From Bacteroidota bacterium (lineage in GTDB: Bacteria; Bacteroidota; Bacteroidia; Chitinophagales; Chitinophagaceae), in assembly GCA_018267545.1 (NCBI GenBank), contig JAFDYG010000063.1, positions 1 to 41,716 of the forward strand: DNA of 41,716 bases, in the 5' to 3' direction. The translations under genes were made by a program, and so were the position numbers. A model generated the notes under the pieces. The model ran no database searches and was not told where the DNA came from. It saw only the letters and a list, made by a program, of their open reading frames with translations. Within the stretch, counting starts at the first letter, position 1, and every line of letters begins with the position of its first letter. Positions 1 to 41,716 of this stretch are shown piece after piece.

Positions 1-2013
1 CGGATCACCCTGTTCGCACTTGTCTTCATCACCGGCATCGTCGTCGACGACTCGATCATCATCGCCGAAAACATGCACCGGCATTTCAGGCTGAAACGAC
101 TGCCGCCCCTGCAGGCAGCTATCTATGCCATCAACGAGGTCGGTAATCCGACCATCCTCGCCACCTTCACCGTAATCGCCGCCGTATTGCCCATGGCCTT
201 CGTATCCGGACTCATGGGACCCTACATGAGCCCCATGCCCATCGGCGCGTCCATCGCCATGCTCCTTTCGCTGATCGTGGCGCTCACGCTCACCCCCTAC
301 CTGGGATACCTCTTCCTGTGCGGGAAAGAAGAACGACACTCCGAAACGGAAAGGAAAGCCGTCTCCCCAGGGCAAACCCGCATATACAAGATCTATTATT
401 CCTTTATGAACCCACTCCTCGGCCGGCGCTGGAAACGATACGCCTTTATCATCGGAACCGCCCTCCTGCTGCTGGGCTCGCTCAGCATGTTTTACACCAG
501 GTCCGTAGCCGTCAAGATGCTGCCGTTCGACAACAAGAACGAGTTCCAGGTCGTCATCGATATGCCCGAAGGCGCCACCCTCGAAAAGACCGCAGCCGTC
601 ACCCGCGATATCGCCACTTATGTCGCTAACCAACCCCTGGTCACCAACTGCCAGGGATACGTCGGTACCTCCGGCCCCATCAGCTTCAACGGCCTGGTTA
701 GACACTACGACGGGAGAAGAGGAGATAACGTAGCCGATATACAGGTCAACCTGGTAGGAAAAGATGAAAGAAAGAAACAAAGCCACCAGATCGCAAAGGA
801 TTTGCGGCCCGGCATTCAGACCATCGCCGCCCGCTACAACGCCAATGTAAAAATAGTCGAGGTCCCCCCCGGCCCGCCGGTCCTCTCGACCCTCGTCGCC
901 GAAGTCTATGGCCCCGACTACAATCAGCAGATCGCCGTCGCCCGCCAGATCAGGGACCGGTTTAAAAAGACAGCCGACGTCGTGGACGTCGATTGGATGG
1001 TAGAAGACGACCAGCCCGATTATCAGTTCTCCGTCGACAGAGAAAAAGCAATGCGCTACGGCGTAGCCCCTGCCCGCGTCATCGCCGCCATACGCGGCGC
1101 ACTGTCAGGGACACCCGCAGGCTCCCTCCACGTTCCCGCATCCGTACGACCCGTAGACATCGAGCTGCAGCTGGCTGACGCCGACAAAGCCTCCCTCGCA
1201 GATATCGCCAACCTGACGCTAACCAGCTCACAAGGCCGATCCGTCCGCATAGGAGACGTCGCCGCTATCGCCAGAAGCGTCGCGCCAAAAACTATTTACC
1301 GGAAGAATCAGAAGCGGGTCGTATACGTCCTCGCCGACATGGCCGGACGCCTGGAAAGCCCCTCCTATGCCATGATGGCCATTTCCGACAGCCTCCATTC
1401 CATCCACCTCCCCGCAGGTTATACCTTGAGTGAAGAATTTACCCGGCAGCCCGAATACGAAGACAATTTCTCCCTGAAATGGGACGGCGAATGGCAGATT
1501 ACCTATGAAGTATTTCGCGACCTCGGTATTGCCTTCCTCGTCGTTATCATCATCATATACATGCTGATCGTCGGCTGGTTCCAGAACTTCGTCGTTCCGA
1601 TCGTTATGCTGGCCGCCATACCGCTCTCCCTGGTGGGAATCGTCTTCGGCCACTGGATCATGGGCGCATTCTTCACCGCCACCTCGATGATCGGCTTCAT
1701 CGCCCTGGCAGGCGTCATGGTCCGCAACTCGATCCTGCTGATCGACTTCATCGACATCCGGCTGAAAGAAGGAATTCCCCTCGACCAGGCGATCATAGAA
1801 GCCGGCGCAGTTCGAACGACTCCCATCCTGCTGACCGCAGGCGCCGTAGTGCTGGGCGCAGTGATCATCCTGTTCGACCCCATCTTCCAGGGCCTCGCCA
1901 TCGCCCTCATTGGCGGAACGATAACATCTACCTTCCTGACCTTGCTGGTCGTACCCCTGCTGTATCAAAAGATGCTGAAAAAAAAGCACGCCGTCCACAA
2001 CATCAATCAATAA
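1..2013 (+). CDS. RND family efflux transporter permease, C-terminal part (5' end outside window)
   Basis: This is the inner-membrane pump subunit of a tripartite RND exporter, using proton motive force to move hydrophobic compounds or metals across the envelope. The reading frame is open from base 1, and the first ATG (73) lies inside the protein. Codons 1-27 encode transmembrane helix 4 with the paired aspartates of the VDDSIIIAEN segment, the proton-relay position of AcrB-type pumps. Then follow helices 5-6, a large periplasmic domain (about codons 160-490) and a final helix bundle with the segment VRNSILLIDF, where AcrB has KNAILIVEF, so the usual TM10 lysine is replaced by arginine. The C-terminus is a short basic tail. 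Roughly the last 60% of a normal pump is present. The adaptor and outer membrane factor are not in the window. Substrate unknown. Confidence 0.93.
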   Translation, partial: RITLFALVFITGIVVDDSIIIAENMHRHFRLKRLPPLQAAIYAINEVGNPTILATFTVIAAVLPMAFVSGLMGPYMSPMPIGASIAMLLSLIVALTLTPYLGYLFLCGKEERHSETERKAVSPGQTRIYKIYYSFMNPLLGRRWKRYAFIIGTALLLLGSLSMFYTRSVAVKMLPFDNKNEFQVVIDMPEGATLEKTAAVTRDIATYVANQPLVTNCQGYVGTSGPISFNGLVRHYDGRRGDNVADIQVNLVGKDERKKQSHQIAKDLRPGIQTIAARYNANVKIVEVPPGPPVLSTLVAEVYGPDYNQQIAVARQIRDRFKKTADVVDVDWMVEDDQPDYQFSVDREKAMRYGVAPARVIAAIRGALSGTPAGSLHVPASVRPVDIELQLADADKASLADIANLTLTSSQGRSVRIGDVAAIARSVAPKTIYRKNQKRVVYVLADMAGRLESPSYAMMAISDSLHSIHLPAGYTLSEEFTRQPEYEDNFSLKWDGEWQITYEVFRDLGIAFLVVIIIIYMLIVGWFQNFVVPIVMLAAIPLSLVGIVFGHWIMGAFFTATSMIGFIALAGVMVRNSILLIDFIDIRLKEGIPLDQAIIEAGAVRTTPILLTAGAVVLGAVIILFDPIFQGLAIALIGGTITSTFLTLLVVPLLYQKMLKKKHAVHNINQ

Positions 2014-2052
2014 CAGGAACGATCAATCATCCCAAACCAAAAAGAATCAAAA

Positions 2053-2235
2053 ATGAAAGAAAGAATAGTAAGAGCCGTCGCAGGCAGCCTCGTACTGACA
2101 AGCCTGCTGCTTTCCGTCTATATAAGCCGGCAGTGGCTTTGGCTGACCGCATTCGTAGGCTTCAATCTGCTGCAATCGGCCATTACCCGCTTCTGCCCGT
2201 TGGAAAAGATACTGGAACGGCTTGGTGTGGATTAA
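2053..2235 (+). CDS. DUF2892 (YgaP-like transmembrane domain) protein
   Basis: A 60-residue membrane protein with two hydrophobic helices (about residues 8-24 and 28-44) followed by the signature FCPLEKIL near residues 47-54. This pattern is typical of the DUF2892 / YgaP transmembrane domain family, often found alone or fused to rhodanese domains. It starts 39 bases after the RND stop and probably shares its transcript. Its stop codon overlaps the stop of the converging cytochrome gene by four bases. The family's role is poorly known; links to sulfur metabolism or efflux rest only on context. Confidence 0.82.
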   Translation: MKERIVRAVAGSLVLTSLLLSVYISRQWLWLTAFVGFNLLQSAITRFCPLEKILERLGVD

Positions 2236-2855
2236 TGGCCTCCCGGCGCATAGCCCCCATTCCCAATCCACGCATCCCACGCCTTCAAAAAAGCCGGATA
2301 GCTCAGCGGCGGCAGCTTCCTCCCCTCACCCGGACGCCATGCCGCTTTCACCAGCGTATCCCGCGCATGCTCGATCAGCTGCGCTTTATTCTTATGCCCG
2401 TTCTGGTTATAATCCATAATCTGCTTCGCCAGCTCATGCGCATCCTTCCCCTGAAATACCATCTTCATATCCGCCGGCGGCAGCTGCCATTTTGGGTTTC
2501 CCGGCGGCGTATGCAGCCCCGGAACATTCTTGCTCTGGTGACAGTTCGAGCACTTTAATGCATACAAGCCCTTCCCATCTTCACCCCGCTGCACATTCAT
2601 CGTATGCACATGACTGTCTTCCCCCTGCAACGGCTGATCTCCCGAAGGGTGACAGTTCATACACCGCGGACTCTTCAATACTTTATACACTTCCGCAAAA
2701 GCTCGTACAGACGCCGCACTATCCTTCCCGGCAGCCCCGCCTCCACCCGGCGCCCGGTCAAAAGAAAAAAGCCCCAGGCTGATCACCCCCAGCAGCACCA
2801 TCATGACTCCCATCGTCTGGATAGAAATTCCACACCGCTGTATATTCTTATTCAT
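2232..2855 (-). CDS. Membrane-anchored dihaem c-type cytochrome, partner of the molybdenum hydroxylase
   Basis: A 207-residue protein with an N-terminal hydrophobic helix (about 12-32) and no clear signal peptidase site, so it is probably anchored in the inner membrane facing the periplasm. Two haem c motifs are visible: CMNCH at 65-69 and CSNCH at 102-106. The second half has no further CxxCH. Its start overlaps the stop of the molybdopterin subunit gene by four bases (ATGA), so the two are translationally coupled. In isoquinoline-oxidoreductase-type enzymes a cytochrome accepts electrons from the Fe-S subunit; that role here is inferred from position. I cannot assign the axial ligands. Confidence 0.88.
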   Translation of the reverse strand: MNKNIQRCGISIQTMGVMMVLLGVISLGLFSFDRAPGGGGAAGKDSAASVRAFAEVYKVLKSPRCMNCHPSGDQPLQGEDSHVHTMNVQRGEDGKGLYALKCSNCHQSKNVPGLHTPPGNPKWQLPPADMKMVFQGKDAHELAKQIMDYNQNGHKNKAQLIEHARDTLVKAAWRPGEGRKLPPLSYPAFLKAWDAWIGNGGYAPGGH

Positions 2856-5029
2856 ACTTCAAAATGTTTCATGATCGGCAGTTCGAAGATTCTCTTTCCC
2901 GTAGCGGCAAAAATCGCATTGGCCAGCGCAGGGGCCGTCGGCGGCACACAGGGCTCTCCAGCACCGCCCATCTTCTCCGTGCTGGGCACAATATGTACGT
3001 CGATCACCGGCGTCTCGAACATTCGTAGCACCTTGTAGTCATAAAAATTATTGTGCATCACTTGTCCTTTATCCAGGAGAATCTCGCTATACAAAGCCAT
3101 CGTCAGTCCCCAGACAATCCCGCCTTCCATCTGCGATACTACACCATCCGGATTGACAGCTAGTCCACAATCGATCGCGCAGGTCACCTTATGCACCACC
3201 GGTTTACCATTGCGTATGGAAACCTCCACTACCTGTGCGACGAAACTACCAAAGGCTTCATGCACCGCAATTCCCTGGAAATGCCCTTCGGCCAGCCCCT
3301 TTCCCCAACCCGCCTTCTCCGCCGCCAGGTTCAGCGCCGCCAGATGCCGCGAATGATTCTTCAACAATACTCTTCTGTATTCGATGGGGTCCTTACCAGC
3401 CGCATGCGCGACGGCATCGATCATCACCTCCATCGCATAAGCCGTATGCGTGTTTCCGACAGAACGATACCACAACACCGGGACTACTTCCTTTGGACTA
3501 TGCAAGCCCACAAAATGATCCGGCACAGAGTCCAGATACGGCGAATCATTGACACCCTCCACAGACGACCCATCGATTTTTCCACTCAATGGAAAGAGCT
3601 TCTTCTCCCTGTCCATGATCGCCTGCCCTGCAATATTATGATGCCAGGCGGTCGGCATTCCGTCCGCCCCCAGCCCCACTTTCACCTTATGGATAAAGAA
3701 CGGTCTGTAATACCCCGCCTTCATATCGTCTTCCCGGGTCCAGACCAGCTTGATAAATTCTTTCGACGCCTTGGCGATCTCGACCGCCTCCGACACGAAA
3801 TCCGATTCCGGCGTAGCCCTCCGGCCAAAAGCACCGCCCAGGAACATCGTATTGACCTTTACATTTTCTTTGCTGATACCCAGAATCTCCGCCGCATTCG
3901 CCTGGTCTACCGCCGGCATCTGCGTTCCCGTCCAGATTTCACAGGAGCCTCCGGTCACCTTCACCGTACAGTTCATCGGCTCCATCGGTGCATGCGCCAG
4001 GTATGGAAAAAGAAACTCCCCTTCCACAACCTTCGTTGCCCGCCCCATCGCCGCCACAACGTCCCCTTTCTTCGCAGCCTCATCTCCATCTGTAGACGCC
4101 ATCTCCCGATAACGTTTTGCCTGATCGACGGAACCAAAGCTCGCGCCTTTCCCATCTGTCCAGGTAACTTTCAAAACATCACGCCCCTTCTTGGCTGCCC
4201 AGAAATGTTCCGCAATCACGGCAACCCCGGAAGGAATCTTCACTACTTTCCTGACACCGGCGATACGAAGCGCCTTGCTCGCATCGAAGGACACAGGCCG
4301 GCCACCCATCACGGGCGAATGGGCCACGACAGCCGTCAGCATACCAGGATACTGAACGTCCATCCCAAACTTCGCCATACCATTCACCTTCTCGGGAGTA
4401 TCGAGCCGCTTGACGCCCTTCCCGATATATTTCCATTCCCCGGCCTTCCGCAGCGGCACATCCTTCGGCGGCGTAAGCAAGGCCGCATCGATCGCCACCT
4501 CGCCATAGCTCACCCGCTTATCACCGGAGATAACATACCCATTTTCGGTCCGGCAGGAGCTCACCGGCACACCCATCTTGTGCGCTCCCGCCTCGGTCAG
4601 CATGACCCTTGCCGTAGCTCCCGCCTTCCTGTACCGGTCAAACTCCGACCAGGTCGTTGTAGAGCCGCCGGTAATGATCAACGGCATGACCGTATGATTG
4701 TAGGCCGGGTCAGGCGGACAATGTTGCACGGAGATATCCTTCCAGTCGCAATCCAGCTCTTCCGCAATCAGCATGGGCAGCGTCGTCCATACCCCCTGCC
4801 CCATCTCCACGTGCGCCAGCGTAATCTGGATCGTATTGTCCGGCATAATTGTCAGAAACGCATTCGGCGCAAAAAACGAAGGGCCATTACCCGCCGCAGC
4901 CGCAACTCCCGCGGCCGCAGCCCCTCGTCCCATCCCCTTGACGATATGAAAGGGAATAACCAGGCCACTACCCAGGATGGCCATGCTTTTCAGAAATTCC
5001 CTGCGACTTTTATCGGTAGTAGTTTTCAT
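2852..5029 (-). CDS. iorB: Molybdopterin-binding subunit of an isoquinoline 1-oxidoreductase-type hydroxylase
   Basis: The 725-residue large subunit of a xanthine oxidase family enzyme that hydroxylates N-heterocycles or oxidises aldehydes with water as oxygen donor. A twin-arginine signal (RR at 9-10, SRREFLK, then a hydrophobic stretch) suggests export of the folded enzyme. An Ala/Gly-rich linker (about 34-48) follows. The cofactor-binding loop GGAFGRR is in the middle, and the C-terminal GAGEPCVPP segment carries the catalytic glutamate (about E692). The layout with a separate 2Fe-2S subunit, no FAD subunit and a cytochrome matches the IorAB subgroup, but the substrate cannot be read from sequence; nicotinate-like or aldehyde substrates are equally possible. 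It overlaps both neighbours by four bases. Confidence 0.9.
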
Positions 5030-5496
5030 GCGTGAGTGTTTTCTTTTTGAAGCTTAGCAGCCTCCTTGATGGCCTTCTTGATTCGCGGATAAGTCCCGCA
5101 CCGGCATATATTCCCAGACATAGCCGCATCGATATCCGCATCCGTCGGGTCAGGCTTCTCCTTCAGCAGCACCGCCGCACTCATCAGCTGCCCCGACTGG
5201 CAATATCCACACTGCGGCACATCCAGCTCCAGCCACGCCTGCTGAAGCGGATGCAGATGGTCCGTCGACAAACCCTCGATCGTAACCACCCGCTTTCCAA
5301 CGGCCCGGCTCACCGGCGTAATGCAGGAACGCACCGCCTCTCCATTCAGATGAACCGTGCACGCGCCGCACTGCGCCACGCCACAGCCAAACTTCGTACC
5401 CGTAAGATGTAGTAAATCCCGCAACACCCAAAGCAACGGCATGTCCGGCTCGGCAGAGACCTGGAAGGCCTTGCCATTCACGTTCAAGTTGATCAT
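5026..5496 (-). CDS. iorA: 2Fe-2S subunit of the isoquinoline 1-oxidoreductase-type hydroxylase
   Basis: A 156-residue iron-sulfur subunit passing electrons from the molybdenum centre to the cytochrome. The plant-ferredoxin-type cluster ligands are C38, C43, C46 and C58 (CGVAQCGAC...C). The second, helical cluster uses C96, C99, C131 and C133 (CGYC and CRC). This is the normal length for the family. It has no signal peptide of its own, so it probably rides through the Tat system with the large subunit. It is the first gene of the iorA-iorB-cytochrome operon; its stop and the next start share ATGA. The 172-base upstream gap separates it from a divergent lipoprotein gene. Confidence 0.93.
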
Positions 5497-5602
5497 AACA
5501 GGAATTTATTGGTAGATAGCTAAATTTAACTAAAATTCTCCATCTAACCTGAATATTGCCCGCATGGAGCGGTTTCTCCCGGTTTTCCGGTAGACCAAAA
5601 TG

Positions 5603-5630
5603 CCAAAATCCCGGTATTGTCCAAAATCCC
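5603..5630 (+). repeat. Two direct copies of CCAAAATCCC in a divergent intergenic region
   Basis: CCAAAATCCC occurs at 5603-5612 and again at 5621-5630, with a partial copy CCAAAATG at 5595-5602. The start-to-start distance of the full copies is 18 bases, close to two helical turns. They lie between iorA (-) and the beta-propeller lipoprotein gene (+), 39-74 bases upstream of the latter. Spacing and position would fit a regulator binding site, but no bound protein is known and chance is not excluded. Confidence 0.35.
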
Positions 5631-5668
5631 CCACCATCGCACCTTTGGGCCACTAAACTTATACTGAC

Positions 5669-6643
5669 ATGCGACTCATCCACAACAGGACCTTATCCCT
5701 GATGCTAGCCCTTTTTTGCCTCGCAGCCTGCAGCAAAAAAAACGACGGCAACCCAAACGGCGGCGGAAATAACGGCAACAACGGCGGCAACGGCAACACC
5801 TCCATTGGCTCCGGCACCATCTACGTCGACTGGGCGACCGAAGGCCTCCTGAAAATCGACCTCTCCACCGGCCAAAGATCGACCGTTATACAGAATATGA
5901 TACCCGTCCGCTCCGTCGACATTACCAAAGACGGCCAAAAAATGCTCACCTGCACCGACGCACCCGGAACCGACTATGACGCCAACCTCGTCACCATCAG
6001 CAACATAAAAGACGCCACGATCATCACCCAGTTCAAATACTACGCTACCGACGGCGACTTCGCCTACCCCAACCTCTCCCCCGATGCTTCGATGATCGGC
6101 ATCCCCCCGACCTACAGCGACGGAATAGTCATCCTCGACAACAAAGGAAAAACACTAAAGAATCTCGTCTCTTTCAACGGCAGGAAGTTCGGCGGTACGC
6201 TCGTCTGGATGCCCGACAACACTATCCTCTTCTCCACCACCGACGGCCTCTTCCGCTCCAACAGCGCCTTCACGCAGGGCAGCCTCGTCAAACAGTTCAA
6301 TTTCACCAGCTGGGGCGACGTAGCCGCCAGCCCCGATGGGACAAGGATCGCCCTCAAAGGAGGTAACCATATCTGGATGATGAATGCCGACGGTTCCAAC
6401 CTCGTACAGGTGACGAGCTCGACCGCCGAAGAAGCCTACCCAGTCTTTTCTCCCGATAGCAAGTACCTGCTGGTAGGAACCAATTATAATATAACGAACC
6501 AGCTCGGGCATTGGTGGTACCTCAAGATCATCCCGGCGGACGGTAAACAATATAATGTGGACGACAACGCGGACAAGAGTGTAATTCCGGTCATCATCAA
6601 AGGAGACAAACAGGCCGGCAGCGGAACTATGCTTTGGCGTTAG
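5669..6643 (+). CDS. Lipoprotein with a TolB/WD40-like beta-propeller
   Basis: A 324-residue predicted lipoprotein. The signal peptide ends in the lipobox LAAC (C21), followed by a low-complexity Asn/Gly linker (about 28-45). The remainder repeats motifs of PD40/TolB-type propeller blades, such as LSPDASMIG, ASPDGTRIAL, WMMNADGSNL and FSPDSKYLL. Such proteins sit on the outer membrane or periplasmic face and usually bind proteins or glycans; no catalytic residues are evident. It is transcribed away from the iorA operon and ends 35 bases before the next gene, whose promoter overlaps its 3' end. Specific function unknown. Confidence 0.85.
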   Translation: MRLIHNRTLSLMLALFCLAACSKKNDGNPNGGGNNGNNGGNGNTSIGSGTIYVDWATEGLLKIDLSTGQRSTVIQNMIPVRSVDITKDGQKMLTCTDAPGTDYDANLVTISNIKDATIITQFKYYATDGDFAYPNLSPDASMIGIPPTYSDGIVILDNKGKTLKNLVSFNGRKFGGTLVWMPDNTILFSTTDGLFRSNSAFTQGSLVKQFNFTSWGDVAASPDGTRIALKGGNHIWMMNADGSNLVQVTSSTAEEAYPVFSPDSKYLLVGTNYNITNQLGHWWYLKIIPADGKQYNVDDNADKSVIPVIIKGDKQAGSGTMLWR

Positions 6644-6665
6644 TCGCTCAAAAAGGGTACATTTG
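6633..6665 (+). promoter_or_regulatory. Bacteroidota-type promoter for the TPR histidine kinase
   Basis: TTTG at 6633-6636 and TACATTTG at 6658-6665 match the Bacteroidota -33 (TTTG) and -7 (TAnnTTTG) elements, separated by 21 bases. The predicted start of transcription is near 6669, so the ATG at 6679 has a leader of about 10 bases. The -33 element lies inside the final codons of the preceding lipoprotein gene. The promoter excludes an upstream in-frame start at 6634 for the kinase. Confidence 0.65.
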
Positions 6666-6678
6666 TATAATCGCCGAA

Positions 6679-8568
6679 ATGTTGAAATCATTCCTTTTTT
6701 TCATCTCACTCATATTGGTAGGACTGGGAGTCCAATCCCAGCCCGATACCGCCAGGATAAATAAGTATTTCAGGATGTCGGACTATTGGTCGGATAAGGA
6801 CAGCGCAAAAGCAGTAGGGTATATAAACGACTACTTCAAGGAAGCCATCCACGACGACTACTACGATGGCGTCGCACACTTCTACCTCGCAGGCGCCTAT
6901 TTCGACTTCGACCTGGCCCGCGCGCAGCAGGAATACATGAAAGCCGACGAGCTGCTGAAAAATAACACGACAAAGGACGCCATCCTCTTCCGCTCCCGGG
7001 CATGGCATAATTACGGCGTCCTGGAGCAAAAAAAAGACGACAACAAAAGTTTCGTCGACATCCAGCTGAATAAGGCTATTCCCCTGGCATTGCAGGCAGG
7101 TGACACCAGCCGGGTTGCCTGGAACTACAAGGAGGTGGGAATGGTGTTTATGAATTTCGAAGAGTTCGCAAAGGCCCAGCACTACTACCGGACCGCCCTG
7201 AACCTGCTCCACCTACCGACCGCCGATACAGAGGTAATGGCGGATTGCTACATAAACATCGCCAAAGCATACCTGCTGCAGGAAAATGTCCCCCCCGCAC
7301 GCAAACCCCTCGACAGCGCAGGAACGCTGCTCTCTACTCTTCCGAATTCCACGTACCAGCCCGCAAAATACCTCGTCGAAGCCATGTATCACAGCCGCAC
7401 AGGCAATTGGAAGCAGGCACTCGACAGCCTCGACAAGGGGGTAATGCTGGCGCGTCAATATAACAGAAGCTATGACGAATCTTCGCTGCTCTTCGAGAAA
7501 TACGAAATCTATCGAAAGGAGAAAAAATACGTCGAAGCCAGGGCCATCCTAAGCGAAGTAGCCGCATTCAACCAACGGCTGCCGCTGGTGCACAACAAAC
7601 AGCTGATCCTGCACGAGCTGGCGCAAACAGAAGCGGCGCTGGGCCATATGGACTCGGCCTACAAATGGCTGGACCAATACGCCCAGCTGTCCGATAGCTT
7701 GTCCAAAACCGGCACCGCCCTCCAGATAGCCGACCTGGAGGCGAAATACAGATCGTCCGAAAAGGAACGCGAGCTGCTCGAGCTTAGCAACCAGTCGAAA
7801 ATACAACGGCTCCTGCTATCGGGAGGCCTCCTGCTGCTGGCCGCCGGACTCCTGTTTTTCCTATACCGCTCACGCCAGCGAAAGCTACAGTCGGAACAGG
7901 CCGTCCGCTCACTACAACAGCAACAGCAGATAGAGGTGGCAGGCGCCCTGCTGAATGGGGAGGAAAGAGAACGGCAGCGCCTGGCACGTGAGCTGCACGA
8001 CGGACTCGGCGGCATGCTGGCCGGCATCAAAATCAACCTGTCGGAAATCGCATCCGGCGAAGGACACGACAGCCCCGCCATGCAAAAGATAATCCGACAG
8101 CTGGACAGCTCGGTGAAAGACCTGCGGCACATCGCGCATAACCTGATGCCCGAATCGCTGGTCCGCTCAGGCCTGGAAGTGGCATTAAAGGACCTTTGCG
8201 AGACCCTGGGCAACGGCTCGACAAAAGTCGAGCTGCAGATGATGAACATCGGCGACATCCCCAAGCAGACACAGCTGATCATCTATCGCATCGTCCAGGA
8301 ACTGCTGGCCAACGTCCTCAAACACGCCCGGGCATCGGAAGTATTCGTCCAATGCAGCCAGTCGGAAAATGTTTTTTATATTACAGTGGAAGATGATGGT
8401 ATCGGCATCAAGCCATCCAACTCCTCCAACCCATCCAACCCCTCCAACGGAATTGGCCTGGAAAACATCCGCCATAGGGTCGAATTCCTAAAGGGAAAAC
8501 TGGAGATAGATACAACACCCGGAAGCGGCACCATCGTAAACATCGAAGTTCATGTTGACCAAAGATAA
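6679..8568 (+). CDS. Sensor histidine kinase, NarX/DegS (HisKA_3) type with periplasmic TPR domain
   Basis: A 629-residue kinase. ATG at 6679 gives a clean signal peptide ending near VQSQ and fits the promoter at 6658-6665; an earlier in-frame start would lie in the promoter. Residues about 30-360 form TPR-like helical repeats outside the membrane, followed by one transmembrane helix (about 378-397), a short coiled segment and a HisKA_3 domain with the phosphoacceptor in ARELHDGLGG (H440). The HATPase domain has an N-box (ELLANVLKHA), DDGIGI and GIGLENI. Between the last two, four 9-bp units encode a Pro/Ser/Asn repeat in the ATP lid. The gene overlaps its response regulator by 17 bases, so the pair is coupled. 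The signal sensed is unknown. Confidence 0.92.
   Translation: MLKSFLFFISLILVGLGVQSQPDTARINKYFRMSDYWSDKDSAKAVGYINDYFKEAIHDDYYDGVAHFYLAGAYFDFDLARAQQEYMKADELLKNNTTKDAILFRSRAWHNYGVLEQKKDDNKSFVDIQLNKAIPLALQAGDTSRVAWNYKEVGMVFMNFEEFAKAQHYYRTALNLLHLPTADTEVMADCYINIAKAYLLQENVPPARKPLDSAGTLLSTLPNSTYQPAKYLVEAMYHSRTGNWKQALDSLDKGVMLARQYNRSYDESSLLFEKYEIYRKEKKYVEARAILSEVAAFNQRLPLVHNKQLILHELAQTEAALGHMDSAYKWLDQYAQLSDSLSKTGTALQIADLEAKYRSSEKERELLELSNQSKIQRLLLSGGLLLLAAGLLFFLYRSRQRKLQSEQAVRSLQQQQQIEVAGALLNGEERERQRLARELHDGLGGMLAGIKINLSEIASGEGHDSPAMQKIIRQLDSSVKDLRHIAHNLMPESLVRSGLEVALKDLCETLGNGSTKVELQMMNIGDIPKQTQLIIYRIVQELLANVLKHARASEVFVQCSQSENVFYITVEDDGIGIKPSNSSNPSNPSNGIGLENIRHRVEFLKGKLEIDTTPGSGTIVNIEVHVDQR
8413..8448 (+). 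repeat. Four tandem 9-bp units inside the kinase ATP-lid codons
   Basis: The units CCATCCAAC, TCCTCCAAC, CCATCCAAC and CCCTCCAAC follow each other directly in frame and encode PSN-SSN-PSN-PSN. They lie between the DDGIGI and GIGLENI motifs of the kinase. Gain or loss of one unit would change the lid length by three residues without shifting the frame. Confidence 0.85.
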
Positions 8569-9193
8569 AAATATCGCCGTCGTCATCGTCGAAGATCATT
8601 CCATCTTTATCGAGGGACTCTGCAGCGTCTTGCAAAACGTAGAGGGCGTGAACGTAGCCGGCACCTTTACCAGCGGTGAGCCCGCCATCGACTTTATCGG
8701 CTCCCACCCTACAGACGTTGTCTTTTTGGATATCAGCCTGCCCGAAATGTCGGGCATAGAGGTCTGTCAAAAGATCAAGGCCATCGACCGAAACATCAAG
8801 GTCATCGCCCTGTCCAATCACACCGAGAAAAGCGTGATCACTGAAATCCTGCAAAAAGGAGCCGATGGCTATCTCCTGAAAAATACGTCCCGAAAGGACC
8901 TCGTAAACGCCATCTTCCAGGTACGCGACAACCAGATGAGCATGAATGCAGAAGTACAAAGCATACTTTTCGCACCCACCGTTCCCAGGGCCGACGTACC
9001 CAGACTGACTAGAAGAGAAACGGAAATCCTAAAGCTCGTAAGCGAAGGCGCAACGACCCCAGCAATTGCGAAAAAACTCTTTATAAGCCCCCAAACCGTA
9101 GAAACACACCGGAAAAACATGATGCAAAAATTCAAGGTCAACAATTCAGCCGCCTTGATCAAAAAAGCGATAGAGAATAATATTATCAACTGA
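8552..9193 (+). CDS. NarL/FixJ family response regulator
   Basis: A 213-residue transcription regulator, partner of the overlapping kinase. The receiver domain covers about residues 8-125, with acidic residues E14/D15, phosphorylation site D60 (VFLDIS) and a conserved Lys in GYLLKN. A short linker leads to a LuxR-type helix-turn-helix (about 145-205) with LTRRETEIL and the recognition helix in SPQTVETHRKNM. The start at 8552 overlaps the kinase end by 17 bases. Targets unknown; the following DUF1080 gene, 14 bases downstream, may be on the same transcript. Confidence 0.95.
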   Translation: MLTKDKNIAVVIVEDHSIFIEGLCSVLQNVEGVNVAGTFTSGEPAIDFIGSHPTDVVFLDISLPEMSGIEVCQKIKAIDRNIKVIALSNHTEKSVITEILQKGADGYLLKNTSRKDLVNAIFQVRDNQMSMNAEVQSILFAPTVPRADVPRLTRRETEILKLVSEGATTPAIAKKLFISPQTVETHRKNMMQKFKVNNSAALIKKAIENNIIN

Positions 9194-9207
9194 TAAAAGC
9201 ATAAACG

Positions 9208-9930
9208 ATGACTCGCCATTTGACCCAAACGCTCGCCGCCCTCTGCCTGGCTGCCTGCACCTTATTTGCCTGTACCACAAAAACACCCGACAACCAGCTC
9301 TCCGAACAGGAAAAATCCGAAGGCTGGTCCCTCCTCTTCGACGGACAATCCACCAAGGGCTGGCATATCTACAATAACGCAAAAGGTCCCTCCACCTGGT
9401 CGGTCAGCAACGGAGAGCTCGTCTGCGGCCCCGACGTCCGGCTCGTCCACCTAGACCTCGTGTCCGATGGAGAATATAAAAACTACGACCTGCGTTTCGA
9501 CTGGAAAATAAACAAAGGTGGCAACAGCGGCGTCTTCATCAACGTCGTCGAAAAACCCGACATCCCCGCTGCCTGGGCCTCCGGCCCCGAGTACCAGATG
9601 CTCGACACATCTCACCCCGACTTCCACCTCCCGACGAAGCGCTCAGGAACGCTCTTCGCCCTCACCGCACCCCTGTCCCCCGCCGAAACCAAACCCTCCC
9701 CCCAATGGAACCAGTCCCGTATCGTCCAACGCGACGGACACATCGAGTTCTACCTGAACGGAATCCTGACGACCAAACAAGACCTCACCGACCCCGCCTG
9801 GCTCGACTCTGTCAGCAAGACCTACTTCAATAATTTCCCCAGCTTCGGCCGGCAAACCAGCGGCCATATCGGCCTCCAGGACTGGCACAAGTCTATCGCC
9901 TTCAAAAACATAAAGATTCGGCAGCTCTAA
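9208..9930 (+). CDS. DUF1080 (3-keto-disaccharide hydrolase family) lipoprotein
   Basis: A 240-residue predicted lipoprotein; the signal peptide has a lipobox LAAC (C17), with C22 as a weaker alternative. The body is a single DUF1080 domain, recognisable from GWSLLFDGQSTKGWH near residue 32, NGGNSGVFINV and the closing GLQDWH...FKNIKIRQL segment. Members have a concanavalin-like jelly roll, and some hydrolyse 3-keto-glycosides formed by sugar oxidation; activity here is inferred from family only. It follows the regulator by 14 bases. Its stop overlaps that of the convergent small membrane gene by four bases. Confidence 0.92.
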   Translation: MTRHLTQTLAALCLAACTLFACTTKTPDNQLSEQEKSEGWSLLFDGQSTKGWHIYNNAKGPSTWSVSNGELVCGPDVRLVHLDLVSDGEYKNYDLRFDWKINKGGNSGVFINVVEKPDIPAAWASGPEYQMLDTSHPDFHLPTKRSGTLFALTAPLSPAETKPSPQWNQSRIVQRDGHIEFYLNGILTTKQDLTDPAWLDSVSKTYFNNFPSFGRQTSGHIGLQDWHKSIAFKNIKIRQL

Positions 9931-10142
9931 CGCTTTTTATCCGGCAAGACCAGCATGACTATCCCCACTACGGCCAGAATCCCTCCCGCATAAGGAGGCC
10001 AGTTGACCGTATGTTCCTTATCGGCCGAAATATGCAGCGGACCCGCATCCACCACCTTTTCCCGCTTGGTAAAAGAAAAGCCGGTCCAAATGACCATGAC
10101 GACACCTACGATAAGCAAGACAACACCCAACGTTTTTTTCAT
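9927..10142 (-). CDS. Small two-helix membrane protein, unknown function
   Basis: A 71-residue protein starting at the ATG at 10142, where MKKTLG leads straight into a hydrophobic helix (about 4-22). A polar segment of about 25 residues follows, then a second helix (about 49-66) and a basic tail (DKKR). An upstream in-frame GTG/TTG start is possible but would overlap the kinase gene and add a non-membrane tail. It begins 22 bases after the histidine kinase stop and is probably the last gene of the regulator-kinase operon. I do not recognise the family. It could be an accessory of the kinase or unrelated. Confidence 0.7.
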   Translation of the reverse strand: MKKTLGVVLLIVGVVMVIWTGFSFTKREKVVDAGPLHISADKEHTVNWPPYAGGILAVVGIVMLVLPDKKR

Positions 10143-10164
10143 ATTGTGTGAGTTTCTATCCAGC

Positions 10165-12438
10165 TCACGCAATACCCGTACCAGCAACTGGCATCTTCCC
10201 CGCCCGCTTAGGGTCTTCGCTGAAAATGATCTTTATATGTGTCCCATTATTGGTCTCGATACTAAAATTTCCACCCATATCATCCGTAAGCCCCTGCAGC
10301 AGCTCCATCCCCATAGTAGCTCCGAACTTGCTCTTGAAATCTGCCGGTAGCCCCTGCCCATTATCGGCGACATTCAGCAAAATCCACCCTTCGGAGATAT
10401 GATTGAGCGAAATGGAAATCTTTCCTTTTCCCGTATGAACGAACGCATATTTTATCGCATTGGTAATGGCCTCGTTAAGGATCAGTCCCAACGAAATCGC
10501 CACCCCATGATTCAGCTCCATATTCTCGATATCGAGCGTAAATACAACGTCATCCCGGATCGCATAGCTTTCTCTGAGAAATTCCACCAGCTCGTAGATA
10601 TATTCCGGCATATGAATTGTCGAAAGCGTCTCCGATTGATACAGCTTTTGATGAATGATCGACATGGAATGTATCCGGTTTTGGCTTTCCTTGATGGCAG
10701 AGAGCGCCTCTTTATTCTTTAGGTAGCTCGACTGTATTTCCAGCAGGCTGGCCACCACATGAAAGTTATTCTTGACCCGATGATGAATCTCCTTGACCAG
10801 CCAGTCCTTTTCCGACACCAGGTGCTGCAGCTGCTCGTTCTTTTCCATAACGATCTTGTTGGTATGCTGCTTAATCCAGTATTGACGATACAACAACCCC
10901 ATGATGATAAATAAAAAGACCGCCGCCCCGATCGTAAAGTTCTTCACCAGGCTCGTCCTTTCGAGACTGCTTTGCTGCAGCTGATTCTTTTGATTCAGCA
11001 TGGTTATGCTCTGATCCCGCAATTTTATTTCGTTCCGATTCTTTTCCGTCTCATATTCCACTTCCAGCTGCTTCATCTGCCGGCTGGCCGTCTCGGTAAA
11101 AAGTGAATCGTTCATGATCTGATACTTCAACAAATTCTCCGACGCCGACTTATAAAGCTCCCGGGCCGTATCCAGCCGGTACTTTAGATAATACCCTTCC
11201 TTCACCCGGTTAGGGTCACCTATCTTCTTGCTCAATGAATCGATTCGCCCGATAAATAGGCTCGCGGAAGCATATTGCCTGGTCTGCAGATAAAAACCGA
11301 TCAATAAAGAATAAAAATCATGCAGCAGCTTGTCCGATGGCCGGTGCACCTTGATCTCCTGCAAAATCTGATCGCAATAGGTTTGAACTTCAGCATATCT
11401 TTTCAGCTCCCCATAAACGACCAAATAAGACATGGGAACATACATATAGCTTTCATCAAGTCCCGGCTTCAAAAACCTCTTCGGGACCGACCGCATAAAG
11501 CTCAACGCCTCCTCAGGCTTCTTCAATTCCACATAGCTCCGTACCGCATTAGCCATTACTTCCAGCACGGCATCGTTGTCATTGTACTTCTCCGCAACCT
11601 TCATGGCCGCCTGGTAATAATCGATCGCCCTCTCATTCTCCTTTAACCGGTTCAATATAATTCCGACGTAATTATTGATCTGACAGACGGACATGCTGGT
11701 ATCGCCGCCGGTCTGGGCATTCTTCAGCGCCATTAAGCCATAATTCAGCGCCGTTTTGTAATTCCCATCGGTAAAATAGATGTTCGAATATAGAATATAT
11801 ACCCCCTGAAGCGCCGTGTAGTGGATGGACTCATATAGCGGTAAAACACGACCCAGCTTCTCGAGCGCCTTTTCCCGTTCATCGTTCAAAGCATACAGGT
11901 CGGCCAGAAACTTAAGAGAATACGCAAGCTGCTCTATATTGTTTGTCTGCTCGAAACTTTGGACGGCCAGCTCGACGAGACGCCTCTTTTCAATACTCTC
12001 TCCGGCATCGCTATAACTATAATAGTCGGACAAACAGAAATAGGCAGTCCCCAGATAAAATTTATTTTTTCCCTTGATCAGCCTGCTAAGGGCCGTTTCC
12101 GCTTTTACCTTTCCCACCTTTGGCAGCCTGTTTTCCTTGTCTATCTGCGACTCCAATAAAAGCTGAAAGGCATTCGCATCTTCTGACTTTACCCTTTTAT
12201 TCAGAAACGCGGCCTTTTGCATATACTCTTTAGCCTTATCGAAATCGGCTTTATACTCTCCCGCTTTATATATGTAGTATTCGGCAACCTTTAGGAAAAT
12301 GTCTATCTCATCGCCATCGGTCCTGCCCGCCGGCAACGACTTCAGCAGCGAGTCGGCTTCTTCCTTCGAAACCCCCTGGCTATATCCGGCAAGTCCAAAC
12401 AATACCAGCATTATCGCTATTGCAAACCTGCTTACCAT
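10165..12438 (-). CDS. Sensor histidine kinase, HisKA_2 type with periplasmic TPR domain
   Basis: A 757-residue kinase with a signal peptide (residues 1-20, ending AGYSQ), long TPR-like helical repeats (about 40-430), a coiled segment, one transmembrane helix (about 497-515) and a cytoplasmic kinase core. The core is of the HisKA_2/HWE kind: EIHHRVKNNF carries the phosphoacceptor (about H553), followed by LILNEAITNAIKYA (N-box) and VADNGQGLP. The end of the protein is a short tail after the ATP-binding domain. It lies 11 bases after the NtrC-type regulator, so they very likely form a pair. The stimulus is unknown; the TPR part would receive it in the periplasm. Confidence 0.92.
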   Translation of the reverse strand: MVSRFAIAIMLVLFGLAGYSQGVSKEEADSLLKSLPAGRTDGDEIDIFLKVAEYYIYKAGEYKADFDKAKEYMQKAAFLNKRVKSEDANAFQLLLESQIDKENRLPKVGKVKAETALSRLIKGKNKFYLGTAYFCLSDYYSYSDAGESIEKRRLVELAVQSFEQTNNIEQLAYSLKFLADLYALNDEREKALEKLGRVLPLYESIHYTALQGVYILYSNIYFTDGNYKTALNYGLMALKNAQTGGDTSMSVCQINNYVGIILNRLKENERAIDYYQAAMKVAEKYNDNDAVLEVMANAVRSYVELKKPEEALSFMRSVPKRFLKPGLDESYMYVPMSYLVVYGELKRYAEVQTYCDQILQEIKVHRPSDKLLHDFYSLLIGFYLQTRQYASASLFIGRIDSLSKKIGDPNRVKEGYYLKYRLDTARELYKSASENLLKYQIMNDSLFTETASRQMKQLEVEYETEKNRNEIKLRDQSITMLNQKNQLQQSSLERTSLVKNFTIGAAVFLFIIMGLLYRQYWIKQHTNKIVMEKNEQLQHLVSEKDWLVKEIHHRVKNNFHVVASLLEIQSSYLKNKEALSAIKESQNRIHSMSIIHQKLYQSETLSTIHMPEYIYELVEFLRESYAIRDDVVFTLDIENMELNHGVAISLGLILNEAITNAIKYAFVHTGKGKISISLNHISEGWILLNVADNGQGLPADFKSKFGATMGMELLQGLTDDMGGNFSIETNNGTHIKIIFSEDPKRAGKMPVAGTGIA

Positions 12439-12449
12439 TATATATTGGT

Positions 12450-13835
12450 TTAGTGTCTCCTCCTGGCGGCGATCTCCTTTTCGATACCCAGCTTCTTAAT
12501 CCTCGAATTCAGGGTATTCACGTTTATATCGAGGATCTCCGCAGCCCCTCCCTTCCCCGATATTTTCCAGTTGCAGCTCTCAAGCACGGCCAGGATATGA
12601 TCACGCTCATTCTCCATGATTGTCTTGAACCTTCCTTCATCATGATGACCAGTGCCAGGCGATTTTGGAGCCGGTATTTCCAGTGATTCGATAACAGCGC
12701 CCTTGGCAAGGACGACATTTCGCTGAATGGTATTTTCCAGCTCTCTGATATTGCCGGGCCAGTGATACTCCATCAGGGTACGCATCGCCTCTTTTGACAG
12801 GGTGGGAGAAGAATGTTCGGTACCGTATTTCTTCAGGAAGTGTTCGACCAGCAAAGGTATGTCTGTTTTTCGTTCCCGCAAAGAAGGCAATAATAACGGA
12901 AACACATTGAGACGATAATAAAGATCGATCCGGAAACGGCCCGCAGCAACCTCCTCCTCCAGATCCTTATTGGTTGCAGCCAGGATGCGGACATTGACTT
13001 TTTTAGATTTACCGCCAATCGGCTCGATCTCCCGTTCCTGCAAAACGCGGAGAAACTTTACTTGTAGTTCCAGAGGTAGCTCCCCGATCTCATCGAGGAA
13101 AATAGTCCCCCCATCGGCCAGCTCGAATTTACCCGGCCTCCTGGTAGTGGCTCCCGTAAAGGCGCCCCTTTCATGACCAAAGAGCTCCGACTCGATAAGA
13201 TTCGACGGAAGGGCCCCGCAATTGACAACGATGAAAGGCTTATATCCCCTGCTGGAGATCTTATGTATCGAATGAGCGATCAGCTCCTTACCCGTACCGC
13301 TTTCCCCCAGGATCAAAACGGAAGTGTCGGACGAACCAACCATCCTGGCCTGCTCCAGCGCTTCGATAAAACGGGGACTCGTCCCGATCAGGTGACCGAA
13401 CTCGGCAGGAAGCTGTACGGGCGAAAAATTCGGTATCGCGAAAACTTTCTTCTTCTCCTGCAATCGATTCTGATGCAGATACAACGCCACATCGAGCATG
13501 ATCAGCACATCCCTGGAACGAAAGGGTTTCACCATAAAGCCATACGGCCTGGTCGTCTTTGCCGCTTCCAGGATCTGTCTGTTCGAATTGGCCGACAGAT
13601 AGACAAACGCTATATTCTTTTCATGGAGGATCTTTCCCAGGTCGATACCCGTTCCCTCACCCTGAAGAAAAATATCGACTAGAACAAGATCCGGCTTCTC
13701 CGTCTCGATTATGGACAAAGCGACGTCGACCGACCGGGCGATAGAACAAGTAGAATAGCCAGCACTGGTCAAAATAAGATTGAGGCTCTTCGCCTCGATA
13801 AACTGGTCTTCAACGATCAAAATCTTAGATTTCAA
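12450..13835 (-). CDS. Sigma54-dependent response regulator, NtrC family
   Basis: A 461-residue activator. The receiver domain (about 3-118) has E9/D10 and phosphorylation site D54 (DLVLVDIF). The AAA+ domain (about 145-385) contains the Walker A GESGTGKE, the GAFTGA loop that contacts sigma54, and Walker [14 protein letters not shown]. The C-terminal Fis-like HTH (about 415-455) ends in [12 protein letters not shown]. All key motifs are intact, so sigma54-dependent activation is expected. The start is a TTG: an in-frame stop lies a little upstream and [10 protein letters not shown] is the natural beginning. It leads an operon with the HisKA_2 kinase and a small membrane protein. Target genes are unknown. 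Confidence 0.93.
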
Positions 13836-13939
13836 AGCAATGATATTAGTACACAGATCGCACTAAATTTACAACCAATATTACTTTAAAACACTACCCG
13901 ATTTCCGGAAACAGACCTCTTTACGCTTTTTCACAACAA

Positions 13940-13963
13940 TGACTATTGATATAACAATAGTTA
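13940..13963. promoter_or_regulatory. Imperfect palindrome upstream of the NtrC-type regulator
   Basis: TGACTATTG (13940-13948) and CAATAGTTA (13955-13963) form a 9-bp inverted repeat with one mismatch around a 6-base spacer. It lies about 105 bases upstream of the regulator start, in a 196-base A/T-rich gap that otherwise holds no gene. Distance and symmetry fit an activator-binding site (for example autoregulation), but it could also act at the RNA level. No matching second copy was noticed. Confidence 0.35.
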
Positions 13964-14031
13964 CCTCATCCTACAATATTAATAAACTGCAAACCATGCA
14001 TATAGATTCTTGGCATGCGGTTAGATCTATA

Positions 14032-14691
14032 CTACTTTTTGGCAAATAACCAATAGGAATAACCTATAGGAATCACCGCCAGCACAGCTCCCCCACCGAT
14101 CAATATATAATTCGCAAACGAAACCGGCAGCGCTATCGCCAACGCAAACATGAGAATCCCCCCATAGAAAAATACCCGCGACCCCAAATGATGCGTCTTG
14201 CGCCAGTTATCGTCATCCGCCAGCGTCCACGGCGTTCGAATCCCAAAAAAGTAATTCGGCTTGATCGTATTGATATAATTGCCGAGCACAGCAAGCAACA
14301 AAGCAAACAAAGCCACCACATGCTTGATGGAAAACCCACCCTGGGTCTTATCTCCATACCTCGACGTAAAATAAACAATCCATACTCCGATTATCGTCAT
14401 CAAAACAACCACAGCCCAGGATAGCCGTATTGAGCCTTTGTTCAACGGATGCCCCTTTTGCTTCGGATCGATCCTGTTTACGTTCAATACCAGCATCGAA
14501 GACCCTACCGTAACGACAGCCAGAAAAAACAATACCCCCGCCATGGTCCACTTGCTGCCATAGCTATCCGCAACCAGCTCCGCATTGAAGTGCAGCGGCA
14601 CCCGCTGGGGAAGACTGTTCCAGATCAGGGCCAGGTAAATGACCGGCGCCATGGATACCATCAGCTGCGAAATGATAATTTTCGTTTTCAT
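14032..14691 (-). CDS. SdpI-like integral membrane protein (DUF1648 + SdpI)
   Basis: A 219-residue membrane protein with about six hydrophobic helices. The N-terminal part has the DUF1648-type segment LPQRVPLHFN, and the C-terminal half has FGIRTPWTLADDDNWRKTH, a strong SdpI family signature. In Bacillus, SdpI gives immunity to the SdpC toxin and also signals to the repressor SdpR. The gene follows an ArsR-type repressor by 18 bases, as in sdpRI operons. No SdpC-like toxin is seen nearby, so it may act as a general envelope or signalling protein instead. Confidence 0.88.
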   Translation of the reverse strand: MKTKIIISQLMVSMAPVIYLALIWNSLPQRVPLHFNAELVADSYGSKWTMAGVLFFLAVVTVGSSMLVLNVNRIDPKQKGHPLNKGSIRLSWAVVVLMTIIGVWIVYFTSRYGDKTQGGFSIKHVVALFALLLAVLGNYINTIKPNYFFGIRTPWTLADDDNWRKTHHLGSRVFFYGGILMFALAIALPVSFANYILIGGGAVLAVIPIGYSYWLFAKK

Positions 14692-14709
14692 ATCTCGATC
14701 AATTGAAAT

Positions 14710-14985
14710 TTACTTCTTCTTCGACGTCCCACCCAGCTCCATCGCCCACCTAATCATATCATCGAGAACCGTCGTATTCAGGCTATAGATGATAAACTGC
14801 CCCTTCTTCTCAGCCTCGATCAGCTGCGCCCGCTTCAATAGCTCCAGGTGATGCGAAATGCTCGGAGCGCTGATACTGAACTTCTCCGCAATCTCCCCCG
14901 CCGTCATCTCCTTCTTTCGCAACAACTCCAGGATCTCCCTGCGAGTAGGGTCATTCAACGCCTTGAAGACAAGATTCAGTGACAT
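14710..14985 (-). CDS. ArsR/SdpR family transcriptional repressor
   Basis: A 91-residue winged-helix repressor. Typical features are LNDPTRREILELLR (residues 9-22), the recognition region SISAPSISHHLELLKRAQLI and a beta-wing GQFIIYSLN. It lacks the metal-binding cysteines of ArsR proper, which fits the autorepressor SdpR group. It is the first gene of a pair with the SdpI-like gene. A perfect 12-bp inverted repeat just upstream is the likely operator, and it would also control the divergent membrane protein gene. Confidence 0.92.
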   Translation of the reverse strand: MSLNLVFKALNDPTRREILELLRKKEMTAGEIAEKFSISAPSISHHLELLKRAQLIEAEKKGQFIIYSLNTTVLDDMIRWAMELGGTSKKK

Positions 14986-14989
14986 CTCT

Positions 14990-15017
14990 ATTTAGATATT
15001 TAGACAAATATCTAAAT
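14990..15017. promoter_or_regulatory. Perfect 12-bp inverted repeat, probable SdpR-type operator
   Basis: ATTTAGATATTT (14990-15001) and AAATATCTAAAT (15006-15017) are exact reverse complements around AGAC. The site begins 5 bases upstream of the repressor ATG and lies 36-63 bases upstream of the divergent membrane gene. A-T-rich dyads of this size are typical ArsR-family operators. It would block the repressor's own promoter and cover the -33 region of the opposite one, whose -7 may be TATCTTG at 15038-15044. Confidence 0.7.
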
Positions 15018-15052
15018 ACTTTTTCAAAAAAACAACTTATCTTGTTCATCCC

Positions 15053-15847
15053 ATGCAACCAAAACGACCTTCCCTCCCTTACTACTACCTTACCATCGTC
15101 CCTTTCCTCGCAGCAGCCATCGGCTTCGGCATCGGCCGCTCCCCTTCCTTCATTCACATCCCCATTTGGATCATCCACACCATCCTGATGGTCATCCTCC
15201 TTCGCAAAATCGGCAACCCCTCCCCGGCAGCCGTCTTCCTCGTAATCCCCTGGATCCTCTTCCCGCTCTTCGCCGGCTTCGGCCCACCACCTTCCACCGC
15301 AGAACATTGGGTGAACCTCGCCGCCGAAGAACAAATCCGTTATAGCATACTCGTAATCGGAGGCATCTGCGCCGCCATCGGCTGGTTCTTACTAAAACAG
15401 CAGCTGCGTCCCAGCCCATATTCAACTGCAGCAACCGCACTCCTATTCATCGCCATGCCGCTATTCATCCTTAACATGTTATACTGGGGATTCTTCCTGA
15501 CGGCCTCTTTCAAAAACTTCGTAGCAAAAGGCCAAACCGAACGACCGGATTGGTACGTCATGATAAGAGAACTATTTTTCTGGATTGGTTCGATAGAGAC
15601 CAGCCTGCTCTATGCAGTTTCAGGGCTCTTCGCCCTGGCCATCAAAACGAGCGGCATCTTCAAACCCCGCCCTTGCAATATCTATATAGGCTTCAGCCTG
15701 TTCGGCTTGACCTGCGGCCTCCTCCCCGCAAACATCCCAGCCCCGCTGGACGTTATCGGCTATATCACCGCCGTTCCGGCCATTCCTTTTATCATGCCCT
15801 ATCTGATAGGCGTAAACCTTATTCGTTCGAAAAACGCGTCTATTTAA
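15053..15847 (+). CDS. Polytopic membrane protein, unknown function
   Basis: A 264-residue protein with about seven or eight hydrophobic helices and very short loops. The longest loop (about 78-100) reads as a Pro/Ala-rich segment with STAEHW; another polar stretch (about 164-182) contains TERPDWYVM. I do not recognise a family. It diverges from the SdpR/SdpI-like pair and shares the operator-containing 67-base gap, so it is probably under the same repressor. Its 3' end overlaps the convergent esterase gene by 8 bases. Confidence 0.78.
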   Translation: MQPKRPSLPYYYLTIVPFLAAAIGFGIGRSPSFIHIPIWIIHTILMVILLRKIGNPSPAAVFLVIPWILFPLFAGFGPPPSTAEHWVNLAAEEQIRYSILVIGGICAAIGWFLLKQQLRPSPYSTAATALLFIAMPLFILNMLYWGFFLTASFKNFVAKGQTERPDWYVMIRELFFWIGSIETSLLYAVSGLFALAIKTSGIFKPRPCNIYIGFSLFGLTCGLLPANIPAPLDVIGYITAVPAIPFIMPYLIGVNLIRSKNASI

Positions 15848-17165
15848 TATACCGCTTCGCCCACTGAATAAACGTCGGCCAGTTCGGCCCCGTCGTATGT
15901 CCCCCGCTGTGCTGCCGGAACGCAATATCCCCATCCACCAACGCCGTCTCCATCGGAGGAAATTCCATCGTCCCATACCCCTTCTTCCCCAGCAGCGCAT
16001 AAACCGGAGCGGCATACGCACCTCCCAGGAACATCCCCTTCGCATCCACCCACTGCCCCTCCACCTTTGGTGAACCCGAGCTGATAAACACCGGACGCGG
16101 CGCACACAATGCCACCAGCTCATGCGCATCTACCGGCAGATCATTAGCCGTCAACGGCCCCGCATACTTGATGAAATTCCCGGCGAACCAATGATAACCG
16201 CCCGAAGACGCCAGATTCTCGACCTGCTCCCCAAGCCGGCGCCGCATGATCTTCACACCGCCATTCCCGGACGACCCGACAAACGCAATAGCAAACCTGG
16301 GCTCGTAAGCCATCGTCACAACCGTCGCCTTACCATATCTCGACAGACCCTCGATACCCAGCTGCTTCGCATCTACATCCTTGTCCGTCTCGAAATAATC
16401 GACGGCGCGGCTGGCGCCCCAGGCCCAGGCCCTCAACGCCCCCCAGTCGTCCGGCTTACGCCGCTGCCCCTTGTTGCACAGCCCGATAATCCCCTGCGTC
16501 AGCCCCGCGCCATTATCGGGCTGATAGCTCGCCGGTATCAGAATGGCAAATCCCCATCCCTGCTCCAATACCTGCTCCTGCCAGCTTTTCTCGACCGGCG
16601 TCCCAGGCGGCCGAGCCGGAAAACGGAAGCCAGGAGGAAAGACAAATCCAAATTCCATGATAACGGGAACACGCCGCTGTACCCCGGCAGGTATGACCAG
16701 CGAAAGCTGAATATCGACTTTAATATCTGGATAAGAAGAGTTATCGACATGCCCGGCCAGCCGCTTCAACGTAGCCTTCATAGCCCCATAGCTGGTATCG
16801 ATTGTGCTCAGCGCCTCCCATCTTACTTTCGGCGTATTCTTCGGCACCCGTCCATAAATCTCCCGGTCAAAGTCCTCCACGATCTCGGGACGCCGCCTGT
16901 CCCACCACGTTCTGGCGTCCGTAACCTTCTTACCGTTCTTCAGCACCAGCGGGTCCGGCAACGAAGTATACGGCGACGCCTTTGATTCATCCGTGTTCGC
17001 CGCATCCGGCGCGGAAGGATTGCCCGAAGGGTCCCGACGCGTAGAATCGATATGCAGTTGCCGCAGCATATCCTTGTAATCGTCATTATTGTTGGGAGGT
17101 TGCTGCTGCGCGCGGGTACACAGCGAGAGAAGACTTAGTAAGCCCGCAAATAGCATCTTTTTCAT
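15840..17165 (-). CDS. CE15-like glucuronoyl esterase, secreted
   Basis: A 441-residue alpha/beta hydrolase exported by a signal peptide (residues 1-19, ending TRAQ). After a low-complexity linker (about 20-65), the catalytic domain shows the CE15 nucleophile motif GLSRYGK (S275), aligned with the GCSRxGK motif of glucuronoyl methylesterases, and a histidine segment RQHSGGH (H419/H423). CE15 enzymes cleave the ester bond between lignin and glucuronoxylan; the natural substrate in this organism is not known. The acid residue of the triad is not assigned. It follows the TlpA-like lipoprotein gene by 61 bases and may share its transcript. Confidence 0.87.
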   Translation of the reverse strand: MKKMLFAGLLSLLSLCTRAQQQPPNNNDDYKDMLRQLHIDSTRRDPSGNPSAPDAANTDESKASPYTSLPDPLVLKNGKKVTDARTWWDRRRPEIVEDFDREIYGRVPKNTPKVRWEALSTIDTSYGAMKATLKRLAGHVDNSSYPDIKVDIQLSLVIPAGVQRRVPVIMEFGFVFPPGFRFPARPPGTPVEKSWQEQVLEQGWGFAILIPASYQPDNGAGLTQGIIGLCNKGQRRKPDDWGALRAWAWGASRAVDYFETDKDVDAKQLGIEGLSRYGKATVVTMAYEPRFAIAFVGSSGNGGVKIMRRRLGEQVENLASSGGYHWFAGNFIKYAGPLTANDLPVDAHELVALCAPRPVFISSGSPKVEGQWVDAKGMFLGGAYAAPVYALLGKKGYGTMEFPPMETALVDGDIAFRQHSGGHTTGPNWPTFIQWAKRYIK

Positions 17166-17191
17166 GTGGCTGCAATTGCCCTGAAATTAGG

Positions 17192-17226
17192 ATATTTTGG
17201 CCAGCATGCAACCGATTGCAAAATAT
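17192..17226. repeat. Inverted repeat between the TlpA-like and esterase genes
   Basis: ATATTTTG (17192-17199) and CAAAATAT (17219-17226) are exact reverse complements with a 19-base loop. The loop contains a smaller dyad, GCAA-CCGA-TTGC at 17208-17219. The repeat starts right after the TlpA-like stop codon on the - strand. It could be an operator for the esterase, an mRNA hairpin, or a weak terminator; no T-run follows on the transcribed strand. Confidence 0.35.
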
Positions 17227-17766
17227 TTACCTCAGCACTTCATCCAGTACCTTCTGCAGTTGCTCCCCGCGAAGGTCCTTCGCCAGTATCTTCCCATCCC
17301 GGCCAATCAAAAAATTCATCGGAAGCGCCTGCACTCCATACATGGCCGCAATATCACTGTTCCAGCCCTTCTGATCCGACACCTGCTCCCAGGAAAGACC
17401 ATCCGCCTGAACCGCGCCGGCCCACTTCGCCTTGCTGTCGTCCAGCGAAACCCCCAGCACCTCGAACCCCTTCCCCTTGTATTTCTCATACGTCTTTACC
17501 AGGTTCGGATTCTCCTCCCGGCAATACACACACCAGCTGGCCCAAAAATCGATCAGCACCACCTTCCCCTTCGAATAGTCGGCAAACGACACCGTCTTAC
17601 CTCCCAGACTCTGAGCCGAAAATTCAGGCGCCACCTCACCCACCTCGCTCATTTTCAACGAAGCCAGCATCTTCGCCATCTGCTTGTCCGCCGCCGTCTT
17701 TTCATACCCGGTCTGACAGGAGACCAAACCCACAGTAGAAATCAAGAACAAATACGCCTTTTTCAT
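17227..17766 (-). CDS. TlpA/ResA-like thioredoxin-fold lipoprotein
   Basis: A 179-residue predicted lipoprotein with signal MKKAYLF... and lipobox LVSC (C17). Residues about 45-179 are a thioredoxin fold of the AhpC/TSA-Redoxin type with the active site WCVYC in FWASWCVYCREE, a following GVSLDD segment, and the cis-proline region ALPMNFLI. Such proteins reduce disulfides in the periplasm, for instance during cytochrome c maturation. Start at 17766 is chosen for the signal peptide; upstream in-frame codons read into the divergent Crp gene. The promoter is likely in the 37-base gap to Crp. Confidence 0.9.
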   Translation of the reverse strand: MKKAYLFLISTVGLVSCQTGYEKTAADKQMAKMLASLKMSEVGEVAPEFSAQSLGGKTVSFADYSKGKVVLIDFWASWCVYCREENPNLVKTYEKYKGKGFEVLGVSLDDSKAKWAGAVQADGLSWEQVSDQKGWNSDIAAMYGVQALPMNFLIGRDGKILAKDLRGEQLQKVLDEVLR

Positions 17767-17803
17767 GTCGCAAATATCGAAATTATCCTCAACTTTAGTG
17801 TTA

Positions 17804-18403
17804 ATGTCGCACACCTCTCTCCTCCAGGCTATCCAAAAATATATCTCCCTCTCTCCGGAGGAGGCCTCCCTTATCCAAACCCTCTTCCGCATAAAACGCC
17901 TGAAAAAAGGAGACTTCCTCCTGCAAGCCGGCGTCACCTGCAAACACCTTTACTTTATCGACACCGGCCTCGTCCGCTACTTCCTCGACAACAAGGGGGA
18001 AGAGATCACTTATAACTTTGCACGGGAAGGCCAGTTCGTCTGCGACTTCATCAGCTTCCTCGGCAAATCTCCTTCGGAGAAGTCCATCCAATGCCTCGAG
18101 CCGACTACCCTCCTGGTCATCTCCTACCCCGACCTCCAACAATTCTACGCCAAAATAAAAGAAGGGGAAAAGTTCGGCCGACTCTGTATCGAATCTTTCT
18201 ACACCAGCTCGATCCTGCAGGTAAAAAGCCTCTATGCGGACCAACCCGGCAAACGCTACCTCAATTTCCTCGAAGCCCACTCCGACATCCAACAACGCAT
18301 CCCCCAATATTATATCGCCTCCTATGTAGGCGTGAAACCACAATCCCTCAGCCGCATCCGAAAACGCTTCGCAAACACTATCGAAACAAATCCCATTTAT
18401 TAA
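17804..18403 (+). CDS. Crp/Fnr family transcriptional regulator
   Basis: A 199-residue regulator. A cyclic-nucleotide-binding-like beta-barrel covers about 15-115 (KKGDFLLQAG, FIDTGLVRYF, AREGQFVCDF). The C-terminal HTH is at about 150-190 with YIASYVGVKPQSLSRIRKR. It has no cysteine cluster of the Fnr type. The ATG at 17804 is preferred over an in-frame ATG at 17765, because the latter directly abuts the divergent TlpA-like start. This subfamily is common in Bacteroidota and often controls adjacent redox genes; the quinone reductase 55 bases downstream is a candidate. Confidence 0.9.
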   Translation: MSHTSLLQAIQKYISLSPEEASLIQTLFRIKRLKKGDFLLQAGVTCKHLYFIDTGLVRYFLDNKGEEITYNFAREGQFVCDFISFLGKSPSEKSIQCLEPTTLLVISYPDLQQFYAKIKEGEKFGRLCIESFYTSSILQVKSLYADQPGKRYLNFLEAHSDIQQRIPQYYIASYVGVKPQSLSRIRKRFANTIETNPIY

Positions 18404-18435
18404 CCCAGGTGCATCAGCTCCCACTAGCGACGTTC

Positions 18436-18443
18436 TAGTTTTG
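18436..18443 (+). promoter_or_regulatory. -7 promoter element TAGTTTTG
   Basis: An exact match to TAnnTTTG, 15 bases upstream of the ATG at 18459. The implied leader is about 12 bases. No clear -33 TTTG is seen at the right distance. The element overlaps an in-frame TTG at 18441, so that codon cannot be the start. Confidence 0.5.
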
Positions 18444-18458
18444 CCCCAAAAACAAACA

Positions 18459-19040
18459 ATGAACGTACTACTCATCTTCGCACACCCCAACATCGACAGC
18501 TTCAACCGCGCCATCCTCGACACCGTCGAAACAACCCTCAAAGCAGGCCACCACGAAATCATCACCCGCGACCTCTACGGCATCGACTTCCAGGCAGCCC
18601 TAAGCCGTGAAGATTTTACCAAACTTTCCCCCGACATCGCCCGGGAACAAGAACACATCAAATGGGCCGACGCCCTCGTCTTTATCTATCCCGTCTGGTG
18701 GTGGGACCGCCCCGCCATCCTAAAAGGCTATATCGACCGCGTCTTTACCTATGGCTTTGCTTTTCAAATGGGACCAGAAGGCGCCACCGGTCTCCTGCAT
18801 CACCAAAAAGCACTGGTCATCCAAACTCTCGGAACAGCCGAACAGACCTACGACGAAAATCCCGGCGCCATAGAAGCCGTTCACCGCAGCATGTCCGAAG
18901 GTACCCTCGAATACTGCGGTGTAAAAAACGTCGAACAGCTATTGCTTTTCGGTATCGGCGCCTCCACCCCGGACGATCGCGGGCTGCTCCTCACACAAGT
19001 CGCCACCGTTACCGCCAAAGCCTTTCCGGGAATACTATAA
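18459..19040 (+). CDS. Flavodoxin-fold NAD(P)H:quinone reductase
   Basis: A 193-residue protein of the Flavodoxin_2 family. Start at the ATG 18459 gives the usual N-terminus MNVLLIFAHPN with the phosphate loop AHPNIDSFN. The FMN/substrate region FIYPVWWWDRPAILKGYIDRV is cut here to its key part YPVWWW...KGYIDRV (about 76-97), a hallmark of MdaB/YwrO-type reductases. They transfer two electrons from NAD(P)H to quinones and protect from electrophiles. It lies between Crp and an SDR, all on the + strand with their own -7 elements. Possible alternative: glutathione-regulated potassium efflux ancillary protein; the fold is the same. Confidence 0.9.
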   Translation: MNVLLIFAHPNIDSFNRAILDTVETTLKAGHHEIITRDLYGIDFQAALSREDFTKLSPDIAREQEHIKWADALVFIYPVWWWDRPAILKGYIDRVFTYGFAFQMGPEGATGLLHHQKALVIQTLGTAEQTYDENPGAIEAVHRSMSEGTLEYCGVKNVEQLLLFGIGASTPDDRGLLLTQVATVTAKAFPGIL

Positions 19041-19082
19041 GCCTTTCCCTGAAAAGTATAAATTCCCCAATCCACGCCGTTC

Positions 19083-19090
19083 TAGCTTTG
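19083..19090 (+). promoter_or_regulatory. -7 promoter element TAGCTTTG
   Basis: An exact TAnnTTTG match, 13 bases upstream of the SDR ATG at 19104, with an implied leader of about 10 bases. It lies in the 63-base gap after the quinone reductase gene, so the SDR is probably transcribed separately. Confidence 0.55.
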
Positions 19091-19103
19091 TCGAAAAATA
19101 AAT

Positions 19104-19922
19104 ATGACTAAGACAATTTTCATCACCGGCGCCTCCTCCGGCCTGGGCAAAACAGCCGCCAAATTATTCGCCAGCCGCAACTGGAAGGTCATCGCAACCA
19201 TGCGTAACCTCGAAAATGGAAAAGAGCTAAGCCAAATCCCCAATATCACCCTGCTTCCCCTGGACGTTACCGACCCTTTACAAATCGAAGCAACCGTCCG
19301 GCAAGCCATCGAACTCGGCGGAGTCGACGCCGTTCTCAATAATGCCGGCTATGGCCTCGCAGGCCCGATCGAAGCCATCAGCGACGAACAGCTGGTCAAG
19401 CAGATAAATACCAATATCCTGGGCGTCATGCGCGTGACCCGCGCCTTCATTCCCTACTTCCGCGAAAGGAAAGACGGACTGTTTATTACCATTACCTCCA
19501 TCGGGGGACTGACGACCTATCCTTTATTCTCAGCCTATCACGCCACCAAATGGGCCCTCGAAGGCTGGAACGAAAGCCTGTCGTTCGAGCTCAAACCCTT
19601 CGGCATCAAGGTCAAAACCCTTGCCCCCGGCGGCATCGATACCGATTTCTCCGGCCGGTCCGCCGAAGTGGTCACACACGAGGCCTACCTCCCTTCGATC
19701 GAACGGCTAAGCAGACTCCGCCCCTGGTTCAGAGAACAAGGCAAAATGTCCGGCCTGTCCACCCCCGAATCCATCGCAGAGGAAGTATATCAAGCGGTAA
19801 CCGACGGAAAAGACCAGGTCCACTACCTCGCCGGCCCCGATGCAAAAGCTATCTACCGCAAACGACTGGAACTCGGCGCCGAAGGCTTCAAAAAGGAAAT
19901 CGAACAAATGTTTTTCGAGTAA
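19104..19922 (+). CDS. Short-chain dehydrogenase/reductase (classical SDR)
   Basis: A 272-residue oxidoreductase. The cofactor motif TGASSGLG is at residues 8-15, NNAG at 79-82, and the catalytic residues are S132, Y145 and K149 (SAYHATK). No charged residue near the end of beta-2 clearly decides between NAD and NADP. The C-terminal 40 residues form an extension with mixed charge. The substrate cannot be inferred. It has its own -7 element and precedes an AraC regulator by 40 bases, which is a frequent pairing in which the regulator controls the reductase. Confidence 0.92.
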   Translation: MTKTIFITGASSGLGKTAAKLFASRNWKVIATMRNLENGKELSQIPNITLLPLDVTDPLQIEATVRQAIELGGVDAVLNNAGYGLAGPIEAISDEQLVKQINTNILGVMRVTRAFIPYFRERKDGLFITITSIGGLTTYPLFSAYHATKWALEGWNESLSFELKPFGIKVKTLAPGGIDTDFSGRSAEVVTHEAYLPSIERLSRLRPWFREQGKMSGLSTPESIAEEVYQAVTDGKDQVHYLAGPDAKAIYRKRLELGAEGFKKEIEQMFFE

Positions 19923-19949
19923 CGCCTACGAGTCGCCCCCAATTTCGAG

Positions 19950-19957
19950 TAACTTTA
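19950..19957 (+). promoter_or_regulatory. -7 promoter element TAACTTTA
   Basis: It matches the local variant TAnCTTTA and ends only 5 bases before the AraC ATG at 19963. Transcription would begin about 2 bases before the ATG, making the message almost leaderless. It argues against the longer in-frame start at 19840, which lies inside the SDR gene. Confidence 0.45.
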
Positions 19958-19962
19958 CAACA

Positions 19963-20850
19963 ATGGAAACCATCGAGATTAACACGATAACCGAGCTCCA
20001 CGACTTCTATAATATCTGCAAGCCCAAACACCCCCTTATTACAGTCGTCGACCTCGCCGCCGTCGATCGCTCCGGAAGAACCGGCAAAGCAATTTCCTAC
20101 AAATTCAACATGTACATCATCTCTTGCAAAAGATTCAAAGGAGAGATGACATACGGACGATCTACCTACGACTTCTCCGAAGGAACCATGATGTTCACCG
20201 CGCCATACCAAATCATCTCACCCGAACCCGGCATCTGCGACATCACCGGCTGGTGCATCTACATTCATCCCGATTTCTTCAGAGGAAAGAGCCTTTCCCA
20301 CTATTCTTTCTTTGGCTACGACACGAACGAAGCCCTTCACATATCCGATACGGAAACGCACATCCTCAGGGAGTGCGTTTCCAATATCGAGAAGGAGATT
20401 TCGCAAAACATGGACAAGCATACTCACAATCTTATCATCAGCAATATCGAGCTGCTGCTTACTTACTGCTCCCGCTTCTACGACCGCCAGTTCCTGACCC
20501 GCACAACCATCAACAACGATCTCGTCCAGAACTTCGACCGACTGCTGACCGACTACTTCGACAACGAAACCCCGATCGGAAAAGGCCTCCCCGACGTCGG
20601 CTACTTTGCCGCCAGGCTCCACCTCTCTCCCAATTATCTATCCGACCTGTTGAATAAGCACACCGGCAAGTCGACCCAGGAACACATCCACCTAAAGCTC
20701 ATCGACAAGGCCAAGTCCCTGCTCTGGAACACCGAAAAATCAATCAGCGAAATCGCCTACGACCTCGGCTTCGAATATCCCTCCTACTTTACCAAACTTT
20801 TCAAATCCAAACTCGGGGTATCCCCAAAAGAATTCCGTAACGCCAGCTAA
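19963..20850 (+). CDS. AraC family transcriptional regulator
   Basis: A 295-residue regulator. The N-terminal cupin-like sensor domain covers about 1-170. Two helix-turn-helix motifs fill the C-terminus: the first around FAARLHLSPNYLSDLLNKHTG, seen as LHLSPNYLSDLL, and the second ISEIAYDLGFEYPSYFTKLFK with the usual GFEYPSYFTKLF signature and SPKEFR ending. The start at 19963 is fixed by a -7 element five bases upstream. It follows the SDR gene by 40 bases and may control it; the ligand is unknown. Confidence 0.92.
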   Translation: METIEINTITELHDFYNICKPKHPLITVVDLAAVDRSGRTGKAISYKFNMYIISCKRFKGEMTYGRSTYDFSEGTMMFTAPYQIISPEPGICDITGWCIYIHPDFFRGKSLSHYSFFGYDTNEALHISDTETHILRECVSNIEKEISQNMDKHTHNLIISNIELLLTYCSRFYDRQFLTRTTINNDLVQNFDRLLTDYFDNETPIGKGLPDVGYFAARLHLSPNYLSDLLNKHTGKSTQEHIHLKLIDKAKSLLWNTEKSISEIAYDLGFEYPSYFTKLFKSKLGVSPKEFRNAS

Positions 20851-20897
20851 AGTCATATGTAATCCGCCAAATCCTGCATCTTATCCCAAAAGCCCCC

Positions 20898-22676
20898 ATG
20901 AAAAAGCCCCAATACCCCCTTTTCCTTCTCCTGTTTCTGTCACTGTCCACCGGACAGGCCCAGCCCCTATTTCGAATCATCCAGGATGACAAAATAGGCT
21001 ATATCAACACCATAGGAAGCATGGTCATTCAACCATTCTTCCGCAGCGGCGGCGATTTCTCGGAAGGGCTTTGCGCCGTCCGTCGCGACGGTCTCTATGG
21101 TTATATCGACTCGACCGGCGCCTTTATCATCCCACCCCAATTCGACCTTGCAACCCACTTCCTCAAGGGCTTGGCCATGACCTATAAAAAGGGAAAGCCG
21201 CTAATCATCGACCGAACCGGTAAACCGGCACTACCTCCCATCTATAACTCCCTCGTATTCGTCGGCGACTACAAGGCATTCGCAATGACTACCTCAAGAA
21301 GATGGGGAGTGATCGACATGGCCACGAAAAAACTTTTGATCGATACAGCCTTTCGCGAAATCACAGGCTTTAAAGAAGGACTTATGGTCGTCGAAGAGTA
21401 TACCAAACCCGGCAGAAAATATAGGAAAACCCGCTATGGAGTAGTCGACACCCTCGGAAATTTTATCATCCCCTTTGGAAAATATGAAAACATTAAACCA
21501 TTTCATGACGGCTTTGCTCAGGTGACCAGGCGAAGAAAAAAAGAAGACATCGACGGAATAATCGACACTAAAGGAAAATTTCTCTTCGAGCTGCCGAAAA
21601 ATCTCGCCATCGACGATCCCCTCAATAAATACACGCACGCCCTCTCCTCTGGCAGATCGTTCATCAGAGACACAGGCGATTACCGGCTGGTTGACAAAAA
21701 TTTCAAACCCGTCGGCGACCAAACTTATACCGATGTCCTCAATGAGCGCTTTTACAATAATCATGCATTTGTCAAATCATCCGAAGGCGAAGGCTGGAAC
21801 ATTATCGACACTTCGGGAAATCTCATCCTCAAAACACCCTACGAAGAAATAGACCGGGCTGGAATCATCGACAACCGTTTCTTCTTCATCGAAAACGATA
21901 GCGATAACAACCAGCTCTACGGGATGTGCGACATAAAAGGCTCAGTAATTATCAAACCCATCCTCCAGGATTTTGACCGAAATGGTTTTATCGGCAATCT
22001 TATCCGTACAATCGTCGATGAAAAACTGACCCTATTCGACTTAAAAGGGAATATCATCTGGCAGGAACAAAAACCAGCCAAACCGGATCTCCGATATCTC
22101 AATATCGACTTTATGAACCGGGGCTACTTTTACGCCTATTCCACTCCCAGTAACCGTAAAGACGACCCCAGCGGAGGTTGGGCCGTTTCCGGCAATACCC
22201 CCCGAAAAACAAGCTCCTCCTTTTCTTTTACCCCCAATTCCTTGTCCATAAAAATCGACACTACCCTTATCGATACTTTCGCAAAAAAGTACTACGGCTG
22301 CAAGCTCTTTATCAGCAATACCACAACCGACACCATACGATTTAACGCCCAGGACAGCAGGCTCTATCTGAAGCTTCAAGCCCAGGACGCAGACGGCTCC
22401 TGGGAAGATATCGAATATCTTCCAAGCAGCTGGTGCGGAAATAGCTACCACATCCTTGCCCTCGAACCCAGCGCGTACTGGAGTTTTACCATCCCCACCT
22501 ATACCGGACAGATTCAAACCAGGATAAGAGCGCAGCTACAATACATCGACCCCAAAAGACCCAAAGCAAAAAGTTTTATCTACAGCAATCCTATCAACGC
22601 CAGCATCAACCCGGGACAATTTTGGAATAAAAGAACCTATTCCCCCTCTGGTCTGATGGACCCTTATTTTGATTAA
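20898..22676 (+). CDS. Secreted WG-repeat protein
   Basis: A 592-residue exported protein with a signal peptide (about 1-20, ending GQAQ). Residues about 25-400 consist of WG (KWG) repeats, with recurring units such as GYIDSTGAFIIPPQFD, WGVIDMATKKLL, YGVVDTLGNFIIPFGKY and MCDIKGSVIIKP. Around 425-592 is a different, beta-rich domain (YYGCKLFISNTTTDTIRF, RIRAQLQYIDPK) without a recognised name. WG repeats likely form beta structures for protein binding. The gene stands alone between AraC and another propeller-like lipoprotein, with a short 35-base gap to the latter. Confidence 0.88.
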   Translation: MKKPQYPLFLLLFLSLSTGQAQPLFRIIQDDKIGYINTIGSMVIQPFFRSGGDFSEGLCAVRRDGLYGYIDSTGAFIIPPQFDLATHFLKGLAMTYKKGKPLIIDRTGKPALPPIYNSLVFVGDYKAFAMTTSRRWGVIDMATKKLLIDTAFREITGFKEGLMVVEEYTKPGRKYRKTRYGVVDTLGNFIIPFGKYENIKPFHDGFAQVTRRRKKEDIDGIIDTKGKFLFELPKNLAIDDPLNKYTHALSSGRSFIRDTGDYRLVDKNFKPVGDQTYTDVLNERFYNNHAFVKSSEGEGWNIIDTSGNLILKTPYEEIDRAGIIDNRFFFIENDSDNNQLYGMCDIKGSVIIKPILQDFDRNGFIGNLIRTIVDEKLTLFDLKGNIIWQEQKPAKPDLRYLNIDFMNRGYFYAYSTPSNRKDDPSGGWAVSGNTPRKTSSSFSFTPNSLSIKIDTTLIDTFAKKYYGCKLFISNTTTDTIRFNAQDSRLYLKLQAQDADGSWEDIEYLPSSWCGNSYHILALEPSAYWSFTIPTYTGQIQTRIRAQLQYIDPKRPKAKSFIYSNPINASINPGQFWNKRTYSPSGLMDPYFD

Positions 22677-22711
22677 ATCTTTCTTACCTTGTATTGGACT
22701 AAACCTGATAC

Positions 22712-23686
22712 ATGAAAATCTTTAACCATATATCTCCGGCATGGCTCATCATCTTCACCCTCCTTTCTACCGCATGTAAAAAGAATTCCCCCTCAAGCTC
22801 CGATACCTTCCCAGCCGGCTTAAACGTCTATATGGCAGGGCTGTCCGACAGCCACGTCGCTTATTGGAAGAATGGACAGCTCGTCGACCTGGGCGTAAAT
22901 GGCAACGCCACCGGCATCGCCGTCTCCGGTTCAGACGTCTATGTCTCCGCCAATATCTTTGTCGGCGCATCATCTGTAGCCGCCTATTTTAAGAATAACA
23001 CCCAAATCAATCTCTCCGGCTCACGCCTCGCCAGCGCCACCGGCATCGCCATCTCGGGTTCCGATGTTTACGTCATTGGGCAAATTTTCGGCCCCGCCAT
23101 CGATACCTCCGTCTATTGGAAGAATGGCGTCGAAACCACCCTCCAAACCGATGGCTCCGCCCTCCTTTACGACATCGCCATATCTGGCCAGGACGTCTAC
23201 ATCACCGGCAACAGGTCCTACCATATAAAAAATGGAAACGTTATGTCTGACGGAGTCGGTCCCGGCGGATGGGGCTACGCCGTAACCGTTGCAGGCTCCT
23301 CCCTCTATTTTGCAGGAGACTCGGTGGATGGAGCTTATTACTGGAAAAATAAGCAGCCAGTCAAGCTCGATTATACTCCCGTTCCCCTAAATCTCGCCTA
23401 CCCAATGGCCATCACCGTCTCAGGCTCGGACGTATACACCGCCGGATATATTCCCGGTGCAAATAACTCCAACCACGCCGCATACTGGAAGAATGGTAAA
23501 TTGACATCCCTCAATGCAGGTAACGAAGACTCTTTCGCCGAAGGAATCGCACTAGCCGGGAATGACCTTTATATAACTGGGTATATGAGCGTCCAAAATG
23601 TAAACGTTCCCATCTATTGGAAAAATGGTCAGTTGGTTCGCCTCGGCTCATCAGGCTATGTCAAAGCCATGACCGTCACCCACTAA
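22712..23686 (+). CDS. Lipoprotein with six propeller-like YWKNG/SGSDVY repeats
   Basis: A 324-residue predicted lipoprotein: signal peptide with lipobox STAC (C22). The mature part repeats a unit of about 45-50 residues, beginning with YWKNG (or YFKNN, HIKNG) and followed by GIAVSGSDVYV-like segments. Six or so copies can be counted, which suggests a six-bladed beta-propeller. No catalytic site is visible. It follows the WG-repeat gene by 35 bases, so both may be expressed together at the cell surface. Function unknown; protein or glycan binding would be a guess. Confidence 0.82.
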   Translation: MKIFNHISPAWLIIFTLLSTACKKNSPSSSDTFPAGLNVYMAGLSDSHVAYWKNGQLVDLGVNGNATGIAVSGSDVYVSANIFVGASSVAAYFKNNTQINLSGSRLASATGIAISGSDVYVIGQIFGPAIDTSVYWKNGVETTLQTDGSALLYDIAISGQDVYITGNRSYHIKNGNVMSDGVGPGGWGYAVTVAGSSLYFAGDSVDGAYYWKNKQPVKLDYTPVPLNLAYPMAITVSGSDVYTAGYIPGANNSNHAAYWKNGKLTSLNAGNEDSFAEGIALAGNDLYITGYMSVQNVNVPIYWKNGQLVRLGSSGYVKAMTVTH

Positions 23687-23748
23687 AAACTCCAATTGAT
23701 CAACGGTAGCCGTAGGCTCCCCAGCCCCTTCTCCCAACCCGCAGAAAC

Positions 23749-23774
23749 CCGTAAACAAATTCCATTTTTTACGG
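23749..23774. promoter_or_regulatory. Inverted repeat overlapping the spacer of the XRE regulator promoter
   Basis: CCGTAAA (23749-23755) and TTTACGG (23768-23774) are exact reverse complements with a 12-base spacer. The site ends 8 bases before the -7 element at 23783-23790 and thus overlaps the expected -33 region. The arrangement fits an autoregulatory operator for the HTH protein encoded just downstream. Confidence 0.4.
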
Positions 23775-23782
23775 ATTTTCAG

Positions 23783-23790
23783 TAATTTTC
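23783..23790 (+). promoter_or_regulatory. -7 promoter element TAATTTTC
   Basis: It matches TAnnTTT with C in the last position and ends 7 bases before the ATG at 23798. The implied leader is about 4 bases. Confidence 0.35.
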
Positions 23791-23797
23791 TTTTCGA

Positions 23798-24790
23798 ATG
23801 GAACCCAAGTCACTACAACAGGAGCTTTTCCAGATACTCAAAGACAACCTCCAACCCCACCTCTCCCTCGTCGACCAGCTCTGTCAGTTGCTCGACCTCA
23901 GCGCCGACAGCGTATATCGCCGGATCAGAGGCGAAAAGCCTGTCACACTCAACGAGCTCAAGCTGATCTGTGACCACTTCAATCTTTCCCTCGACCAGCT
24001 CCTGCACCTGAAAAACGATTCCGTTCTCTTCGAAGCCCCCGGCATCTCCGGCAATACCGTCCCCTTCGACCGATATATGCGCGACATGCTGGTCCAGTTC
24101 AACTACTTCAACTCCTTCCAGCAAAAAGAGATCAAGTACCTCTGCAAGGACGCACCTTTCTGGTACTTCTTCCTCTTTCCCGCCATGGCGGCCTTCAAAA
24201 CCTTCTTTTGGACCAGGACGATCAACAACGACCCGGCCCTGGCCGACAGACCCTTTTCGTTAAAAGAATTTCCCTTTTCCGACTGCTATGCCCTTGGCCA
24301 GCAAATCCTGAAAGAACACTGCCAGATGAATACGGTCGAGCTCTGGAACATAGAAGGCCTCCAAAGCACCATCAACCAGATCGCCTGGTACCGGGATACC
24401 AATATGTTTCGCTCAAAAGAAGACCTTCATGCCGTCATCGACTCTTTTATCCAAACCCTCGAGCACCTGCAGGCGCAAGCCGCCCGTGGCCGTAAGTTCA
24501 TGCCCGGCACGGCCGGCGCCACAGACAGAAACACCCTTCGTTTCTATGTCAACGAGCTCATCCTCGGAAACAATACCATCCTGCTATCCCTCGACGAACA
24601 ACGACTATCCATGATCACCTACAACGTCTTTGGCTACCTCACAACCCGCGATCATCGATTTGCCGACAAAGCCTTCGAAACATTCAACACTCTCCTCTCC
24701 CGCTCCACACTCATCAGCGAATCCGGCGAGAAGGAACGAGTCCGCTTCTTCAATGCACTAAAGGATAAAGTCCACCAGCTCCGCAGCTGA
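23798..24790 (+). CDS. XRE-like helix-turn-helix transcriptional regulator
   Basis: A 330-residue DNA-binding protein. A Cro/CI-type helix-turn-helix spans about residues 20-70, with LSADSVYRRIRGEKPVTL as the recognition region and a following LICDHFNLSLDQLL helix. The remaining 250 residues are helical, with aromatic-rich segments such as WYFFLFPAMAAFKTFFW near 125-140. I do not recognise the C-terminal domain; proteins with this layout are common in Chitinophagaceae without known function. It is monocistronic with its own -7 element and an upstream inverted repeat. Confidence 0.8.
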   Translation: MEPKSLQQELFQILKDNLQPHLSLVDQLCQLLDLSADSVYRRIRGEKPVTLNELKLICDHFNLSLDQLLHLKNDSVLFEAPGISGNTVPFDRYMRDMLVQFNYFNSFQQKEIKYLCKDAPFWYFFLFPAMAAFKTFFWTRTINNDPALADRPFSLKEFPFSDCYALGQQILKEHCQMNTVELWNIEGLQSTINQIAWYRDTNMFRSKEDLHAVIDSFIQTLEHLQAQAARGRKFMPGTAGATDRNTLRFYVNELILGNNTILLSLDEQRLSMITYNVFGYLTTRDHRFADKAFETFNTLLSRSTLISESGEKERVRFFNALKDKVHQLRS

Positions 24791-24860
24791 TCCCCCAAAA
24801 TTGTCGTAATTCCCCCTTTAAAAGTCTCAATCCCCACCCTTCCCCCAAAAAAGAAAGCCC

Positions 24861-24868
24861 TAGCTTTA
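24861..24868 (+). promoter_or_regulatory. -7 promoter element TAGCTTTA
   Basis: It matches the recurring local motif TAGCTTTR. The element lies 21 bases upstream of the ATG at 24890, implying a leader of about 18 bases. Confidence 0.5.
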
Positions 24869-24889
24869 TCCCTATAAAAACTCATACCC

Positions 24890-25324
24890 ATGGCAGCAGC
24901 ATTTAACACCTATCTGAACTTTCCCGGCAATACCGAAGAAGCCTTCAACTTCTACAAATCCGTCTTCGGTGGCGAATTTCTGACCATCATGCGCTTCAAA
25001 GACACCCCCGGCTGCGACGGCATGCCCGCCCCCGACCAGAACAAGATCATGCACATCGCGCTACCCGTCGGAAAAGGCAGCGTACTGATGGCAACAGACG
25101 CCGTCGAAGGCATGGGCCAACCGCTAAAAGTAGGGAATAACGTCTCCATCTCGCTAACTCCTGACAGCGAAGCAGAAGGAAAAAAACTCTTCGACGGCCT
25201 CGGAGCCGGCGGCACCGTCCTGGTCCCCTACGATAAAGCGTTCTGGGGAGCCACCTTCGGCATGCTCGTCGACAAATTCGGCATCCAATGGATGGTCAAC
25301 TACGACGAAAGACAGCCTCAATAA
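24890..25324 (+). CDS. PhnB-like VOC family protein
   Basis: A 144-residue protein of the glyoxalase/bleomycin-resistance fold, PhnB-like subgroup. The signature AFNFYKSVFGGEF is at about 17-29, and the C-terminus has FWGATFGMLVDKFGIQWMVNY. Members are often annotated as 3-demethylubiquinone methyltransferase-like, without proven activity. It is a single-domain protein of typical length. The 3' end overlaps the convergent NTF2-like gene by 7 bases. Ligand and metal dependence unknown. Confidence 0.92.
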   Translation: MAAAFNTYLNFPGNTEEAFNFYKSVFGGEFLTIMRFKDTPGCDGMPAPDQNKIMHIALPVGKGSVLMATDAVEGMGQPLKVGNNVSISLTPDSEAEGKKLFDGLGAGGTVLVPYDKAFWGATFGMLVDKFGIQWMVNYDERQPQ

Positions 25325-25644
25325 GTTTCTTGTAAAACATCCAACCGGCACAGACCACCGGTCGCATTCAGCCGGAAACGAAAACTGACCTGGAAGTCTC
25401 CGAATTGTGCGGTGTGAAAGCTCCCAAAGACAGATAAACCGCTGTCTTCCGTTTTGTCGATCTGCGTAAAATACTCGCGACCAATCGACTTTTCGATAAA
25501 TTCCCCGGCGGTCATCTCATTTCCGAGATCGTATAAGACTGCGTCCGTCGCAAACAAGGAAAGCCATGCCCCTGCATCTCCATCCTGCAAGGCCTCAATG
25601 GCTTTCCTTACCGTCGGGTCAGGTATGTGAATATTCGTTATCAT
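25318..25644 (-). CDS. NTF2/SnoaL-like protein
   Basis: A 108-residue protein with the cone-shaped NTF2 fold pattern: an N-terminal helix (TVRKAIEALQDGDAGAWLSLF) described here by its core KAIEALQDGD, the strand FATDAVLYD, a GEFIEKSIGREYF helix and a closing beta sheet. The ATG at 25644 is chosen over a TTG six bases upstream. Small members act as isomerases, cyclases or stress proteins; no catalytic residues can be named. It follows a broken copy of its own 5' end, and further upstream two SDR genes on the same strand, so it may belong to their operon. Confidence 0.83.
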   Translation of the reverse strand: MITNIHIPDPTVRKAIEALQDGDAGAWLSLFATDAVLYDLGNEMTAGEFIEKSIGREYFTQIDKTEDSGLSVFGSFHTAQFGDFQVSFRFRLNATGGLCRLDVLQETY

Positions 25645-25678
25645 AATCAATAATCCGCCTGGCCGATTTCCAGCTTAT

Positions 25679-25753
25679 TTATCTTCCCCTCTGCAAGGCA
25701 TCGACCGCCTTCTTCACCGTTGAATTAGTTAACGTATCTGTATTTACTGACAT
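25679..25753 (-). pseudogene. Broken 24-codon duplicate of the NTF2-like gene start
   Basis: An ATG at 25753 opens a 24-codon frame ending in TAA at 25679. Its product ends STVKKAVDALQRGR, which aligns with PTVRKAIEALQDGD at the start of the intact NTF2-like gene 35 bases downstream. The match covers the first helix only and then the frame stops. It begins five bases after the SDR stop. The simplest reading is a remnant of a tandem duplication, or a related gene lost by deletion. The short frame could still be translated. Confidence 0.6.
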
Positions 25754-25758
25754 GGGAA

Positions 25759-26511
25759 TTAATTTGTCGCCCCCCCATTGACCAGCAAATGCTGACCCGA
25801 TACAAAAGAAGACAGGTCACTCGCAAAAAACTCAGCCACATTCGCAACATCCTCCACTTCAGCCAGCCTGCCCATCGGCGAGCTATCCAGCAATTGCTTA
25901 CGTAACCGGGGATAAGCAGCAGGGTCTACAAAGATCCCAGCATGATCTACGGCAAATGGAATGATCGAATTTACCGTTACCCCCCGATGACCGATCTCTT
26001 TGGACAACACGTCCACCATATAACGGGGCGTGGTCTTGCTACCGCCATATACCGCCATCCCCGGCACCGGAAACGAAGTCGTGCTGCTCGCGATATAGAT
26101 GATCCGCCCCTTGTCCGCCACATGCTTGGCTGCCTGCTGCATCGTGAAATAAGACCCCTTCGCATTGATAGAAAATACACGATCAAACTGTTCTTCCGTG
26201 AAATCCGTAACCGGCGTTTCCACCATCTCGATACCGGCATTGGCAACCACGATATCGATCTTACCAAACTGTGCCTTTGCTTCCGTAAATAACTTTTCCA
26301 GATCCGCCACCTTGCTCACATCCCCCTGCACGGCGATTACCTTTACTCCATACGCCTTGATGTTATTTACCGTTTCTTCTGCTGCTTCCTTATCCCTGGA
26401 ATAGTTCAGGACAATATCGGCGCCCAATGAGGCATATCTTTCAGCGATTGCTTTACCAAGTCCTCTTGCCGATCCCGTAATAAGAGCGACTTTACCTTTA
26501 AGACTGTTCAT
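25759..26511 (-). CDS. Short-chain dehydrogenase/reductase
   Basis: A 250-residue classical SDR. The cofactor site TGSARGLG starts at residue 12, NAG at 91-93, and the active site has S142/S143, Y155 and K159 (VYGGSK). The C-terminus VSGQHLLVNGGATN is the typical end of FabG-like members. It is clearly related to the SDR encoded 38 bases upstream, and both are presumably in one operon. The substrate is unknown. It lacks any signal peptide, so it is cytoplasmic. Confidence 0.93.
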   Translation of the reverse strand: MNSLKGKVALITGSARGLGKAIAERYASLGADIVLNYSRDKEAAEETVNNIKAYGVKVIAVQGDVSKVADLEKLFTEAKAQFGKIDIVVANAGIEMVETPVTDFTEEQFDRVFSINAKGSYFTMQQAAKHVADKGRIIYIASSTTSFPVPGMAVYGGSKTTPRYMVDVLSKEIGHRGVTVNSIIPFAVDHAGIFVDPAAYPRLRKQLLDSSPMGRLAEVEDVANVAEFFASDLSSFVSGQHLLVNGGATN

Positions 26512-26549
26512 AATTGTAAGTTTTAAAATGATTTTGTGGAGAATGAAGA

Positions 26550-27287
26550 TTAAGCCATAGCACCATTGACACCATAGTTCTGACCACTGATCCAGCGGGC
26601 TTCATCGCTGGCCAGGAATACTATAATCGGAGCGATCTCTTTCGGGTCTCCGATACGATTGAAAGGAGACAATGCCGCCTGACGGGCAATAATTTCGGGA
26701 GATTTTCCTTTGAAATACAATTCCGTACCGGTGGGCCCAGGCGATACACTATTGACCCGGATACCACGACCGATCTCCTTCGACGCAACTCTCGTCAGCT
26801 GCTCGACGGCAGATTTTGTAGCAGAATACACACTGTAGGCAGGAACAGCCAGCCGGTTGACACTGGTAGAAAGATTGATGATATTGCCATTGTCAGCCAG
26901 CTTTGTATAAGCCTCACGCATCGTATTGAACGTACCCTTTACATTGATGTCGAACTGACCGTCGAAGTCCTCATCGGTCATGTCCTTTAAAGACTTGGTG
27001 ATCATGATACCAGCCGTATTGACCAGGACATCGATCCGGCCAAAATGCGCAATAGCATCATCAAACAGCTTCTTTACCTCATCCGATTTGCGGACGTCCG
27101 CCTGAAGAACGATGGCTTCGCCACCACCCTGGTTGATCTCGTCGGCCAACTGCTGAGCGGGTTCCTTACGACCTGCATAGTGAACGATAACCTTACCACC
27201 CGCCTTTGCAATTTGACGGCTTATTTCCGAACCAATACCGCCCGAGGCGCCGGTTACTAAGACTACTTTTTGATTTAACGTGCTCAT
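26550..27287 (-). CDS. Short-chain dehydrogenase/reductase, paralogue of the next gene
   Basis: A 245-residue classical SDR with start at the ATG 27287. The cofactor motif TGASGGIG starts at residue 12, NTAG at 90-93, and the catalytic pair is Y154/K158 (VYSATK). The end ISGQNYGVNGAMA differs slightly from the FabG norm (VDGG). The promoter element TAGCTTTG lies 46 bases upstream. It is the first gene of the SDR-SDR-(remnant)-NTF2 unit. The AraC regulator gene upstream on the same strand may control it. Confidence 0.93.
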   Translation of the reverse strand: MSTLNQKVVLVTGASGGIGSEISRQIAKAGGKVIVHYAGRKEPAQQLADEINQGGGEAIVLQADVRKSDEVKKLFDDAIAHFGRIDVLVNTAGIMITKSLKDMTDEDFDGQFDINVKGTFNTMREAYTKLADNGNIINLSTSVNRLAVPAYSVYSATKSAVEQLTRVASKEIGRGIRVNSVSPGPTGTELYFKGKSPEIIARQAALSPFNRIGDPKEIAPIIVFLASDEARWISGQNYGVNGAMA

Positions 27288-27332
27288 AGTGTTTTGTTTT
27301 AATGAAGCCCTTCCGGGCCTTGTTTGATAAAA

Positions 27333-27340
27333 CAAAGCTA
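27333..27340 (-). promoter_or_regulatory. -7 promoter element TAGCTTTG (minus strand)
   Basis: On the - strand TAGCTTTG reads from 27340 to 27333, an exact TAnnTTTG match. The SDR ATG at 27287 is 45 bases further on, so the leader is about 42 bases, the longest among the elements recognised here. Confidence 0.5.
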
Positions 27341-27432
27341 CGACGCCGCCACCCCCGTCTTAGTACAAGTATTATAGGAAGAGATGTAAAATTCAAAGAT
27401 TAGGGCCCCAGCTCCCCCGAACCCGCGCAAAC

Positions 27433-28359
27433 CTACACCTTCACAAACTGTTTCCGGTAATCCGCCGGCGATAATTCCGTATGTTTCTTGAAATAATTGC
27501 TGAAATGGGTCGATTCCCCAAACCCCAGCAGATACGCTATTTCCTTAATAGACGAGGTAGAATGCTGCAAAAGAGACTTGGCCTCCGCAATCGTCTTCTC
27601 CGAAATCCAGGCAGAAACCGGCTTCCCCGTCTTACTTTTTATGACATTATTGAGATAGCTGGGATGCAAGCTCTGCAAATCCGCATAATCATGCGCCCTG
27701 AAGACATTCTCCACCTTCCCGTTTATCAGATCGCGATAATGCGCCTCCAGGTCCTTTTTAAACGACTTGACGATCTGCGAGCTCCTGTTCCCCTCCGAAA
27801 TCGGGTTATAATCCTGCCAGAAATACTCCTTTATCTTCAGCAACAAAACGACAAAAAGATTAGCGATAATCTTCTTCTTATAGGACGAATGCTGATGGTA
27901 CTCCTTGTAGATCTGCAGGTACAGCTGCTCGAACTCCGCAAACGTCTCCGGCTCCAGCACCTTCGGATGCACCGTCTCTGCCAGCAAAAACGGAAATTCC
28001 TGAAAAATATCCTGGTGAACATTCTCCTTCAAATATTGCTCGGTAAACGTAACAAGATAAACATCCTCCATCCTAAACCACTCGAATGACTTCTGATGAC
28101 CCGGATTGGTAAAGTAAATAGTCCTGGGCACCGTCTCGAATTCCAGCTCATCGGTGGTATACCGGCCATTCGCATCCTTTACGAACAAAAAAGAAAAGTA
28201 ATTAGGACGATACGGATGAGACTTGAAAGGCAGCTCAGGATGCAGGTCCTGCAGTTTGTTGATGGTAAACTCCGCATTCGGATCGATCCCCTCGACAGAC
28301 AAACCTAGCTTATAATAGGTATCATACAAATTCCTGTAGAAGATGATCGGAGCCGCCAT
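27433..28359 (-). CDS. AraC family transcriptional regulator
   Basis: A 308-residue regulator starting at the ATG 28359 (a TTG nine bases upstream is less likely). The sensor domain (about 1-190) has FYRNLYDTYY near the start and the cupin-like RTIYFTNPGHQKSF. The DNA-binding part has LHPSYLNNVIKSKTG in the first HTH and IKEIAYLLGFGESTHFSNYFKKH in the second, here identified by GFGESTHFSNYF, and ends SPADYRKQF. It is preceded by an isolated sensor-like gene (15-base gap) and followed by two SDR genes, which are its likely targets. Confidence 0.92.
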   Translation of the reverse strand: MAAPIIFYRNLYDTYYKLGLSVEGIDPNAEFTINKLQDLHPELPFKSHPYRPNYFSFLFVKDANGRYTTDELEFETVPRTIYFTNPGHQKSFEWFRMEDVYLVTFTEQYLKENVHQDIFQEFPFLLAETVHPKVLEPETFAEFEQLYLQIYKEYHQHSSYKKKIIANLFVVLLLKIKEYFWQDYNPISEGNRSSQIVKSFKKDLEAHYRDLINGKVENVFRAHDYADLQSLHPSYLNNVIKSKTGKPVSAWISEKTIAEAKSLLQHSTSSIKEIAYLLGFGESTHFSNYFKKHTELSPADYRKQFVKV

Positions 28360-28374
28360 AAACGCCAAATAATT

Positions 28375-28713
28375 TTAATGAGTTCTAGCCCGTAATTTAC
28401 TCCTTTCAATTACAATAAACAACTGCAGCAGCAGCACCTTGGTCAAATCAGCCGAAGTATTCAATCGATTGCTCCGCAATTCTGTTAGCTCCCTGAACAA
28501 CCCCTCAGCCTTTACTCTCGCTTCCCCCTCTAACCGGCAGCTTCCTTCCGTATAAAAGGTATAGCGACCAAAATGTCCTGCCGGGTCCTGCAAAAAGCTC
28601 TCAAAAAGCTCCTCCGAAACATCGATAACAAATTCACCCTTGACACCCTCCCCCGGAGCCGTAAAACATACAACTCCTTCCCCGGAATATACAATTGAAA
28701 ATGCTGATCTCAT
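28375..28713 (-). CDS. Isolated AraC-sensor-like protein without DNA-binding domain
   Basis: A 112-residue protein beginning at the ATG 28713, two bases after the predicted transcription start of a perfect TAGCTTTG element. Its layout resembles the middle of an AraC-type sensor domain: a strand with [10 protein letters not shown] (compare RTIYFTNPGHQ in the next gene), a segment with [12 protein letters not shown], a [10 protein letters not shown] stretch and a long C-terminal helix [13 protein letters not shown]. About 60 residues of the usual N-terminus and the whole HTH are missing. It stops 15 bases before a complete AraC gene. It may be a degraded regulator or a real ligand-binding accessory; the assignment is a pattern match by eye. 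Confidence 0.55.
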
Positions 28714-28718
28714 CCTCA

Positions 28719-28726
28719 CAAAGCTA
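28719..28726 (-). promoter_or_regulatory. -7 promoter element TAGCTTTG (minus strand)
   Basis: Read on the - strand from 28726 to 28719. It ends five bases before the ATG at 28713, so the message would have a leader of about 2 bases. It would drive the sensor-like gene and the AraC gene behind it. Confidence 0.5.
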
Positions 28727-28835
28727 TATCACCCCAAAAACCTCGAACGGCATCGATCGTTTGTTTTATGGTACTGTTTACTTTTAATACCACACAATCC
28801 CCGAACTACACCATCCACCCACCCCCGCCCCACCC

Positions 28836-28843
28836 TAGCTTTA
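28836..28843 (+). promoter_or_regulatory. -7 promoter element TAGCTTTA
   Basis: It matches TAGCTTTR, 20 bases upstream of the ATG at 28864, with an implied leader of about 17 bases. It excludes the longer in-frame start at 28768. Confidence 0.5.
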
Positions 28844-28863
28844 CAAAACAAAAAATCACACAT

Positions 28864-29274
28864 ATGGAACAAAGACATCCTCTCCCGCCATTCACCCGCG
28901 AAACTGCCCTGCAAAAGGTACAAATGGCCGAAGACGCATGGAACACCCAAAATCCCGAAAAAGTATCCCTCGCCTATACCATCGACACCGAATGGCGCAA
29001 TCGCTCCGAATTCCTCAACGGCCGCGAACAGGTCGTAGCCTTTCTTACCCGCAAATGGCAAAAAGAGCTCAACTACCGCCTGAAAAAAGAACTCTGGGCC
29101 TTCACCGACAACCGCATTGCAGTCCGCTTCGAATACGAATACCACGACGCCGACGGACAATGGTTTCGCGCCTATGGCAACGAAAACTGGGAATTTGACG
29201 AAAACGGCCTCATGCAAAAACGCTACGCCAGCATCAACGACTTGCCTATCAAGGAGTCCGACCGGCGGCTCTAG
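28864..29274 (+). CDS. DUF1348 family NTF2-like protein
   Basis: A 136-residue cytoplasmic protein covering the full DUF1348 domain. Characteristic segments are [20 protein letters not shown] (shown by its core [11 protein letters not shown]), the strands [27 protein letters not shown] and the closing [10 protein letters not shown]. The length equals the family norm. No enzymatic function is established for the family; the NTF2 fold suggests a small-molecule pocket. It is divergently transcribed from the AraC-sensor-like gene and followed by an alpha/beta hydrolase after 65 bases. Confidence 0.93.
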
Positions 29275-29314
29275 CCGCTCATCCCAATCGCCCTGCCAAC
29301 CCGGGACATTTTCG

Positions 29315-29322
29315 TAACTTAC
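29315..29322 (+). promoter_or_regulatory. Possible -7 element TAACTTAC
   Basis: It fits TAnCTT but not the final TG of the consensus. It lies 17 bases upstream of the TTG start at 29340 with a leader of about 14 bases. Weak on its own. Confidence 0.25.
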
Positions 29323-29339
29323 CATCAAAGAAAACACAC

Positions 29340-30002
29340 TTGAGAGTCTATTTCATCCCCGGCATCGGCGCCGACTACCGCCTCTTCACACACGTCCAGC
29401 TACCCGAAGGCTTCACCCCCTCCTACATCCACTGGATCGACCCCCACGACAAAGAAACCCTCCCCGACTACGCCTTCCGGCTGACCAGTCAAATAGACAC
29501 CACCGAACCCTTTATCCTCGTCGGACTCTCCCTCGGCGGGATGATGGCCGTCGAAATAGCCAAACGCATACAACCCCTCTGCACCATCATCATCAGCAGC
29601 ATCCCCGTCACCAACCACCTGCCCAAATACTTCAAAGTCGCCGGCAGACTGGGCATGGGCAAGCTGGTCCCCGCCTCCTTCCTTAAAGTAGCCAGCTCGG
29701 TCAAACACGGCCTCACCATGCGACCCGCCTCGAACCGAAAACTCATGTTCGATATCATCAAGGACGGCGACGACCGCTTCATCCGCTGGGCCATCACCGC
29801 AGTGCTCGAATGGGAAAACACGGAAGTACCCAAACCCTTCTTCCATATTCATGGCACCAGGGACGAGATCTTTCCTATCGGACTGACCACCCCCACCCAT
29901 ATCGTCGAAAAAGGCGGACACATGTTTGTCGTAAGCCAGCCCGACATCCTGAACAGTATGCTAAAGGAAATTATCTTGAATCAAACCTTACAACCACAGT
30001 AG
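29340..30002 (+). CDS. Alpha/beta hydrolase
   Basis: A 220-residue hydrolase with a TTG start; no ATG lies between the preceding gene and the conserved beginning RVYFIPGIGAD. The nucleophile elbow is GLSLGG (S64), the acid is probably in HGTRDEIFP, and the histidine is in EKGGHMFVV near residue 195. The cap region is short. No signal peptide is present, so it is cytoplasmic. Substrate unknown. Its last 32 bases overlap the end of the convergent PapA-like gene, the longest overlap in the window, so the two transcripts are partly complementary. Confidence 0.86.
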   Translation: MRVYFIPGIGADYRLFTHVQLPEGFTPSYIHWIDPHDKETLPDYAFRLTSQIDTTEPFILVGLSLGGMMAVEIAKRIQPLCTIIISSIPVTNHLPKYFKVAGRLGMGKLVPASFLKVASSVKHGLTMRPASNRKLMFDIIKDGDDRFIRWAITAVLEWENTEVPKPFFHIHGTRDEIFPIGLTTPTHIVEKGGHMFVVSQPDILNSMLKEIILNQTLQPQ

Positions 30003-31260
30003 GGCTCTGCGAAGCAACCGCTATCGCCTCCCGTAATATCTCCACCGACCGCTCTTTTATATCCATCGCCTCCGTATAACGGACATAACCGGAATTCGAG
30101 ACATACGCAAAATCCATCCTCCCCCCAAAGCTGCTCACGACTATCGTAGTCGGATTCTTCCACGGAAAAGCGACCGTCGGACTATACACCGCCTCCACCG
30201 AAAACGTATCGTACCGCTCCGGCAGATCAAGCCTTCCCATATTCGAAAACGTAAAATCATGCGTTCCCGCGTCCGCGCACAGCCACTTTACGAGCCGCTT
30301 CGCCGCCGGATGATAATACTCGCTATGCAATAGCAGCTCGTACGCCTTGATCGCCGCCATCTTCTCCGTCAATTCCTCTTTCAATAGACGGCATCGCTCC
30401 CAAAAAGTTCCTTCCTTCATCCCCATCTCCACGATCGGCGCAAACGCAAACATCATATCTTTTCGGATCTCCCGCACATATCGCCGGATATCCACCGGAC
30501 AGATCACCTTATTTTTCGCATGATAAGCTTCCAGGAACGCCACACACAACGCCGCATGCACCGTCACACCTTCCGACTTGCACCGGTCAATCAATGCAGA
30601 ACTACTCGACTCGTCTAACCTCCACCGGATCGCAAAATTCTTCCCCCTCCCCCCCTTCGGTCCGATGGGCTTCAATAAAAAAAACAACCGCACAAACCAG
30701 CTCTTCAAATATCCCTTCCACCGCTGCGACCATAGCCCCGGCGGAACGATCTCTTTCAAAGAACGAAACGCCACATAGCTTCCGATCTCCTCCTCCGGCC
30801 GGTCCAGCAATAATAAGATCTCCCGCATCAGAGTCACCCCCGTTCCTCCATCACAGATACAATGGGGACACACCAACATCAGCTCCGAAACCGACGCCGA
30901 GCCCGAACCCAAGCCCGCCCCCATCTCCGACCGAATCCACACCACCCTCGCCAACGGCCCATATTCCATATCGAAAGGCCGCTCCCACTCCTCATCCGTC
31001 ACCTCCAGCCACTGCGTATCGGAACTACGATCCACCTCCCGCACACCAATCTCCGGCACCCCATCCACTTCAAAATACGGACGTCCCCGTCGCCGCAGAA
31101 TACGCGCCTGCAGCAATGGGTGTTTCTGCTGAACCATCAGCAACGCCAGCACAAGCCGTTCTCTAGACAACGCACCGCGCAGACTCACCGTAAAAACACA
31201 GTTCACCGGCTCAACCCCATCCGCATACATTATTCGCTCCCCAAGAATCAATTTTCTCAT
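29971..31260 (-). CDS. PapA/condensation-like acyltransferase (second of a pair)
   Basis: A 429-residue protein of the CoA-dependent acyltransferase / condensation-domain superfamily. The active-site motif HxxxDG is CPHCICDGG (H133, D137). Other shared features are CPVDIRRY, the segment FSNMGRLDLPERY and YSPTV...NPTTIVV near the C-terminus. Such enzymes (for example PapA5) move acyl groups from a carrier protein or CoA to hydroxyls. An insertion rich in Gly/Ser (GAGLGSGSASV, about 114-124) sits just before the active site and is absent from its neighbour paralogue. It is the last gene of the cluster, with an ATGA overlap to the preceding gene. The acceptor is unknown; a glycosyl group made by the two GTs is plausible. 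Confidence 0.82.
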   Translation of the reverse strand: MRKLILGERIMYADGVEPVNCVFTVSLRGALSRERLVLALLMVQQKHPLLQARILRRRGRPYFEVDGVPEIGVREVDRSSDTQWLEVTDEEWERPFDMEYGPLARVVWIRSEMGAGLGSGSASVSELMLVCPHCICDGGTGVTLMREILLLLDRPEEEIGSYVAFRSLKEIVPPGLWSQRWKGYLKSWFVRLFFLLKPIGPKGGRGKNFAIRWRLDESSSSALIDRCKSEGVTVHAALCVAFLEAYHAKNKVICPVDIRRYVREIRKDMMFAFAPIVEMGMKEGTFWERCRLLKEELTEKMAAIKAYELLLHSEYYHPAAKRLVKWLCADAGTHDFTFSNMGRLDLPERYDTFSVEAVYSPTVAFPWKNPTTIVVSSFGGRMDFAYVSNSGYVRYTEAMDIKERSVEILREAIAVASQSPTVVVRFDSR

Positions 31261-32534
31261 ACCATATGATTTATAGGTTCGCCAACCTGCTCAAACAAAC
31301 CCCGCATGCAATCCCTTATCGCCCACGCCTCCTCCTCCGCCAATACCGTCCGGTTCGAGACCAGGCAGAAGTCCAGCTGCCCCTTGTACGTCGTCGATAT
31401 CAATGTCGTTGGATTCCCAAAAGGACCAATCACCGTCGGACTGTAAATAGTTTCAATCTCGAACGACGAATACCTTTCCGGTAAGTCCAGCCTTCCCATA
31501 TTCGAAAACATAAGGTCATTCCCAGGCTTACCATACGTCAACACCTTGATCATCGCCCCGACCGCCGGATGCGTATGCTCCATCGTCGACAAAAACTCGT
31601 AAGCATTCAGCTTTCCCAACTTACCCGTCATTATTTCCTGCGCATCTTTCACCAATCGCCCAAAGTCCCGCCCCTCCTTCCGTTTCAAGGACAAGGTCAC
31701 CGCCAGACCAAAAGCAAAAAGCTCATCCCTCCCGATCCCCGGATGATACCTTCGGATATCCACCGGACAGGTCACCACCTGGTGCGCCCTCGCCCCCCTC
31801 ACTTCCTTGAACGCCTGCAACGCCGCCACACAAAGCAGGGTGTTCACCGTCACTTTTGAATATTTACAGTAGTGAAATACCGCCGCCGTCAATCCCGGAC
31901 TCAGCTTCCAGTGCACCAGATAATCGGCCGAACGCAGAATCAGCTTCTTTCCTCGGGTCGGAGTCAAAAACGCCCCCGCAGAAAGTCCTAACCGAATCAG
32001 CTTCGAGATCCCCCTCGCCTTCATCCCTCTTCCTTTAGGCAACAGCTCCGCCATCGTCACCAAATCGACAGTACCTCCAATCTCTCCCTCCGGCTGATCC
32101 AATAAAAACAATAAGTCCCGCATCAACGCCATCGCTGAACCGCCATCACAGCAACAATGATGAAACGCCATGACCAGGTCGGAAACATCTTCACCCCTCA
32201 ACCAGGCTATCCGCAAGAGCGGCCCCTTCCAACCCTGAAAAGGTTCCGCCCACTGACGGCACGATTCTTTTATCCAATCCTCATCGCCTTCTCTTTCTAT
32301 AATCTGTATGGGAACCGGCGGCACGTCCTCGTGCACAACAAACCAGGGCACACCCCTCTCATCCTTCTCCACCCGTGCCCTCAGTAACGCATACTTCATC
32401 TGGATCCGCTCGAGCGCCCCGATCATCCTGCCCCTCTCCAATCTACCCTTTATCTTCAAAACGAATACTCCATTGAAAGGCTGGGTGCCGTCTCCATAAA
32501 GAATCCGTTCAAGAAAAAACAACCTTCGCTTCAT
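31257..32534 (-). CDS. PapA/condensation-like acyltransferase (first of a pair)
   Basis: A 425-residue paralogue of the following gene. The start at 32534 overlaps the GT stop by four bases (ATGA); a longer upstream frame is Gly-rich, lies inside the GT gene and is not part of the family. The motif is FHHCCCDGG (H126, D130), the complete HHxxxDG. The pair share CPVDIRRY, FSNMGRLDLPERY and IYSPTV...NPTT. Length corresponds to stand-alone PapA-like transferases without other domains. It probably acylates the polyketide-derived product or its sugars, using an ACP- or CoA-bound acyl donor; which of the two acylates what cannot be told. Confidence 0.82.
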   Translation of the reverse strand: MKRRLFFLERILYGDGTQPFNGVFVLKIKGRLERGRMIGALERIQMKYALLRARVEKDERGVPWFVVHEDVPPVPIQIIEREGDEDWIKESCRQWAEPFQGWKGPLLRIAWLRGEDVSDLVMAFHHCCCDGGSAMALMRDLLFLLDQPEGEIGGTVDLVTMAELLPKGRGMKARGISKLIRLGLSAGAFLTPTRGKKLILRSADYLVHWKLSPGLTAAVFHYCKYSKVTVNTLLCVAALQAFKEVRGARAHQVVTCPVDIRRYHPGIGRDELFAFGLAVTLSLKRKEGRDFGRLVKDAQEIMTGKLGKLNAYEFLSTMEHTHPAVGAMIKVLTYGKPGNDLMFSNMGRLDLPERYSSFEIETIYSPTVIGPFGNPTTLISTTYKGQLDFCLVSNRTVLAEEEAWAIRDCMRGLFEQVGEPINHMV

Positions 32535-33712
32535 ATACCGATTTTTGTTGTCGCTGTTACCGCCTCTAATAAATCCGCCGCACGTGAAGCCCCCCCTGCC
32601 CTCAAAAAGCCGGACCGAACCTGCTCCGCCGCCCTTCGAAAAACCTTCTCTTCCAGCAAACGCTTCACAGCCTCCTGCAGATCGGTCGTCCTCATCCGCT
32701 TGTACCGGATAGAAAGCCCGCACCCCGACCTCTCCACCAGCGAAGCCGTATGAAAATGATCATACGCGATCGGCGTAATTAAAATCGGGAGACCATTCAG
32801 AATGGAGTCATTCACCGTATTGAAGCCCCCATGACAGATCACCACATCCATCTTCTCCATCACGCGTGACTGCGGAACATAAGCCTGTACGATAAAGTTA
32901 TCCGGCCAAGAAGACAAAATAGAAGGATCCGTAGCCGCAACAACCGTCACCGGAGAACCACCAAACGCTTCCACCATCTTCTGAAAATAAGCCCGCCGAA
33001 TATCCACCAGCAGAGTACCCAACGAAACAAAGATCTTCGGCCCGACAGACCGCTCCAACCGCTCCCAGTCAAACGCTCCCTCACCCGGTCTGCCCAGCAC
33101 CGGTCCCACAAACTGTAATTCCGGCGAAGGCTGCTCGATGCCCGCAAATTCCCTGGAAGTAAAAACGATATTCATCCGGTCGGAATGAATCACCGGACGG
33201 TCCACATAAATGCCAAACTCCCGCTGCAGCTCCATGATCGACCGCTCCTGCCACTCCCGTATTTTTGGCATATCCATCGCAGAACCCATCACGTCCGGCG
33301 GCACCGGCGTAGTCGTCACACAGGGAATACCCGAAATATGCGCACATAGCCCTCCGGCGAAGCTGATACAATCACTGACGATCAAATCAGGCTTGTATTG
33401 CTCCACAATCCCCGGCAGCCCCTTCATCATCATCCGGCACAAGGGAAGATAGGTTTCCTCCAATGCCAGCTTCAACACCGCCGCACCACCAAGAACAGGC
33501 CCGTCATCCTGTCTCTTCAGTACATGATCCAGCTCCTCTTTATCCAGCTGTGGAACCACAAATTCTCCTCCCGCCGGCAGACGACCAGCAGGCAGTTCCT
33601 GAAATCCCACCCACCGAACGGAATGCCCCCTGCCCAACAGCGCAGCCCCGACACTCAAAGTCGGACTGATATGGCCAAAAAAAGGAGGGACAACAAATAA
33701 AAACTTCGCCAT
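32531..33712 (-). CDS. MGT/UGT family glycosyltransferase (GT1-like), D-H variant
   Basis: A 393-residue glycosyltransferase with GT-B fold. The start at 33712 gives MAKFLFVVPPFFGHISP, the acceptor-domain beginning of zeaxanthin/macrolide-type enzymes with the catalytic-base histidine in FGHISP (about H14). The donor-binding motif CHGGFNTV is followed by a segment ending in AYDH: D318 and H319, where most family members have DQ. It starts seven bases after the other GT's stop and shares FTSREF, QFVGPVLGRPG and FDWER with it, so the two arose by duplication. The likely reaction is transfer of an NDP-hexose to a hydroxyl of the lipid product. Confidence 0.9.
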   Translation of the reverse strand: MAKFLFVVPPFFGHISPTLSVGAALLGRGHSVRWVGFQELPAGRLPAGGEFVVPQLDKEELDHVLKRQDDGPVLGGAAVLKLALEETYLPLCRMMMKGLPGIVEQYKPDLIVSDCISFAGGLCAHISGIPCVTTTPVPPDVMGSAMDMPKIREWQERSIMELQREFGIYVDRPVIHSDRMNIVFTSREFAGIEQPSPELQFVGPVLGRPGEGAFDWERLERSVGPKIFVSLGTLLVDIRRAYFQKMVEAFGGSPVTVVAATDPSILSSWPDNFIVQAYVPQSRVMEKMDVVICHGGFNTVNDSILNGLPILITPIAYDHFHTASLVERSGCGLSIRYKRMRTTDLQEAVKRLLEEKVFRRAAEQVRSGFLRAGGASRAADLLEAVTATTKIGI

Positions 33713-33719
33713 ACCTATA

Positions 33720-34862
33720 TCATTTAATACTTTCCAATAAATCCGCCGCACGCGCCACTCCCCCCGCCTCTTTGAACGACCTGCCAATCCGCAAAGCCCC
33801 ATCCCGATAGCGCCCTTCCCGCAATACCTCCCACACCGCTCCGCGCAGCTCCTCCGGCTTGGACCGTTTAAAGTTCAGCCGCAGGCCACTGTCCGCAGCC
33901 ACCACTCGACTGGCCACATGAGACTGGTCGTAAGCAATCGGCAGAACGACCAGCGGCAGTCCATTCGTCAGCGATTCACAGACCGTATTATGTCCACCGT
34001 GACAAACCACGGCATCCAGGTGCGGTAATATTTCCAATTGCGGCACCCGCCGCTGCACCAAAAAGTTCTCCGGCCAGCCAGGCAGCAAATCGGCATCCGA
34101 AACCAGGACCACGGACAGCTCCTCTCCGCCAAAAGCCGATATCACCTTCTGTAAAAAGTCCAGCTGCTGTCCATGATCGAACGTTGTTCCGATGGAAACC
34201 AGGATCCGCGGTCGGCCTCTCATCCGCTCAAACCTTTCCCAGTCGAACGAAACACCTCCCGGCCTGCCCAGCACCGGGCCCACAAATTGATAAGCCGATG
34301 ATAATTCCATCTCTCCAAAAAATTCCCTCGAGGTAAACAACAAAGCCATCCGGTCCGAGCAAGCCACACACCGCTCCCCTTCCAGTCCCAGCTCCCGCTG
34401 CAACCCCACCATCCGCTGAACCTCCCACTCATGCACCCCCGGTAAGTCTTCCATCATCTTCACCGCGGCCGGCGCCGTTACCGAAGTCGCATAGGGAACA
34501 CCTAGCTGATAAGCGGCAATAGCCCCGGCAAAAAGCTGATGATCGTTGATAATTACTTCAGCCCCCCAACGTTCTATCCACTCCAGCACACCGTCATACA
34601 TATACCGATTCAACGGAATCAACACTTCGTCATAAAGGAATTTTATACTCTCGATCCCGTATACATTTTTCCGCGAGATCTTATCCCGGTGCTCCTCTCC
34701 GGCAATCAGCAGCAGCTCACCCCCCTTTGGCAAAGGCAACGATGGGTCGAGACTTATCCACGCCACGGCATGCCCACGCCGCAGCAGCTCCGTCCCAAGC
34801 CCCAGGGTAGGATTCACATGCCCCGCCAGCGGCGGAACCACGAACGAAAATCTTATAGCCAT
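33720..34862 (-). CDS. MGT/UGT family glycosyltransferase (GT1-like), D-Q variant
   Basis: A 380-residue GT-B enzyme. The N-terminus MAIRFSFVVPPLAGHVNP carries the catalytic histidine in AGHVNP (about H15). The donor motif CHGGHNTVCESLTNGLPL ends in AYDQ with the usual glutamine (Q313). It resembles CrtX- and macrolide-type glycosyltransferases but its acceptor is unknown. It lies five bases after the alpha/beta hydrolase and before its paralogue, so both are expected to act one after the other, or on two positions of the same molecule. Confidence 0.9.
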   Translation of the reverse strand: MAIRFSFVVPPLAGHVNPTLGLGTELLRRGHAVAWISLDPSLPLPKGGELLLIAGEEHRDKISRKNVYGIESIKFLYDEVLIPLNRYMYDGVLEWIERWGAEVIINDHQLFAGAIAAYQLGVPYATSVTAPAAVKMMEDLPGVHEWEVQRMVGLQRELGLEGERCVACSDRMALLFTSREFFGEMELSSAYQFVGPVLGRPGGVSFDWERFERMRGRPRILVSIGTTFDHGQQLDFLQKVISAFGGEELSVVLVSDADLLPGWPENFLVQRRVPQLEILPHLDAVVCHGGHNTVCESLTNGLPLVVLPIAYDQSHVASRVVAADSGLRLNFKRSKPEELRGAVWEVLREGRYRDGALRIGRSFKEAGGVARAADLLESIK

Positions 34863-34867
34863 GACTA

Positions 34868-35611
34868 TTACTTAAAAAAGTCCATCAATTCATCGGCAAC
34901 TACATCCGGCGCCTGTACAGGAAGATTATGATCTCCCTTGACAAGCCTTAGGCGTGCATCCATCATCCTCCGTTCCAGCAGACGGCCAGCCGTCGCACAG
35001 TCCGAATCTTCGCCATACAATAACAAAGTCCGATGAGGAATCGAAGCAACCTCCTTCCCCAAGAAGAAATCCCTCTGCTTCTGCACGTCCGCCTGCATCG
35101 TCGTCTTCTGAAAGATATATTCGTACATCCGGTGATGACGGTCCAGCTGCCTCCGCCCCATCGACAACCCCGAAGCCCCCACCCACTCATCAAAGGCTTC
35201 CTTCGAATATTCCATCATCACCCGCAATGGCTCCTCATCACTCGGATCAGGCCCCTCGATAATCGCCAGCCTGTCGACGCGCGTCGCAAACCTCGCCGCC
35301 GTTTTCAACGCAATCAGCGCCCCAAAGCTATACCCGGCCAGGTGCACTCTTCTCAGTCCCAACACATCCATCAGTCCTAACAAATCAGCCGACATCGACT
35401 CCAAATCGTAACCCGCCTCAGCCTTCTCACTCAATCCATGACTCTTTAAATCATACACCACCACATGAAAATGCTCGGCCAGCATGGGCGCAATGTGGAA
35501 ATAATAAACGGCCAAATTACCCAGCATCCCATGCACCAGAACAGCCGTCTCAATCCCCGAGCCCAACTCCTGGTAGTGGACATCCCTCCCCCCTACTTTA
35601 ACGACTGGCAT
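34868..35611 (-). CDS. Alpha/beta hydrolase of the biosynthetic cluster
   Basis: A 247-residue hydrolase. The oxyanion segment is VLVHGMLG (about 25-31), the nucleophile elbow GYSFGA (S95), the acid probably in YGEDSD (about D205), and the histidine is H228 in GDHNLP. A cap of about 60 residues with MGRRQLDRHHRMYEYIF lies between. No signal peptide. The first 19 bases overlap the ACP gene, so translation is coupled. In this place it could release the finished chain from the ACP as a thioesterase or act later; the sequence alone cannot decide. Confidence 0.88.
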   Translation of the reverse strand: MPVVKVGGRDVHYQELGSGIETAVLVHGMLGNLAVYYFHIAPMLAEHFHVVVYDLKSHGLSEKAEAGYDLESMSADLLGLMDVLGLRRVHLAGYSFGALIALKTAARFATRVDRLAIIEGPDPSDEEPLRVMMEYSKEAFDEWVGASGLSMGRRQLDRHHRMYEYIFQKTTMQADVQKQRDFFLGKEVASIPHRTLLLYGEDSDCATAGRLLERRMMDARLRLVKGDHNLPVQAPDVVADELMDFFK

Positions 35612-35886
35612 TCCTGTATAAAGATTATAATATCATTAATGGTAAGCGCGATCAGCTGATCGATATCCATACCCGACAACCATCCGGTGAAGTTGATCTC
35701 CGCCCCAAACCTCTTCTTCACCTTCTCCGAAAAAGCCACGATCTCGATACTATCCATCTCCAGGTCCTTCGTAAAAGAACTCTCGGGACGGATATCCAGC
35801 TCGTCCGCAAACTCCTGTCCGATAACTTCCCCGATAAATTGCTTAAGCACAACAAAAATTTCCTGATTCGTTACTACAGTGTCCAT
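35593..35886 (-). CDS. Discrete acyl carrier protein
   Basis: A 97-residue acyl carrier protein. The phosphopantetheine attachment serine is S46 in LEMDSIEIV, with the preceding loop ELDIRPESSFTKDL. The C-terminal helix is longer than usual (IDQLIALTINDIIIFIQ). It starts inside the last codons of the megasynthase gene (13-base overlap) and ends inside the hydrolase gene (19 bases). It can be activated by the phosphopantetheinyl transferase fused to the megasynthase. It could carry the starter or the finished chain. Confidence 0.92.
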   Translation of the reverse strand: MDTVVTNQEIFVVLKQFIGEVIGQEFADELDIRPESSFTKDLEMDSIEIVAFSEKVKKRFGAEINFTGWLSGMDIDQLIALTINDIIIFIQECQSLK

Positions 35887-38800
35887 CCGATTATATAGTT
35901 TTTGTATTTCATGGTTTTGATAACCGTATCCTTGATACGCAGTACATCGCCCCGAACCTCCGAGATACGATATACCTTAGGATCGCCCTGTAACCCCAGA
36001 CCAATAGACTTTCCATAAGCTTCCTTCGCCACCCAGCAGCGCGTCGCCCATACGGACAAATCCTCTCCCGCCCCCATCGACAGCTCGTCCGGATGAAATA
36101 CCGCGGCTAGAAACTCCTCGTCTCTCGTCTCGATACTTTCGATATCTACCCCCACCGGCGACCCATAAGCCGCAACAGCCACGGCATCCGTTCCTTTATG
36201 CGCCAGCGAGAGACGCACCGAAGCCATCCCCGGTCCGGAAGGAACCGGCCGGCCGCGCTCGTCCGACTGGATCTCGATCTCGATCGGATAATATGCCTCC
36301 TTCTTATACCGCAGCACCGTCGCACGCACCGCATCCTTGGCGGCAATCCGGCTGATGGTCCACTCCTTTTTCTTCCCTGGAGTCATCGCCGAAAACCCAT
36401 CCCGCTCCTGTCCATTGAAGTATCTTTTAAACACCAGGTCCCAGGATACCACCCGGCTATACGCATTGTGAAAGAAAAAGACTCCCGGCGCTATCTCCTC
36501 CGAAAGAAAATTGTGCAAAGGCGACATCGCTACCCGCCAGAACTGCTGATCGATCTCCAACCGCCGATTCTGCCAGCCACGGATCACCGCCCATACTCTT
36601 CCCTCTTTCCTTATCAGGAACTCCCCCGTAGCAAAGTCGTCGTTCAGCACAGTCAGACAACAAATACATTCAAACCTGCCCGCCTGCTCACGCCAGTCTC
36701 CGTAAAACTCGATCTCGTTTATCTTTACCGGAAAAGCAATCCGGTCTTTCTCCAGGATGAACTGCAGCCATAGTCCAAACAACTGCCCCGCATTATCCAA
36801 CAATGAGCCCTTCCCTTCTCCACCTTCGATGATACCCCTGATGCCCTTCTTCCCCATCTCCATAACCTCACGAATTCCCTGGTATGCCGGGCCATGAAAC
36901 ATATGTTGTTCATAAATCAACTCAGGAGTCAAACGTACACCCAATGACTCCCCGATCTCGAATACGCCATCTACATTACCCCCACCCCCAAACACCATCT
37001 CCGCAGAAGCATACCGGTCCAGATCCAAAAACAGCTGATCTTTCCCCTGCCACTGACCACGCACCGTTTCCCGGAAAGGCGTAGCCACATTCATCCACTG
37101 CAGTACTTTTATATTCTTCATCTTTCGAAGCGGACGTCCACCGGAATGCTCTTCCGCTATCTCCCCAAACAGCTGCAGCATCATGGTCATCGGAATCACA
37201 GGATCCATGTCCCGCACCTGCGACCACCCCTCCCGCTGACGAACCAGGGCATGATCAATCAGGTAAGGATGCGTGCCAAGGGAAATATTTAATGAATGAA
37301 TGATCTCTCCGCCACCCGATTGTCGAAACATCGCCAGCACCTCGTCCTGGCTATCCGAAAGCATCGTCACCGTCTCGAGAAAAGTTCGCTCTACACTCGT
37401 CATCACAGCCCGGGGGGTCCCAGAAACAGTAGCAGCAGCTCCTTTCTTCACAGGCACCGACAGCTCACGCAGCGTCTCCATCCCCCGCACCAGGGGTGAC
37501 CCCAGCTGCAATTGAACAGTCCCCGTTCGGACCACCCCCAGGAATGACTCATCGACGACAGCCCCCTCTACAAACAATGCCGCCAGCACCCGCTGCAATT
37601 GAGCAAGCCCCGGCCGCACCGCAACACCCGCCGCTACCGAACTATACTCCCGCCCTTTCAGCGTATCATCGATAAAGCCCGTCAGTCCTCCCGCCCCCAC
37701 CTGTATAAATACCCGAACACCTTCCTCATATAGTCGCATAGTCAGTTCTCTAAATCGAACCGGCTGCAATAAGTGCTCGATGCTCAGCGACAAAATCTCC
37801 TCCTCCGCATTCGGATAGACCTGCACCGTAGTCGCCGACCACAACGGAATACGAGCCGGCTGAAACCTGATCCCCCGCATGTTCTCCATCAAAATATCCA
37901 TCCTGTCCTTCAGAAACGGCGAATGAAAACCCGACCGGATCGGCAGGAGCTGATGAAAAATCTGGCGCGCCTGCAATAATCCCGTCAATTCAGCCAAAGC
38001 AGCATTCGTTCCACAAAGAATCACCTGCTGCGGACAATTGTCATTCGACAAATAAACGTTTGCGATTCCCTCCAGCAACGGCTCTACCTGTTCATATCCA
38101 CAGCCCACTACCAGGAAACCGACCTCAGGTATCTCGAAGGAATGACTATCCAGCTGACCCAATAATTTTGTCACCGTCTCCTCCGAAACCCAGCCCGCCG
38201 ACCGCCCCGCCAGCCATTCGCCTACGCTATGCCCCGCATTCAGGTCCGGCTGTACACCCAGCCGCTTCAACGCTGTGTCGAGCACATGGCTACGGTCCGT
38301 TAGCCGCAAAGCAGAAGCCAGCACCGTACCACTCTCATCGACGGCGCCCATCTCCAACCCAAAATAATCCGCCACGCTCCCTACTTCTCCACCCGTCAGC
38401 CCATCCAGGCCCGGAAACAAAAAGGCCACCTTCCCGCCATCAGAAACGAGCGGCTTATTCGTAAACCAAATGTCTTGTCTGTTTCTCCACGGCTTTCCAC
38501 GCTCCACGATCTTTATCGCCCGAATAATCCGCTCTTCCGTAGGTTCAAAAACCACGATCCTGAAGTCCCCTCTTCCAATGTCCGTCTCTTTATTTTCCAA
38601 CGCCCGAACCAATGCAGCAGCCGTCGCGCGCGCCAGTACAACCGGCCGATCTAGCCCCAGGGCCCCACCCTTCCTCCCTCTTCTGGGCTTAGTCACACCC
38701 TCCATCACCAGGTGCGCATTAATCCCGCCAAAACCAAACGCATTGACACCCGCCCGTAACGGCAATCCCGAATCCTCCCAATCTATCAGCTCCCGTACCG

Positions 38801-40076
38801 GCAAAAATCTCGACTCTTTCATCGCTTCCAGCGGCTCCTCACAATGCAGCGTAGGCGGCAGCTTACCATAATATAAGGCAAATGCCGTCTTGATGACACC
38901 CGCGATACCCGCTGCCGGCATCGCATGACCGATATTCGATTTTACCGACCCGATTCCCGCTCTCAAGCTCCCCGGCAACGCCGGACCAAAGACCTCCGTC
39001 AACGTCTCCAGCTCGATGCGATCACCCAGCGGAGTCGCCGTCCCATGCGCCTCTATATAACCCAGGTCGAACGAATCCAGTCCGGCCTTCTCCCAGGCGC
39101 GACGGATAGCCCTGGTCTGTCCCTTCACCGAAGGGCTCATCACGCTGCTACCCGCCCCATCACTGGCGATCCCCACGCTCTTGATGACCGCATAAATACG
39201 ATGCTCATCGCGCAAAGCATCCTCGAGACGACGCAAAACGACAAATCCACATCCTTCTCCAATCAGCAACCCATCAGCCCTCCTATCGAAAGGCCGGATC
39301 TGCTGGTTCCTCGATAAAGCACCCAGCTGCGTAAAGATGCTCCAGAACGGAGCATTCTGACACGCATGCACTCCCCCGGCAATCACCATATCGCAGTTGC
39401 CATCCGCCAATTCTTTTATCGCCGAATCGATGGCCACCAGCGAAGAAGCACAGGCAGCATCTACCGTATAGGCCGGACCACCCAGGTCCAGCCGGTTGGA
39501 AACCAGCGAGGCGACCAGATTTGGGATCAACCCCATGGCGGTGTCTGCGGCAAATCGCCCCTTCCGCGTTTGAAACTCTTTTTTGACCCTATCCAGCTCC
39601 GCGCCTGTCAATGACGGTATCATTTCCTCCAACACCTGCACCAGTTGCTGACCCGTCCGGATGATCTCGATCGCTCTCGTCGCTCCCGGTCCGGCATAGT
39701 TGCCCTTTCCGATGATAATGCCAGTCTTATCCAAAGAAATCCTCCGCTCCCAAACACCCGCATCCATCAATGCCCGATGCGCCAGTTTCAAGGTGAGGAG
39801 ATGCTCGGGCTCTGTCCCCTCCACCGACACCGGTAGAAGACCAAATTCCCCCGGGTTGAAAGAAGCATATTCATCGATCCATCCTCCACGTTTGCAATAA
39901 AACCGGTCCACCCCCTTCGCTCTCTCATCAAAAAATATCCGCTCCATCCTCCCCTCAGGAACCACCTGGATCGCATCCACCTTATTTTCGATGTTCCGCC
40001 AGAAGCTACCCGCATCCCCCGCTCCCGGGAAGATACAGGACATACCGACGATCGCTATGTCGCTGTGTGCTCTCAT
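35874..40076 (-). CDS. Megasynthase KS-AT-DH-phosphopantetheinyl transferase (PUFA/PKS-like)
   Basis: A 1400-residue multidomain enzyme of a type I iterative polyketide/PUFA-synthase-like system. The ketosynthase (about 5-460) is complete, with C209 (VDAACASS), H344 (EAHGTATPLGD) and H384 (KSNIGHAMPA). The acyltransferase (about 548-830) has LFPGLDG and the nucleophile in GHSVGE (S617). The dehydratase (about 930-1170) has two hotdog halves: HPYLIDH (H936, H942) and FHGPAYQG with D1094 in the LLDNAGQ segment. The C-terminal part (about 1240-1400) is a Sfp-type phosphopantetheinyl transferase with GVDIE (D1311) and WVAKEAYGK. No ACP or KR is in this chain; they are in the neighbouring gene. 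The gene follows the ACP-KR gene by 11 bases and overlaps the ACP gene. Confidence 0.9.
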   Translation of the reverse strand: MRAHSDIAIVGMSCIFPGAGDAGSFWRNIENKVDAIQVVPEGRMERIFFDERAKGVDRFYCKRGGWIDEYASFNPGEFGLLPVSVEGTEPEHLLTLKLAHRALMDAGVWERRISLDKTGIIIGKGNYAGPGATRAIEIIRTGQQLVQVLEEMIPSLTGAELDRVKKEFQTRKGRFAADTAMGLIPNLVASLVSNRLDLGGPAYTVDAACASSLVAIDSAIKELADGNCDMVIAGGVHACQNAPFWSIFTQLGALSRNQQIRPFDRRADGLLIGEGCGFVVLRRLEDALRDEHRIYAVIKSVGIASDGAGSSVMSPSVKGQTRAIRRAWEKAGLDSFDLGYIEAHGTATPLGDRIELETLTEVFGPALPGSLRAGIGSVKSNIGHAMPAAGIAGVIKTAFALYYGKLPPTLHCEEPLEAMKESRFLPVRELIDWEDSGLPLRAGVNAFGFGGINAHLVMEGVTKPRRGRKGGALGLDRPVVLARATAAALVRALENKETDIGRGDFRIVVFEPTEERIIRAIKIVERGKPWRNRQDIWFTNKPLVSDGGKVAFLFPGLDGLTGGEVGSVADYFGLEMGAVDESGTVLASALRLTDRSHVLDTALKRLGVQPDLNAGHSVGEWLAGRSAGWVSEETVTKLLGQLDSHSFEIPEVGFLVVGCGYEQVEPLLEGIANVYLSNDNCPQQVILCGTNAALAELTGLLQARQIFHQLLPIRSGFHSPFLKDRMDILMENMRGIRFQPARIPLWSATTVQVYPNAEEEILSLSIEHLLQPVRFRELTMRLYEEGVRVFIQVGAGGLTGFIDDTLKGREYSSVAAGVAVRPGLAQLQRVLAALFVEGAVVDESFLGVVRTGTVQLQLGSPLVRGMETLRELSVPVKKGAAATVSGTPRAVMTSVERTFLETVTMLSDSQDEVLAMFRQSGGGEIIHSLNISLGTHPYLIDHALVRQREGWSQVRDMDPVIPMTMMLQLFGEIAEEHSGGRPLRKMKNIKVLQWMNVATPFRETVRGQWQGKDQLFLDLDRYASAEMVFGGGGNVDGVFEIGESLGVRLTPELIYEQHMFHGPAYQGIREVMEMGKKGIRGIIEGGEGKGSLLDNAGQLFGLWLQFILEKDRIAFPVKINEIEFYGDWREQAGRFECICCLTVLNDDFATGEFLIRKEGRVWAVIRGWQNRRLEIDQQFWRVAMSPLHNFLSEEIAPGVFFFHNAYSRVVSWDLVFKRYFNGQERDGFSAMTPGKKKEWTISRIAAKDAVRATVLRYKKEAYYPIEIEIQSDERGRPVPSGPGMASVRLSLAHKGTDAVAVAAYGSPVGVDIESIETRDEEFLAAVFHPDELSMGAGEDLSVWATRCWVAKEAYGKSIGLGLQGDPKVYRISEVRGDVLRIKDTVIKTMKYKNYIIGWTL

Positions 40077-40087
40077 TCAATAAAAGA

Positions 40088-41716
40088 TTAGAAGGTCTGC
40101 CCAGCCATAATCAATACCTGGGACTCGGTTCCATATTTCAGCTCGTTCAAAAATGCCTCCATACCCGCAGCCAGCGGAATCAGCGAGATACCCCGCCGCT
40201 CATACTCCCGCTCCAGCGCCGGCGACACCATCCCCGCGCCCTTCCACGGTCCCCAGTTGATCGCCACAACCCTTCCCTTCATCTGCCGCGCATACCCATC
40301 CAGCACACTATTAGCCGCCGCATAGTCCGTCTGCCCACGATTTCCATAAACCGACGCAACACTGGAGAAGAGCGCGATAAACTGTACGTCCGGCCTCAAC
40401 CGCGCCATCAACACCCTCAGCGGATTAACCTTCGTCGCAAACACCCGCTCAAAAGATTCGACCGTCTTCTGCCGAAACAGCTTGTCCTCCAATAAACCCG
40501 CCCCATGCACCACCCCATCGATACGACCGTATCGATCATACAAATCCCCTATCAATAAACCCAGCTTCTCCTCATCCCTGCAATCCAGCGAATAGTAATC
40601 CACCGTGGCGCCATTCTTCTCCAGCGACGTAATAGTATGTAAGATTTGATTTCGCTTGTAAATGTCATCGACCTTGCGCTCTATTTCCGCCGGACTCTTC
40701 AGCTGTCCCCTTCCAATCAATACCTCCCTGAGCACTTCCTTGCTAAGCACATGACCATCCGAAAGGTCCTGCTCCATCCTCGGGTCCGAAGACCGGCCCA
40801 CAAGCACATACCGGCAAGGATACTCCCTCGACAGCCCGATCATCAGCTCCGCCGTGATGCCCTGCGCACCACCCAGGACCAATATCACCGAAGACGATTC
40901 CAAATTAACTCCCGCCTGCTGCCCCACCGCCAGCTCCGAAGGCATCATCCGCATGACCTTCCGGCTTCCCTCCTGATAATAGACCTCCGGCTGACGCTCC
41001 GTTATCGATAGCTCGTCTACGACCAACGCCGCAATCTCCCTGACAGACAGTTCCCCGTCCAAATGAATAGCCCGGCAAAGCGTATGTTCCCACTCCTTGT
41101 CCAGGCTCTTCATAAAGCCCGAATAACCCTGAGACGAAGTCGACACGGCATAAACCCACTGCACCTTACCCAATTGCTTCACCATAGCAACACCCTCCAA
41201 AATCGGAGTATCCAATAAAATAAGTCCATCACAGTCTTCTAATGTTTCTACCACAACAGCTCCTTGTTCCTCCAATAATTTCTTCAGCTCCCCTCCATCT
41301 CCAACAACAGCCAGCCGATGCCCCGCAATAGTCCCATTCCTTTCCACCCCACAAGACTCATACTCGAACCGAATCCGTACCAGCTTTTCTTCCCGTACCC
41401 ACCCCTCTTCGATAATCTTTTTCGCCTCTTCCACCGGCCCAGACCCCGCCCCCTTCATTCCTCCAATCAGGTTTAGCAACCCCTGCAAGCTCTTCACACC
41501 CGCCAGCCGTTCCGTCATATCCTCCTCACCTCCACCGCCACCCAGCTGCGTCTTCAAAGAAGCAATAATCTCCATCCGTTTTATCGAATCGATGCTCAAA
41601 TCAGCCTCCATATCAGCATCCAGATCCAGCATATCCGGCGGATACCCCGTCTTGTCGCTCACGATCTTCAGCAACAAGCTTTTAATGTCCACCACTACTA
41701 TCTCATTCACCGGCAC
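40088..41716 (-). CDS. PUFA-synthase-like protein, C-terminal ACP and ketoreductase (5' end outside window)
   Basis: 543 visible codons reach the window edge. The first codon there is GTG, so the apparent start is not reliable and the protein most likely continues upstream, perhaps with KS and AT domains as in PfaA. An acyl carrier domain lies at about 10-85 of the visible part, with the modified serine S44 in LSIDSIKRMEI, the type seen in PUFA synthases. A spacer and a structural Rossmann half (about 115-260) lead to the ketoreductase: GGAQGITAE (about 282), K429, S451/S452, Y465 and N469 (DYAAAN). It reduces beta-keto groups during chain extension. The C-terminus lies 11 bases from the next gene. 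Confidence 0.88.
   Translation of the reverse strand: MPVNEIVVVDIKSLLLKIVSDKTGYPPDMLDLDADMEADLSIDSIKRMEIIASLKTQLGGGGGEEDMTERLAGVKSLQGLLNLIGGMKGAGSGPVEEAKKIIEEGWVREEKLVRIRFEYESCGVERNGTIAGHRLAVVGDGGELKKLLEEQGAVVVETLEDCDGLILLDTPILEGVAMVKQLGKVQWVYAVSTSSQGYSGFMKSLDKEWEHTLCRAIHLDGELSVREIAALVVDELSITERQPEVYYQEGSRKVMRMMPSELAVGQQAGVNLESSSVILVLGGAQGITAELMIGLSREYPCRYVLVGRSSDPRMEQDLSDGHVLSKEVLREVLIGRGQLKSPAEIERKVDDIYKRNQILHTITSLEKNGATVDYYSLDCRDEEKLGLLIGDLYDRYGRIDGVVHGAGLLEDKLFRQKTVESFERVFATKVNPLRVLMARLRPDVQFIALFSSVASVYGNRGQTDYAAANSVLDGYARQMKGRVVAINWGPWKGAGMVSPALEREYERRGISLIPLAAGMEAFLNELKYGTESQVLIMAGQTF

Follow-up and report, generated by a model that had tools for sequence, protein, structure and literature searches.

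The window analysed here is an entire contig of 41716 b, and an ORF check of its sequence confirmed eight minus-strand ORFs at 29971-41716 (Table 1). The end of the contig truncates gene 1. The junctions between consecutive genes, from gene 1 to PapA, are +11, -13, -19, +5, +7, -4 and -4 when homologue-supported starts are used for GTb (33712) and PapB (32534), in agreement with the tight packing (+11 to -19) claimed for the eight genes in the original prediction. Pfam also agreed with the domain types named there (ACP, KR, KS, AT, PPTase, a further ACP, an alpha/beta hydrolase and two UDPGT-type glycosyltransferases). A promoter and terminator scan was at chance level (11 vs 8.3 and 9 vs 11.0) and was not used as evidence. 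No sugar-nucleotide or transport gene is present among the eight genes.

Table 1. Genes of the minus-strand cluster, listed from gene 1 to PapA
Feature	Coordinates	Strand	Support
Gene 1, 3' fragment: ACP (residues 14-59) and KR (277-492)	40088..41716	-	Pfam
Gene 2: KS-AT-DH-PPTase, PfaBC+PPTase-like, 1400 aa	35874..40076	-	Pfam for KS, AT and ACPS; DH by structure model and Foldseek
Free-standing acyl carrier protein of 97 aa with DSIE serine	35593..35886	-	Pfam PP-binding
Alpha/beta hydrolase of 247 aa; putative role in release or transfer	34868..35611	-	Pfam
GTa, GT1 glycosyltransferase (MGT type), donor motif ending in Q	33720..34862	-	Pfam, motif
GTb, GT1 glycosyltransferase, donor motif ending in H; start from homologues	32531..33712	-	Pfam, motif
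PapB, PapA-like/condensation-fold protein, motif HHCCCDG	31257..32534	-	Pfam, PDB relatives, motif columns
PapA, PapA-like/condensation-fold protein, motif PHCICDG	29971..31260	-	Weak Pfam match, structure model

Domain composition of the synthase genes

The missing 5' part of gene 1 probably lies on another contig of the same genome, C194. The C194 gene (1590 aa) aligns to residues 1-1656 of a 2280-aa homologue (G012 C86), and the window piece of gene 1 aligns to residues 1672-2280 of the same protein. The C194 gene carries a PfaD-type enoyl reductase (ER; NMO domain) at its N-terminus, plus KS-AT, and an N-terminal NMO/PfaD-type ER domain was present in gene 1 of all three relatives scanned. 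From these alignments we infer the link between C194 and the window, by which complete gene 1 is likely a PfaDA-like ER-KS-AT-ACP-KR synthase, and the synthase pair likely comprises ER-KS-AT-ACP-KR and KS-AT-DH-PPTase with a full reductive set. The original prediction had expected a polyene, since only KR and DH were visible, unless an ER lay upstream. An ER was found on the probable 5' part of gene 1, a case for which that proviso allowed; the polyene from a KR/DH-only synthase was therefore rejected. Two other TIGR02813 matches in the genome, C227 and C463, were considered as synthase parts and set aside; they carry stand-alone AT and KS genes that are 25% and 28% identical to gene 2.

Two ACP motifs were present in 77 of the 78 gene 1 ORFs longer than 2200 aa in relatives, and three in the other one. 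The window fragment and its nearest homologue (G012 C86) each have one, with a gap remaining between the fragment and C194. Searching the ACP region of G038 for tandem repeats returned nothing, and a PHROGs scan of gene 1 added nothing.

In gene 2 of the window, DH had no Pfam match; the structure model of residues 895-1235 matched PKS dehydratases in Foldseek, and the homologous Streptomyces protein matched PS-DH. One KS and one DH were found in gene 2, and neither a chain-length-factor (CLF) domain nor a second DH was found in it by Pfam or by model and Foldseek. Its catalytic residues were kept in 81/81 rows of the homologue alignment, and across both genes those of KS1, AT1, KR, ER, KS2, AT2, DH and PPTase were kept in every row covering them, with Cys-His-His in both KS domains. 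AT1 has the malonyl-carboxylate-binding arginine in all 15 sampled rows, and AT2 has Leu at the same position (14/14).

Tailoring genes and conservation of the operon

The serine of the stand-alone ACP was kept in all 77 aligned sequences, and the overlap of -13 between gene 2 and the ACP gene recurs in 79/80 loci. Among homologues of the alpha/beta hydrolase, Ser95 was kept in 83/84 and His228 in 81/84. The usual acid position is not conserved; E119 and D122 were found in 80/82 and 77/82, respectively. Both glycosyltransferases show GT1 features, namely a UDPGT/MGT domain, the GHxxPTL His and the HGGxNT donor motif. GTa matched NCBIfam TIGR01426 below the family cut-off, and its PDB relatives include YjiC and the oleandomycin glycosyltransferase. 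The final residue of the donor motif was Q in 66/66 matches for GTa and H in 76/77 for GTb. Both glycosyltransferases could be read in 79 loci, and in 42 of these GTa and GTb are fused into a single protein, which points to joint action.

PapB scored above the Pfam Condensation cut-off and below that of PapA_C, and PapA fell below every Pfam cut-off. The PapA model (pLDDT 89.9) has the fold, with 8s6l as best match (TM 0.80) and PapA5 (1q9j) further down the list; 8s6l was also the best PDB match of PapB by sequence. The entry is titled 'AzeD dehydratase', whereas its depositors entered the chain as a dimycocerosyl transferase. The core His and Asp of HxxxD were kept in 166 of 168 PapA/PapB rows, the remaining two being gaps, and in PapA the first His of HHxxxDG is replaced by Pro. 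Judged from sequence and modelled structure, both proteins fit the PapA/condensation superfamily, with a C-domain fold and an HxxxDG core. Both scored below the PapA_C cut-off of Pfam.

The search for the same eight-gene order in other Bacteroidota, suggested with the original prediction, found it in 78/80 retained loci, with a mean identity per gene of 41-64%, which is beyond what chance would give. Of the two exceptions, one locus stops at a contig edge and the other has a single Pap match. These counts rest on tblastn rather than on greedy ORF calls, some of which were antisense. The operon occurs in Chitinophaga, Dyadobacter, Pedobacter, Sphingobacterium, Chryseobacterium (many species) and other genera. 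Gene 2 was found in 22 of the 79 Chitinophaga genomes searched, and in one of these (G132, locus L130) gene 1, the ACP, the hydrolase and GTa lie alongside it. A small membrane protein is encoded 3' of the Pap genes in 69/80 relatives and was not found in the source genome. Sphingobacterium detergens (L098), whose name occurs in the biosurfactant literature, has the operon; no link is claimed.

Two Streptomyces plasmids (NZ_CP108492.1, locus L157, and NZ_CP108735.1, locus L158) carry a five-gene core in the same order, consisting of the synthase pair, ACP, alpha/beta hydrolase and one glycosyltransferase. Gene 2 of L157 is 38% identical along almost all of its length. Unlike the Bacteroidota operon, these clusters have only one glycosyltransferase, contain a SAM methyltransferase and have no annotated PapA-like gene; glycosylation there would therefore occur without PapA acylation.

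Relation to known lipid synthases and proposed pathway

'Type N' Pfa-like clusters of Chitinophaga and Chryseobacterium, with Chitinophaga pinensis and Chryseobacterium gleum among the members, were described as orphan secondary lipid synthases with an uncharacterised product, in a scheme that defines types by KS phylogeny, domain structure and product (Shulse & Allen 2011, PMC3098273). The operon most likely belongs to Type N, which is a Pfa-like synthase in two genera that carry it; we only infer this identity because section 7 and other passages of that paper mention neither glycosyl- nor acyltransferases in connection with Type N ('glycosyl' occurs 0 times in its main text). In Chryseobacterium herbae, an hglE-KS region without a known relative was reported, and an antiSMASH region of this species lists hglE-KS, T1PKS and terpene (PMC10459008). 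With these two precedents and the recurrence of the operon across Bacteroidota, the earlier statement that no described system has this gene set was too strong: the family has been noticed before as an orphan, and its eight-gene order recurs in numerous related bacteria from soil and water. Flavobacteriales clade VI (Aquimarina TRL1, Flavobacterium N502540), said to resemble the cluster of Renibacterium, a Type M member, shares fused pfaDA and fused pfaBC with a PPTase domain; it differs in lying near NRPS/PKS genes, and paired GT1 or PapA-like genes are unmentioned in the section consulted (PMC3098273, PMC13291983).

Heterocyst glycolipid (hgl) islands likewise join a PUFA-synthase-like PKS to a glycosyltransferase (HglT) to give a long-chain glycolipid, but they have one head-group glycosyltransferase and many separate genes. 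To our knowledge, a PapA-like pair is not part of them. They contain a thioester reductase domain and release the chain as an alcohol; Pfam found no such domain among the eight genes. Mycobacterial PKS-Pap glycolipid pathways combine a PKS product with PapA-type acyltransferases, though with a different synthase architecture, and no trehalose gene is present among the eight genes.

A canonical PUFA synthase (pfaA-E) has KS-AT-ACP(n)-KR and a PfaD-type ER with homology to the present genes, and one supplying membrane phospholipids could draw on the PfaA homology, the PfaD-type ER domain and the tandem ACPs of relatives. This reading is very improbable, and a canonical synthase (Types A/B) was rejected: the KS-CLF pair and the two DHs are absent, no CLF and one DH being found in gene 2 by Pfam or by model and Foldseek, Cys-His-His occurs in both KS domains, and glycosyl and acyl tailoring genes are present, the glycosyltransferase and PapA partners being constant across loci.

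We consider it quite probable, from gene content and conserved residues, that the operon makes a glycosylated, probably acylated secondary lipid through an iterative PUFA-synthase-like enzyme. The fused PPTase would arm the ACPs, and malonyl-type AT1 would supply both KS domains, which are taken as active. Iterative processing by KR, DH and ER would spare one hydroxyl or more, hence a hydroxylated long chain. AT2, without the malonyl-carboxylate-binding arginine, would load a starter or hand the completed chain over to the free ACP, and the alpha/beta hydrolase would release or transfer it. GTa and GTb would attach two sugars, probably from different donors, and the PapA-like enzymes would esterify sugar or chain hydroxyls, giving an envelope or surfactant-like glycolipid. 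The operon-like cluster for such a PUFA-synthase/hgl-like lipid was already the claim of the original prediction; the domains support it, and a literature search, with most subscription journals outside its reach, recognised no paper assigning a product to the operon. The probable 5' part with its ER on C194, the conserved order, catalytic residues, translational overlaps and donor motifs, the glycosyltransferase fusion and the Streptomyces five-gene core count for this pathway. Counting against it are the lack of a metabolite tied to the operon in the literature covered, a hydrolase without the usual acid, PapA-like folds capable of other chemistry (8s6l), the lack of a sugar-nucleotide or transport gene among the eight, and the unproven adjacency of C194 and the contig.

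The PapA-like pair might instead dehydrate or condense, with no hydroxyl acylation, so that the product would have sugars and no extra esters. This we regard as rather improbable. The best PDB match of both proteins, 8s6l (AzeD), speaks for it. Against it, PapA5 is also a fold match, lower in the list, and the conserved HxxxD His and Asp are those of PapA5-type acyltransferases. An unlikely alternative is that the PKS chain is an acyl donor and not the backbone, moved by the PapA-like enzymes from the free ACP onto an acceptor with one or two sugars that is synthesised elsewhere, for example a carotenoid or a different lipid. The two PapA-like proteins do share an operon with the free ACP, Pap enzymes of mycobacteria transfer PKS chains to sugars, and carotenoid glucosyltransferases also belong to the GT1/MGT family. 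The C. herbae region that includes terpene points the same way (PMC10459008). However, Pfam found no carotenoid gene among the eight, and the Streptomyces version retains its glycosyltransferase in a cluster without an annotated PapA-like gene.

Returning to the glycosylated and acylated lipid, a more tentative extension is a cross-phylum pathway, in which an ancestral block common to Streptomyces and Bacteroidota (synthase pair, free ACP, hydrolase, GT1) was possibly expanded in Bacteroidota by a second glycosyltransferase with another donor and by the acyltransferase pair, yielding an envelope lipid with two sugars and two acyl groups and without a characterised counterpart. That the operon is so rigidly conserved among many Bacteroidota that can be cultured suggests a single lipid that has a real function. 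A structural role, in the resting bodies of C. pinensis, was suggested for Type N in 2011 (PMC3098273). If the proposed pathway is true, Bacteroidota have an acylated glycolipid whose chain is built by a PUFA-synthase-type enzyme, and the 2011 idea becomes directly testable. Calls of 'hglE-KS, no similar known cluster', as printed for Chryseobacterium and Sphingobacterium, would become a unit of eight defined genes, each with an enzyme assignment that can be tested.

Gene order and distribution of the operon

The draft genome (7.3 Mb in 553 contigs) includes the window as the complete contig C513, the final 11.7 kb of which carry eight genes, all on the minus strand. With homologue-based start codons, the junctions between them measured +11, -13, -19, +5, +7, -4 and -4 bases, in agreement with the range of +11 to -19 given originally. 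Pfam identified ACP and KR domains in the gene 1 fragment, KS, AT and PPTase domains in the 1400-aa product of gene 2, and further a free ACP, an alpha/beta hydrolase, two UDPGT-type glycosyltransferases (GTa and GTb) and two condensation/PapA-like proteins (PapB and PapA), the second of which matched below the cut-off only.

Coordinates of features in the window and in related loci
Feature	Sequence	Coordinates	Strand
AcrB-type RND efflux pump fragment, at the contig end opposite the operon	window	1-2013	+
TPR-HisKA_2 histidine kinase	window	10165-12438	-
Sigma-54 activator response regulator, adjoining the kinase	window	12450-13835	-
Glucuronoyl esterase domain, fungal type	window	15840-17165	-
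DUF1348/SnoaL-like protein, facing the operon 3′ end	window	28768-29274	+
Small alpha/beta hydrolase, facing the operon 3′ end	window	29340-30002	+
Eight-gene operon	window	29971-41716	-
Second, divergent operon copy (host-genus genome G012, contig C56)	L036	1441-12941	
Alpha/beta hydrolase and GTa as one 642-aa ORF, another within-block fusion (G012, contig C86)	L042	about 12874-14802	
Small hydrophobic protein, example	L043	18111-18593	
Operon locus L090	C. herbae contig numbered 2	512,557-536,777	
Region 2.2 (PMC10459008)	C. herbae pc1-10	495,527-554,653	

A scan of genome contigs confirmed 238 sequences as related to gene 2, and the analysis used the best 80; these came from Chitinophaga, Dyadobacter, Pedobacter, Mucilaginibacter, Niabella, Taibaiella, Filimonas, Deminuibacter, Sphingobacterium, Flavobacterium and Chryseobacterium, and from a few MAGs. 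The cluster proposed originally for a glycosylated and acylated lipid is real and forms a conserved block in 78 of these 80 loci. The eight-gene order that was to be sought elsewhere was recovered there by tblastn as gene 1-gene 2-ACP-hydrolase-GTa-GTb-Pap(s), with all genes on a single strand and two or more Pap matches; of the two exceptions, L082 had one Pap match and L100 stops at a contig edge. Three Pap matches were found in eight of the 80 (L046, L049, L052, L053, L054, L075, L081 and L122). The overlap between gene 2 and the ACP gene was 13 bases in 79 of the best 80, and that between the ACP and hydrolase genes was 10, 13 or 19 bases in all 80. Of the 79 loci readable for both GTa and GTb, 42, in Chryseobacterium, Sphingobacterium and Flavobacterium, encode the two as a single fused protein.

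Among whole genomes, the distribution of the operon is patchy. Gene 2 was found at E <1e-200 in at least 3 of the 98 genomes searched (own genome counted), including at least 2 of 33 in the host genus, and in at least 22 of 79 Chitinophaga genomes, all lower bounds because just six or seven candidates were scored per genome. The gene 2 copy of one of these Chitinophaga genomes (L142, G134) has two in-frame TGA codons. In a FastTree of gene 2 from 42 of the 80 loci, picked by hand, plus the window and the two G012 copies (divergent copy as root, without support values), Dyadobacter fell amid Chitinophaga and two Flavobacterium amid Chryseobacterium and Sphingobacterium, placements that may point to horizontal transfer.

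Domains of the synthase and its Streptomyces counterpart

Gene 1 is cut by the contig end, and owing to this truncation a polyene had been expected from KR and DH alone. Searching the genome with the PfaA model gave a single strong site outside the window, contig C194 (4,879 b), with an open gene of 1590 aa encoding an NMO/PfaD-type ER, KS and AT; the polyene expectation is overturned by the ER in this probable 5′ part of gene 1. In alignments to the 2280-aa product of gene 1 on G012 contig C86, the C194 product covered residues 1-1656 at 66% and the window piece residues 1672-2280 at 51%; thus placed, the two pieces would almost meet in a one-ACP protein and would leave out about one ACP in a two-ACP protein. 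From these alignments we infer the join, with which the synthase would be ER-KS-AT-ACP-KR plus KS-AT-DH-PPTase, a full reductive set.

Catalytic residues of KS1, AT1, KR, ER and ACP were present in 81 of 84 rows, the remaining three being gaps, and those of KS2, AT2, DH and PPTase in 81 of 81. Both KS domains contain Cys-His-His, and gene 2 is therefore unlike a chain-length factor. In the divergent G012 copy, outside the 81 rows, the KS2 catalytic Cys is replaced by Phe and the first His by Asn, as if this KS2 had turned chain-length-factor-like. AT1 carries an AFH motif and, in 15 of 15 sampled rows, the malonyl-type Arg; AT2 keeps GHS and the His, lacks GQGSQ and has Leu in place of the malonyl-type Arg (14 of 14 sampled). 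By the functional meaning usually attached to these residues, AT2 may be read as a loading or transfer domain. No Pfam match to DH was obtained in the window gene 2 protein. The AlphaFold model of its residues 895-1235, built with the 28 of 80 relatives left by an 85% redundancy filter (mean pLDDT 79.3), resembles PKS dehydratases, with the MlnB DH as top match (E 5.6e-15, TM 0.60), and His942 and Asp1094 are conserved in 81 of 81 sequences. PS-DH was matched in the homologous Streptomyces protein, in which no HPxxxDH pattern was found.

In a plasmid collection, 52 records matched, and in two of these, both from Streptomyces (L157, NZ_CP108492.1; L158, NZ_CP108735.1), the match spans 80% or more of gene 2. 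These are large linear plasmids typed mobilizable, with transposase genes close to the block. Their gene run comprises two synthase genes, ACP, alpha/beta hydrolase, one glycosyltransferase and a SAM methyltransferase. In L157, the one scanned, the domain order is ER-KS-AT-ACP-KR in gene 1 and KS-AT-DH-PPTase in gene 2; identity was 38% over nearly full-length gene 2 and 44% for the N-terminal part of gene 1, and the lone glycosyltransferase shares more identity with GTa (38%) than with GTb (29%). The shared core therefore either predates the addition of GTb and the Pap pair in Bacteroidota or moved between phyla.

Putative tailoring enzymes and a small hydrophobic protein of related loci

The alpha/beta hydrolase retains Ser95 in 83 of 84 and His228 in 81 of 84 sequences; the usual acid position is unconserved, and E119 (80/82) and D122 (77/82) are nearly conserved. 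The HxxxD core of the Pap proteins was present in 166 of 168 rows (the other two are gaps), and at the position of the first His in HHxxxDG, 71 rows have Pro and 5 have Ala. The weakly matching PapA, modelled with 27 of the 41 relatives that passed a filter (pLDDT 89.9), matched 8s6l at TM 0.80, with PapA5 (1q9j) further down at TM 0.63. The last residue of the donor motif is Q in all 66 GTa-type matches and H in 76 of the 77 GTb-type ones; in one further glycosyltransferase, a variant of the motif also ends in Q. As Q is associated with glucose and H with galactose in plant UGTs, different sugar donors are predicted for GTa and GTb.

In 69 of the best 80 of 238 loci, the last Pap gene is followed by a gene for a protein of 160-190 aa with about 3-4 hydrophobic segments, a possible export partner; two of the 11 loci without it (L100 and L104) break off at a contig edge. 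It matched no Pfam family above the cut-off. It was found in four of six genomes searched (query's own counted), not in G012 or a Dyadobacter, and was not found in the window's genome.

Probable product and published relatives

The operon product is most likely a glycosylated secondary lipid, probably acylated; the portions of the literature searched name no product for it, and those of PMC8396431, PMC8742384 and PMC10100984 held nothing decisive. In published work, a Type N secondary lipid synthase of C. pinensis and C. gleum has an uncharacterised product and a suggested role in resting bodies (Shulse & Allen 2011, PMC3098273), two Flavobacteriales have, within NRPS hybrids, a fused pfaDA and a fused pfaBC that carries a PPTase domain (PMC13291983), and hgl islands are related to PUFA PKSs, Bacteroidetes PKSs among them (PMC11804610). 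We infer that the operon family is an orphan whose synthase has been known since 2011; new here are an eight-gene tailoring set that stays constant, a complete reductive loop and the core common to Streptomyces. An hglE-KS/T1PKS region of Sphingobacterium thalpophilum is described as without known relative (PMC11446778). Region 2.2 of C. herbae pc1-10 is annotated as hglE-KS/T1PKS/terpene without a similar known cluster, and three glycolipids are reported from this strain (PMC10459008); L090 would lie inside Region 2.2 if both sets of coordinates refer to one contig.
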